Below are positions 1 through 64,000 of a DNA stretch of 64,000 bases, piece after piece (position 1 is the first letter of the stretch; each line of letters opens with the position of its first letter). Origin of the DNA: Capitulum mitella. Its lineage: Eukaryota; Arthropoda; Thecostraca; Pollicipedomorpha; Pollicipedidae. The notes beneath the pieces are model-generated. The model was not told the DNA's origin and searched no databases. It saw only the letters and a program-made list of their open reading frames with translations. The stretch is from contig CP099842.1 in the NCBI GenBank assembly GCA_030062745.1, forward strand, positions 26,011,822 to 26,075,821. The letters are read 5' to 3'. The translations under genes were made by a program, and so were the position numbers.

Positions 1-1425
1 ATCCGAATGTCCTGTTTAGAAAATTAGCTAGCGTCAAAAATATTAACATATAATAAAAGTTGGCTTTTTATCTTCACCTGACCTTCCGAAATGGCGTCAG
101 ATTAACAGAAATATTTTTGTAAGTTTGCCCAGCTGTTTACTTATACATTCGTATACAGTTTTAAGTTCTTTCTTGAAAACTCCCTTGCGTCACCTTTATC
201 CTTCCGTCAACGTGAGGAGGCGTGGAATGCTCGAAGGCCCCCTTAGGTTTCCTAGACATTCCGCATAAGGGGAAAGAGATAGAAGTGTAAATCTTGTTCT
301 GCACTTAGTGCATCATTTTGACGCCTGATGGCAACACTTAAAACTCAGGTCATGCCACCGAAAGAGCCGGATTTTGACTGCGCGTTAGACAACGCTGTCA
401 CGCCAAAAAAAGAAAATGTAATAAATACTTCACAAAGACGTAACTCTAGGTCCTGCTTTTTCAACGCTGTTAAAATAAAGTAAGCGATGACCATTCAGAA
501 CGCCACCACAGACAACGAATGAGTAGGACGGGGGCTGGCTGCTACGAAGGTTTAAAGGTGCGGATGCGACTGGCCGTTGGAAAGCGTTATATGGGCGTGG
601 GTCGGAAAAAGCATATATAAAAATGCATGAAGTACTTTTTTGAACGGCACTGAAGGACCAGCCACAGGAGTTTTGAAGGGTGATGTTGAATTAAACTAAT
701 AATCGTATTATAGCTGCCATAATACTATGATTAAGTAAAATGAATTTTTGAACTGTGAATCCTTGTAGATGTGTAGGGCGCGAGATCTAATGGTTGCAGT
801 TGTCTTCAGTGAAGTTTTTTGTTGTATCCCTTTTCTTGCCTCTGTTTCAAGAGATGTCGGAGCCTGAGCGTGGCATCTTCCCAGAAGCAGTGGCCGGCTG
901 GGAATCCGTCATTAAATCCTCATTTTGTCCTCCCGTGCCCAATCTTGGCATCACTTTCGTCGTTTCTGGAAGCTCGTCTTTTCTCCCCCGTGTTTCCTGT
1001 ACATTATTTGCCGGCGGATCCAGGTGGAGACCATCGGGAATGTCACCGGGGAGAAAGGGGTTGAAAAAGTTGGCAATGAATTTGTAACATTGTCCATGTA
1101 CAGGTGCCCATTGCAAACTGGATAGAAATTGCGCAGATCACCCCCTGTAAGCTGCCAAAAAGTAATGGGGATGAAGAAAAGTGGTGACCAAGTTCAGTTT
1201 GTCAAATAATGCAGTAAATGTCCTTTTATGTTTTTGGGTCTATTTACAAGCCGTTGAGCGAGATCAATGCATTTTTTATGTTGTTTTTTTTTACGAAGGA
1301 AAATCAATAGAAGGATGATCCAGATCAAATGTGTTGGATTATGGGTTTCCTTTTTTTCCTAAGCCTGGGTTTTTGACCCAGGCTGTCTAAAGACAGTTGG
1401 AAGACAACAGAGACAATCAGGCAAT
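1..1425. other. Non-coding left flank
   Basis: I see no supported gene here. The short open frames near 0.8-1.1 kb overlap on both strands, carry no recognisable domain and have no splice-site support. There are no long repeats in the stretch. Confidence 0.4.
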
Positions 1426-1863
1426 CTAAAGACATCTGTTGAATACTCGGGCCTCGGCAGCGCTGATGGGCCCCTTCGTAGCTCCATCCTCCATGACCAC
1501 CTCCGGCAGTGAGGTCATCATCTCAAGGCCGTGGATACCCATTAGCCTGCGGTACGGCCCGACAGGCACGTAGCCAGGCAAAACATGCCGGGAGAGCAAG
1601 AGGCAAAATATAGCTATCAAAACGTATTTTTCCACGGCGTTTATTTTATTGACGTCAATGACCGGGAAGGAGAATTTAACGCCCTCCTCCCCCGGCGCAT
1701 TTCTTAGCCATCTCACAAAATGATAAGCGCAACGTCTTGAAATTTTAAACACCTCTCTTACATCAAGTAGCCCCATACTAACGAAAATTCTGAAACATGG
1801 TGATCTTAAGTCACGTCTTAATGACGCCATAAATACATCCATGTTTTGCGATTCGACATCCAA
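1426..1863 (-). CDS. Hypothetical 145-codon open frame, possible terminal exon
   Basis: An ATG-started frame reads 145 codons to a TAG. The last third is GC-richer and more protein-like than the rest: residues around GLEMMTSLPEVVMEDGATK. A possible splice acceptor (a CCGCAG) lies just before the codons for RLMGIHG, so the real coding part may be only the last 40 or so codons of a spliced gene that enters from the right. I recognise no domain and see no AATAAA close downstream. It could equally be a chance frame in transposon debris. Confidence 0.22.
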   Translation of the reverse strand: MDVESQNMDVFMASLRRDLRSPCFRIFVSMGLLDVREVFKISRRCAYHFVRWLRNAPGEEGVKFSFPVIDVNKINAVEKYVLIAIFCLLLSRHVLPGYVPVGPYRRLMGIHGLEMMTSLPEVVMEDGATKGPISAAEARVFNRCL

Positions 1864-2669
1864 TTTTATTTTGCCGTTATATTTTGTGTACTATTACAAT
1901 GTTTGCAGACTGTGGCTGACATTACATATCAGCATGACCTGATAGTTCAGCACCCCGGGCCTCATGCTAGGTCATCCTAGTTCAAATAGTTATATAAATT
2001 CTCCACTTCCCAGGTGTAGTGAGAAAACATTGAGAAAAAGAGCTGAATTAATGGATTTTTGAATCCCACCAGACGATAATCGAATTTCCCTTTAACATAC
2101 GAACACGAATGACTTGAACAACAGTTTCTTGTAACTGTGCAACATTTTTTGCGGTTTGGCGCATGATGCTTTTAAGCAGATCCCAGTTTAGCGAGTGAAC
2201 TAAGTGGACATTCGGGATAGCCGGAGTGGAGATATCGACCTTTGCAACGTTGTGCAGCATTCCGTGAAGATATGCAACATGAAACCAATTGACTCGTAGG
2301 GTCATCCACAGGTGCCAAGAGGCCACTAGCGTGCTCGTGCTACTCCGAATCTGAAACTACAGAATGCTGCAATATTGCATTTGAACGACAACTGGGAACA
2401 TTTCAAGACTTTCCTTGTCTTTTCCAATAAAGTCCTTGCCCAAAGCTCTTTCATAATGTCATTATTGGAATCTCCGTGTCAGATGGTCCGAAAGCACGCA
2501 TTGCATCACCCATTATCATGGACTCAGCCCGTGACCTTGGCCTTTGATGACCGTGGAACAGGTGTCAGTCAGAATATGAAATCAGGCTGTCAGAAACATA
2601 TTGTCATGCAAAGTTCCGTCTCGGTCTGCTTTCAAATGCCATTAGGCAACTCTGGACGAAAGGTCACCT
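1864..2669. other. Non-coding stretch
   Basis: No gene or clear repeat is visible. The open frames at 2048-2326 and 2375-2686 have no domain and no splice context. Confidence 0.35.
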
Positions 2670-2874
2670 GTACTTGTCTGTGCTGACCTGTGACGTCATC
2701 AGAGACCCTAAAGTAAAAGCATAAATATGTCACACACGATTCTGCGCCATCGACTGCCGTCTGAATCAGCCGAATCGGGCGATTGGCTCTCGGAATAGAC
2801 AAGGGGAGGGCGTTAAACGCCCCCTACTCACGTCAATGAAAGGTGGCGAAATATCCCGGTCAGTGCCGGGTTAA
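2670..2874. mobile_element. Diverged end fragment of the TTAA-flanked element family
   Basis: The right end reads CAGTGCCGGGTTAA, matching the terminal CGGTGCCGGGTTAA of the full-length copy at 56.7-57.9 kb. Inward of it are weaker matches to the copy at 22.1-23.3 kb: GACCTGTGACGTCATCA against GACCTGTGACATCATCA, and CGCCATCGACTGCCG against CGCTATCGACTGGCGG. The left end could not be found, so this looks like a decayed, truncated copy. Confidence 0.4.
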
Positions 2875-3646
2875 GATCTTAAAATTCACAGCATCTTTCA
2901 TCAGTACAGTGATTTGTGCGAACCATCAAACATGAACATTTTCATGTCTGTTGATGACCTAGAGACGTTCCCACGCCATCTCTCTTTAAATCCTAAGTAC
3001 TGAGTGCCGTTTTGTGACTTAACCAAGCTCTGGTATTCATGTCCAATGTCGACGACTGAAAAAGATATCGATGGATTAACGCATATTTCGTACAGTCATG
3101 CTCTTATCAACGACAACGACATTATAAACACCTACGGAATCTATTTGACCGAAAAACGTTTCTTTTTTGCGAAACCAGAAACGAGAGCCGACGCAGAACA
3201 CCTCACGGAGTGTCCAAATGAAGCGGCCACAACGATTCAGCGCTGTGAAATGAAATCATATATTATCTTGGGGCACCCAGTCGGTCAGGGACACATTAAT
3301 TCCTGGGGACCACGTGCTTCAAGTGTCCTTGTGGTTGCGACGGGCCTGCAGCCGGGCCGCTTAATGAGTGTTTATGACGGTTAAAGACGCGCTTGGCTTG
3401 CACGCTGGCCCGGAATGCATTTAATTAAGCATTATTTGACAAACGCAACGTGAGAAATGCTGCGTGACACAGGGACAATTCGAACAATGACTGGGGACGG
3501 AAACTCAGTAGTAAAATTCAATGATTCTCACAGAAATACCTAAAATTCGGGTCGCACCAGTGCCAACATTACAATCGCAAGGGCATAGACCAGGGCCAGA
3601 CCTATGCGACTGTGAACAGCCTCATGGCAACAGACATGGATTCAAC

Positions 3647-4533
3647 TTAACCCGGTATCGCCTGGCGTGTTTTCTTACCGGCAACTGCCTGGGGGGCTGC
3701 CCAAAGGATCCCCTCCCCTTACCTCAGAAACTAGCCGTCGAATATGAACCTGTCTACTACCAATCGATAGCCCTGAGTCCGGCAGATATAAGAACATATA
3801 AATATGATATAAAAATATGAAAATTTAGAATATGAATATATATATACAATATAAAAAAAATCAGGAAATATTATGTTAGCCTTGCTCACATGACTGATGG
3901 CAGGTCACAGGTGACGCAAAACGCATAAGACGACGTCGGAAAAACTGACAGCGGTTCATGCATCACGTCATAGGCAATGCTGGTCTCGGAGCCTTCAGGT
4001 GGGTATCAAAGAAAAGTTCACGATCTTCCGCATCAGAAATATTCTTTCATGTTAAGAAACGTCGAGTCGAGGTCAGCCTGGGTCAGATGAAATATTGGCC
4101 TTACTTTACGTGTCAAAGATCGATACTTACTCGCAGTCGTTTTGATTCATGTTGTAAAAAGGACGGAAGTGAAACCTGATGATCAGCATTGCATTACCTA
4201 CTTTCCATCCAGCCAAGGTCAGTCTAAGTGAGGTCAGGCAAGGCTACATTTCTGTTCCTGCCGAAGAACAATGATAATATATGTATGTATGTGTATAGCG
4301 TTCTCGGGTTTCTTCGGTCGATACGCGTCCCACGAAATGCAGCTCTGGCTCAAGTGGGACGTCATATCTCCATAACCGGACCTGGCATGAAAAGGTTTTT
4401 GATGAAGAATATGTAAAATTAATTGATGGACAGGTAGTAAAGTTTGGTGATGCTGCCTCCAACGGTTCACAAGTTATTTGCTAAAAGCAGAGGGGGTGTT
4501 TCACTTGACCCCACCCAGGCGGTGCCGCGTTAA
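3647..4533 (+). mobile_element. TTAA-flanked non-autonomous element, family 1 copy 1
   Basis: The element is 887 bp and has TTAA at both edges (3647-3650 and 4530-4533). Terminal inverted repeats read CCCGGTATCGCCTGG at the left and, reverse-complemented, CGCGGCACCGCCTGG at the right. A TTAA target duplication with CCC-starting termini is the hallmark of piggyBac-type transposons. No transposase frame is present, so this is a MITE-like derivative. It aligns with the 1.26-kb copy at 56.7 kb but is internally shortened and carries an AT-rich block near 3.79-3.86 kb. Confidence 0.7.
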
Positions 4534-5040
4534 GGTTGTATGGGTCATTTCCCCCGTGAGAAGGTCTGTGACTCTTAACTGGAATGCTGTTGAAAGACGC
4601 TTATCAAACTTGGGCCACCGCTTAAGTTTCCATGGACATAATCATGCAGAAACTGTAGGTACACGGAGCTGAACAGAACTAGTTTTACGCTAGCGTTGGA
4701 TGTTGCTTGTCCTAAGTCTGAGTGTAAATAATCTTGTGTCAGCGCTTTTTTAAGTCCGTGACTTTGGTTTCCTTGACAAAGCATGTCCTCATTTTATTGG
4801 CGGTGGCTATGCATCTTAGTTTCACTCTCTGTCCTCTTTGCAAGCCGCTTGTCTCGCTGCTTACTTGAAGTTATTGAACAAATTGCTCCGTCACCTGGGA
4901 ACGAAATCATGCCACCGCGACGTATCCAAAGACCTAAGAGTCCTGGCTTCGTCCTGGCTTGGCTTCTGATCGTCCATATTCGTCCTAATATCCCTAGCTC
5001 GCAATCAGCGACACCGCTGAAAACGTTGCCAACAGCAGCG
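4534..5040. other. Non-coding stretch
   Basis: No gene is visible. The frame at 4783-5220 begins with a hydrophobic stretch but runs into the CpG-rich island and shows no domain. Confidence 0.35.
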
Positions 5041-6110
5041 CTGATATCACAGGCGACGGTCCGAAATTCCGCGGCCCCCCGCGGTGGAAGCTGCTCTCCT
5101 CCCGTCCTCCCCGCTCAGTGGCTCGCGCCGACTCCACTCAGCTGCCGAGGAGCGCCGACAGTTCTGTCAGGTGGCGGCCGCGGCCGCGGACGCCCGGCTA
5201 ATGACCGCCCGGGGAGATAAGAGGAACATTTCTCTTGGTGGCAGCCGCGCTCGGCTGTCGAGCGAGGCGACGTTCCGCACGCCGGAGATTCTCCGGCTGC
5301 GTCCTCGCACGTGGGACGGATGAAGCGAGGAGCGTGGTGAATTCTGCCACGGACTGACTGAAGAATGCCACGTTTGTGATACTAAAAAAGTGAGGAACTC
5401 GCTAATCTATCGGATAACAACGGGACTTCGCCTGCATAGTGGCTCAATCAGCGATCCGGGATTCGGTATTCGGGATCTCGAGACCGATTGTAATGCGAAG
5501 CGCGAAATCATTTCTTCCCAGCCTCCCGACATCATCACGTATCGCGTCGAGCAGCCTTTGCCGAGAACGACGATACTGCAGCGCAGCATCGGCGCCAGGC
5601 AACCCTACCCAGCCGGCAGCCGGAGCCGAGAACGAGTTTCGGCCGTCCATCTCGTCGCAAAGCTAGCTTTTGTCCTGGCCCCCGGCTGCCTGGAAAAGAG
5701 CTCTGATCTCCCGGAGACGGGGCGGCCATTCCGGTGACAGATTTCGCCGCCGTATTTCATCGATTCTCTCTCTCCATCTCGAGCGTTCACCGCCGGGACG
5801 CTGTTAACGACCCGTCTCGTACGCTAATGTCGTGCTCTGTATTCGCCATGCGCGCCGTCCCCGTCGGCCGGCAGCGACGAATCCAGCGGCCGTGATGGAT
5901 CGGCAGGCCGGCCGGCTTCACGCCGATTCTGTCCAGGCGCCGGCCGGGAATGGCGCCAAACGGCGGCGCCAACGAGCCGGGCCACCGCCCGGGGCGATAT
6001 TGCCGACTTGTATTCGAATTGGCGGCGTACCACACGGCTGCAGCCATGCAAAGTCGCCCCGGACATGATTGCATGACCCCCGGCGGATGTTAATCGGCTT
6101 GATCGTATTG
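5040..6110. other. CpG-rich island without a convincing reading frame
   Basis: GC and CpG content rise sharply compared with both sides. Overlapping short frames occur on both strands, as expected in GC-rich non-coding DNA, and none looks like a protein. Near 6.06-6.12 kb there are AT-core motifs such as ATGATTGCATGA and TTAATCGGCTTGAT inside GC-rich sequence, the type of mix seen in developmental enhancers. It could be a promoter with a non-coding first exon or an enhancer. I cannot tell which. Confidence 0.35.
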
Positions 6111-6560
6111 CCGGTCCGTATTAAAGCGAGAGATGGGATTGAATTTCAGATTCAGCTCGCCTAGGAATTGGTTCATGCGGTAGCATTAGACTCAAGCAAG
6201 AGAGTTTAGACGCACCCAAATGCGAATATAAATTGGAACGGTAGGCGCCACACCGTTCCGTCAAAGTATTATTTAAACGAACCACTTGCTTTCAAAACAG
6301 CGTAATCTGTCTCAGAAGGTTTTGTCGCAGCACTGGCTGTATCTCCCTGGTAACATGATATGTATCACCAGTCCTAGTGTACAGTATACCGTAGTAGATA
6401 GGGATGAGACCAAATCTTAGCTGTTAGGACTGCGGTAACGATTTTAAGCCCACTCTTCCCCTGCATTGTCACAGGGCTAATGAAACTGCATGATAAGTGT
6501 TTTTGTGTTTGCATCACCAAGAGCACAAGTGGTTTCACCTCTGGCAGAAGCCGTGCGTAT
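6110..6560. other. Non-coding stretch
   Basis: Ordinary AT/GC-balanced sequence with no gene or repeat that I can support. Confidence 0.35.
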
Positions 6561-7792
6561 TTAACCCGCGCACGACCGTCGGTCCGTCCCGAACACCGTC
6601 GACTGGGGGGGGGGCAGTTGACTGCCCCCCCCTCTAACTCACGAACGGTTGGTCGCACGATAAAAATAAGCATACCGTTGGAAAGCCCGTCACGAGTAGA
6701 GCTCGAAACTGGTCTCATTTTTAGTTTTAAATAATATGTAAGCCAATTTACGCCCTATATATGTTTTCTCATAGCCGACTGCATGAGACCGAGAAATCGC
6801 CTGAATCTCAAGGGCTGTGACTAATAACGCATAGGTAAAGGCACCAGCGCACAAGTAAATGTCCGCGGATGCCGATACACGTCCAATTTCCTAAGATTTG
6901 TTCAATATATGCGCCGAAACGTTGAGTTAAAGACACCGTAATTCTCCCGTCAGGCGTCACTGTGCGCCGCTGCCGTATGCGGTTCCAAATTGACGGGAAC
7001 TAATTTTAGCGTTCCTTTATTTTTGCGAAAAAAGACAATCTATGTAAATTTTATTGATCTTTATGGTTCTTGTGATGGTTTTTCATGCTTAAATTTTGGA
7101 AAAATTGATTAGTTGTCAATCTACAAAGTTGGCGGAGCTTTATTCGCGAGAGCCTGTTTATTTCCAAAACATGCTACTTTTTCAAACTTTTTTGAGGTTC
7201 CTGGTATTACTTACGTATGTGCAAGCTAGTTCTGCCATTTTCTACCCATTCTGAGTAATTCATCGTCGATTTTGACGGTGGTACATTTTGGCCCACTTCA
7301 GTTATTCGTGACCTGACCTCAGGTCAATGGCTGGAAGTCACTGATACTTTGGCCAATGACGGTAACTAGATATCTGCTTCACTCCACACTAAAAATGTGA
7401 TGAAATATTCCGTCAATTTCAGAAAAAACGGCGATATGTCTTAAAAATGGACTTGACCTTAGGTCAATGACCCGGAAAATTCCGAAAAATCCGAGATAGC
7501 AGATTTGTTGCATCTATCACGATCACTAATCCCTGAAAGTATTATTGAGATATCTTGTTTTGCGAAAAAGTTAGAGGGCGCTAAACTTTTTTGGACTTAG
7601 GTCTGTTTGACCTGTTCTAGGTCAGGCACCTGACCTGACCTGGGGTCAAAATTTTGACACGAGACGTAAAATTGATGGAGCAAAAGGTATACAAAGTTTT
7701 GTGACTCTGTGTTTGTTGGTTCTCTCGCAATCCCAGAAAAACCTCAGGGGGGGGGGCAGTCAACTGCCCCCCCCCAGTCGGGGACGGGTTAA
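6561..7792. mobile_element. TTAA-flanked non-autonomous element, family 2
   Basis: TTAA borders lie at 6561-6564 and 7789-7792, giving 1232 bp. The left end starts TTAACCCGCGC and the right end finishes GACGGGTTAA, so CCCG termini are inverted. Just inside each end is a G-run, a CAGTTGACTG or CAGTCAACTG core and a C-run (about 6605-6633 and 7748-7779). These two near-palindromes are in inverted orientation relative to one another. The interior is rich in GACCTGACC and GGTCAGGT words and has no transposase. Size, TTAA edges and CCCG ends resemble family 1, but the sequences are otherwise different. Likely a piggyBac-type MITE. Confidence 0.55.
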
Positions 7793-7929
7793 TAAGTGTT
7801 TTTCAGGTGTCGGGGAACCCACAGTTGTACTCCATTTTCTTCGTATCTTAATCTTGAGAAACCTGTTTTCATATGATGTGAAGTTCTACGTAGACGTATA
7901 GTATGCACATGGTAGTGTCGCAGAAATGT

Positions 7930-8187
7930 TTGCTTTGTTTTGACCAACTAAGCCTCAGCTGTTCACAGACGATGCACAAGGAAAGATGAAACGACCGACC
8001 TCGGTGCGGAGCAAAAGATCCCTAAACACCCGACGATGGTCTAGGGCCGGAAATTTGTGATGGCCTCTTCTTTTCGGGATCTGCAGTCTTTCTACAGCCT
8101 GCTCTGAACCGAGGCCAGTCTTTTCATCTTTTTCTTATTGTTTGTCGTCTGTGAACAACTAGGGCTTAGTTGGTCAAAACAGAACAA
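7930..8187. repeat. Snap-back inverted repeat of about 250 bp
   Basis: The left arm starts at TTTTGACCAACTAAGCC (about 7938) and the right arm ends with the complement, GGCTTAGTTGGTCAAAA (8163-8179). Matching blocks continue inward (GTTCACAGACGA with TCGTCTGTGAAC, AAGATGAA with TTCATCTT), giving imperfect arms of roughly 90 bp around a short centre. It is most likely a small MITE or foldback element. No clear target-site duplication was identified. Confidence 0.6.
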
Positions 8188-8189
8188 AG

Positions 8190-9650
8190 AACCAAATACC
8201 ACATGCCGTACATCGATGAGGTCTTCCACGAAATACACGCCGCAGAGCGTCAAATTGCTTTCTTAGAGCATGGCTTGGGATTTTAGCTTGACTTGATAAT
8301 GGTCTCTGATTTCTTTAGACGCGGCTCCCAGCGCGTATTGCCCAGTCGCTGAAACACCAGGCTCGGTCCAGCCAGTCTCGTGTCTCGACCGTATGAAGTA
8401 CTCACGTTTGTACCGGAACACGCGGGTGGGACCTTCTCTCTGTTCGTGGGCACCCGGTCACCAGCAAACTTGAATGGGCACCTCTCAAACATCGCTTGAT
8501 TGCTCGCAGTCACGTGACATTTCGACCTCTTATACGCCATTTTTTGTAGTTTTCGGAAGTCGTGTATTCAGGTAATTACAACAATATTTACAGAGTGCAT
8601 TTTTTTCTTCGCTTGCAGAAATATTTGTCCTACAGCCCTGAAAGAGGTTCCCAATGATTTTTAAAATGTCTCCCCGGAAGCCATTAATCAAAGGAGCATT
8701 CGCGGTCTGCAATGACTGTCAGTTTGCCGTCAGCCATATCCACTTGGCACTGATCACATTGAGATGCATCAATCCCAGCAATTTACGTTTCCCATAAAAA
8801 CCCTTGGATCGTTCAGTCCGGGTGCCACATTTCTCAAGTTCCACGATCTGCTGAAAATATAACTGGTGTAAGTCATACCAGTTTGCTTTGCCAAATTCCT
8901 TACTTTACAACCTTATTTACTGCACCCGGAATTCAATGAAATTTTCAGAACTGCCCAGCCTGTAAGCTGACTAAACATAAGCTCATTACCGTCGTACCTT
9001 TTCACAAAAGCGGTCTTAAGTTGTGTCAGCCTACAGCCTGGGTAGCTGCGAAAATTACATTGAATGCCGGCTGAATGCGTTTCAGCGATAACAGCTTTCA
9101 AGAAACTGTTTTCGCACTAGTGCACACGAATCCGCATGGGTGTAAATGAAGTCTTTGTCGGAAAAGTTTGCGACGGACGGAAGTTTCTCATCGGACTGAG
9201 TTTCTAGACGAAAAGTTCCGTAGGGAAAGCCCAAAAGGTCACTAGCCGGTGACCGATGACAGTTGGTTCAGCACACGACGTCAGACACTTCAATCTTCTT
9301 CCGAAAAAATGTTACCCTCTTCCACCATCAAGGTGGCCAACTGAGTAAAGCTTGCTGTGCAGACCCCTTAGAATGGGAAATAGTATAATGACAATGAAAA
9401 TGCAATTGCAGTCGCCATTTTTTGAGCGCATCGATTGCGTTGCTGTGAGTAGGCAACCATACGGGACATCTGAACCTGGACAGTGCAGTTACAAACGCCC
9501 TCGCGCCACATTTGTTACTGTCATCAACATTCATCAAGCAGAACTGAATTATTGAAACCCGAATGGATTCGGCGCTCTCACACGCGACTTGGCACGGTCA
9601 CCCGTCAGCTCATGCCCGACTTGCTTTCTTCGGGATGTTCCCTCGTCTTC
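8190..9650. other. Non-coding stretch
   Basis: No gene is visible. Short frames on both strands lack domains and splice context. Confidence 0.35.
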
Positions 9651-9654
9651 CAGG

Positions 9655-10100
9655 AAATCGTGAATGAACGCTCGGTCTGATGTTCACCGGGTTCCACGGT
9701 TTCCGGCCGCTTCCGGCGCGGTGGGTCCTTCCGGCGGGCCTGCCGCCGTGGGCGACGCCGTCCCTGGCGGCCGCCGCCGCCACCCGCGTCGTCCTGCCGG
9801 GACCGCGCCGGCGGCGACGTCGGCAGGCGGCCGGCGGGCAACGACGTCGTAAATCGGCCAGGGGCGGCCGGGCGGCGCGCGCCGGCCGCCGCCGGGGCCC
9901 ACTGGGATTCGGCTGATTTGTGTGGGGCCCCGGTCGGCGGTGGGCCGGCCGAACTCCGCCGATCGGACCGCCGGCCGGCCGTATTGGGAATTTGTGGGCA
10001 CATTCTGCCAGCTCGCAAAGCTGGAAACTTGGCCCGTGAGGCGGACGCGCAGCTGCCATGAATCGCCGGTCCCCACTCGTCGGACGCAGGGATTTTCCGC
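9655..10100. other. Very GC-rich CpG island
   Basis: Dense GGC/CCG words give overlapping open frames on both strands (up to 189 codons), whose composition is only Arg, Pro, Gly and Ala. None has a domain. The sharp edges and the CpG density suggest a promoter, enhancer or unmethylated island. No adjoining gene was recognised. Confidence 0.4.
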
Positions 10101-11880
10101 CGCGGATGTCGTTTTTGCCTGAAATCTGTGGCACGGTTTCCGCCAATTTTAGGCCACATCAGTACGGAAAACACCCCAGTGAATTGTTCAACCTGCAGGC
10201 ATCATTAAAGAATATATAATTACATTAGTGGGAAAACGTATCTATATGATAACAATTTAATACCTTTTCAGATGTGATTTTTTCGCTCGTTTTTATATCT
10301 GTGAATAAGGATCAACTGAAGTTATGGCTGTTAACCGGGCCCTCGCCCGTCTTCACGACAGTCAGAACCTCTCACAACGCCCTGTTATTTTTGGTGAGAT
10401 ATGAATGAGGAGTCCACACGGTTTCACGTAATTCCAGGCCTGCGTCTACCTCGTCAGTGACTTTGATCCCAGTCATGAAAGTCTTCGGATTCCAGCAGCA
10501 GGTTTTTATTTATTTGTTTTCTTTTTGTTCTGTTTTTTTTTTTTGTTAAACAGCAGCTTGGAATAAATGAGCTTGGATGCTGCCAAATACCATTGGGTGT
10601 CTCCCAATCCTGCTGATGATGAAATCATATGCACTAGCTACTTTTCCGAAACATGGATATTAAGGAAAAACGAAAGTTTTGTATGGATCGCAAGAACCGT
10701 ACGCTTTGTGAATTGTAAAGTGCTGCACTGGCCAGGCGTGGAAGATATTAACTGCGCAGATCGCAAATGATTGGGATTCTGCGAGTGATGCTGAAGGTCG
10801 GAGCTTTCAGCAGTTCAGCAGTTAATTGCCTCTGTTATAGGCGGAGTTTGTGCCAAAGTCACCGCTACATATGTAGCAGCTCACGACGGGTAGGGTGGCG
10901 GCCCTATGAACTTGGCGGTGGCCCCAACAACTCTGAACAGTTTTAACAGAGCTCCCCGGTGTTGCACAGGAAGAAACTGCCGGAAAATACCTACGTCCCA
11001 GGGGCACGGAAACTCCTCCACAGTGGGGGGGAGGAAGGTCCAGGAAGCATTTGGGGTTAATTCTTTTCAGTCAACGCCCATAGGTTCAATATAGAATTTC
11101 AAAAAATTGCCCCGCTCCCGCTTCCCACGCCTTTGCTTCGGCCCTACCAATTTTGAAAACTGTTTTCCCATAGTCATCGTAATGAAGCTAGATGCAAAAT
11201 AACGCGCTAATCCATAGTCGCTGATGGTCGTGGAACGAATACAAAGCCATCATATCCAGGAAAGTGATTTACGAAATGCATACTGCTTTAGAATTCCACG
11301 CACCACTCACATTCAATCCTGCATCTCATCCCCAGCAGTCATGTGTTGCCTCGCAGTGAACATCTTCAGACTTCAATCGTGCCAAACTGCCTTTATGTGA
11401 AGATTACTGAAGAGCATTGCCATGCCAAAATACCGCAATTATTTATTTATCAATGACATTGGGGCCTGGACCTGCCTCCCTGTTATCTGTTTGCAGCGCT
11501 GCGTTGCCGCATCGTCGTGTATCTTGATTAGCCCCTTTGGTTGGCTGAAACAGCTTTGAAAGCAGTACACTGACAACTTTCTGCAAAAGCCTTGGACGAT
11601 TATTTTGACAACCAAGCTGCCCATTCAGACACCTTCACAAATGGAAACTTCCCAGTAATGCAATACAGTCGCGCAAAATTCCATTAGAATCCAGTGCACC
11701 GGAGACGGAACATGCCAGCTACTGTAAATGGGTCTAGATAAACAGCGCCATGGTGCCGAAATCCCCGAGAATGCTCGTAGGAAAGCTGAACTGTTAGTTG
11801 AGCTGTAGCGGAGGCCAACCGCCCATCCAGGAAAAGGCGTAAAACATTCTGAAATACCACCAACACCTCTGCAAAGCAGA

Positions 11881-11883
<3 letters not shown>
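10100..11883. other. Non-coding stretch
   Basis: Contains a T-run near 10.53 kb and no supported gene. The small frames at 10567-10770 and 10822-11094 have no recognisable domain. Confidence 0.35.

Positions 11884-11912
<29 letters not shown>
11884..11912. repeat. (GA)n microsatellite
   Basis: An uninterrupted GA dinucleotide tract of about 29 bp. Confidence 0.9.
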
Positions 11913-11915
<3 letters not shown>

Positions 11916-11994
11916 GCGATTGGCCATTCGAAAGGCTTGGACAGAGTCTTGACTTAAGTTAACCGTTGGACACCAGGTTTCTACCCCCTGAATG

Positions 11995-12610
11995 AACGAT
12001 CAATGTGGAGGATCATCTCAGACCAGTCTACACATTATCCCGTTTTCTCGCTAGACTAGTCTGTGTGTCGTCTTATCGTCCGACCACACTGGTCTGTGCA
12101 TCATTCCATTATTCCACCAGGTTAGTCTGTGTGCCATACCATCATCCGACACTATGGTAGTGTGTGTGTCGCCCTCTCATCTCACCGGACACTGGTGCGT
12201 ATGTCATCTCCTCATTCGACCACGTGGCGGTCTGTGTGTCACTATATCATCGGACCACACCATATGCGTTGCCCTGTCAGTTGACTACGTCGTACCAGTA
12301 CCGATCACGTCCTGGTCTGCGTGCCACTGCATCACCCGACCGGACTGGTCCGTATTTTATTTCACCATCCGGTTATACTAGTCGATTATACTAAACCAGA
12401 CATACCGTGGTTTCATACATACATACGTACATATGCATAATATACATGTCGTACATATACAGACGTACACACTTGCATGCTATACCACACATACTAGACC
12501 ATCAACGTATCATCTTACCACAATCTGGTCCGAGTCTCATCCCATCACCTGACCATGCAGGTGTAGTGTCACACTATCATCCCACCACAGGCCACTCTGT
12601 GCGCCACACC
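11995..12610 (+). repeat. Degenerate 33-bp minisatellite
   Basis: Units begin near GTCTGTGTGTC and continue with a ..ATCATCCGACCACACTG type of ending. Successive units starting about 12,058 are 33, 33 and 32 bp, then 33-38 bp with more divergence, and scattered units continue to about 12.6 kb. Because 33 is divisible by three, frames stay open through the array; these should not be read as genes. The array ends about 120 bp upstream of the membrane-protein start codon at 12732, so it may overlap that gene's promoter or 5' UTR. Confidence 0.65.
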
Positions 12611-12731
12611 GCTGCACGGCCGCAGACAGAAGGGGTCTGCATATTACCGCACGACATCCCAGCCCCAAAGTTCAAGCCTCGGCGTCTCAGCATTAACCGA
12701 GCATCTCTCCGCTGGCAGACGGAACAGCGCC

Positions 12732-13172
12732 ATGACGAGTCTCCTCAACTCACCCGTGCCACCAATCACCAACGTCTCCCTCAACGCGTCCGCCGCCAAG
12801 GCGGCCTACCTGCTGGCGGTGCACGAAATATCGCACGGCTATGCCGTCGCCTACGTCTGCGTCGTGCTCGTCTGCTACACGGTGGGCATGTCGGTGCTGC
12901 TGACGCGGCACTTCCGCTGGGCGGGCAGCCAGCCGCGGCTGGCGGTACTCTACCACGCCATCACCAGCCGGACAGCCTCGCTGCGGCAGCGGCGCGCCGA
13001 CCCGCCGCCGCTCGCAGCGCCGCAGGTGGTCGTCCACGAACCCGAAGTGTCGCCGGGCCCGTCGGGCCACGCCACTGCGGCGCCGCAACTGCTGGCGCTG
13101 GCGGCCGCGCCGGCCGTTGTGGACGCGGCCAGCGCCGGCGCGGCGCGAGTCTTTCAGGAGACGGACTTCTGA
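12732..13172 (+). CDS. Small single-pass membrane protein, family not recognised
   Basis: An intronless frame of 146 residues starts at an ATG in a good context (GCGCCATGA). Residues 1-36 carry two N-glycosylation sequons (N14-V-S and N18-A-S), which places them outside the cell. Residues 37-57 (YAVAYVCVVLVCYTVGMSVLL) form one transmembrane helix, followed by TRHFR, consistent with a type I topology with a cytoplasmic tail. The tail is rich in Ala, Pro and Arg with no domain, and ends FQETDF. Layout and length recall KCNE-type potassium-channel beta subunits, but I see no family signature, so that is topology only. GC-rich third positions match the clear genes in the window. A 33-bp minisatellite lies just upstream. 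Confidence 0.6.
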   Translation: MTSLLNSPVPPITNVSLNASAAKAAYLLAVHEISHGYAVAYVCVVLVCYTVGMSVLLTRHFRWAGSQPRLAVLYHAITSRTASLRQRRADPPPLAAPQVVVHEPEVSPGPSGHATAAPQLLALAAAPAVVDAASAGAARVFQETDF

Positions 13173-13980
13173 GCCGGCCAGAGGGCACCGCCTGTGCGCG
13201 GTCGGCGGCTCAGGCCGGCGGTGTTGTACGAGCTGCGGTGGACGAACCTACGCCTTGCGTTGTCGTCGGCGGTGTTCATCCCAGACAATGCTCAGCTTTG
13301 TGGATCTATACGGGAGTTGAGGACGTCAACAGAATGGTGCAGAACTGTACTGTCGGTCGCGACGTTGTCGTAAGACTGCACACACATTCAGTGGAGTGGA
13401 AATGTGATGTACTCCATGAGTGTGGAAAAGCCGACAAAGGGGCCACGGGCAGTTTGGGGTTGTTTCTCAACCCCATTTTACTCTATGCTGCACGTTCAAG
13501 ACGATTGTCATCGAGGGCTTCTTGGCTTTGTGGTGCAACAGCCTCCGCGTAGGTGTTGTTTTTGCCCCAAACAACTGCACCGAAGCACTCACTGTGTACC
13601 TATTCGTGGCTGTGACATGTCATTTCGACTTGGGACGATTTAGTTTCTTTTTAGGAGCAACGACAAAGCGACCGAGAACGGCTTCATTCCACTGGGCCTG
13701 AAGCCTGCCGAGCGACATGGGCATCGGGCATTGAGTTCGCCAAAGGCGGGACGCGAGACGGATTCCCTTCAACTTTTGTTGGATGTAACAACGCCAAAGA
13801 ATGCGCGTCCTTCCTTGTTTCAGATCCGTTTAATTGCCTTGGAAAACGACCGACATACGGACAAAGTCGAACGTAGCTTTGAGGAAACAATGGCGAACTG
13901 ATGTTAAATACACGCCTGTGGAAAGACGTGGTGGAAATAGACCTCTGCTAAGCCGAAATTTTATCGGCAGATTTAACAAG
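13173..13980. other. 3' flank of the membrane-protein gene
   Basis: No further gene is visible and I found no AATAAA close to the stop codon. The 381-codon frame that overlaps the membrane-protein gene in another frame ends here and is a GC-driven shadow. Confidence 0.35.
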
Positions 13981-14004
13981 CGATCATTTTGTTCTCTTTT
14001 CTTC

Positions 14005-14056
14005 TGCACATTTTGGGCAACAGAAATTTTGCCCAAAATGCACAAATTTTGGGCAG
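14005..14056. repeat. Short interrupted palindrome
   Basis: ATTTTGGGC (14010-14018) pairs with GCCCAAAAT (14031-14039), and a third copy AATTTTGGGC follows at 14046-14054. This could fold as alternative hairpins. Its function is unknown. Confidence 0.5.
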
Positions 14057-14059
14057 CAT

Positions 14060-17000
14060 CGAAAAAAAGTGCAACATTGCTCGGATAGTAACTGCATGAT
14101 TTTACCCTCAATCACAGGCGTGGCGCATTCCCAAATTAGAGACTAAGAATATGCATTCATTCTAAATCTAAACAAAGTAAACAGTGGAAAACATCAACTT
14201 GTGAGGGACGACTAGCATGACCTCTGTCATGTGACATCCGTCTTGTGCCGGAGAGCGGTGATGAAATCATGTATGGTGTTGCGTATTTTAAAGCGTTGTA
14301 TAGCAGAGACTGACCAGAAAATTCAAGCGGATTAGAATATTACAAAAAATACAGTCCTCAGTGTTCCCTCTTCAAAAAACAATTGTTCCTTTATGACTAT
14401 GTCTGGTGTCATGGACAGTCTACAACACATTACGGCAATATCAAGTTTTGAGAAACGTATGACTCAGTCCGTATCCCGGAGAGCAGATGGGCGACTCAGT
14501 CCAGAGATTGGGCAGCCGTCGTCTCTGGAGTCGATCCTCAGAGACAAGACAGCCAGTGCCACTGCATATGGTACCCTGGGGACCAGTCTGACAGTATCAC
14601 TGCAGATGACGATGCGGAGACCGGATGGGCGGTGACCACACTGCGCAGTACTCCCCGCATGACTCGAACTATCACCTCGAACTGTCCCACCAGTCAACAA
14701 CGGCCGGAAAACACCGGCGATTATTGCCCGTCGCGTGTTTGCCCGGACGTAATTTGACGTTCAAGCCGGCCCAATCTTGTCAGACCCTCTGGCTGAGATT
14801 GAACGATACCAAACGTTGCAGCCGGGAGATCACCGATGACGACAGTCGATCCCAGTGGCCACCGAAGGAGGCAGTCTTGTGTTGTTTCGAGGCAACAGAT
14901 CCTATCAATTTCCGTCATGAAACCAGTCGTCACTGCCGTCTGAAGATTTTCTTGCGTAAACATAAGAATTTAGAGCCATTCGATGAAGCTATATGTCGTT
15001 TATGGGGGATATGCATATTTCATATAATGCATTTTTGAAAACAACATATATTTGACCTCTTAGCATTCCATGATCTATATCGTCATGTGCCACCATTTTC
15101 CTCAGACAGAAGTGTTTTGGTATCTTATAAGCGCTTCAACATGTATTTGAACTTGATGATACCTGTAATCTCCGATTTGTTCGCAACAGTCAAACACTGA
15201 CTTTCGAAATGACTTATGATCTGAGATATGATCTTATGTTCCAACATGAAGCGTTCCCGGGATTGCATCTTCAAGGGCATTGGCCATTGCAGTTGGAATC
15301 GCCATCGTCATCGCCGAGGGCCATTGCAGTTGAAATCTACCGAATCGGTCTACTGGTTCAGCAGAGTTATTGAATGAGGCCGGCTGATGCCTGGCCCAGA
15401 AACTGAAAGGCGGCGACATACCTAACCCAGCAACTGCGGGCCAAATTGAAGTAACGAAACCCTAACGAAACGCGACGCATAACGACATCCATTCATCCAT
15501 TGCCTGGTTCTTGAGAGCCCAAAGAAAGAAGCAATGCGTTGAATGCCATATACTTTCAGACATCAGCCGGTTGCATTTCACTTCCAGCGGGGAGGACGTG
15601 CCTCTCTGTCAAATACCTATCTCGTCGGCAGCCACAGACATCAGGCTGGTCCGAGGCCTCACAGACGATGACGAACTGCAGTCACATACGTTCGACGTAT
15701 GTGGTATCCTTATGTGAGGGCATGGGTGCGTTGCATTGACCTCTCTTGGCATCATAACACATATTGCTGTTAGCGAGCTTTTCTTGTCTACGCATGCTAA
15801 TGGATATTCTGCATCACCAGCGTACCGATAAAAATCAAGCAAATTCGAAAAAAATGGCAAAATTGCAAAACGTCATCTTCTTTATGCATTGATTTTGGTA
15901 TGCCCTTGGATGGCCATGAAAAAAATGTTTCCTTTATCAAAGTGTAAAGAACTGATGGCACAAGATGTGATGAGTATTTCACGCCGCTGCGTTGTTTGGT
16001 TACGGAATTATACGCCGGAGAAAACGTGGAGTCGTTGGATCCTCCCCAGTAAACCATGAGCGTTGGAACAAATATTATTAGAGTTAGAACCAACAGCAAG
16101 CCATGCCGCAAAACATGCAATGCTTCCACGAACTTGTATCCTGCTCCGTCCCTTAGGTAGTTCAAGATATTGAGTCATGACTCTGTCCAGATACCGAGCC
16201 AGACCGCATTGGAAATACTTGAAAATTGCCATCAAGGTCACAGCTCAGCTGTTCCAAAATCTGAGTAAACCTGCCAGTTGCAGGCGGAATTTCTCTGGCT
16301 AGTTATCATGTCCGGGTGCGTAACATCCTCTTAACTGTGGCACCAGGAATGTTAAATGGCATATACTTTTGCGATCGGGGTTTGGCATTTCGAGTCCTTT
16401 ATAGGGTTCTTGGATGAACGTCGATATTACCTGCATGATAACTGGCCCATTTTAGGATACCCAAAACATGAGTCTTATTCATTTTTTCACTTTTTTTTAA
16501 GGAATGCCTGTACCATAACTGCTGCAAGTAAGCAAAATCAAAACATTTGTTTACCTTGGCTGATGTGTAAAAAGATTACTTCTCTTTGGATGTGTGTCTC
16601 AATGTAATTTATCCCTAATTTTCACGAGTGGAGCTGTTCGTCACAAGACTACAAGAAATCTTTTCCAGAGCGATGGTTACCACGACTGTCCACAAAAGAT
16701 TTCGTCCCACGAATGGATAAGCCATGAAAATAGTCTGCCAAAGTGCAAGCAGACCTATCGTGTGCGGTAACCCTTACCACAGCTTCTCGCGGTCCACTCG
16801 TCTTCCTCTTGACATGGGTAAATTGGTAACGGTAGTACAGTTTCTTTAAGACCACGAAAGTTTGTAAATACGCACTTCTCAAGCCATGACAATTTCTTGC
16901 TCCAAAAGGTCGGGGCCATGAGAACATTACGTCACGCATTGCCCGCAGAGTACCAACTCCGTTCGGCAATCATCTTCCAGTTCGCTGACTTCATGGCCTC

Positions 17001-17335
17001 TTGGCGGCCATAAACCCAGCGCATTTAATGAAGCGCATCATTGCAATCCAGGAAGGTCATGCGAGGTCGGCGTGCGGCCAGAAGGACTTTGGGCGGCACG
17101 TGCCGGAATGAGCCTGAAGGTCATCTGGAATGGTCATTCGGTCCCACCACAAACATATTTGTTTAGATGTCATTACGGCATAACAAATGTGCCTCGGCCT
17201 CTAAGCTTCAAACAGATCGCGCTTTTGGAAGGAACAGAGAGTCTTTTTATGAAAGCGTAAGACTCGTACGTTAGGTTTCATAGTCAGACCGTACCTTAAA
17301 ACCCCACGTTTACCGGTATCCCAATATTCCCCTAG
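14060..17335. other. Non-coding stretch
   Basis: No gene is supported. A minus-strand frame at 15797-16165 contains a hydrophobic segment and looks weakly protein-like. However, it uses a non-ATG start, has an in-frame stop just upstream and no splice acceptor. Confidence 0.35.
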
Positions 17336-17339
17336 GTAT

Positions 17340-17545
17340 GACGGCCCGCAGGGGTGGAATAGAGCTGAAAATTCGGATTCGGATGATTCGAATATTCGGC
17401 CGAATATTGGGATTCGACGAGTCTCCTAATTTTGATCTGAAGATTGGAATATTCGGTGAATATTCGGTTAGCTTTTCTGTATCCAAATTTTTGTCAAATA
17501 TTCGAATTTCCACGGAGCATTCGAATACTATTCTGCTTTTCGCTG
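17340..17545. repeat. ATTCGG-rich segment, possible hAT subterminal region
   Basis: Many copies of ATTCGG, CGAATATTCGG and related words are packed into about 200 bp beginning CAGGGGTGGAA, a start typical of hAT-type termini. A second ATTCG/TCCGAAT cluster lies at 18.64-18.69 kb, but I could not confirm matching inverted ends or a target-site duplication, so this is only a candidate transposon fragment. Confidence 0.3.
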
Positions 17546-19337
17546 CAGAATTTAAAGAGCTATGAAGGTCAAAGCATGCGTAACGAAGCGGAATGCTGAT
17601 TGATACATTGCCTAGCGTTGTTCTTGTTGCTGTACATCATGTTACATTCTGCGCAGAAGTATGGAGGAGGAGCATGGTTGAGAATGACACTGAGATATGC
17701 TCCTCTCGCCCTTCCACTGTTAATTGATCTGTTCATCATATTTCGTGGGGCGATAAGTAGCCTCGAGAGTAATCTGACATTTGCGTGTCTGGTCACCACG
17801 GGCATAGACGCAGGCTCGGTACCAGTCGGTACCAGCGAGTGAAGCTGGACGCTGACGTGAAGCACATTCGCCTGTTTACATTGCCTTTTATTTTTGTTTG
17901 TCGAGAGGGATACAGGGAAAACGTCGGTCTTTCAAGACATTGGCTGGCGTTGTGCGTGCAATGATTTTTTGTGTATATGCTGGTTTTCCGTTCTAAAAAG
18001 ACTGCATTCATAAGGTTACCACAGTCATATACTAGTCCGAAAACAAAGTGAGAGGCTTCGGCACCGCCACACTGTGACGGGAAGTCCGTCACAGTACTGG
18101 CCCGTCACCTGGTGACTTAAGTTCGAATTTTCGCTACATTGTTTGTTTTTAAAACACATGGTACTTAGCCCAACCTTTGCCACATTTTCCCCTCTTTCTG
18201 AACAGAAGACAGGTGTGCAAGATCATTCACCAAATTTCGTTTTGCAGTCGATGCTGCAAATGCATGTTACCCGGTAGTTACGAGCAATACTCGGAAGGTC
18301 GGGCGGAACTTAATCTTTATTCTATTGTCTAGGGGTATGGTAGCGAGGAGCAAGAAGAAGCTATTGGGAGCTTTCCCCTGTTTATTTCTCGCTCTAAAAC
18401 CAGTTGTTCAGAAGCTCTGCATCGTGCGGGAAGGAACGGTTTGCACCTCTGGTCATACAGCAGCAAGACTGGCCTCTTGGTGGCGCCCGGCCTCTGTGTG
18501 CCTGGTGCTTGGCGCCGGCCCCAGGTTTGAAGTCCGGTGACTTGTTCACGTAATTATGAACAGGTCTGATTTTTACATCGCTCTGATAGTACCTGTTAAG
18601 GCAAAATGACGCGGACTTCAAAAGGTTAAACAATCGATCCATTATTCGAATGTATCCATCCGAATATCCGAATCCAACTGGAGTGGAAACACAACACGGA
18701 CGCATGACTCAAGAATTTTTCTCTGCCGCGTGAAAGGCCGGGAGTGAATAAAGTTGGCAAGGCGAGATAAACCGTCAGAATTCTCCTAAAGGTTCCCTTA
18801 TCTAGGTCCTAAAATCGCGAGAAACTCTAGGGAGCCAGGAGTCCTAAGGAGATTCTGCAGGTGATAGTCCTGGGCTTTCATTGCACTCAAGACGGCAAGT
18901 AATTTTCCAATCGTGCGCGTCCCATTGAATGTGTTGCGTGCCAGATACGCGCCATCTGCCACGGTAAACGCCGCAGTCTGACAAAGCTCCCACAGCACGC
19001 GAGGTCGACCGACAGACCGCATATCCAGCACGGGTGCCCTGAACCACGGAGAAGCGTCATTGACTCAGGATCACGCACATAATCGGGATCGGGATAACCT
19101 GGATCACGTAGGCGATGGACGTAACCGGAACTACGGTCGGTGGTCAGGGATGGGACACGGGCCAAAAGTGCCGCTGTTTCGGGCAAAAAGGCCTCAATGC
19201 GGGTTTAATATCATTTTAGTCCGCTTCATACAAGGGGAGAGTGTGGAGCATTGGGACTTAAAAGAATAGGGAGTGTCATGATTTTTTGTTGAGTTCTGCA
19301 TCAGTAACTTGTCATGGTGCACAGTTAGTTTTGTGAC
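17545..19337. other. Non-coding stretch
   Basis: No gene or confident repeat is visible. Confidence 0.35.
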
Positions 19338-19634
19338 TTACGGCAGCTCTGCTTTAGCTGACTTTGCTCCCCCTTTTCTGAATTTTGCAGTGCGCAAAGT
19401 AAGTGCAAAAACTTCATCTTTAGCAGCTAGCATAACTCGTCCGTCAACCCACTTAGCGTCGATGTTGTTGTGTGAGACCTGTCTTCGAAAAATGCGAACA
19501 ATTTTCAATTGCCAAGCCATCACTGCAGCTTTTCCTGTGTACATTAAACGGAATATGTCATTGTCAATCATGTCATGTGTCACTTCTGGAGCTCTTGCAG
19601 AGAATCGGAACAGCTCTCCCAATTTTCCTATCAA
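19338..19634 (-). CDS. Hypothetical open frame, possible transposon-derived fragment
   Basis: This minus-strand frame of about 98 codons (open about ten codons further upstream to a TGA) has balanced composition and looks more like real protein than the antisense frames: blocks such as HDMIDNDIFRLMYTGKAAVMAW and VDGRVMLAAKDEVFALTLR. There is no ATG at its start and no clean splice acceptor. I do not recognise the family. It may be an exon of an unidentified gene or a decayed fragment of a mobile element. Confidence 0.25.
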   Translation of the reverse strand: MIGKLGELFRFSARAPEVTHDMIDNDIFRLMYTGKAAVMAWQLKIVRIFRRQVSHNNIDAKWVDGRVMLAAKDEVFALTLRTAKFRKGGAKSAKAELP

Positions 19635-19639
19635 TGTTC

Positions 19640-20816
19640 TCGATTCCGCCTTGCCCCAAAATCAGAAGGAAGGGGTGTGCTTTATTTTTTTCGCCCAAGG
19701 AGCGGAGATGGGATGCTGGTACCTTCCTTTCATGTCGTATCTTTTCCGAATACATATTTTAACGTCTATCATTGTCATTTTGTAGCGAAGATGCCCAGGT
19801 TATACCATCCACGAAACCAAGAATACGCCGGAACGTCGAACGATGTAATGCTTCAGGCAACAGAATGTTGCAAAACAAAGCGATAATCAAACTTTCCGGA
19901 ACATTTTTTCAACTTTTTTCATTTTCAGAGCAAAAAACTCAGAGCGCAAAGCTCAAGAACGAAGACTCCCAATGTCTGTGCATTTCATATGTAGTGTACT
20001 TCGGGACTTCATGGTCGCCGTATCAGTGGTGTCTGAACTTGACAGCCCAAAAACCTTTCAAGGCACAGTTCAAAACCATACACGCTCTTCATTTTTGTTG
20101 ACGGCAGGGTCAACAAATGACGTACCAGTATGTTACACGCAATGGTAATGGTCCTCATCACGCTGTCTCAAAATAATTTTATGTTTTGCATAGAACTTTT
20201 GAACGTCGTTCCAACGAAACCATGACCGTTATTTTATCCTGCAGTCAGAAAAAACGGCTGTGGTGATCCACTTGCTTCACCTTCCAGTTGCCCTGCCCCA
20301 GACCTCGAGAAGGAATACCATCGATGCAAGGTTATGTCAGTTCCAAAGTGGCTTGTTGACGACGAACTAAAGCGTTCTGATTTCGAATTTCATATGGCTA
20401 TCGGAATTTTGCGAAAAACGTTCTGTTCTGGACGATAAACCCTGACCCACAAGTGAATTCACCTCTCGGTTTCCCTTCCCTACCGTAAGGCGCGTCAGCG
20501 AGGGGCTGCTGTCCCGGTCTTGGCTGCGGGAGTGCGCTAGAGATCAACGCAGGACTCCAGCTGTTGATTTGCTGGCTGCTGGTCTGCGTCGGCCTGGGAT
20601 ATCGAGAGTGGGGTGTTACCCGTCCTTCTTTCAGGTCGCCGGTAAGAACACCCTGCGACTTAAAATGGTTAAACTGGGCATCACTGGATATCCAAGGACC
20701 AAGATACGTGATCGTTTTTGTCCCATTATTCTATCCCGTCAAATCTGTAAATGCCTGGGGGACGGATATCAGCCCTTCTGTACTCTCGAAGGTCAGCGGG
20801 AGAATATTGACCATGG
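19640..20816. other. Non-coding stretch
   Basis: No gene is visible between the open frame at 19.3-19.6 kb and the TTAA-flanked elements. Confidence 0.35.
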
Positions 20817-22093
20817 TTGACCCGACACCGCCTGGTGGGTGTGAAGTACGGCGCGCCCCTCGGTTTTTCGTGAATAACTTCTGAACTGTTAGAGCCAGTC
20901 CAACCAAACTTCCAGTACCTGTTCATCAATCAGTTCCTACATATGTTGATTTCGAAACTATTTGCGTACTCGGTCAAATCAAGGAGATATGACGTCATAA
21001 GTAAACCCTTGCATGCGTTCTTTCGCCTCTTCGGACGTTGGCGCGAATATGCTCTTTTTTATAATATTCGCGAATATAAAGCATGGATTACTTGGATTTG
21101 CATAGGACACGGTCCCAAAAGAATATAAAACCCTTACACGTCAACATTAGAGGCCATGCTACGTCACATGCATGATGACAATTGGACTGGCTCGCATTGC
21201 GGGTGATAAAAGTGGTTACCGCTGACCTTCCCCATCGTTCGAGCCAGGCAGTCAAATACATGCGCGTCTCTTAGCAAAGTTCACCAAATGCAACGTGAGG
21301 TCATGTCAGGCAATGTCATAGGCAGATGTTAAAACGAAAAAGAAAGTACGACATTGTCTGTGGAAGACCGTTCAGCAGCAGCAGAGGGCAATTATTGCTC
21401 CTCGTCAGAAAAAGAAAAACGATTTTATGTCCTGGCCTGGCTTGACCTTGAACCGATAAAAAGCAGACGGAGCGGGTTTAATTATCACGAGATGTCTTTT
21501 CAGTCCTGTACTTGACGCAATCAAGAATCTCAGCGAATAATTATTGCTCTTTGTCAGGAAGAGCAACGCCACTTTATCTGACATGACCTAGACTGGCCTT
21601 GGCTGGATAAAAAGCAGATAATGCAAAACTGATCATGAGAAGGTTTTGCTTTCGTCCTTTTTGTCATGTGGATCAAAACGGCTGGAAGTAAGTATCGATC
21701 ATTGACATGTAGAGGAAGACCATAATTCACCTTACCTAGGCTGGCCTTGACCTGACATTTTTAAAACATTATGGCATGCTTCTGATGCAGAAGATCGTGA
21801 CCATTTCATTTGATACCCACTTGAAGGCTCTAAGACCAGTATTGCCGACGATATGACGTACGAACCGGCAACAGTTTTTCCGACGTCGTGTTACGCATTT
21901 TACGTGACATGTGTCGCCATCAGTCACGTGACCAGGGCTAACATAGTATGTGCCGAATCACAAGACTCAGGGCTATCGATTGGTGGTTGACCAGTTCAGG
22001 TCCGACGGTTAGATCCTGAGATAACAGAGGGTGCCCTTTTTGGCACACCCGGCGGTCGCGGGTACAAAAACATGCCATGCTGTGCCGGGTTAA
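20817..22093 (-). mobile_element. TTAA-flanked element, family 1 copy 2
   Basis: The element is 1277 bp, in the opposite orientation to the copies at 3.6 and 56.7 kb. The left edge is TTGA followed by CCCGACACCGCCTGG, a one-base decay of TTAA. The right edge is GTGCCGGGTTAA (TTAA at 22090-22093). Internal landmarks shared with the other copies include GAATAACTTCTGAA near the left end, GATATGACGTCATAAGT, and CACCAAATGCAACGTGAGGTCATGTCAGG-type sequence in the middle. It encodes no transposase. Its right TTAA is also the left TTAA of the next copy. Confidence 0.7.
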
Positions 22094-23337
22094 CCCTGCA
22101 GCTCCTGGGGAGTGTCAAATAGGGCAGCCCCGATTTTGAGTGAATAACTTTTGAATCGTTACAGCCAGCCAAACAAATTTTCAATATCTGTTCATTAATC
22201 AATTTTACATATTCTGACAACACCATTTCTATATTAGGTCAGGTCATGGGGATATGACGTTATAAGTGAATCCTTGCATGCATGTTTTCGCCTCTCCGGT
22301 AGGTGGCGGGAATATGCTTCGTTTTTCATAATTTCACGAATTTAACGCATGGATTTACCTAGGACGTTTATTATTATTTGGATTTACCTAGGACATGGCC
22401 CTTAAACATCTTTTTTCATGATATTCGCGAATTCAATGCATGGATTATTTGAATTTACACAGGGCACCGTGCCTAAACGATATACAACTGTGTCACGTCT
22501 ACATTAGAAGTCATGCTAGGTCGCATCATGACACATGGAGAAAATCTGTATTGTGGGTGATAGAACTGGTTGCTGCTGACTTTCCCCATCGTGAAAGCTG
22601 GAGAAGCAAATCTACATGCGCTTTTCTGCAAGGTTCACCAAATGCGTCGTAAGATCATGTCAGGTCACGTCGTAGAAAGATGTCAAAACGAAATGAAATC
22701 CACCATTGTCTTTGAAAGATCGTTCAGTAGCAGTAGAGAGCAATTATTTGCTAGTAATTGCTAATTATTGCTCCTTGTCAGGAAGAGTAATGCAGCCCTA
22801 CTTGACCTGACCTAGACCGGCCTTGGCTGGATGAAAAACAGGTAATGTAAAACTGACCATCAGAAGCTTTCACTTATCCGTTTTGTGACGTGGGGAAAAA
22901 CGACTGTGAATAAGTATCGATCTCTGGCGGGCAAAGTAAAGCAAATATGTCACTTGACCCAGGTTGACCTTGACCCGACATCTTCCAACATTAGGGCATG
23001 CTTCTGATACAGGTCGTGACTTTTTCTTTGATACCCAGTTGAAGGCTTGAAGACAAGTATTGTCGATGATATGATGTGCGAACCGGTGTCAGTTTTTCCG
23101 ACGTCAAGTTATGCGTTTTACGTGACCTGTGACATCATCAATCGCGTGCCTGGGACTAACATAATACTCCCTGAATCGCAAGACTCAGGGCGCTATCGAC
23201 TGGCGGTGGACCGGTTCAGGCCAGACAGTTTGATCCTGAAATAACAGGGGATGCCCTGTGGGCAGTCCCTCAGCGGTCGCGAGTACGATAACACGAAAAG
23301 ACAGAAAAACAAAACAAGCCAGGCGGTGGAGGGTTCA
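22090..23337 (-). mobile_element. TTAA-flanked element, family 1 copy 3, tandem to copy 2
   Basis: This copy is 1248 bp in the same orientation as the copy on its left, with which it shares the TTAA at 22090-22093. The right edge is GGCGGTGGAGGGTTCA, with TTAA mutated to TTCA. The interior aligns collinearly with the neighbouring copy at clearly visible divergence. It carries a small internal duplication around GGATTTACCTAGGAC (22.34-22.40 kb). No transposase is encoded. Confidence 0.7.
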
Positions 23338-24300
23338 AGTTGTGATTTATGCAAGAAAGCATATCGTCCATAACGCTTACTGAACTTTCGCGAGGACCCA
23401 ACAGACAGTCACAGATCCCAGTCGCGTTTGTAAGAATAACTGCAGATCATCGATGCCTGCCAATGTTCATCTATGCATCACTTACACCTACTCAACGCTC
23501 CAACGAACGACATGTTTCCCGGAGGCCACCGTTGAGTCAAAATGATCGCCCACAAATCGTTCCGGTCGCGACGTCCCAATGACGCCATATTTTGCGCCTC
23601 AGTGGAGGCTAGCGAGAACGCGGCACGAGCTCGCCGAGCCCCACTGAAGTTTAGGGCCGAAGACGGCGTCCGGCCCCCCACGACCTGATATGGCCGGCAT
23701 GCCGGTACAGCAGATACCAGGTCAGGCCAGCAGAGCGCGGGCCGACAGCAGACACGCGCAGAGCTGCATGCAGAGGGCTCCGCTGACTGAAACGTTTGGT
23801 CGACTGCTTATGTCACGGAGACCTTCCTGTCGGCGTGATCTTTATTTTTAGCTGGTGCTCAATTAAATTTCATGTTCTGTCAGCATAAGTCGTGCAAGAT
23901 AATGAGCGTTTTCAAAACCGTCAGACAATTTGGAAATCAGCAGGGTCCCGGTAACTCGATATTAGACGAGTATCTCGCATTTCTTTTCTGAGTCATTGCT
24001 ACAGTGCTCGTTGGATCCGTTAAGCATCAGTACCCTACGCGTGCAAGTACCTATCGAGCCAGTGCAGGCGTATCTCAGGCCAGTATGAAGTCAAGTTCGC
24101 AGCGCTGGTCAGGCAGGACACGTAAGATACCGAGAGGAGGACTGTGACGGATTTCGTGTTTCGCGGACCGCCTGACGCGGCGCGGCTGACTCGTCGGGCC
24201 GCTTCGGCGAATCTCCTCCGTCCGGTCAGGACGCCGCTGACAGTCACGGCTTCCTGTCGCGTTGTTTCGGCGAATTCCATGAAGTCGACTTGCCCATGTT
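23338..24300. other. Non-coding stretch
   Basis: Moderately GC-rich around 23.58-23.78 and 24.14-24.28 kb, without a supported reading frame. Confidence 0.35.
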
Positions 24301-24408
24301 CTCTCTCTATCTCTCCCTCTCTTGCTCTCTCGCTCTCTCCCTCTCCCCTTTCTCCCTCTCTCCCTCTCTCCCCCCTCCCCCTCTCTCCCCCCCTCTCTCT
24401 CTCTCTCA
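24301..24408 (+). repeat. CT-rich polypyrimidine tract
   Basis: About 108 nt of almost pure C and T ending in CTCTCTCTCAG. It would make a strong splice acceptor on the plus strand, but no coding exon is recognisable after it. The 299-codon frame running through it is low-complexity. Confidence 0.75.
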
Positions 24409-25162
24409 GTTTACTACGGAGTATGGAGTTCGAACAAAACGGAAAACTTATTCATGGATCCTCCGGTACATCGAGCTGGCAACAAGCCAAAATTAAAGGT
24501 ATGCAAAAAGCCAGCGGCATTGAGCGTATCTCATGTAAATCAAACCACGCAGGGAATTTGAAGACCCGTCTTACAAAATACCTTACGAACAGGTCGCAAC
24601 ATCTGCCGAGACAAAAAAGAAGATCTGAGGGAATAATTTATGAACATAAAAAATCTTCCTATCGGATGGCTATTGTCGCGTTCGTCCATCGCAGTCCGCT
24701 TCAGGACCTTAACAGAGAAGTAAACCGAAAACACCTTCTGAATCCCAAAAATGAGCCTTCTATTAATTATTTCACCGCCCAGACCAGCAGCAACATAGAA
24801 ACACAGCTCACTTTAGACAGTAACCCTAGGCTCGCCACAAGCTGTTCTGTGGCTTCCATGCCTCCACTACCAAAGAATAAAACAATGGGAAAGAGGTGTG
24901 CGTGGGGACGTCAGAAAAGAACAAGGAGCGCGCCTCAGAGTAGCCCTGAGCCAGCACGCACGGGAGCGAGTCGGGAGGCCGACTGCGCACCGCTCGCCAA
25001 CCCGTTACTGAGGTCACGTGGTAAAGGGCCAGCCGGCCAGTGAAGGAGAGGGACAAGCGCGGGAAGAAAAAAGCGCAGGCCAGCAAAGTAAGGTCGCAGT
25101 TGTAGCCGGGAATCGAAACAGTCTCGCTCGCCTGACAACCGAACACCATGGCATTCCGCTAA

Positions 25163-25168
25163 TTTATT
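25163..25168 (-). terminator. Candidate poly(A) signal for the minus-strand exon at 25.4 kb
   Basis: AATAAA is read on the minus strand about 200 nt after the TAA stop at 25365-25367. It supports that exon being the 3' end of a gene. Confidence 0.45.
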
Positions 25169-25364
25169 GCACATCGACACAGGGGCTGTGATAGAACATA
25201 ACACTATCCTCGCGTAGTTCATACGAACGGTATTGTTACGAAAGACATCTCCACCAGTCCCAGGTACTACCGACACGACAAAAACACCGGACCCAGAAGA
25301 CGAATGTACACCTCCATTTCTTTTGTCAAAAGGGTGGCTGATACAGACTCTCCTGTCTTGCGGC

Positions 25365-25541
25365 TTACGGGTGGTACACCGTTCTAGCCTTTTGTGCGAT
25401 CGACTCGTCAAGCCTAAGGATCCTGTGCTTCGAGAAGAGGTACAGGGCGCTGTGTGCAAGTTCTCTGGCAAAGGCAGCGTCATCTTCATCAGTGAGACGG
25501 TTAAGCCTCTCAGTGTTCGCCTGAAGGACCAGTCTGCGGAC
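25365..25541 (-). CDS. Candidate 3'-terminal coding exon of an unidentified gene
   Basis: After a plausible acceptor (GGTCTTTAG, AG at 25543-25542) a phase-0 frame of 58 codons runs to a TAA. It has no start codon. Its protein is highly protein-like and helical: it includes ERLNRLTDEDDAAFARELA and HSALYLFSKHRILRLDESI, and ends RTVYHP. An alternative acceptor (CCGCAG, 8 nt further in) is possible but gives a different frame. An AATAAA follows about 200 nt after the stop. I do not recognise the family, and no upstream exon could be assigned with confidence. The rest of the gene should lie to the right on the minus strand, in 25.6-28.9 kb. Confidence 0.42.
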   Translation of the reverse strand, partial: VRRLVLQANTERLNRLTDEDDAAFARELAHSALYLFSKHRILRLDESIAQKARTVYHP

Positions 25542-25599
25542 CTAAAGACCGGGCGCATGGACATTTCGGCCCCAGCCCTTAGTGAATTCCTTATTGCTT

Positions 25600-28500
25600 A
25601 GACTTAGTTCCAATGGGATATGTACTTTTGCGGTTTGGGGTGACATTAACATTTGCTGTTCGTTTACGACGCAGAGGTAAGTTCCAATAGGTGTGCACTT
25701 CGGTCTTTTAAACTAGTGGTTCTTGAATGCTTTTTTGTCATCTAATGCCTCTTTTTTAGACTTTTAACTGATTCACCAATAACTTTCTGGCCGAAAACAC
25801 GAAAAATGGTGCACAAAATTAACGAAATCAAGGACAACCTCTGCACAACGCAGATAACCGGCATGAGATGAAAGCAGACATGCCAGTAATGCGGGTCAGA
25901 AACCGACGACGGAGCAGGCTTTGGTGCTGGAATTGCTGGGATCACAACTGATGGAATCACATTGCTGGAATCACAGTTTTCAGCGACTGGCTGGAAAGAC
26001 GGGGTGTACTAACGTAATGTTCTCAGCCCTTTTCATGCATCGAAAAGACGCCTGCCTGCCCGTTTAATTCCTTCAACAAGGTCAATATGAACGGCATTTC
26101 TAGCGCAAATTTTTGCCGTACACTTATCATATTCCTACTTATCACTTGGCTTAACTTCAAGATGAGCAGATATTGTCGTATATCAAGTGCCACTCACAGC
26201 GTTTGCTTTAAGTCATGCATGCCTCTACTAGTATTTATATGCACATACCACCAATCACGCGCATATTTTTGCAACTGGCGCCTTCTTATGCTTGTCTGTC
26301 ACTGATCCCACTGACGAAAGCATTTCAAGTTGTGCCGAAACATTTGAGGTTTAACAACATTAAACCCTTTAGACTCGCGCACAATCCGAAAAAAACTTAT
26401 GAGTCCCTTTTACGCCATCTGCAGCCATCGGCTGAGCCTTTTGGCAATCCCAGATAAAAAATATTTACCTTGTTGAGGTCTTCCCCGTCTTTCGTTTACT
26501 CATGAAACCTGACGGGCGTCGGTTGATGATGTTTCATTTCTCGACCAATGCCGTCGCCACAACCAAATGTGACGCCACTTATCAAACCGTTTCCCATTGT
26601 TACTTCTGCATACAAGTAGTACGCAGTTTGTGCTGCCCGTTGCGCCAGCAAATACTTCCATTCTTTCGTCCGCTCCGCCTGGCGCTTCAATGCTGATTTG
26701 TCTTCGTTCTGTTCGCTATTCATTTTTTCCATTTAGATGTTGAGTTTGTATTATTATTTTCGCACTGGCATGCTCTCTACTATGTGGAAAAACCAGCCGA
26801 ATAGCAAATCAACATATCGCATGTTCCCAATGTTGAAAAGTTCCAGGGGCTGCGCCCCTAATCTGAAAGCTGGAGGAGCTGAAGCCCCCTGGCCCCGTGT
26901 TTACCACGCCCCTGGATGTTAGTGTAATGTATGCTGTTTGGCGGACCGTGTTTACGTTTGTGAACGTCGCCAGACGCAGTGGCACTCGAACCACGGCGCG
27001 GCCGGCGGGCCAAGATGACCTTGGCCGGTGACCTGACCCGAGCGGCCGCTCGTGACCCGATCGGAAAGCCGGAGGCAGACACTGCTAGCGACCGTCTACG
27101 GCATTCGGTTTCGTGTGTTTTTCCCTGGTATGCTATTATCTACTTTGTTCCGTCTCAGCGTGGATGTTTGGTTAATACCACGTTATGTTGAAATCAGCTT
27201 GACAGTCTGTTGTTGAACAACAGGAAGTGAAAATCAAGGAAGCGAACCACATCGCAGTTGCAACAGATGTGTACGAACGGTTGCAATCATCCTGGCACAG
27301 TGTGGTCTGATTTTCTTTGGACTTACAAATATGGCGTGGAATCGTGGACATCTCGTCCTTGCCGGACGGCATGAGGTCCAAACTGGAGGATATTTCCTGG
27401 TCGTTTTGGTCCTCCAGGCGTTGCGTGCCGATCCCGCACGCCACGCCACGGCCACGGTAAGCGGCGTCACAAACGCTGCTGCATCGCCACCTGCTCCCTC
27501 GCGCCGCCGGGTCGCGGCAGTTGCGGCGCAACGTGTCGGGGCCAGCAGCTGTCGCGGGCAGACTTATTGAGTCGGCTGGGAGTTATGGAATGGGACGCGA
27601 TCGAACCGAGCCAATGATGCGGCACGAGTTCATTGTCAGCAGATTTCCGGACGTTCAGACCTCTCTCCGTCTCGGGACGTTAGAAAGTTGACGTTGAAAT
27701 TAGCTCGTTAAATGCTGAAATTACTTGACGAGATAGCAATAAGAAAAATATTTCTCATTGGACTTTGCAGCCCATCAGTAATTGCCACCTACATCAAGCT
27801 CGACCGTGAATATTCCTAATGCTTCTAGTTGTACGTGCGCTTATTCAGGACGGCGGCCGCAACGAACGTTTTCGAGTCATTTCTGTGCATTGCCACCGGC
27901 AAAATGCTAAATTTTCCCCTACGCTACAAGGGGGGAGGGGAGGGCAGTTGCCCCCGCTGCCCTGTTGGTGGTGCCGCCGCTGAAAGCACCAGGAACAGTT
28001 TACGACCCTTCGCGCGCCTCACAAAACCAATATGCATCTCATATCCCACGTGTTTCTACACCAGTCAGATCGTCTCTAGCAGCTTCTCGGTTTACGAAGC
28101 CCGGTATTTCGTCAGCCCGCAGCGCCCCTCCCCTCTCCCCCACCGGCCCGGTGTACGTCGGGTCGGGCAGGTGGGTTATCCGCTCCGTTGGCACTCAATG
28201 CACCACGCCGGCTCATGAATGACGTCAGCAATGGCGCGACAGAGCAGCTGACGCCGGGCGTGGAAAATCCCCGGTTGAGACACCAACAAACGCTAAACGT
28301 CGGTCCCTTGCGGGATCAAATCGACCTCCAGGACGATACGTGGACCATAGCATTGGATGGGAAGCAGCTTTTCAGACGCGACTGTGTTCGCGTGCTTCTT
28401 GCCTTGATAGGCTCAAACGTTCCTTCCCTTGGAATCGGCACATTATTTGTGGTAATGACGGAGAAACCATGAACGATTCATTTCTCCGGTCCGGACAACA

Positions 28501-28980
28501 GTGGAAATCAGTGCCAGTTCCAGCCCGTGCCAGTAACAAGACGAGTGTGCCTGGACATAAACAGCGGAACGTTTTAGAGTAGAGGAAGCAATTTCCTCTA
28601 CCTGTTCATTTTAATGCAGTGCTATAACCCCAAGGTTTAATTTTCCAAATTACTACGGGGCAGCTGCTCTACCGCTAAGCAGCTCCGCATCCGTTTCTCT
28701 TCCTTGCCTTCCACAACCCTCGATGATGATCTAAGCTGTACACTTTCTCTACAGTCGTCTTACATCCACATCTCGCAGCAACGTCAGTTGCCTGTGCGCA
28801 GCGACACGCTGGAACATCGGAACGGGAAGTCCGTCGCCGATACGAGGAGCCGCGCAATTTCGTTGAAGCTTGCGATGCCTCGGAAGTCAGTGAGTCATGC
28901 AACACTTGGTCAGCGCTGTTCTCGGCTCGGGCCGCTATCGCTTGGACCTTCCGCCAGCAAACTGCGCAAGCTATTCCTCC
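25600..28980. other. Non-coding stretch, may hold introns of the 25.4-kb gene
   Basis: No exon can be assigned with confidence. A minus-strand ATG frame at 26496-26732 (start MEKMNSEQNEDKSALKRQ) is weakly protein-like. GC-rich pieces occur near 27.0, 27.4 and 27.9 kb. Phrases such as GGGGCTGCGCCCC (26.84 kb) and GGGCAGTTGCCCCC (27.94 kb) look like decayed transposon ends. Confidence 0.3.
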
Positions 28981-29101
28981 CGCCGACACCGCGCCTGCTC
29001 GTCAGTTCGTCTGCGGCCGCCGTTTGGACAGCGCGCCACGTGCCCGCTCCGCTAGCCGTGATCGCTGCCAGACTGTGACCAGAGAGAGATCGTTCGGGAT
29101 C

Positions 29102-31327
29102 ATGTGGTGCACCGCGATTGTCGCGGCGACGCTCGTGGCGCTCTGTCACGGCCAGACTTCGCCGCTGCTGAAGCCGTCCGACGGCGAGCTGCTTCATCTG
29201 AGCAACTTCGGCGCCGATATTCCGGACCCCAGCCGGCTGCACGTGCGGGACGCCGCCGGCCTCTATCTGGCCAACCACTCGTCTTCGGCGCGCCAGTGGC
29301 GGCACGAGCAGCGGGGTCACCTCCTGCTGACGTACGAGCCGCAGTCGGCCGGGCCGGCTGAGCGGCGCCGCTGGCTCGTGCGGGACCTGGAGCGCAACGA
29401 GACGCTGGCCGAGCTGCCGGCGGCCGGCGCGGCGCCCTGGCGCCAGCACGCGGCCAGGTGGAAAGTGGCGGACTGCGCCGGCCGCCCGGCCGCCAGTGCC
29501 GCCCGGCTTTGGCCGGTGGAGCGCCGCCGCCGCCAGAGCGAATGCTCGACGCTGACCTGGCGGCTGGTCGGGTTGAGCGGCCGGCACCGGCAGCTGGCGC
29601 CGCTGGCCGGCCGGTACCGCGTCTCCCAGCAGTACCGCGCCGGCGCGCCCGTGTACCGCTCCGACGCCGGCGCCGAGTTGTCGCGTGTCGTGGACGGCGC
29701 GCGCTCCGGCTGGGTGCTCCGCTCGGCCGGCGGCGGCCCGCCGGAGCTCGGCGTGCTGGACGAGTTCGCCGACCGCGTCAACTGGATCCGCACGGAGCGG
29801 CTGGTGGCCGCCAACCTGCCCGGCAGCGAGTTCCGGGACCGGCTGACGTTCCTGTTCGAGCCGGCCGGCTGGGCGGCCGGCGACGCCGACTTCCAGCTGG
29901 CTGACCTGGACGGCTACAGCGCCGTCTCGACCCGGCCGGACCGCTTCCCGTGGATGCACGAAACGCTCGCCGAGGCCGACCGCGACTTGCACCGGCTGGC
30001 GTACGGCGCCGCGCCGCCGGAGGGCGCCCGCGCGCTGGTCTTCCTCTTCAACTCGACGGCGGTGCGCGGCGCCGCGGTGGAGGCGCGGCTCGACTCGCCG
30101 CCCGTGCGGCTGGCCGGCGACGGCTGCGCGCTGCTGCGCCTGCAGAACCAGGGCCTCCGGCTGACGGTTTCGCTGCGCGGAGACGACGGCGGCGACACGG
30201 AGCTGCTCAGTCGCACCTCGATCAGCAGCTGGAGGGACGTGGTGGTGCCGCTGCCCGGCTCCGGACGGCTGCGGCTGCGCGCCGACCGGCCCACCGTCAC
30301 CAACGCCCGGCTCGTGCTCAGCCAGGTGCTGGTCTTCAACGAAACCTGCGACCGGCTGCAGGGGCGCACGACCGCCTGCGCCGCCGACAGCTGCCTGAAC
30401 GGCGGCAGCTGCGCCAGCGTCACGCTCAAGCACCATCTCTGCTTCTGCCGACCGGGTTTCAGCGGCGAACGGTGCGAGCGCCGCGTGCAGTGCGGCCCGC
30501 CCCCGGATGTCGGCGGAGGCGAGCTGACGCACCAGTCTGGCCGTTTCTACCTGGACCGCGCCTACTACGAGTGCAAGCCCGGCTACCGGCTCGCCGAAAC
30601 CACCTTCGGCTTGGCATGGGCCACGTGCCACCACGACGGCACGTGGGTGAACGCGCCGCGCTGCGAGAGGGACGGGCAAGTGGGCTTCTTCCGGCCGTAC
30701 ATCACGTGCCGTTTCGAGGCGTCGTGCGACGGCTTCAACACCGACGTTGACAATGACTACAACGTGGAAACGGACGTCGCCTGGCGCAGGGACAACAGGA
30801 TGAAAACGTCCAAGTACAAGGGCTACTTCCTGACCGTGTACAAGCCGGAAGGTCCCGGCCTGAAGACGGCCCGCCTGCGCACCCCGTGCGTCGGCCTGCG
30901 TCAGCCCGGCTGCCTGCGGCTCGACTACTTTCTGACCAACGCCACGCTGAAAGTGCTGTCCGGACGATCGGGGCTGCCGGTGTACGAGTCCACGTCCACT
31001 AGCGTGGAGAGGGTGTGGGGCGGCCCGGTGTCAGCGCTGATCCCGCTGGCGCCGCAGAGCGGGCCTGTCGAGGTCGAGGTCCGCCTCTCCCGGAACGAGT
31101 CGGAGGCGGCCGTAGACACGCTCCGGGTGTACCGGCAGCAGTGCAGCCAGCTGGCCGACCAGGAGGAGGATCCGGACCCGGTCCCGTCGCCGACTTGGGG
31201 CCCGGGCCAGCCGCCCACGGAGGGGCCGGCTCCGGGCGAGGACGTGACGACTCCGTCCGGCGCGGCCGCTGTAGTGGCCGGGCGCGTGCTGTTGGGTCTG
31301 GTGCTGGTGGGAGCTCTTTTTCAATGA
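29102..31327 (+). CDS. Secreted or surface-anchored EGF-sushi-MAM protein, intronless
   Basis: The protein has 741 residues. I chose the ATG at 29102 because it opens directly with a signal peptide (MWCTAIVAATLVALCHG); the frame is open further upstream but without an ATG. Residues 20-420 are a large Arg/Ala-rich ectodomain with no clear match; its last part (about 325-420) resembles a degenerate MAM/jelly-roll fold. Residues 426-458 form an EGF-like domain (six Cys, SCLNGGSC and CFCRPGFSGERC). Residues 464-521 form a sushi/CCP domain (CGPPP, YYECKPGYRL, GTWVNAPRC). Residues 536-681 form a MAM-like domain (CRFEASCDGFNTD, GYFLTVYKPEGPGLKTARL). A Pro-rich stalk and a hydrophobic end with no cytoplasmic tail (AAAVVAGRVLLGLVLVGALFQ) suggest a GPI-anchor signal. 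Its role is probably adhesion or matrix binding, by inference. A TCAGTT initiator-like motif lies near 29002. Confidence 0.72.
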   Translation: MWCTAIVAATLVALCHGQTSPLLKPSDGELLHLSNFGADIPDPSRLHVRDAAGLYLANHSSSARQWRHEQRGHLLLTYEPQSAGPAERRRWLVRDLERNETLAELPAAGAAPWRQHAARWKVADCAGRPAASAARLWPVERRRRQSECSTLTWRLVGLSGRHRQLAPLAGRYRVSQQYRAGAPVYRSDAGAELSRVVDGARSGWVLRSAGGGPPELGVLDEFADRVNWIRTERLVAANLPGSEFRDRLTFLFEPAGWAAGDADFQLADLDGYSAVSTRPDRFPWMHETLAEADRDLHRLAYGAAPPEGARALVFLFNSTAVRGAAVEARLDSPPVRLAGDGCALLRLQNQGLRLTVSLRGDDGGDTELLSRTSISSWRDVVVPLPGSGRLRLRADRPTVTNARLVLSQVLVFNETCDRLQGRTTACAADSCLNGGSCASVTLKHHLCFCRPGFSGERCERRVQCGPPPDVGGGELTHQSGRFYLDRAYYECKPGYRLAETTFGLAWATCHHDGTWVNAPRCERDGQVGFFRPYITCRFEASCDGFNTDVDNDYNVETDVAWRRDNRMKTSKYKGYFLTVYKPEGPGLKTARLRTPCVGLRQPGCLRLDYFLTNATLKVLSGRSGLPVYESTSTSVERVWGGPVSALIPLAPQSGPVEVEVRLSRNESEAAVDTLRVYRQQCSQLADQEEDPDPVPSPTWGPGQPPTEGPAPGEDVTTPSGAAAVVAGRVLLGLVLVGALFQ

Positions 31328-33230
31328 ATGGAGCAACACACTGCTGACCTGAGAGCATGGGAGACTTTTGATTGCTTTGTGATGCATTGTTATATGGTTG
31401 AATGAAAGTGGTTTTACCACGTTTGTTTGCTTTTTAGTGGCCTGAGAACAGCCCGGTCACAAGACGATACAGTAGGACATGTCTGTTATTCACATTAGGT
31501 GTTACATATGATTAACTGTAGTGTGTGCATCCTTCCAACCTCGAAATACATGAACTTTTATTAACACCGACGTTTGTGCCAGGCTTTGAAATATCTTTTC
31601 CTGGAAACGATGAAATCGCGCGAATGGGGGATACAGAAGTCATATCTGTACGGAATCTGCCACAAGGCTTTCATTGATCGAGGGACATGGGAGGCCCAAC
31701 TTCCCCGTTTGTGCAAGCTATAGGATTACGATGGCGGGTGTACTGAACGATGGAATTAACAATGAATTTTCCAAAAACGACATTAGGTCGCATCACGGTT
31801 TTTAGTTCAAAATGAAACGTAAGGATGGAAAAAAGAAAATAAGTAGATTGCAACGCACCTGTTCCGTAAGTTTATGAAATTCCAATAGGAATCTATATAC
31901 CCTATAAATATGCATATATATATGTACACATATATATGTCTATATATATATTTGTTATATATAACATGTATACAAGTTATTTATGTAGCATAATACATAT
32001 ATATATACATATGCATACATTTTATAGAATTTCCTTGACATGGTAATCTGCGCTGAACGTCTGCTTTTGCGGCACCACGTGCAGTCCGTGAGGCCCGGAG
32101 AATTCACTGCCCCCCCCCCCCCTCCTCTCAGACCTTCACCTCCTAGGACCTCCTCTCAAGGCGGCAAGATGGTATTTCCGCCCTGCCTTTCGCCCATACA
32201 CGGTGGTTTCAGGTGGTTGAGGGCATAAGTGTAGGAACGGGTGGGGCGGGGTGGGGCGGGGGGCATGGCCCCCACTTTTGGGAAATTTAACATCATTGCC
32301 ATGGGGAAAAACGTCTCTGTCCTCCCCCCCACACTTTTTGGATGTTCCTTCAGTCCTGGTTGAGGGTTGCGTGAGCTCGAAAACAGACTCGTCACGCCAA
32401 ATCAGATGCTCTTGATGTCATCCCTGCCCCAGTTCATCAGTTTCTTGCACAGCTCCACCCTCGCCTTCAGCTGTTCCCACTCAGTTTTGGCAGTGAGGCC
32501 CTCCTGTATGCGGTGTCCTAGTGAGTGCCGCATGTATCGGTATAGTCGTGGTGGGCACCTTGTAGTCGTTGCGAATTTTCACAACTTCGCAATCGTCACC
32601 CATTAAACTGAGAAAGCACGTGACTTGGTTATTTCCATGACCTCAGTGTATTGTCGGAGCTCTAGGACCAAATGTGCAGGCGTAGGGTGACAAAAGAACT
32701 TTTGAAGCACATTGTACGCATTGAAATTTAAGAACAATTTAAACGACCATTACGCGTTTTAATTTCAATTAATTGTGCACCGTCAAGCAATCCTGTGAGC
32801 ACCATGTATGCTAATGGAGTACTCGTACTGCGTACAGTTGTTGAGGTTGATTGGTTGGTTTTCGTTAAGGCGCACAACCATTTGGGCTGCGTTCGGTGTC
32901 CAATCTACACCATGCGTGTCACCAGTAGAGAGCAAAGTGCGTCGAGCTTTGAATTCACAACGTTGCTATCATGCGTTCGAATCTAATCATTACGTAAACG
33001 AGGACATAACTGTTGAGGAAAAGCCTCGGCTACGGGCCTGACGTCACTTTCAGTTTGGCACTTCCCAGAGATGTTGCTTACCAGAAAATTAGCAAGCCTT
33101 ATCTGGAACGAAAAATACAAAAATCTCCTTAGAAAAAAAGCTTTTAGGGGCTTATTGTCATCCTAAGATAAACTGACTTAGTTCGTAAGAGCAAGCATGC
33201 AAATTTTATGTTTCTCATATATTTACTTTT
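31328..33230. other. Intergenic, with AT-rich microsatellite and G/C-run fragments
   Basis: Holds a TATA-type low-complexity block (about 31,905-32,010), a C-run near 32.11 kb and G-rich sequence near 32.24 kb resembling decayed transposon ends. I see no gene. Confidence 0.4.
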
Positions 33231-33315
33231 GCGCATGCGCACAAGCTGCTTCCGCTGGAGACGGACGCCATTTTGAGTGGGACCGGCGACTTTCTGTTCC
33301 GTGTAGTCGGCGTAC
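33231..33315 (+). promoter_or_regulatory. Core promoter and non-coding first exon of the SR gene
   Basis: GCGCATGCGC (33231-33240) is a perfect consensus site for NRF1, the activator of many housekeeping genes. It is followed by ACGCCATTTTGAG (YY1-like) and a short GC-richer stretch ending at a splice donor, GTAC|GTGAGC (GT at 33316). The next acceptor on this strand that leads into coding sequence is the CTTACAG before the SR start codon at 36133. I infer a transcription start near 33.25-33.29 kb and a 2.8-kb 5' UTR intron. Confidence 0.5.
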
Positions 33316-35384
33316 GTGAGCATTTGCGTTAGCGGTTGAGCTACCTGCCGAAAAACTATCCATCGCTCATTGGTATGTGTGTTAGGGTTTTGATATTTGT
33401 ATAAAATGAAATGTGTGTTCCAACCATAAGTTATCGCGCACCTTAAACTGCACTGTGAAGTCGGAATTCCGGTTCTGGCACAAGGGTTCTTTGTTCCTTT
33501 GCGGGGAAATTTTGTGTTCATATACGTGGGTAGTTTTGCAGTAGTATACATGGGATACTTTCAGCATGCTTCATGAAGTCGTGACAAGGAAGTTGATAGT
33601 GTCATCCTTTTGTTTCATGTGTTGGGATCATGTTGTTCTCTCCCAGAGTAATTCTGTTTGTTTGGCATGTTGTTCTGCATATCTCTGTCAGGAAATGTTG
33701 CCAACAGAAGATTTGATAAGTTTTGCTTAACATTCTGTGTTTGATTCAAATGTTCCCAGGTTAGGTTTAAGGAAAGTATTAAAATCATGTGTCATATTTC
33801 ATGATGGTAAGTGTGATAACCTTAGTTCACCTTATTCTGCCATGTGCCCAGAATTTTTGAAAGCAAGGGCCTTGCTAATTGGATGCTTATGGAGCAGACT
33901 GCCCACCGAATGTGTAGACACGAAAATCAGATAAGAATGTTTCTGTTTCGAGGCAGACAGACAGAGGTGAATTGTCCATTATTTGAGCATACTATTATGC
34001 CAACATGCAAAGTATGGTAATCTTGATAAGGTTTGGTCCTGTGCACAGGTCTAAACAATTTGTGCAGATGTCCATGGTTGTCATTGACATGAAGTGGGAG
34101 GTAGTGCAGATGTTATTATCACTGCAGACTCCAGACTGTGGTGTAGACTGTCCGCCAAATGTATGGACACAAAAATCAGAACAAGTGGGGAAATGGAAGA
34201 AAACATATTTTCAGCAATCATGGACAGCAGAGTGATGTCTTAATGTCTTAATGTGATAGTCTTAATGTGACTAAGATGTGCTAGGTTTATCTGCTGTCTC
34301 CTAGGGCATGCCTGTGGCTAGTCAGGGCATAGTGTGTATCTTGGCATGTGTGTCAGCTGTTATCTAGCAATAGCAGGACTAGCTGCAATCCATTGCTGTG
34401 CAAACTGCACAGAAACATTATTTTGCTCATATGGAATGAGGTGATAGGGCTTGGGTGGGGTATGTGTAAACATGTCTGTGTTACAAGATGTTCATTACAA
34501 AAAGGTCATTATTACTGAGGCATTTACTTTGGGAGATGTTGAAATGATAAGGTTCAGCATAATTCTTGGTTGCATCCCATAAAGGGAGATCATGCACACA
34601 AGTTTCCCTCACCTGAGCATTTTGCACTTACTGGTGTACTCACAGGTTCCTGTTGGTATGCATTGTCAGGAACTGTGCCACACTGTCATAGTGACTGTTA
34701 TGATTGTTTCCTAATGCAAAAATGGTAAAGGTGTCCTAAGAAAAGAAAGAAAATGGTAAAAGGGACATAAAAAATTGTTTCAGATAAGTCTTGTCCATTG
34801 CCCTGTTTCTTCTCTACAAGTCTAGTGTGTAGTAACTTGTGGACTTCCTCAGATATGGCAGTGGAGAGATGCAGAGTTTGTTATTACCAGCATCAGAATC
34901 CTGTGCACAAAACATAAACCAGGCATGCTTCTGAGATTAAGTAACTGTGCCAAGCCAGGGGACACTGTTCAAGCTCCAGCTATGACCCAAATGGCATTCA
35001 TTCCCCTCTGCATCTGCATAGTTTGCAAAACAATGCTTAATGTGCCTGATCTTGTGTAGGTCTAGGCAGTGTGCCATGGGGTTTCAGTTAACCTAACTTC
35101 ACCCAGTTTCACTTTTCAGTATAAGGACCTGGCTGTACCTGCTGGACTGACAAGAGATTTTTCTCTAATTAGTGCACGTGCTTGAATTGATAGAAAAATC
35201 CCTTAACCTAGGTATTTTTCTCATACATCATTGCTGTCATATCTTGGTGCATCCATCAGAGCTGAATGGTGGACACCACAGCAAAACTCCCAGTTTTCTG
35301 TTCTCAAAATTTAAACTTAATGTAGGTTTGGAATGACATAGGAAGCTGCAAGTACCAGTGAGATATTAATATTGAGGCTAGTAG

Positions 35385-35386
<2 letters not shown>

Positions 35387-35430
<44 letters not shown>
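35387..35430. repeat. (AT)22 microsatellite
   Basis: An uninterrupted AT tract in the 5' UTR intron of the SR gene. Confidence 0.9.
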
Positions 35431-35433
<3 letters not shown>

Positions 35434-36132
35434 ATGGCTTGCATAGCACAGAAATTGGTGTTGGAAACCAAGTTGGTTTAGCTTAGCCCATATCTGGCAA
35501 GCTGTATGAAAGAAACCAGTTGTTTTTTTTTTTAAATATTGCATGATGCTAGTGAAGAGTGATACAACTGAGAATTTTCATTTTAGGTTCTTGAGATTGA
35601 TTTTTAGTAGCCTGGAAACATTGTGCCTCACAGACACAGCTTTTTCACACAAAGCACTACTAATGGAAAGAAGAATTTTCATTCGCATCAGTAAGTGGTG
35701 ATGCACCACCAAATCACCATACATATCCAGATGAAATCATGACAGTGAAGCCAGAATTCAGTGGCAGTCCCCACCTTACTGTTCTTTAGCCATGTGTCCA
35801 TGATCAGTAGTTGTTTGTGATGTGTGCAGAATGGCTAGTTGTGATCTTATTCCCTGTTGTTTACCTTTTGAAGAAAACATTGTTAGGGATGAGAAAGAGA
35901 AATATATCATTAACCCTTGTATAACTGTGTAGTTGTCTACCCATGGTGAGTCATGTTAAAGTGGAGATCACTGTGATGAATTTTCCCTGAATGAGGACAA
36001 TATTCCCATGTTTTTTTTATGTTTCAGTTAATGACATGGATTTTGACCTCTGCATTGTCTGACCGAGGAAGTAGTCTGCTATTCATGATCAGAAATGTCA
36101 TTTGTCTTTTTTCCACCTTACAGACTTTTGTC

Positions 36133-39100
36133 ATGGCTACTCGCAACTGGAATCTGGAATGTAAGGTGTATGTTGGCAATCTGGGCAACAGCGCAGCCAA
36201 AAATGAAATTGAAGCATGCTTCAGTAAATATGGCAACCTGCGAAATGTCTGGATTGCCCGCAACCCACCAGGCTTTGCCTTTGTGGAATTTGAAGACCCA
36301 CGTGATGCAGAGGATGCCTGTCGTGGTTTGGATGGAACGTAAGTATGGGCATATGGTGGATGGGAATGTTGCAAAAATCATGCATTTACATATTTTGAGA
36401 CCAGTGCAAATTGAAGATTTGTTCAGTTTGACCTTTTGAGGGCTCAAGTTTGTTGTAATTGCTGAAAATGTCCATGCAAATGCTAGCATTGATTCAAAGC
36501 AGCATTGTAGTGCATTTGCCAATTTCAACAAACATTTTGAATATTCTACCACACCTCTTATCAGTCTTTTTCTTTTGTTGATGAAGTTGTTGCACTACAG
36601 CAGTTATTCATTTTCTTGTTCTGGTGCATTAATGGCTGATTAACTATGTTTGAACATGACAATCAGGTTCTCTCATTGCAGCACTGCTTGGTGCTAGATT
36701 AGGTGTTATTCTATCCTTGTTCTGGCATTGTTCATATATTGAGGTGTTGGGGTGTACAAAAAAGCTCATGCAACAGTGCAATTCTGGCCCATTAATGCTG
36801 TGCATTGTGATGTTCCTCCACATTCTTGGGCCCTTGTGGGCGAATTTCATCACCTAGTGCTCAGTTGCCACCATTCCTTGTAGTAAACCTGTTGTGCACA
36901 TTTTAAAGCAGGGTCATATGGTATTATATGATGGTTGACCAATGCTTTGCTTCCAGACGGATGTGCGGTGAACGGGTCCGTGTTGAGATGTCGTCGGGAA
37001 AGAGCCGTAACCGAGGCGGCGGTATGAGCGGCCGTGGTGGCGGTGCCCCGTACCGGAGCAGGTCAGTGAACCCGTGCCCCGTGGGCCGGGGTCGGCCGGT
37101 CTTTTGCAATACTCTGAGAGTTGTGCTGTTGCCTGCGGTTGTTGGATAAGGTAATGCAGGGTGTTCAGTTGCACAGCCGAAGCTCGGGAACGGGCGCGGA
37201 TTGGAGTGTTGATCTGCACTCGGATTTGTGCGGCCCTGCATTACCCTAACGTGCTGCTGCCCGTATTACAGATCTGCAATCGCCACTCAATCATCCCTTG
37301 TCTCCGTCCAACACCCATCGCCTTCTGTGTTGGTCACGTGAGGTCCAGGTCAGCCCTGGCCCGATCTGATCCGACCCATCGTGGGACTTGCGGCTCACCC
37401 CCATCTTGCATCTCACACTTCGCTGCATCGCCTCGTCGCGTCGCCTCATCGCGTCCTGTCGTTGATTGCTCGTTACACTCCGCGTTGGCTACGTACTTGC
37501 TTCTTGGGTCACGCCTCGGCTCCACTTCGCTTCGCTCCCTCCGATTAAAGCTGAAGCAAGTAAGTATGAGTTCAGTCAGTCAGGCCCGTACCACCCAGCT
37601 GAAAACGACATGGATGTTTTTGGTTCGCCAAGCATATGAAGCTCATTGGTCTGTTAGATCGTCTAACGAATATCTGATATATGCGGTGCACGTCCAGTGG
37701 CCGTCTCGTCTAATAATCGTCACTACCTGCAGGGGAATTCGTGTGGCAGTCAGTCACGTGGAATGGAGTGTAGCACATTTCCAGTGGCAGTTGATTTTAT
37801 GAAGCTTGCTCCTGAACTGTAATGGTCTAATGGTCCTGCAGATTTTCAGGGGCCCGGTCTGCACTATTGATTACATAGCGACCTGTCGTGAGTTACGTGC
37901 ATTCTGGACTGGCGTTTGTAAGGTGATCCACGTGTGTGGCGGTACTGGCGGACGTGAGTGGGGGCGGGTGCTGACGGCGTGGCGTCTGCGCAGGTCGCCG
38001 GGCCGCCGTTCGCCCTCGCCGCGGCGCCGTTCCCGCAGCCGCAGCCCGCGCGCCTCGCCCGTCTACAGCAGATACAGAAGGTGAGAGTGCCGCTGGCGCG
38101 CAGGCCGGACGCCGTACCGTAGCGCGACGCTCTCGGGACGCTGCTGCTTTGCATGCTGGTTTGCGGACGCTTGGCTGCCACACTGAGGGGTCGTGGTTGT
38201 GTGGGAAGTCGCATAAATAAGTTTTTTGTCGTGCGTTTAATGGGATGTGTGTTTTGGTCTGCTTGCGGCGCAGCAGCAGCGAAACGTTGGTTGACAGTAT
38301 GGCGAATTGTTTGATGGCCAGTTTTGGTGGCAGTGCTGATTTAGGTCAAACGGTAGGCTTGTTCCCGTCTTTACCCTCGCTCCAGTGACTGTCCCCCATT
38401 CGGGTCGTTGATGCACTGCTGTTGGCCCCAGATCTGGCAGCCGGGACTAAGACACCGGCCAGCTGCATCGTCGGGGGAATGCCCGTTCCTTGATCCTCTC
38501 CCATTGTCCAGTGCGCGGCGCCGCGTCCCCTGGGCTCCCGCCTTGCCCCATCCTCCGCCGGCCGGTGCGTCGTCCGCCCGTCAGGTGTCGGCCGTGGAGT
38601 GTGCGGGACAGGCTGGTCCCCTGATCCCCTGCGCGTGTCGCCGGCGCCGTGCCTCTTGATGGCACCGAACTGCGCTCCGTCACCGCACCGCGATGAGCTC
38701 TGTTCATCTTACGCATCGGCGCTCAGCCTCTCGGCATTTCCCGGATCTTGAAGCTTAGTGACGCGCTGGACTGCATGTTGCGGACTTTGGTTGTCGCGAA
38801 TTTTGGCCTGTCATTCGGTACGTAGTTCACCGGCCGGTCTGGCGCCAATAAAATCGTTCGTCCATTGGTGTGTTTCCGTGTGAGTTAAATGAACCGAGTT
38901 TGCCAGTTGAATCGTGACAGTTTGTGTAGGATGCGTTGTTCTCAAGTATGGACGGGTTTTTAGAAAGAGAAATTAGGTTACAGTGCGACCACCACTAAGT
39001 GTTCGGTTGGTTGAGGTCCGGTCTTGAATGTCACTGCTGACATGGTAAAACAGCGGGTCGTAGGTCAGAACGTGCATGACGCTCTTCGCGCATCCAGCTT

Positions 39101-40849
39101 ATGTTCTGCTACCTGTGTTCTATCTCCGTATGCGCGGAGATGGTTCGCATGGTGGAGGTAGTCTCCCGTCCGCTCTGATCTCGATTGTCAGTGGACATTC
39201 CTACATTGGAGTTCCCAATGCTGGTCCTGCCTCCATCTGGGGTAGATGGACGCAGCCTTCTTATCACTGTCCTTTCGAAGCAAGTACTGCCCGCATGCCA
39301 GCAAGGCCTGCATCTCCCAGAGACGGATGCGGCGACACGGCGGCAGCACGTGGGTCGGGAGGCGGCTGGGAAGGATGTCTGTCTGCATGGTTGCCGGGCG
39401 CGTTTGTCTGTTCTCGCGGCACTGAAAGGCGGTCGTTCATGACGCGGGGCATTTACAATGTTGCCATCGATCAATATTTTCACAGATCGGAAACCATGAG
39501 TTAATCGTAGAGCTGCCTGGAGCCTATTACAAGCGCTGTCAAAAAGCTGTTGGCACTAACTCGCACTGCCTAGACGGGTTATTCGGCAGTGGTCTGTAGG
39601 CAATTTTACGGGACCAAGTAACGATAAGCATTGCTAGAAGCACATCGGTAGCTTCGTAGGAAACAGTGCATGTCTTCCGGCAATATGTGGTCGATCGACA
39701 AAAACCTCCTCCCTGTAGGATCATTGAGGAGGCGTTGTGCGATGGGAATGGTGTACGTAAAGCTTGATGTCACGGACATGGCAAAGACCAGCGAGAACGA
39801 ACGTGCCGTTCATCACGCTCCCCGGCCATTAGGTCTCCGAGCACCCTAGCGTTCCGTGGCGCTGCCCGTGTTGCATGTTGCATGGGGCACCGGCTGCTGC
39901 CGAGTGACGCCCGTGTGTCTGCTCTCTGCGCAGGTCTCGCAGCCGCAGCCGCAGCCCGCGTGCCTCGCCCGTCTACAACAGCTACCGCAGGTCAGTGGCG
40001 CCGCAGCTCGGCCGGCGCTCCGGGCCAGTCATGGCTGCTGTAAACGATGACGTAGTCATTGATAGGTGGTCTCCTCAGTTTGTTCGGCTCACGATGTATA
40101 ATAAGCTTGTAAAATGGTCCTTTACGGGCGTCGATGCTGGTTTTTGCGAATGGGATACGGTGTGAAAGAATGGTGCAGGGTAATTCTTGAACCCGGAATT
40201 TTTCGAGGTTTAGTCATGGAATGTCGTCATAAAAGTGTTGGAAGCACGGGAAGTGCGAACCTGCCCCCCCCCCCCCGCATCCCCACCTCGCGCACGAATC
40301 TGCGGCGTTACATCGGCCTGTCACCGCTGGAGTTGGGTCTGGAGACTGACTGGAGGGGCGGGGGTTGGCAGGTCTCAGCCCAGCTGTTCTGTTCTTCGCA
40401 GCCGTCATTGATAGGCTTGCGGTCGAACTCATCCGAGGTCTCGTCAGACCACGAATGGAGTACTGATGAAAGTTCCTAAACCTCTCAATAGACTCATTGG
40501 AAGGGATAAAAGGTTTCCGAGGATCTGGGTGGCTCGGGCGGTCGGTGGACCGGCCCCGTCTCGGGGAAATATTAATGTGCGATCTTCGTTACGTGGACGT
40601 GTTGCATCCTTGCGGTCTGTTGGCCAAGTTGTCGCCCTGTTATTTATCTTGCCGTTGTGCTCAGGAAGTGAGTTGTGTTCGGTGTCATTACGAAATTAAT
40701 ATGAAGAACAGGTTACATTCGTAGTCATGACATTGCAATGCATAATGATGCTTTTGTGAGTGGCCACCTAATCAGTGCGTAACGCTGTAGTGAACAGGTT
40801 ATTTAGAAGCATACGTGTACGCTGTTGCAGGTCTCGCAGCCGCAGCTAG
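36133..40849 (+). CDS. SR splicing factor, SRSF3/Rbp1 type
   Basis: Five coding exons: 36133-36338, 36957-37061, 37994-38080, 39934-39990 and 40831-40849 (TAG), 157 residues. All junctions are GT-AG and all coding introns are phase 2. Residues 10-80 form one RRM with RNP2 VYVGNL (12-17) and RNP1 GFAFVEFE (47-54), very close to SRSF3. A Gly-rich linker ([15 protein letters not shown]) follows, then an RS tail. No zinc knuckle is seen, which argues against SRSF7. The family binds exonic enhancers and recruits U1 and U2 snRNPs in the nucleus; tail phosphorylation controls its activity. Exons 3 and 4 both end in [13 protein letters not shown]-x-x-YRR and look like a tandem duplication. Reading through the exon 3 donor gives a stop two codons later and a 133-residue form. 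The ATG is 9 nt after a CTTACAG acceptor. Confidence 0.9.
38081..38870 (+). other. Alternative 3' UTR of a short SR isoform
   Basis: If the exon 3 donor (GTGAGA at 38081) is not used, translation stops at TGA 38082-38084. An AATAAA follows at 38847-38852 with a GT-rich element (TTGGTGTGTTTCCGTGTGAG) just after it. This is a complete set of signals for intronic polyadenylation. Confidence 0.5.
38847..38852 (+). terminator. Intronic poly(A) signal in the SR gene
   Basis: AATAAA followed within 15-30 nt by GT-rich sequence. It lies between exons 3 and 4, so it would end the 133-residue isoform. Confidence 0.55.
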
Positions 40850-41755
40850 AAAGGACCGGGACTGCGTGTCCACCGTACATCACCACGAGCCTTCTTCACC
40901 ATTGACCGACGTTCGGCCGCCGTCCGGTCTGCGTCTTCAGCGTGGCGCACACATCAGTTCGCGGGGGGATGCCAGCTTGAGTACCGGCGTCAGGTTGCTG
41001 ACAGGTGTTGCCAACACATCCAGCAGAGGTGTCGAGTTCAGCTGCGTCGGCACAGCTCTCCAGATGGTGTCCATCGCCTTCGGTCCACATTCGCATTCGG
41101 TGTTCCCACATGACATCCGTGGTGGGATTGCTGGGCTCAAAGTATTCGAATGCCGGAATTTCAGGGCGTGTGCAGTGGTGGGTGCGGTTGTAATGGTTTC
41201 TGGTGATTTGGACAGTGATTGTTGAGGGAGAAAGTAGTGGAAAGAAGATGTTGCTTGGGGAAGTACGTCAATGGCGAAGTTACCGTGTGGTTTTTCAACG
41301 AAGGCTTGCATACACATGCATTGTAGCTGATAATACACTAAATGTATTGGCGCGTTACAATAATTTTCTCAAAGATTAGAGACTGCTTTGAAACCGGAAG
41401 ACAAATGTCAAATGCTTAGCAGTAGAGACGAATTCGTTTCTTAACTGATAAACCCACACTGACATACGGTGCGCTGGTTTCGGGAAGAATCGACGAAATC
41501 TGAAAGATTTCGTGCGGGCCTAATTGCTCGGGACCTCTGAGCGAAGACGCAATAGGTCCCATTCAGACACTTTTCGTGTAATACTGCGTAGAGCAGTCAC
41601 GCAGCGAGGTTCAACAGTCTGAGAAGTGACCGAAACTGGTTGATGGGTTCTGGGCGTTGACGCGTGGCACGCCGCATGGTTGCCGCATCGTCCGAAGTCC
41701 TCAGCACGGTCCGCTCGTCCTGGACGGGATGGCGTCGTCTTCAGCCGTTCCGGGA
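40850..41755. other. 3' UTR and flank of the SR gene
   Basis: No other gene is seen. No AATAAA was found soon after the full-length stop, so the 3' end of the long transcript is not placed. Confidence 0.4.
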
Positions 41756-41756
41756 G

Positions 41757-41930
41757 GCCGGAGGTAATGCTTTACAATCCAGTGACCCGGGGGCCGGAGA
41801 TAATGCCTTACGATCCAGTGACCCAGGGTCACCGCTGGGGCCGGAGATAATGCTTAACAATCTGGTGACCCAGTCTTCCCAGGGGCCGGAGATAATGCTC
41901 TGCAATCCGGTGGCCCGGTGGGCCCCGCGA
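41757..41930. repeat. Four-copy tandem repeat
   Basis: GGGCCGGAGATAATGC followed by TT(A)ACAATCCAGTGACCC occurs four times, starting about 41757, 41791, 41838 and 41882, with spacing of 34-47 bp and a few substitutions per copy. The array lies about 180 bp beyond the fucosidase stop codon, on the 3' side of that gene. Confidence 0.8.
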
Positions 41931-42106
41931 GCTGGCATAAGCACGTGAACTGACGCCTGTGGTCGTGCTGCGTCATCGTGACTGCCGAAAACAGATGTCG
42001 TTCGCCAGTCATCGACGTACAGTTCATTTCTGCGGGTCGACGGGTCCCCGTCGTGAGGGGTAGTCTCCATCCATGTGCTCGAAGGTCTCGGCGCAGCCGT
42101 GGGGTG

Positions 42107-45100
42107 CTACTTCCAGCGGCCGGTTATGGCGTTGAGCCGCTGGGAGGCGGGCGAGGCGGCGTCCATCTTGAGCACCCAGGCCCAGCGGGAGCTCACCAGG
42201 CTCAAGTCGGGGAACTTCACCTGCAGATGCTGACCGTCCTTCGTCCACTAAAACAACGGCGGCGTCGGTGTGAGCTCGACCCGAGACCTGGCTTTCCACC
42301 ACCAGTCATATTTCGTAACCTAACCCTTGATATTAGAAACATTTTCCAAGTAACTTGTCCTGGATACGGTTCCATTCCCATCTGCGTTACTCGGTGGAAG
42401 TAGCAAGAAAGCCGCAATGTTTTAACGGGTAGGCCAAGGTCGGACTGACCGTTAACGACCCTGCCATTGACACGACGTTCCTCAATGGCAGGGCCGTATC
42501 CAGGAATGAGCTCTGTGCCAGTGGTCACCTTGAGCGGATCCTTGTGGCCCAGCATGAAGACCTTGCCGTCCGGGGCCAGCTCCACGGACCCGAGGCGCAG
42601 AATGTCCTGCTCGGGCCAGTCGAGCACGATGGCGTACACGCTCCCCTCGCGCTGGGTGAACCACACGCCGCTGGTGGCGCTGTCGTTCTGGTGGTGCCAC
42701 GGCTTCGAGCTGCGGACAGGACGCGCGGCGGCGTGACACGGCGGGCGATGCGACTTGAAAAAGGGGAAATACACGACATTAAAAACTGCGACATTCAAAA
42801 GAAAATGCAAGACTTGACACCGACAAATGAGTCGCAAGCAGAAAAAAATGCCGTGTCACCAGAGGAGTTCGGGCAGCTCTGTACTGTTGCTGAGACCTGG
42901 TCTGTTGGATGTCTTTCGTGATCATTATCGGGCTGGTCGGTCTCCCTGTTTACCCTGGGCAAACGCAATAAACTGCGCCAGTCTAACGCAGCCCGCGGGC
43001 GCCTGAGCAGCCCCGACAAGCCTGGAGCGGCGTTGGCGAGCCTGATGATGTCAGGCTATCAGGCCAACGACACCGTGCTATTTGTGGGCAAATATGAGCA
43101 CGCGTGAGTGTCACCTTGTCCCGTTTGACGGACGAGCGGCCTGTCCCGGATGTGTCTGTTTGGAGCCAGACGCAACAATGCGGTTGAAGGCCTACTTCTT
43201 GGCACCGAAATGACTCCAAATGACATTCAGTAGTGGAGCAAAAGCATGCCATTTATAAAACTCGGTTGTATCATGTGCGCACTAGGAAACGTAAATTGGA
43301 ATGCTGGCTCCAATGCTGCGTCTCGCCAGTTTAACTTCTGTACGTCCTGTCGGATCCCTCAAGCTGTCCCCTGACTAGGCACTGGACGGGTTCATAGCAC
43401 CAAGCCCAGCCCCGTTCCGTGTACTGCGCCACTCGCCTGTAGATGGCCTCGCCGTTGATGTCGAGCCAGTGGCCCATCTGGCGGAGGCGCTCCTCGAAGA
43501 TGGGCACAATGCGGCCGTCGTGCGTCGGCCCCACGTTCATCAGCAGGTTGCCGCCGCAGCTAACGGTCTCCGCCAGCTCCTGCGGGCCGGAGGTACCAGG
43601 TCAGGCGGCAGGAATGTCAAGCGACCGCCTGCCCTCGCAGCTCCTGCTCGGGGCCATTGTGTGGGATTGAACGCAGGATATTTCCCGTTCAGTTCACATG
43701 CATATATGTTGAGACTAGCCATAGGCATCGTCCGCAGGGCTGATAGTCACCTCTGCCAGGAGTGAATTAGATTTCTGTTTTACTAGCGGGACAGCTGGAT
43801 CATCAACAGCGAGCGTCATATTACCGAGATATCGGCTTCCTGTTATCACAATGACTAGCAATTGGTGCAGTACTAAGACAACTTGAAGTAGAGCATCCGA
43901 TCTGGCTCACGCTGCGTACTTTCCTTGCCCGTACAGGGCCGGAGAGAGCGGCTACCCACCTTGGTAAGGTCGTCCATTGTGAGGAAGTCGGCGAGCACGG
44001 CCTCGCGCCTGTAGCCCCACGACTTCTTGTCGATGGTCATGCAGTTCTCCCACTTGTGCGGCAGCAGCACGCCCGGGTTGTAGCGGTCCCGGCAGGTGTA
44101 GAAGTCGCCGTGGGCGCAGCTGGCGTCGGGCCCCCAGCGGTCGTTCGTGACCACCGTATCCCTGATGGTGCGGGAGGCCGGGACTGAGGCGCGCCGCTCG
44201 GCGGTCACGGTTGGTACAGTGGCGCCGCCTTACGCCAAGGAAATGCAACACGAGCCGCGACAGTGTAGTCAATGTATAGACTGAGCTACGGGACGGAGAT
44301 CCTCGGGACTCTGCACAGGAAGAATCCAGCAACTTTTCCTGCTACTCCTCGTGCAATTAATCGGCGAGCTGGGTAAACTAAGGCACACTCATAGGAACCA
44401 AGAGGGAAATAACGCGCATTCATGAAACAGGGCTCATGGGAAAACGTACCAAGATTACCTGCCTCTGACAAAAACCAATCCCGGCTTCCCCTCGTTATGG
44501 GCGCAAAATGACCTCAGTAGTCGGCGCGCCCGAAAACACCCATAAACAACAACAATCGCGTCTCTCCGATATCACAGCAGGCGATGGAGGAGGCAGCCGA
44601 CGACCCCGGGACGCCTCAACACGCCCCAGCTCACCAGAGGGCGTCTCACCTGACGGGCGAGTCGTTGTACAGCCAGGCGATGAACTCCTTGCTGCCCCAG
44701 TAGTCGGAACTAGGCGCAGCTATGCTGCCGTCCGACCAGACCACGTCCGGCCGGTAGTTGTTCACCTGTGAGAGGACGGGGACATATTGGGGTGACAGGC
44801 CGCCACAGTGGACCAGAAGTACACGGCTGCCATCAACGTGACGTGGCTGCATCTGGGCAACGATCTGTGCTGGACCATTGAACTTTGCCTCTTGCGAAGG
44901 CTGATGCCGTGGGTCGGCTAGCCCAGCGGGACTTCGAGGCGGTCATCTGCCGACAGTGGCTGGGCTCTAAGTCAGTTTTGTCCGAGTAATGGGCGAACAT
45001 TGATCGGATGTAATCGAGTGGCAGTCGCAGAAGCTACAGAGTGACAACCTTGTGCACGGTTAGACGTCCTAAGCTGAGTAAGCAGTAAAGCGAAGTCAGA

Positions 45101-45465
45101 TCCGGCTTCGTATACGTACGGAAAAAATGAGGGTATAAATCACCAATTTCCTAAATAAAGATGTTGCAATAGCTACTAATCATGCATTGGAATACAATGC
45201 AAATGTGTATGCCCTTTATTAGGCAAAACAGTACGGTAATGAACATGACATACCAACTCGTATAGTTCAGGAATGGTCTTGGCGTGCGGAAATATCTTCC
45301 TTGTAAAATTTGACTTCTTGTCCTCGAGAAAGAGAGGGTTGAACCATTCGAAGAGTGAATGATAGACGCCGAATTTGATGTCCGTGTTTTTCTTGATCGA
45401 TTTAGCCAGGTCTCCTGCGGACGATACCCAAAAGAACAGCTTTAGTGCCGCGTGAGCGAAGATAA

Positions 45466-45520
<55 letters not shown>

Positions 45521-46844
45521 AAGCGGCTAAATGACGAAACTGCGAAGCACCGCATACAAAAATAAAAATGTTTTAAGTTTGCATCATAACATGTACCTTT
45601 CTAAGATCCCAATTATATTGGCCATAAGAAAAGTGGGCATCTTAATCTGAACACAAATTACTACACTATGGCAAGATGACTATCATAACGTTTCCTTCCA
45701 TTAATAGCTGTAACTGTACAAATTGCGTCGATTCTGAAGGTCCCAATTTTTGGTACCTGTTTTGTGCCCGGTCTGGATTACAGCAGACACGCTGGAATAA
45801 TTTGACGTCATCGTATATCCACAATATTCCAGCGTCATAAGCCCACCGAACTCACCCAGCAGATCCCGTTTGGGTCCCACGTCCATGGCGTTCCAGTTCC
45901 AGGCGTATTTCGATGGCCACATGGTGAACCCTTCGTGATGTTTGCTCGTAAGCACTATGTACCTGGGCAATAGAACTGTGTTGTCAGTTTCTGAGTCGTA
46001 TGCGAAAAAGCCAACATTTTTGTACGCCGCCGCAAACAACAGAAGAATCTACGAACCGTCGTTGTAGTGACAGCGTATTAAACCAGGACTTGTTTGTCTT
46101 GCACATGCACTCAACGACCAAGAGATTTAGTTGCGCATTTAGCATTACCGTGCCGTGCATTACCACACCGATTAAGCGCATCAAACTATTGTGTGAGCAC
46201 AAACTGTCGTTTATCTTGTAAAGGCACGTAGCTATTACTAGCGTTTGCAGTGAACGTCCCATCGATGCAATAAACTGTTTTCTGGGGCGATAAAATAAGT
46301 CATACCAATATCCTGAAAACGATATTCAGAGCCTCGATTTCTCGTCCGACGAGCATCATAGCCTGAGGTACCTTAGGCCCCGACGGAGACAGTTCAAGGA
46401 CACATACACGATACTGAGGATGTCGACGTTCGACTGATGGCGAGATGTAGTTCGGCAATCTAAATTGTTGACAATTGTCTTGTGGCTGGTGCATCGACAG
46501 CACTAGTAAACGTCATCGAATATACGCTAGCTTGCGCAACGTGCGTTGAAGGGCTGCCTTGCAGCGAGAAAAATGCTGGCAGTCTTGGTATCATGTTTAT
46601 CTGTTCGACTTCTCTTGCCTGTACATGCGTGTGCCTTGAGGAGGCAGGAGCGTACCGCAACAATGGTAACGAACAATCTGCCACCAATGCGGTAAGCGTT
46701 CATTGTTGTTCCGACTGTTACGACTACACGTAATACTAAATATAATCTTTGTGGTCAGGACTAGGAATAGGATTTCCTTCCTATTATTATTATATATTAG
46801 TTATATATATATATTATTATATATTATTACCCCCCCTCCCAAGG

Positions 46845-46922
<78 letters not shown>

Positions 46923-49900
46923 AAGTCAAACGTCATACTTAGCTCCAGATGCCTTGAAGATGTTGGCCCACTGGTCTGGGTTGTAGAACTCTGCCGTGAA
47001 GTGGGGTGCAAAATCGGCGTAGGTGAAGTTCGGCCGGTAGTTGTTCTTCATGAAATCCACATACATCTTCCATTTTCGCCCTGTTCAAAACAACAGCAAA
47101 GCAAAGTGTTCAATGATCATTAGCGTAGAGGAAGAACGGCAAATATGTTTGCTCGCGTGTCGTCGGCTTAGGCCCATGTGCTGCTCGACGTTCGACTAGT
47201 ACACCTATGTATGGTCGGCTTTTGATAATGAGAGATGAAAATACGCCGAAATTCCCCCGCATAAAATAAACACAGTGCACATTCATAGCACGTTAAACCT
47301 TGCCGCCTTCATTATCCCTACTAACGCTCATAGCAGCTTTACATTCCACGGCTGACGGCGTAGCCTGTCGCCGATTCCGGTGAAGTACATTCGTTCCGCA
47401 GCATCCAGCAACACAATTAACCCGCGGCGTCCGGCCATCATGAAATGCCCTCGCTCCGCTCTCCGTTCTCTGCTCCGCCCGAGAGGCCGGTTTTCGTCGG
47501 CGCCACGTTCAGGTCATTCACCGCGTCCAGGTGGCGCCCGCGGTGGCCGGCGCGGCCAGACGGGCACGGCGTCGCCGGGACAGACGGACCCAAGGTGCCG
47601 ATCCGGCGGCTTTTCTGGCGGCCTGGCTCCGTCCCGCTCAGGTCCCGGGTAGCGGTGGACCCGTCCAGACGCAGGGAGTCGCCAGCTGAAGTGGTGCGGT
47701 GATTGGCCGTCGTGATCGGCAGTGGAGGACGGCTGGGACGAAGTCGGCGCCGGCGGCAATATGTGTGCTCAGACCGCCGCTAACCCGTGACCTGATGGCC
47801 TTGACCTCCCGGGTCACCTGCGGCTGAGCCGGCGGCTCTCGCAGCCAGCGCTCCCGCCGGGACACCTCCCGAGTGGTGATAATGGGCGGTTCGCGGATGC
47901 CCCTTGCGACAGCCCGACGGTGCTGGAGGGGCGGGTCCCTGGCATGCCTGCTGGTCGCCCTCGTCACCGGCCTGCTGGTGACCCTCACCACCACGGGACA
48001 GCACCAACACTTGAAATGGTAAGCTGATTTTTTAATGCATCGTTTGTAAACATGTATTTAGAAGGTCTTTTCTTGCGCTTCAATGAAAAACATGCTTGAA
48101 TACCATCACAGTCTGGATACCCCTGCCGTTTTACCCATTTCGGTAATCGAACAGCCGCTTATGGAAACGACGACAGGCAATGAAATAGACCGTTGATCGA
48201 CGCAGTCTCGGGAAAGAAATTAGGCTTCTGATATGACATTTTGTTTTCAGAAGTACTAGTGCTCTCGCTATTGTCCTTGGGCCTGATCATTTGGTTCATT
48301 TTTGCCTTAACAGCGTGTAACTGATGGTCATGGGTAAAATCTAAACGGATAGTTGGTCTGTTGAGAGGACGAGTCAATGTAAGAGAAGCCCTTGCATGAT
48401 ATTTATGCTGGTAAAGAGTTTTAAATCGGCATCCGCGACTAGAATGTTTGTTGCCATTGATGCCTTTGTCTCACGTTTTGAATGGTGATTAATACTTTTC
48501 TCGGATTTTCTCTGAGTCTGAGTACGCATGAAGATTCACTTCGAGCCAACTTTGTACGAAGATATGTATATATATATTCACTACCAGATTTTGTTCACTG
48601 GTCAGACCAACCGAAGGCACCACGAAATGCAAATCGCGATAGCTGGTCTTAAGCGAATTTTCATATCACTTCAGAGGAAGGCCAAAGAGCACACAGATCT
48701 CCGTCTCTTATTTGTTTTGTCAGCTACGTAGAATTTCGGGGTGACTTGAGATCCGTTTCTACCGCCACCCTGCTGAGATCATGCTCGACTGTAGCCACGC
48801 TGACCTGCCCTGACCTCCGATTTCAGCGCGGAAAAGCTCGATGATCCCCTGACCATCACCAGCCGGGCCGACGGCGGGTTCCCGCCAGACCTGACCGATG
48901 CCGAGACGGAGGCCTGCCTGCGGCGGCGCCAGGCGGCGCTCGGCCGGCCCACCCGGATCGGCTTCATCGGCCACTCGCGCGCGCGCCAGGTGTTCGAGAA
49001 GCTGACGGCGCGGCTGCAGCTGCGGCTGCTGACGCGCGCCGAGCCCGGCCGCCGGATTCGTTTCGTGGACCGGCTGCTGCTGCCGCCCTGGCACCACTTC
49101 GCCGACAACGACTCCACCTGTATGGGCGTGTGGCCTAAGGGCCGCGCCGCGGGCCAGCCGGCGGCTGCCTGGTGCTCGATGGTGGCCGTCGGGCCGCGGG
49201 TTGAGCTCGAGTTCCGCTGGCGCCACAGCCTAGACCTCTTCCTGGACGCGCTGATGCGCGCCGAGGCGGCCTGCGCAAAGGACCTCTCCTGCCCGGACGT
49301 GCTGGTCGTCGGCCAGGGCCTGCACTTCATGGCGAGGGGCAACTTCGACCACCTGATGCCTGTGTTCCGCATGCACGTGGAGGAGGCGGCCGCCCACCTG
49401 CGCCGGCTGGCCGCGCGCGGTGTGCGCGTGCTCTGGCTGCTCGAGCAGCCGGCCAACCCGAGCACCGACGTGCGCAGCTACAACGACGACTCGCTGGTGC
49501 TGAACGCGCTGATGGTCGAGCTGCTCGGCGGCGGCCGGCGCGCGGCCGGCGTGCGGGTCTGGACGTCGGCCGCCAGCATCGTCACGCAGTTCTGGACGCG
49601 CACCTGCCTCGGACTCATGCCGAAGGTGGACCCGGAGGAACTCCACGTGTGCATTCACGAGAACTACCACGTGAATAACGGCACGCTGTCGGTGATGGCC
49701 GGCCAGCTGCTGCGGTTCGTCTGTGAAGGGAATTTGACCTGACGCCGTCAGCTTCTGACGCCGCAGAGGGCGGCTTCGCCACAGCTGAGTGCGTCATGCT
49801 CCCTTCAAGGACATGTGAATGAAGGCGTGAGGACCTTCTGTCGACCTGGGACAGAGGAACCGGTCGGAAAACTTGGGCGAATAAGGTGGCGCAAAGGCTA

Positions 49901-50821
49901 CAAACAAAGCCGCCAACTCCCCGTTTTCAAAGCCCAGGATCTACGCCTGACAATTACGGCCGATATTCAGTAGCCTGGGTCACGGTTTCCTCGCGAAAAA
50001 GCGTGGTGCGCCAGCAGTCTTTGCTTTTAAGCTGACATTTCGACATGTTCTCATGTTCTTGAATCTTGCTGACTGAGCCAAACCAGGGCGTATTCTAGTC
50101 GCATCTCTTAGGCCGACATGTCGGGTGACATTTCTGTAAACAAGCCAGGGACCTCTTATGCTGCATCTTTTAGTTCTTGAATGTCGTGTCGTTTTCTAAA
50201 CACACTTCTCAGTGCTTCAAAACAAGATGTGAACGGCTCAAAAATGCAGTCGATTGTTCATATAAGTCCAGTCCGCGGCGCCACGTGTTGCGACCACACC
50301 ATTTCGCTTTTACTTGTTCGTCAACAACGTATGACCTCTCCCGACGATGTAGCCCGGGTCGTTTTCCTGACCTGTCAGCGATGGTGGCAACTGCTATGCG
50401 TTCTTTTTGGACACGAAACTTTGGTCTCGGCATTTCCTGAAATCTGACGCCGCGCGCTAAATTACTGCGCTGAAAATAGACTCAATGGTGGTGAACAGCA
50501 TCACCATTCCATGCATCCAAGCACTCCTTATAGCTTCTGAATGAAACGGGCGGTCGTATACCCAGCGACCGACTCACCCTGCCCATACCACAGCAACAGC
50601 AGCCTGGACTCACCCTGCCAGTACTCCCAGAACCACTCGTCACCGAAGCTGGGCACCGAGAACAGGCCCCAGTGGATGAAGATGCCGAACTTGGCCTCGT
50701 CGTACCAGCCGGGCAGCGGCCGGGTGTCGAGCGACTCCCAGGTCGGCTGGTACCGCCCGCTGGCCGGCCGCCACGGCGCCAGCGCCAGCGCGCAGACGCA
50801 CAGCACGGCGCACCGCATCAC
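42107..50821 (-). CDS. Alpha-L-fucosidase (GH29), complete nine-exon gene
   Basis: Exons in coding order: 50821-50614, 47080-46939, 45962-45856, 45414-45254, 44765-44650, 44161-43960, 43579-43437, 42709-42529, 42247-42107. They join in frame to 466 residues, the same length as human FUCA1. The enzyme removes terminal alpha-L-fucose from glycoproteins and glycolipids in lysosomes or outside the cell. Residues 1-22 are a signal peptide. Family motifs follow in order: [58 protein letters not shown] (nucleophile D218), NDRWG, HKWENC (E283, aligned with the human acid/base Glu), [21 protein letters not shown]. The C-terminal domain ends [13 protein letters not shown]. Intron 7 has a GC donor (AG|GCGAGT); only this junction keeps the conserved SSKPW in frame. 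Intron 1 contains an opposite-strand gene. Confidence 0.95.
45469..45514. repeat. (AT)n microsatellite
   Basis: AT tract of about 46 bp in intron 3 of the fucosidase gene, some 55 bp upstream (in gene sense) of exon 4. Confidence 0.9.
46845..46919. repeat. 75-bp A-run (T-run in fucosidase sense)
   Basis: A almost without interruption, broken once by CC at 46881-46882. It is preceded by TATATTATTA-type sequence and CCCCCCCTCCCAAGG. In fucosidase sense it is a long T-run that begins 20 nt after exon 2. It could be the tail of a retroposed sequence inserted in minus orientation, or a microsatellite. Confidence 0.85.
47380..47880 (+). promoter_or_regulatory. GC-rich 5' region of the nested esterase-like gene
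   Basis: CpG and GC content rise in the 500 bp before the start codon at 47882, inside intron 1 of the fucosidase. This probably holds the nested gene's promoter and 5' UTR. No TATA box was seen. Confidence 0.35.
47882..49742 (+). CDS. Membrane-anchored SGNH/PC-esterase-like protein, nested gene
   Basis: Two exons, 47882-48018 and 48827-49742, join in phase 2 (TG|GTAAGC to TTTCAG|C) to 350 residues. The ATG is the first after an in-frame stop at 47825. Residues 19-38 ([20 protein letters not shown]) form a signal anchor, so a type II Golgi or surface protein is likely. The lumenal domain has [13 protein letters not shown] (S96 in the nucleophile block, with H where the family usually has D), [12 protein letters not shown] (oxyanion block) and D314-PEEL-H319 near the end, like the D-x-x-H block but with wider spacing. 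It resembles the N-terminal SGNH domain of sialate O-acetyltransferase CASD1 and related PC-esterases, without the multi-pass half. A substrate cannot be assigned. The whole gene lies within intron 1 of the fucosidase on the other strand. An AATAAG variant poly(A) signal lies near 49.88 kb. Confidence 0.72.
49743..50527. other. Intron 1 sequence between nested gene and fucosidase exon 1
   Basis: No exon or clear repeat is seen. Short frames at 50177-50447 are not supported. Confidence 0.4.
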
Positions 50822-51190
50822 GGCAGGAAGCGGCCCGAGACCCGGCGCCGATCAGGACCAACTGAACACTTCCCGGACAGCTCAGAGCCGGCCTGGGATC
50901 GGGACGCTGAGCTGTGTCGCAGCGGCGGCGCTGGATTCGCCAAGCGCGTAGTGTTTACAGTGGGAGGCCCGGCCTGCTCTGTGGACTAAAGTGTCAGGTT
51001 TCGGGCCCGGCGCCCGTCGAGCGAAATCGAGCAGTAGTCCGAGTGTTACGTTTGCACTGTTGATCTGCGTTTGGTAGTGTGGTGGAAGATCAGCAGAATA
51101 TGGTCTGCAGCTTTTGTTTCACATCAAAACTGTCATAGTCGCATTGTATCCTCCCAAATGGCAAGTTTGCCCGGTGACGGTCCCTTTGCG
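50822..51190 (-). promoter_or_regulatory. Fucosidase 5' flank
   Basis: GC-rich sequence directly upstream of the start codon (50822-51020) fits a CpG-type promoter with a short 5' UTR. No TATA box is evident. Confidence 0.35.
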
Positions 51191-51192
51191 GT

Positions 51193-51534
51193 TTATCTGC
51201 TATTCAGACTCTTGTATTTGCTCCAGTGATAAACAATCTGGGACTGAGTGGTCGACGGCGGTGGCACCACGTGTGATATGAGGCTTGGGCGAATGACCTC
51301 CGGAACAAAGCTAGCCGTGCTTCCGCTTTCTACGATAAGTTTTTCCAACATTGTATGCGGCCAAATGCTACCACTCAGTTGCCCTCCAAAAATACTAATG
51401 GAAATAATAGCTAAAGATTCAGTGCTGATGTGTAGCACTGCATGACGTGAAATATTGGGGGCATCAGGTAGCCATGCATGCCAGGCTGTGACGATGGACA
51501 TCAATACAAAGACGGGGAAGTATGTTGCCCTCAT
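51193..51534 (-). CDS. Hypothetical small secreted-type open frame
   Basis: An ATG-started frame of 113 codons opens with a hydrophobic stretch like a signal peptide (MRATYFPVFVLMSIVTAWHA), then a mixed-composition tail with no domain. It is not GC-rich at third positions, unlike the clear genes nearby, and no poly(A) signal was noticed. It may be a real small secreted protein, a first exon, or chance. Confidence 0.3.
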   Translation of the reverse strand: MRATYFPVFVLMSIVTAWHAWLPDAPNISRHAVLHISTESLAIISISIFGGQLSGSIWPHTMLEKLIVESGSTASFVPEVIRPSLISHVVPPPSTTQSQIVYHWSKYKSLNSR

Positions 51535-53488
51535 TAACTCCAGTGTTTTTACGACGGACTAAAGGCCGCCGAGCTCTTGACGCCAGAGTTGTTGACGGAC
51601 GGAATAAGAGTAACCGAGCAGTTTGCTGCTTCATTTTCGAAGCTTTTGCAAATGTGAAGCCATTGCAAGGGGCACATATTTCGCCGCATTCTATCTATCG
51701 GTTCGTTCTATCACTGGTGGCGAAATTCTGTGGTGTGTGTGCGATGAATCTTACATGCCAAAGTGAACGGAGCCTGGGCCAGGGTCAGGGACAGGGACGC
51801 AGCCGGGATTTTCCTAACGTGGAGCGGAGGGGGGGGGGGCTGAGAGGTAGAAAGTAAGCAGGTAGACTATTTACAGAATGTCTTGCAGGCCGGTTCCTCC
51901 CCTTTGTTTTTCTATTCACTGTCTATTTTTTTCCTCCAAGGGCGGCTGAACCTGTGACACTCCCTTGGTGGTGCATGCGGGATCTGACAATGCGTTGACA
52001 CTGCCAGTCGAAATGCAGGATATGGAGCATCACATCTTTTCTCCGAATCTAGTAACAGATTACAACCAACTTTTGTTTCACGTTATCCCGTGATCTGTAC
52101 GGTAATGCTGCATGTAACCAAGATTTCGCCAAGGAGGGTATCAGGACAAACGTGACCCCTCAAAACTCAGCGCTCCTCGGATCTCGGCCGCTGTATTTTT
52201 CAAGTTCTGGAAATTTGGATTCGTTTTATTTTTGACGCGCAACAAAACGTTAAATTTTCAATCCTCAAGAAGGGATCATAGCCCCCATGCTCTTTTCTCC
52301 ATTGGCTATGCCCCCGCAAGTAACACACCTTTAAGAAGACGAGGTTAAATCAACCAAGGTCAATTCAGGTTAACTGTCCAACGGACTGCATCGTTACAAA
52401 ATTCTGTAGACGACGATTGAATGGGCATGGAAAAAAGTCCGAATGTCTCGTACTGAACATCTAACTTCGGTTTGCCTCGATGCACCTAGCTTAAGTTGCC
52501 TATGTTTCGGGTAAATTCATAACGCACGCTAACTCTCAAACAGGGTTTTGTTATTGACTGAACAACAGCACCCGCTGCCGCGCCACACGACACGCGTTAC
52601 GCAATACAGCGCCGGTCTTACGGTCCAGCATGGGGGTCCGTCCACTATCGACCATAGATTGGCTGTCCGGCTGGCATCCCGAAGTCATTGGACATTAGGG
52701 GATAATGTTGCGATCTGACTTAAAATTGAAAATGCAAAAGGCTGGCTAAGAATGTACGGAAGGCAGGCGAAAGTACGTCGCTTTAGCTGTATTTTTAAAA
52801 AGATGTGTAGAAAAAATACAGAGAGTGAGCTGTTTCTTCTGGTCAGCAGTCAGCAGCAACGGATTAATAATTCTGGTTGTTATTTTTCATCTTCTGTATT
52901 ATCAGGAAACATCTAGTAGTCACACTCTGCACAGTCAATGGCATCATTGGGCGGAACCCATTGAAATCGACGGCCAAAACATCTGTCAACAGCGGTTAGA
53001 CGGCGCGTTTTGGCGCCGCGAGCGTCGGCCTGTCGGCGCGACAACATGCTTCCGCATGGGTTCGCGGACATGGCAGCTGGCCTCCGCGAATGAGTGCTGA
53101 ACGTGCCGGATGACTTGATGGCATAGTTTATATTGTCCATGATGAGTAAATGAGCGACTTTGCGATCGAGGGAGAAGACAAGTTGTAAAGCCAGAAACGA
53201 CGGCGCTGGTGAGACGGTGCCGCGGGATCAAGGAATGTGAAGAGAATGGCAGAACAGGAAAATCTTAAGCACACGAAGGGCAGCAGCTGGAACAAGATGA
53301 GCTCTTACGTGCAACAGTCACATCGCGTGCTGAAGGTCTCACGACGGAAACGCGTCACGGACACTTGAACGCACATACGCCTGAGCAAGACTGACGACAC
53401 ACAACAGCATGGAGAGAAACGAAACAGTTTTACAATTCTGCCATCACGATGGAAAATGTCCCGTCGTTACTGATCCTAGACATTGCAT
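51535..53488. other. Intergenic stretch
   Basis: Includes a G-run near 51.83 kb. No gene or confident repeat is visible. Confidence 0.4.
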
Positions 53489-54778
53489 TCAGACATTCAT
53501 CTGAACCATGATGACATAGTAGGTGAGAACGAAGCTCAAGATGGACAGGGTGGTTTTCTTATCTACGATGAAAAGTTCCCAGCCATGGAGTTCCAAAGGC
53601 TGTCGCGTGCGATTGATCATCATCTGCAGCGAGAAGCGTAGTGTGGCCGTCATTTTGGACGGCCAGTGAACTCGGGACAACGTGTTGTGCAGCTCCTGGC
53701 TCTTCTGAATCAGGCGAGTGCCGCTGCAGTCGACGGCCATGATCCGCATGGAGATCGACAGCATGAAGAGGCTGAAGGCCATGGCCTGTTGGATGCTGTC
53801 CGTGCCGCCGCGGTACAGGGCGATGTTGACGTAGCAGCCCAGCAGCAGGCTGCAGGTGACGATCGAGTGCAGACTCAGCGTGGGCAGCGAGCAGAACTGG
53901 GCCGCGTCCGAGGCGAGCCGGCACACGGCGCGGTACTTGTCCTCCAGCAGCGGCAGCAGCTGCGCCGGGTCGTTCAGGTCCTCAGGTTCCGACGGCTGCG
54001 TCTGGTCGGAGGTGTGGTTGTCCGGCGCGGAGTCCAAACTCGTCTCTGTTGCTTCTCCGGCCCACATGGCCACCTGGTTGGTGCTGATCGTCTTTACCAG
54101 CGCTAGGGGAGACTCACCGCTGCGGCCGCCGTCGTCCACGTGACGGAGGATAAGGTTCGTGAGACGGTGGAGGTGGATACTCACGGCGTCGGCCAGGATG
54201 ATCAGAATCATGTCGAACGTGGTCTGCATCGCAATGATGGCGAAAGTTATGGCAGTCTGCAAGTGCACGATCACCTGGTGCCAGGTCGGACTCTTCAGCA
54301 TCTCTGGCACCAGCACCGGGAACACGTAGTTGGGATGGGCGAAGTTACCCTGTGCGTAAAACCCCACGCACCAAATCACGCAAGGCAGCGCTGACAGGCC
54401 AAATGCCATGGCAGACAGTCGCTTCGCGTACGAGTAGTCGGCCGGGCGGCGGCAGAAACCGGTGGACTCCTCCAGTCGAGACACCTGCCGCAGCAAAGAG
54501 TGCAGCTTCCGCCGGCTCCAGACCAGGTAGACCAGCACAAACAGGGAGTGGTAGAACGTCGTGCCGATGGTCAGGCTGTACAAGAGCTGGGCGGTGTCGT
54601 CGACCGTGGCCGTGTAAGCCGTGCTGCCGACGACTGAAGCCAGGCCCAGGGTGAGAGGGAGCAGTCGGACGGCCCGCCACACGGCCGGCGACCGACTCTG
54701 CTGCACGTGCAGACCACTGAGGGCGAACACGGAGGAGAACAGCAGCGCGAGGCGCAGCAGCCGGGCGTGGTCAGTCAT
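53489..54778 (-). CDS. Gustatory-receptor-type chemoreceptor (7tm_7), intronless
   Basis: The 429-residue protein is strongly hydrophobic, with about seven membrane segments (for example LLRLALLFSSVFALSGL, YSLTIGTTFYHSLFVLVYLVW, ITFAIIAMQTTFDMILIILA and LHSIVTCSLLLGCYVNIAL). A long hydrophilic loop at about residues 225-280 follows the fourth segment. The C-terminal TM7 carries T419-Y-Y-V-I-M-V-Q426-M, the TYhhhhhQF signature of insect-type gustatory receptors with M for the final F. Family members are ligand-gated cation channels in chemosensory neurons, with an intracellular N-terminus. Crustaceans lack the insect odorant-receptor branch, so a GR is the natural reading. The ATG is the first in frame and the length is typical. 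The ligand is unknown. Confidence 0.82.
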   Translation of the reverse strand: MTDHARLLRLALLFSSVFALSGLHVQQSRSPAVWRAVRLLPLTLGLASVVGSTAYTATVDDTAQLLYSLTIGTTFYHSLFVLVYLVWSRRKLHSLLRQVSRLEESTGFCRRPADYSYAKRLSAMAFGLSALPCVIWCVGFYAQGNFAHPNYVFPVLVPEMLKSPTWHQVIVHLQTAITFAIIAMQTTFDMILIILADAVSIHLHRLTNLILRHVDDGGRSGESPLALVKTISTNQVAMWAGEATETSLDSAPDNHTSDQTQPSEPEDLNDPAQLLPLLEDKYRAVCRLASDAAQFCSLPTLSLHSIVTCSLLLGCYVNIALYRGGTDSIQQAMAFSLFMLSISMRIMAVDCSGTRLIQKSQELHNTLSRVHWPSKMTATLRFSLQMMINRTRQPLELHGWELFIVDKKTTLSILSFVLTYYVIMVQMNV

Positions 54779-55889
54779 GCTGCGGTTGGGAGGGGGCGGA
54801 GAAATTGGTTCGTGAACAGCGGCTCGCCGACGAAACGGTTATCCCACTGAGCTCAGACGCTTCTTCTTCAGGCGGCCGAGTTACCGCACCGGAGATTCTG
54901 CAATCTCAAAATCTCTGCTTCTTGAAACGTCTGGTGCCGTCGGTGCTGTGATGACTTCTGTTTGAGGCAGCTCCCTTTGCCTTTGACTTGGCGAGTAGAC
55001 GGCCGCACGGCACGCAGTCGTTACACCGAATGCCATCGGACGCCAAACGCATTTTGCCGTCGCCATCCTGCCCATTAGCAGAATTAACGCGAGTGGCGTT
55101 CCGCTGAAAGCAGAATGAGCTCCGGTCCTTCATGGCGCAGATGTGTGAAGAGGGGTCACGGTGCATACTCCGTATACCGGTGCCGCGTTGGGCCACAAAT
55201 GCTTTCTCTTTTGACCGCAGCTTAATTAGGTCTATCGACCATGACAATACCCTAGTGCGAAGGCAACATCGCTGAACAAGGTATATCGACCAGCGCTGGC
55301 ACTTTTATGGCCGGCTTCTTGTTTGAGGCGACGACCGAGCAGCGGGTTACGACGCCTAACGTATTTGACATAACAGATCAAGGACGGCACAGGCACATAT
55401 TTGCTAGGAACGGACATTCAAATTGCTTGGCCTTACTCCTATATGGACGATATACTGGGCGCTCCAACGACTGGCATAATATAATGAGTGGTGATAGCAT
55501 ACGCAATTTAATTCCATATCTCCTTTATGTTTGCTTTTGCTTCATTTGCGTACGATCAGCTAAATTTCTATTCACACAGACGGGTGCACAATGAGCAAGG
55601 CCTTAGTGCTGACTTACGTTTGGAGGACGACTTTTGCAACGGTTCGCGACCAGCCAATTAAAAGCTTGTGTGCCGAGTTATAATTTCGATTCTATTTATA
55701 CAGTGATAATTAAGGAACTTTTCGGGGTCGGTGCGTTTGCGTAGCAAATCTTCAGCGCAGCCTTTGATGAGTGGGTCGTCACGACTCTGAAAAGTCGTGA
55801 TCGGGACACGAATCGGTGCGGGCGATCTTAGATTACAATCTACAGCGTCAAATTATAGCTTTTACTGGGCAAGTTTGAAAGTGGTCTTT
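54779..55889. other. Receptor upstream flank
   Basis: No gene is visible. The small frames have no domain. Confidence 0.4.
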
Positions 55890-56223
55890 GATATGTAGGG
55901 CCGTCTGCAGTGCCAGGACCCCCTAGTGGTCTTAGGTTCCTTTTACAGTTTTACATGTCCCCTCGGGACGTCTCATGCGCTCCTTTGGCAGTTTCAGGGG
56001 CACCTCGGACAGTCTCAGGGACCCATCTGGCAGTTTCAGGGACGTTTAAGCCATCTCAAGTTTCCTCCTGTCGTTCCGGGGACGTTTTTGCCGTCTAAGG
56101 AGTCCCTCAGGCACTAAAAAAGGCCCTCTATAAGTCTCTTTCTGCCGTGACAGAGGCGCCTCTGGCAATCCTTTAGGTCCTTTGGCCATTTCAGGAGCAG
56201 TCTGGACGTCTCAAGGTCTAGTA
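55890..56223. repeat. Degenerate 21-bp minisatellite, left block
   Basis: Units of 20-21 bp of the type CAGTCTCAGGGACCCTCTGGC follow each other with many substitutions (for instance CAGTTTCAGGGGCACCTCGGA, CAGTCTCAGGGACCCATCTGG). The array continues to the right of the hAT-like insertion at 58.66 kb. A period of 21 keeps frames open, which explains the weak open frames here. Confidence 0.75.
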
Positions 56224-56231
56224 GTTTCAGG

Positions 56232-58654
56232 CAGGGATGCACCGGATATTCGGTATTCGGCTCGGCCGCATATCTGACCGTACACTAGGGATCATCCGGT
56301 ATCCGGTATCCAGCCGGATATTTCCGTGATCCGGCTGGATATTGCCGGATATTTTACCTCCCAGAGTACGAGCAAGACGTTGTCCTTGTCTGTCTAAAAG
56401 TCGTTCATGTCTGTCCACAAAACCGTCTCAGGAAAATGTGCCTCGTTTCCTAGATTGTGGATGTAACTGGCAGTTCCAAGGTCCGTCTTGAACACCACTT
56501 TTCCTTCTTAGTCTGGAAGGGTTGAGACATATTTTGCAAGAGTGGGACTGATGCTCAAAACTGTAAAACAATAGCCAGCATGTCCTCAGCAGCCCATTTT
56601 TCGGCTTACTATCTTCCTATTTTTCAAACATTTATCCTTCTGTAGTCCTCGGATACCAATGCATTAACCCGGCACCGCCTGGCGTGTTTTTTACCAGCGA
56701 GCCGTCTAGGGTTTTAAAAAAGGGCACCCGTTTTATCTCCGGATCTAAAGGTCGGATCTGAAGGGGTCTACCACCAATAGATAGTCCTGAGACTTGCAGT
56801 TCAGAAAACTAATGTTAACCCTGGTCACACGACTTATGACCTCTCAGGTCACGCAAAACGCATGACACGACGTCGGAAAAACTTAAACCCGTTCGTACAT
56901 CATATCATCGGTGATACTGATCTTAAAGCCATCAATTGGATATCAAACAAAAGACCACGATCTCCTACATCAGAAACGTGCAAAAATGTAATTAAAATGT
57001 CGGGTCAAGACCAACCTAGGTCACGTGAAATACTGATCCTACTTTACATGCCGAAGATCGATATTAACTCGCAGCTGTTTTAATACACGTGACAAAACGA
57101 ACGGAAATGAAACCTTCTGATGACCAGTTTTGCATTCCTGCTTTTTACGCCGTCAGGGTCATTATAGACCAGTTCAGATAAGGTTGCATTTCTCTTCCTG
57201 ACAAAGAGCAATAATTACTGCCTGGAATTCTTAGTTGCGTAAGTACGGAACTGAAATGACATTACATGATAATTAAATCTCCTCCGTCTGCATCGGGTCT
57301 AGGTTAAGCCAGGTCAGGACAGAAAGTCATTTTTTATTTTTCTGACTAGGAACAATAATTACTCTCGGGTGCTACTAAATGATCTTCCGCAGTCATTGTT
57401 TTATTTCATTCGTTTTGACATCAGCCTGTGGCGTGACCTGACATGACCTCACGTTGTATGTGGTGCACCTTGCTAAGAGGCGCACATAGATTTGTTTGTC
57501 TGGCTTGAACGCTGGGGAAGGTCAGCGGCAACCACTTCTGTCACCCATAATGCAAATCAATCCAATTGTCATCATGCATGTGACAGAGCATGACCTGTTT
57601 TGTTGACGTGTCACGGTTGTACATCCTTTTGGGGACCGTGGTCTATGTACATCCAAATCATCCATGCATTATATTCGCGAATATTATCAAAAAACCGAAG
57701 CATGTTTGCGCCACGATCCAAAGAGCCAAAAACATGCATGCAAGAGTTCGTTCATGACGTCACATCCCCATGACCTGAACTAGCATGGAAATGATTTTGA
57801 TGTCAAGATATACCGAATTGATTGATAAACAGGTACTGAATGTTTGGATGCGCTGGCCTTAAAAGTTCAGAAGTTATTTACGAAAAACCGACGGGGATGT
57901 TTGGCACCCCCAGGCGGTGCCGGGTTAAGGGACAGTATACTTCAAGAGACATACCTAAGTATATGTAAAGAATGCTTATCAAGGCAGGTATTCTAGTTCC
58001 GACAAGGCGCTATAATGGCATTCTAAGTATTCTAGAGCCTTTGCCCATGGGTGTAGTCTCTGCGGGGGCCGCGGGGGCATGTCTCACATAGTTTTTTACA
58101 AGTGGTGATTTGTCCCCCTTTCTTTTAAGGTATCAAGTAGGTTTCTCCCATTGGTGACACAATTTCTTGGACTTTGGAAATATAGAAAAAAGGAATTTCA
58201 ACTGTATGTTATCATGCAACGACTGCAAAAAGTGATTTTTAAACCCCCCCTCAGCCTATTCCTAGAGGATTGCAGCCAGCTTGTCCCCCCCACCAGTTTC
58301 TGAACTGTTGTAACACCATTGCCTTTGCATGCAGTGAGAGATGATGAGCTGCGCTATGGCTGTTGTGTTCTTGACCGATTTAATAATTTTATACAAGGAA
58401 ACCTATGGAAACCTAACCGTAAGAGTAGGCACTAGGGTGAATGATTCACACTGTTAACATTTTACTTAATATTCTCTCAATTTTTAGGTCTTTCCTTTTT
58501 CAGTTTTTTAGTCTTTGTTGTTAACTTTGTTTCAGTAAAAATAGTAAATGGAATACGTAAGCATAATTTCGGCATCCCGCCGGATATCCGTCACCCCAAC
58601 CCGGCATATCCGGTATCCGGCAGGATCGTAAAAATCCGATCCAGTGCATCCCTA
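56232..58654. mobile_element. hAT-like non-autonomous element carrying a second transposon
   Basis: A perfect 8-bp target duplication, GTTTCAGG, lies at 56224-56231 and 58655-58662. The termini are inverted: CAGGGATGCACCGGAT at the left, and TAGGGATGCACTGGAT when the right end is reverse-complemented. Eight-bp duplications and CAGGG termini are typical of hAT transposons. Subterminal regions are crowded with CCGGATAT and CCGGTATCCGG words. The total is 2423 bp, but 1265 bp of this is an inserted TTAA-flanked element, leaving about 1.16 kb. There is no transposase. It interrupts the 21-bp minisatellite, and the duplicated GTTTCAGG is part of a repeat unit. Confidence 0.82.
56664..57928 (+). 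mobile_element. TTAA-flanked element, family 1 copy 4, best preserved
   Basis: Intact TTAA at both ends (56664-56667 and 57925-57928) and matching inverted termini CCCGGCACCGCCTGG. At 1265 bp it is the best reference copy in the window. The only open frame is a 73-codon one without similarity to a transposase. It sits inside the hAT-like element. Confidence 0.82.
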
Positions 58655-58662
58655 GTTTCAGG

Positions 58663-60300
58663 GGGCCCTCTGGTCATCTCAGAGCCCCTGTTGCTAGAGA
58701 CTTCCAGTTAGCAGTCTCAAAAGTCCCTCTCCTAGCAGTCTCAGTGAACCACCTGTGGTCCTGGATACCCTTCTTATCGTCCTCTGGGAAACATTTTTGC
58801 CATCTCAGGGGCCCTCTTGCAGGTACAAAAGGCCTTTTGGCAATTTCAGGGCCCCTGTGCAGTGTCGGAAACCCTCTGAAGGCCTCCGGTGGTCCCCATG
58901 GCTGCATCAAAAGTCTTCCTCTTTTATATGAGGCATACCTGACAGTCTTTTAGGGCCCCTCTAACCGTAACAAGGGACTTTTGTTGGCCCTTCAGGGGCC
59001 TCACTGGTAGTCTCAGGGACCTTGCCCGTACGAAAAGCCCGCTTACCACGTTCGGGGACCCGCTGGCCGGCCAGTGCCCCCATAAAACCCAAATACCGTC
59101 TCAGAGACCCTTTTATCGTCTTTGCCTCGCAGGGACCCTGCGACGTTTTTGGCGGTCTCAGGGGTCATCTGTGGTGTACGGGCCCATCTTGCCGTCTCAG
59201 AAGCCACCTGAATTTCCCGGGGGTCCCCGACAGCATCAATAACCCCTCAAGGTTTCAAACGGCCCGGTGTAGCCCATTTGTAGCTCCTCTCGAAGTTGAG
59301 GAGGTCACCGACGAATCCCCGTTCAGGGGACCCCTCTGGCTTGCCAGGGTCTCCTTATGCCGTGCTAGGCACCCTCTTAAGTTCTTTCCGTCTCAGGTGC
59401 CTCCCTGGCAATTTTAGCGGTCTCATGGACCCTTTGACGTGTTGGAGCCCCTTGTGGTCCCACGAGCCTTTGAAGAGTTTCAAGGGCCCTTCTTTCCATC
59501 TTTTCCATCTTAGGGGCCATCTTGCCGTGTCAGGGTCTCATTAACCCTCCCGGAGGCCCTCCAACTACATCAAGAATCTTCAGCTTTTCACTCACAGGGG
59601 CCCCGTAGGGACTCGTTCCTCATCTTGGCCGTCTCAGGGGAACTATGGGCCATCTGGAGGTCTCAAGGACACTCTGTCGTGTTGGGGTCCTGTTGTGGTC
59701 TCAGGGGCCCTTCGGGAGCTCCAGGGGCCCTCTATGCGTCTCAGAGGTCATCTAAACCTCCAGGAGGCCTTTCTGACTGCATCAAGAGCCCGTCAGGTTC
59801 TTATACAGATTCCATGAAGCTCATACGGGGCCTCTTCGGGCCTCCTTTGAAGTCTGAGAGGGTCTCCTCCTCAGGCCTCGGGGGAGAGGGCGATCGCCCC
59901 AGTTGCTCCCCATTTTGGATTCGCGCCTAGCCCTCGGAATCAGTGGGGCCCCATATAGTTAAGATTACTGTCGGTTTGTAACGGGGCTCCGCTGAAGTGT
60001 AAAGAGGGCCCATGGTCGCCTGTAAAGATTTTGCTGCCGTGCCTCTTACAGGTTGGCAGGAACATCTTTACAGGAAAGCAGGGGCCCCTGTTGGCCAGGG
60101 GTGGCCACTGCTTGTCTGTAGAGGGCACCCTTTCCGCCTATCCCTATCCGCCTGTTCGCCTCTGGAGGCAGGGTTAGGGGCCTTCTTCCAGACCGAAAGA
60201 ACGTCCCTTCAGAGACTGACAGAGGCCCTTTATGGGCCGACAGGGGGCCCTCCCCAGACAAGCAGTGAACCCCCCTTACAAGCTAGCAGTGGCCCCTAAA
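58663..60300. repeat. Degenerate 21-bp minisatellite, right block
   Basis: Continuation of the array at 55.9 kb. TCTCAGGGGCCCT-type cores recur at about 21-bp steps (for example CGTCTCAGGGGAACTATGGGC, CGTGTTGGGGTCCTGTTGTGG, TCTCAGGGGCCCTTCGGGAGC), grading into GGCCCC-rich sequence without clear register after about 59.9 kb. Frames such as 59022-59417 and 59625-59930 are by-products. Confidence 0.75.
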
Positions 60301-60820
60301 CTCTCATTCAGACCACGGGCCTCTCTTCATAGCACGCAAAACCTTAATATATATTCGGAGTACGTTTTCTTTAGGTTTGTAAGCCTTCTTTAATGTTTAG
60401 AATATTCTTATTTTGCTTTAATTGTCTGTTTCGAACAGCATAAGACTTCCTGCGGGCGCTTCACGCTATCCAAAGAACTGGGACCTTCGGCCTCAGGGGG
60501 GCCGGCTCGGCTGCCAGGGGCCCCACTTTTCCTCCAGGGGAGCCATGGACCCTTTGGCCCCCCTTTGATTATGTCATTGACCGTGTCTGGCTATTCCTGC
60601 ATGGTAAAGGTAAATATTAAACGGGAGTACGACTTTTAAATCAATGAAAGAGGAAATCAAGACCTCTGGTTAGTTCTTCCTAACCATTCCCGTACACAGC
60701 TTTTTAGATGTATCGAAAATTTAGGGAAATTGTTACTCGCGGAATCTCATTTAAGTTCCACTTTTGCTTCACAGTACATCATGTGCTGTTGCTCACAAAG
60801 CTCTTCGACCAATAGTCCTG
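60300..60820. other. Non-coding stretch
   Basis: Flank between the minisatellite and the promoter region at 60.9 kb, with no gene visible. Confidence 0.4.
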
Positions 60821-60849
60821 GAAATTACAATTTAGCTACGGCAAGCTTT

Positions 60850-61069
60850 TGAGATTTGCGGTGAGTTCGGCACCAACGCGTCGTTGTTGCATTTGGTTTG
60901 TGTCCTTCCGGCTGAGACGCGTGCATAGCGCTGACTCGCCATATGCGATTCTTGTGCAGTGTGTAGTTCGTGCGGACACCGTTTGTGGGTTGTTACGGTT
61001 CCCATAGTTGTCCGTACAGCATCTGTATTTCCTCGTGTTTTGGCCTCAAGTTGCTGAATATTGTCTGAG
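60850..61069 (+). promoter_or_regulatory. Promoter and 5' UTR region of the 61.07-kb gene
   Basis: This CpG-containing block lies just ahead of the start codon at 61070 and contrasts with the nearly CpG-free sequence after it. No TATA box was found. The exact start site is not determined. Confidence 0.35.
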
Positions 61070-61135
61070 ATGGCTGTTGGTACTGCAGAACCCAACCAGC
61101 TTTTAGCATTTATCAAGATTGAACTGACTGATCAG
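61070..61135 (+). CDS. First coding exon of an unidentified gene running off the right edge
   Basis: ATG in a good context (GAGATGG) opens 22 codons, starting MAVGTAEPNQLLAF and ending IELTDQ, before a donor (CAG|GTTGGT) in phase 0. The frame is below usual length cut-offs. Three things support it: the block just upstream looks like a promoter, the sequence is smooth and protein-like, and the next 2.9 kb is CpG-depleted, T-rich intron-like DNA just like the first intron of the SR gene. I do not recognise the protein. Downstream exons were not found up to position 64000, so they probably lie beyond the window. Confidence 0.45.
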
Positions 61136-61484
61136 GTTGGTTTTCAGAACTAAAATTGTGTGGATGCATCATTTCTTCAACATTTTAATGTTAATGTGTG
61201 CTAAGTTGAAATGGATGTCATATTAAAACTCCAAGGTTAAACTGTACTTACTGGTTGGGGTTTAAAAAATCACAATGAATCAATCTTTGTGGCAGATCAT
61301 GGTACTAGGTACAAGGAAAGCATTTATTATTGTAATAATCAGTTATCTCTGTGGTTGCCATGTACACCTGTGTTTTTATGTGTTGTATGTGCTCCGAAAT
61401 GTGGCATTTATTGATGCATGGAACTTATTGAAAAATGGCTATGGAGGAATTTTCTCCAAAACCTTTCCACCAGGGAAAAGTTTT

Positions 61485-62077
61485 GGTAATCCTTACCGAT
61501 CGCACACCATGCGCAGAGTCGAGGGTAAGGTTAACGCGCGAGTGTAGTTTCCGATTTCGCCACCAGGGTGATATTCGTTCTTTTTCTCGCCGCTAGGAAG
61601 AGTACGTAAAAATACTGACATTCGCTAGGATGGTTCCGCTCAAGAACCGATGGTATGATAACCAATAGTTCCATTCGGCTGATTCGAACGCCAGTTGATA
61701 GCGCCGAACGTTTCGTTTCTGTGACTTACACACTTTTACTTTTGACCCGCTGATGACGTCACAGGTGAGGTCAATCACGAAAAAAGGACCACTTTCTCCA
61801 GAATTGCCGAACCACGATGGAAAGCAGATGAATTCGTTCAGACCTAACCTAACCTAACCTAACCTAACCTAACGAATATTACCTTGGTGGCGAAATCGGA
61901 AACTACACTCGCGCGTTCTTGAGCGGAACCATCCTAGCGAATGTCAGTATTTTTACGTACTCTTCCTAGCGGCGAGAAAAAGAACGAATATCACCCTGGT
62001 GGCGAAATCGGAAACTACACTCGCGCGTTAACCTTACCCTCGACTCTGCGCATGGTGTGCGATCGGTAAGGATTACC
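61485..62077. mobile_element. Foldback transposon with 162-bp inverted arms
   Basis: The arms 61485-61646 and 61916-62077 are inverted copies that I read as identical over 162 bp, starting GGTAATCCTTACCGATC. An 8-bp direct repeat, AAAGTTTT, abuts both outer ends (61477-61484 and 62078-62085) and is the likely target duplication. The 269-bp centre holds six CCTAA units and, next to the right arm, an extra 43-bp copy (61873-61915) of an internal arm segment (61985-62027). No transposase is encoded. CpG density is far higher than in the surrounding intron. Confidence 0.82.
61843..61872 (-). repeat. Interstitial arthropod-type telomere repeat (TTAGG)6
   Basis: Six perfect CCTAA units, TTAGG on the minus strand, inside the centre of the foldback element. 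A CCTAG/CCTAA-type degenerate stretch recurs at 62.28-62.33 kb. Confidence 0.9.
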
Positions 62078-62115
62078 AAAGTTTTTGCTACCAACAGAAC
62101 CATCTTGTCCTCGGA

Positions 62116-64000
62116 ACAATTTTACATATTGTGTGAGCATGCCCAATTTGCAAACTGTCCACCAAAATATCAGCTGTGATGAAGTCTAGCTTGTGCTCAA
62201 TACTCTACCTTGCACATCAACAGAAGATAATACTTATTGCATTTCTTCTGAAGTTTTAGGCAATATACTTTGTGTTATCTAACCTGACCTAGCCTAGCCT
62301 AGCCTAGCCTAACCAAACCCAACTTAACATGGCCTGAAATGCCTAACATAATCCTATCTATCTTTGCTTATGTGACTGACTTTCAATCCCACTGTTTTAA
62401 TTACTACTTTTATATTTTGTTATTTTTGTAACTTCTCATGGTACTTTTCCATTTCTCCAAAAAAATACATTGGAATGGCCAGGATGAATGAAATTGTGTT
62501 ATTGAAGCTAGTAGGAACATGTGCTGGAAAGGAGATGAAAGGTATGTGGAGTTTATTGTGAATTGAAATTGCAACTGGCAATGAATAATGTGGCAAGATT
62601 AACTTCCATTACTGACAGCTTGATTAGGTTTTGGCTAACTGCACTGCTTGGCTGGAAAATGTATGCATGACATTTTATAATACTGTGACCAGATTTGCAA
62701 TTTTGGGTAGAAAATGACACCTAAGCTTGAAAATAGATACATCCAACTGTGGAAATATTACATCTGAACAACATTGTGGCAGCAAATTGCATGCACCCAA
62801 ATTCTTTGTATTACAGCTTTGTGATGCAGGATTCATGCATAATGCATGAATCATGCATGAATTCATGTATAATGCACCATTCCCTCTGGGATTTTGACAT
62901 CCTTCAGCACTTTTTGCATCTGTATGCATAATCAGTAATAAATTTTGAAACATTGCAGCTGTTGATGACCTTTATTTTTGCTGTTGTGATTAGAAATCTT
63001 CTGATTTTTTTCTACATCTTGACATTCATTGCAAAATGAATTTAGCCATGCTGTTTTATATATTTATCTTGAGGCCAAGAGTAATGAAAATCAAGTTGGT
63101 AGTGCATTGCCATTAGGCAAAAGCAATCTGCCAGTGATATTGAAAGCTTTGGTGCAGGGTTGGAAATTTGGTTTTGGTTCCTGGTGTTGAAGTCAGAATC
63201 TTTGTTTTGAAGCACAACATTTTGCAGAGTAATACCAATTCAGGCTGGCACTCTTGATGTCAGTCAGGTATAACATCACACCTGCTTCTGTACTGAATGA
63301 AGACATTAATTGTGTAAATTTGTTTTCAGAGTTAAAAAACTGGTTATCATGGTTAGAACATAGCTTTTTGATTGAGGCACAAGAGTAAATTTCTGGAGTA
63401 TGAATTGTTTCTTTGGGGGAACATATTTCATGGTGTTCTTCAACACCAAAAAAAACAACACGTTTTCCAACCATGATCTGGTTACATCATCAAGTCTGCA
63501 AACCATGTTGCAGGGATCAGTGACATGCTGGAGTAGAATTCATGAATCTAATTGTCCCCATAAAGTAGTTTCTTGCCATACTTAGGCCATTATATTTTGT
63601 GATCCATTTAAGATGGATTAACCTTTGCCACTGTAGTTTCAGTCTTAAGAAGGAAACATGATGCATTTGAGATAAATGGGACACTGTTTCTGTTTGTTGG
63701 ACAGTGTTTATTTTAAAAAAAATATTATGTTTGTGTGTGTCTCTGTCCAACCCAAGATACCCTGAGTTACCCCAATTTCAGTAGTTTGCTCCAATGTTCT
63801 TTTAGCTTCCCCAAAACTGGTCTCTAGCTAGGCTTGTAACCAGTTCAGAATCAAATCAGAATCATTTCTGATTCACTGACTGCTCTTGTGAATCAGAATG
63901 TGGTTTGATACCATTTTTGATTGTTATGAATTGGAATCAGAATCAGAGTCACTTTGGTTCAGGGGTCAGAACCAGACTTATTGGCAGAGTCATTTGGAAT
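62116..64000 (+). other. CpG-free intron-like sequence to the window edge
   Basis: T-rich sequence with many TG and CA dinucleotides. I find no CpG between about 62,116 and 63,459. No exon was identified, and it is read as intron 1 of the gene starting at 61070. Confidence 0.45.

What the first reader, a model, noticed from the sequence alone, without database searches (positions are those of the whole stretch)
33600..36950. CpG-depleted 5' gene body of the SR gene
From about 34,160 to 35,165 I find no CpG at all, and only scattered ones across 33.6-36.9 kb, while TG and CA are abundant. The promoter (33.23-33.32 kb) and the exons from 36,957 on have normal CpG. This is what long-term germline methylation of the 5' part of a housekeeping gene body leaves behind (methyl-C deaminates to T). 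Such patterning is known for methylated gene bodies in invertebrates; here it is visible as one bounded domain.
Basis: partly seen in the sequence, partly recalled or inferred. Interest (0 to 1): 0.72.

Follow-up and report, generated by a model that had tools for sequence, protein, structure and literature searches.

The report
Methylation scar in 5' gene segment
The first 3.4 kb of a splicing-factor gene, in what looks like a barnacle genome, has lost nearly all its CG pairs in the way long-term germline DNA methylation would erase them, and the same sharp scar marks the start of several other basic genes there.

Summary
Observation confirmed. No CpG lies between 34,153 and 35,177; segmentation bounds the depleted domain at 33,581-36,957 (o/e 0.11; window 0.97). 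It covers intron 1, exon 2 and intron 2 of an SRSF3-type gene; the promoter and exon 3 onward are normal.

The methylation-decay reading is well supported, indirectly. TG and CA excesses are equal and roughly balance the missing CpG. In three in-domain exons synonymous C before G is almost gone (1 C : 29 T) and NCG codons are absent, while 7 of 8 arginine codons stay CGN; this argues against composition or base-calling artefact. A 611-bp foldback insertion inside a second domain (eIF3m, 61,035-64,940) is CpG-rich (o/e 1.5), so depletion reflects age.

It is not unique: 6.9% of 150 kb sampled lies in such domains. They mark 5' parts of DNMT2 and 3 of 6 proteasome loci examined; 0 of 4 other gene regions in the window have one. 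The genome has DNMT1, DNMT2 and a DNMT3-type ADD exon. Probably a barnacle; my searches found no barnacle methylome.

Twist: introns are depleted at least as strongly as exons, and later exons often are not, unlike the exon-biased methylation reported in most arthropods. 5mC itself was not measured.

The parts
33201..33580 (+). CpG-normal promoter and inferred 5' UTR exon of the SRSF3-like gene; contains GCGCATGCGC at 33231 (NRF1-like palindrome, name recalled)
   Evidence: o/e 1.15, 21 CpG; motif position. Transcription start inferred, not measured.
33581..36957 (.). CpG-depleted domain 1
   Evidence: o/e 0.11, 15 CpG, TG 1.51, CA 1.65
36133..36338 (+). coding part of exon 2 (RRM), inside the domain; CpG kept in arginine codons
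   Evidence: 6 CpG, 5 of them in arginine codons; NNY before G 1 C: 15 T; SRSF3 match
36339..36956 (+). intron 2, depleted
   Evidence: o/e 0.04, 1 CpG
36957..37061 (+). exon 3, CpG-normal; 3' edge of the domain
   Evidence: o/e 1.43, 15 CpG
37994..38080 (+). exon 4 (RS-rich), CpG-normal
   Evidence: o/e 1.37; reading frame
39934..39990 (+). exon 5 (RS-rich), CpG-normal
   Evidence: o/e 1.17; reading frame
40831..40849 (+). end of the coding sequence in exon 6
   Evidence: joined frame of 157 codons ends in a stop
61035..64000 (.). CpG-depleted domain 2, continuing to window-equivalent 64,940; 5' part of the eIF3m gene
   Evidence: 3295 bp, o/e 0.03 once the foldback element is left out; without that, only 62,113-64,940 is called
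61070..61135 (+). first coding exon of the eIF3m-like gene, no CpG
   Evidence: 0 CpG; joined with downstream exon pieces matches solved eIF3m at 3.4e-18, the matched stretch beginning at residue 13
61476..62086 (.). foldback (MITE-like) element, CpG-rich, inside domain 2
   Evidence: 172-nt arms 99% complementary; 50 CpG, o/e 1.50

Best explanation
The domain is the mutational footprint of cytosine methylation kept in the germline over a long time on the promoter-proximal segment of a constitutively used gene. Methylated CpG deaminates to TpG (CpA on the other strand), and mainly CpG whose loss would change the protein or a splice site survives. Methylation starts just inside the transcription unit, leaves the CpG promoter alone, runs through intron 1, exon 2 and intron 2, and stops at about the start of exon 3; the GC-rich 3' half has not been methylated long-term. 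Shown: depletion, its symmetry and budget, its pattern at synonymous sites, its edges, its recurrence, the CpG-rich insertion, and genes for the enzymes. Inferred: 5mC itself, germline timing, constitutive expression, and the recruitment step (probably through transcription-linked chromatin marks).
For: Excess TG 0.0243 and CA 0.0246 per base: equal on both strands; present CpG plus excess 0.0515 against 0.0448 expected at background o/e. Exon 2: NNY before G 1 C: 15 T, before other bases 18 C: 8 T (Fisher p 7.6e-5), NCG 0, NCA 6; 1 CpG outside arginine codons against 11.4 in random synonymous recodings; exons 3-6 have 20 against 11.1. Three in-domain exons pooled: 1:29 against 41:17 (p 4e-10), NCG 0: NCA 13, CGN 7: AGR 1; ten exons outside: 76:28 against 172:30, NCG 41: NCA 19. 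CpG-rich foldback element inside domain 2. Domains in 4 of 15 evenly placed 10-kb stretches, 6.9% of 150 kb, at DNMT2 and at 3 of 6 proteasome loci. DNMT1, DNMT2, DNMT3-type ADD exon. Published passages: gene-body methylation in arthropods favours conserved broadly expressed genes (PMC7343188).
Against: No methylation data. Three of six proteasome loci have no called domain, two of them with weak dips only, and 20 kb at DNMT1 have none. eIF3m exons far beyond the domain are partly depleted (o/e 0.67 and 0.35), as is PSMA2 exon 3 (0.53), so the 3' limit is not clean everywhere; exons outside domains show a mild effect of the same sign (p 0.014). The catalytic part of a DNMT3 was not seen. No relative's genome was available, so the direction of change is inferred. 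The sialyltransferase gene with a domain is not an obvious housekeeping gene.
Confidence: 0.88

Rival explanations
1. The gene was methylated along most of its length, and the CpG-normal 3' part only looks unmethylated because it is young, GC-rich or rebuilt by insertions; the 5' limit would then not be a limit of methylation.
For: eIF3m exons beyond its domain are partly depleted (0.67, 0.35) and its long intron 1 holds a retroelement-like open frame, recognised by eye. The DNMT2 domain is split by CpG-normal DNA with a transposase-like frame, by eye.
Against: In the SR gene exons 3-6 are coding sequence of the same protein and carry more synonymous CpG than random recoding (20 against 11.1, p 0.002), and introns 3-5 have o/e 0.95-1.03. 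PSMA1 exons 2 and later have o/e 1.06-1.23.
Confidence: 0.15
2. Sequencing or base-calling artefact: methylated CpG in the sample was misread as TpG/CpA in the assembly, so the DNA still holds the CpG.
For: The same dinucleotide change would appear; the sequencing platform of this assembly is unknown to me.
Against: The loss respects codons: synonymous CpG gone, 7 of 8 arginine codons still CGN, reading frames and protein matches intact. Misreading would not spare arginine codons.
Confidence: 0.03
3. An AT-rich or otherwise constrained regulatory intron in which CpG is low for reasons of composition or selection.
For: The domain is AT-richer than the window (GC 0.40).
Against: o/e corrects for composition; AT-rich stretches with normal CpG exist in the window, such as 45,001-47,000 at GC 0.41, o/e 1.10-1.24. 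The GC deficit is largely what CpG loss predicts: restored GC 0.441 against background 0.457. A CpG-rich insertion is tolerated inside domain 2.
Confidence: 0.03
4. A CpG-specific mutation process without methylation, for instance linked to transcription.
For: The domains lie in the 5' part of genes.
Against: TG and CA excess are equal (0.0243 and 0.0246 per base), with no strand bias, and the rest of the same transcription unit is not affected.
Confidence: 0.04

Closest known systems
Arthropod gene-body methylation (Lewis et al. 2020, PMC7343188; passages read)
   Same: Subset of genes, conserved broadly expressed genes favoured; [quoted passage not shown]
   Different: In most species there methylation is higher at exons; here introns are depleted at least as strongly as exons and the later exons of several genes are CpG-normal. 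Barnacles do not occur in its main text (term count 0).
Nasonia vitripennis methylome (PMC3794928; passages read)
   Same: Low methylation upstream of the coding sequence, rapid rise near the start of the gene.
   Different: There methylation is consistently higher on exons and drops on introns; here the introns of the 5' segment are the most depleted part.
Historical methylation by CpG o/e in the copepod Eurytemora carolleeae (PMC11706791; passages read)
   Different: There the gene distribution is unimodal and low (mean 0.5), DNMT3 was not found, and genes with the highest o/e are enriched for RNA processing; here the background is near 1 with sharp depleted domains, one of them in an RNA-processing gene, and a DNMT3-type ADD exon is present.
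CpG o/e survey of Ecdysozoa (PMC8821070; passages and one section read)
   Same: CpG o/e with DNMT content as the predictor of mosaic methylation.
   Different: Works per coding sequence; the words barnacle, Cirripedia, Thecostraca and Amphibalanus do not occur in its main text.

Membership tests
Gene-body-methylated locus (mosaic invertebrate type) | 5-methylcytosine present at the locus in germline DNA | not testable with these tools
   No read data or methylation calls at hand.
Gene-body-methylated locus (mosaic invertebrate type) | CpG depletion with symmetric TpG and CpA excess inside the gene against a CpG-normal background | tested here: met
   o/e 0.11 against 0.97; excess TG 0.0243, CA 0.0246
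Gene-body-methylated locus (mosaic invertebrate type) | CpG-normal promoter | tested here: met
   33,201-33,580 o/e 1.15
Gene-body-methylated locus (mosaic invertebrate type) | DNMT1 encoded in the genome | tested here: met
   Exons matched by PF00145; best solved relative DNMT1 at 1.1e-57
Gene-body-methylated locus (mosaic invertebrate type) | DNMT3 encoded in the genome (not needed in all methylating arthropods) | tested here: inconclusive
   ADD exon at C11:16375991 over the cut-off and matching DNMT3A at 2.6e-7; catalytic exons not among the 4 matches
Gene-body-methylated locus (mosaic invertebrate type) | Preference for conserved, broadly expressed genes | tested here: inconclusive
   Domains at SRSF3-like, eIF3m, DNMT2 and 3 of 6 proteasome loci; 0 of 4 other gene regions in the window; no expression data, few genes
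Exon-biased gene-body methylation as in most arthropods | Exons more affected than introns | tested here: not met
   Intron 1 o/e 0.07 and intron 2 0.04 against exon 2 0.50, whose kept CpG are mostly arginine codons; exons 3-6 normal
Gene-body methylation along the whole transcription unit | Depletion across most of the gene | tested here: not met
   About 3.4 of about 8 kb of the SR gene, the 5' part only

The most novel reading that the evidence does not exclude
In this lineage methylation is a promoter-anchored, intron-inclusive domain of one to three and a half kilobases whose 3' edge is set at an exon start: of eight domains with a gene assigned, five end within about 70 bp of an exon start or inside that exon (SR, PSMA1, PSMA2, DNMT2, sialyltransferase), a sixth 124 bp before one, and two end inside introns. 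CpG-rich insertions inside the domains would be datable holes that show whether new DNA placed in a methylated domain is methylated de novo.
Probability: 0.3. Interest if true: 0.62.

Novelty: new member of a known kind. Interest (0 to 1): 0.45.

Why it matters
If the reading holds, methylated domains can be drawn from bare sequence with sharp edges in a group for which my paper searches listed no methylome (open-licence papers only). The near-complete loss against a background near 1 gives strong contrast, and CpG-rich insertions inside the domains make a natural test of de novo methylation and of how fast CpG decays. The 5'-limited, intron-inclusive layout differs from the exon-biased pattern reported for most arthropods and so bears on what recruits the methyltransferase.

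Tried and rejected
Dispersed-repeat test: the 86 bases at 33,880-33,965 were searched in the whole genome to compare CpG at homologous copies; the only match was the window itself. A diverged local copy (about 34,137 on) shows CpG against CpA or TpG alternatives at some sites, but two copies cannot tell which state is older.

'DNMT3 lost' was considered after one search showed only DNMT1 and DNMT2 exons; one search then found an ADD exon at C11:16375991 and one search matched it to DNMT3A, so the idea was dropped.

'Fixed domain length of about 3.3 kb' was considered after SR (3377) and eIF3m (3295 without the insertion), and dropped: PSMA2 2181, sphingomyelinase-like 2370, sialyltransferase 1412 bp.

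Not counted as the same kind: L013:1-1033 (GC 0.57, TG 0.99; it is inside the 6.9% figure) and the weak dip at 58-60.5 kb (o/e 0.42-0.69 without TG excess; called a domain in 4 of 12 parameter sets).

A paper search for five terms around first-intron methylation listed nothing.
Full report
OBSERVATION. CpG o/e over the 64-kb window is 0.97. In 34,001-36,000 it is 0.02-0.06, and no CpG lies between positions 34,153 and 35,177. The stretch 33,600-36,950 holds 15 CpG against a mean of 130.9 in 2,000 shuffles (minimum 99), and the longest gap in 200 locally shuffled windows was 285 bp. A two-state segmentation places the domain at 33,581-36,957. Over 12 parameter sets the 5' edge moves by at most 55 bp and the 3' edge does not move; 4 of the 12 also call a stretch from 58,638, which lacks the TG excess; 5 shuffled windows gave no domain.

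GENE. An inferred 5' UTR exon lies near 33.25-33.4 kb. Coding exons read by eye are exon 2 (coding 36,133-36,338), exon 3 (36,957-37,061), exon 4 (37,994-38,080), exon 5 (39,934-39,990) and exon 6 (40,831 to the stop at 40,849). Joined they give one open frame of 157 codons whose best solved relative is SRSF3 (2.8e-40). By segment, o/e is 1.15 (33,201-33,580), 0.07 (intron 1), 0.50 (exon 2), 0.04 (intron 2), 1.43 (exon 3), 0.95 (intron 3), 1.37 (exon 4), 1.03 (intron 4), 1.17 (exon 5), 1.02 (intron 5) and 0.97 (exon 6 and following) (exon 2 was cut there from 36,127, whereas the acceptor in the sequence suggests 36,124). The transcription start is inferred.

MECHANISM TESTS. First, symmetry and budget: relative to 19 kb of the window taken as background, the non-coding domain has an excess of 0.0243 TG and 0.0246 CA per base, and its present CpG plus this excess is 0.0515 against 0.0448 expected. 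Second, codons: in exon 2, pyrimidine-ending codons before G are 1 C: 15 T, before other bases 18 C: 8 T (p 7.6e-5), with NCG 0 and NCA 6; of the six CpG inside the exon five are in arginine codons and a seventh lies across the splice donor. Three in-domain coding exons pooled (SR, eIF3m, sphingomyelinase-like) give 1:29 against 41:17, NCG 0: NCA 13, CGN 7: AGR 1; ten exons outside give 76:28 against 172:30 (p 0.014, a mild effect of the same sign), NCG 41: NCA 19. PSMA2 exon 2, inside a domain, and a DNMT2 exon across a domain edge were looked at afterwards (2 and 5 CpG, o/e 0.37 and 0.43) and are not in the pooled counts. A misreading of bases would not respect codons. Third, age: a 611-bp foldback element with 99% complementary 172-nt arms lies in the eIF3m domain with 50 CpG, o/e 1.50. 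A second inverted-repeat element, seen by eye in PSMA1 intron 1, is also CpG-normal (335 bp, o/e 0.94). That these insertions are young is inferred from the near-identical arms of the first.

NOT ONE DOMAIN BUT MANY. The second domain of the window runs 61,035-64,940 when the foldback element is left out (3295 bp, o/e 0.03); with it in place only 62,113-64,940 is called. Its gene is eIF3m (3.4e-18 against solved eIF3m). In 15 stretches of 10 kb, one at 10 Mb on each contig but C4, 10,312 of 150,000 bases (6.9%) were called depleted, in 4 stretches (L013, L014, L016, L027); 1,033 of these bases (L013:1-1033) are GC-rich without TG excess and probably of another kind. The L013 domain covers an exon of a gene that I take by recall for a neutral sphingomyelinase (Pfam: Exo_endo_phos) and whose later exons are normal; the L016 domain ends at the start codon of a family-29 glycosyltransferase. 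The DNMT2 gene has 1,964 and 997 depleted bases separated by CpG-normal DNA with an open frame that looks like a transposase (by eye). Further called domains have no gene assigned: L027 (3,455 bp), L014/L028 (2,947, 1,977 and 1,456 bp) and upstream of DNMT2 (1,493 and 3,498 bp).

PROTEASOME SAMPLE. A proteasome-family search gave 25 exon matches, by my count at 14 places. I fetched six of them (chosen by me for their 5' or multi-exon matches, not at random). Three have a called domain 5' of CpG-normal exons: PSMA1, PSMA2 and a PSMA3-type gene (proteasome alpha by Pfam; the number is recalled). One (L030) has none and two (L033, L035) have weak dips only. Twenty kb at the DNMT1 gene show none. 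Four other gene regions in the window (EGF-sushi-MAM, fucosidase, an esterase-like frame without a Pfam match, a chemoreceptor) have o/e 0.97-1.17. So domains are frequent in basic cellular genes but not universal, and the contrast rests on few genes.

EDGES. Domain ends against exon starts: SR 36,957 at the exon 3 start; PSMA1 1943 against 1959; PSMA2 2469 against about 2479; DNMT2 9575 inside the exon that holds 9510-9677; sialyltransferase at its start codon (acceptor not fixed); PSMA3-type 124 bp before exon 2; the sphingomyelinase-like domain about 500 bp before the next recognised exon and the eIF3m domain inside a long intron. Coding exons here are often CpG-rich, so a segmentation edge tends to snap to an exon; in SR and PSMA1 the sequence after that exon is also CpG-normal, which argues for a real edge. 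Against a clean 3' limit: eIF3m exons far downstream have o/e 0.67 and 0.35 and PSMA2 exon 3 has 0.53.

ENZYMES AND ORGANISM. The genome (477 Mb, 16 contigs, longest seen 45.5 Mb) carries DNMT1, DNMT2 and a DNMT3-type ADD exon; DNMT3 catalytic exons were not among the four matches. The assembly resembles that of the barnacle Capitulum mitella (463 Mb, 16 chromosomes, longest 45.43 Mb; passages of PMC8416341). This is a likeness, not an identification.

LITERATURE. Passages seen: PMC7343188, PMC8821070 (passages and its arthropod section), PMC3794928, PMC11706791, PMC12576374, PMC8416341; other papers only as search listings. The searches for barnacle or Pollicipes with methylation terms listed no barnacle methylome; the library holds open-licence papers only. 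Gene-body methylation and the CpG loss it leaves are well known. What differs here is the intron-inclusive, 5'-limited layout and the near-total loss against a background near 1.

VERDICT. Direct methylation calls would settle it.

Noticed in passing
53492-54838 (-): Open frame of 449 aa without a stop that matches Pfam 7tm_6 (insect-type odorant receptor, E 3.2e-17) better than 7tm_7 (E 2e-10): odd for a crustacean, if it is one.
   Followed up: partly
61476-62086; L031: Foldback elements sit inside depleted domains and are CpG-normal or CpG-rich; the first carries an ACCTA array.
   Followed up: partly
28730-31324 (+): Open frame of 865 aa with EGF, sushi and MAM-like matches, GC 0.71, CpG-rich.
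   Followed up: no
37994-38080 and 39934-39990: Two successive coding exons of the SRSF3-like gene encode near-identical [11 protein letters not shown] stretches, as from exon duplication.
   Followed up: no
58000-60500: Repetitive-looking stretch with mild CpG deficit (o/e 0.42-0.69) but no TG excess: probably another cause.
   Followed up: partly
L014/L028, L027, L029/L007: Several further depleted domains without an assigned gene, including three in a row separated by CpG-normal stretches.
   Followed up: no
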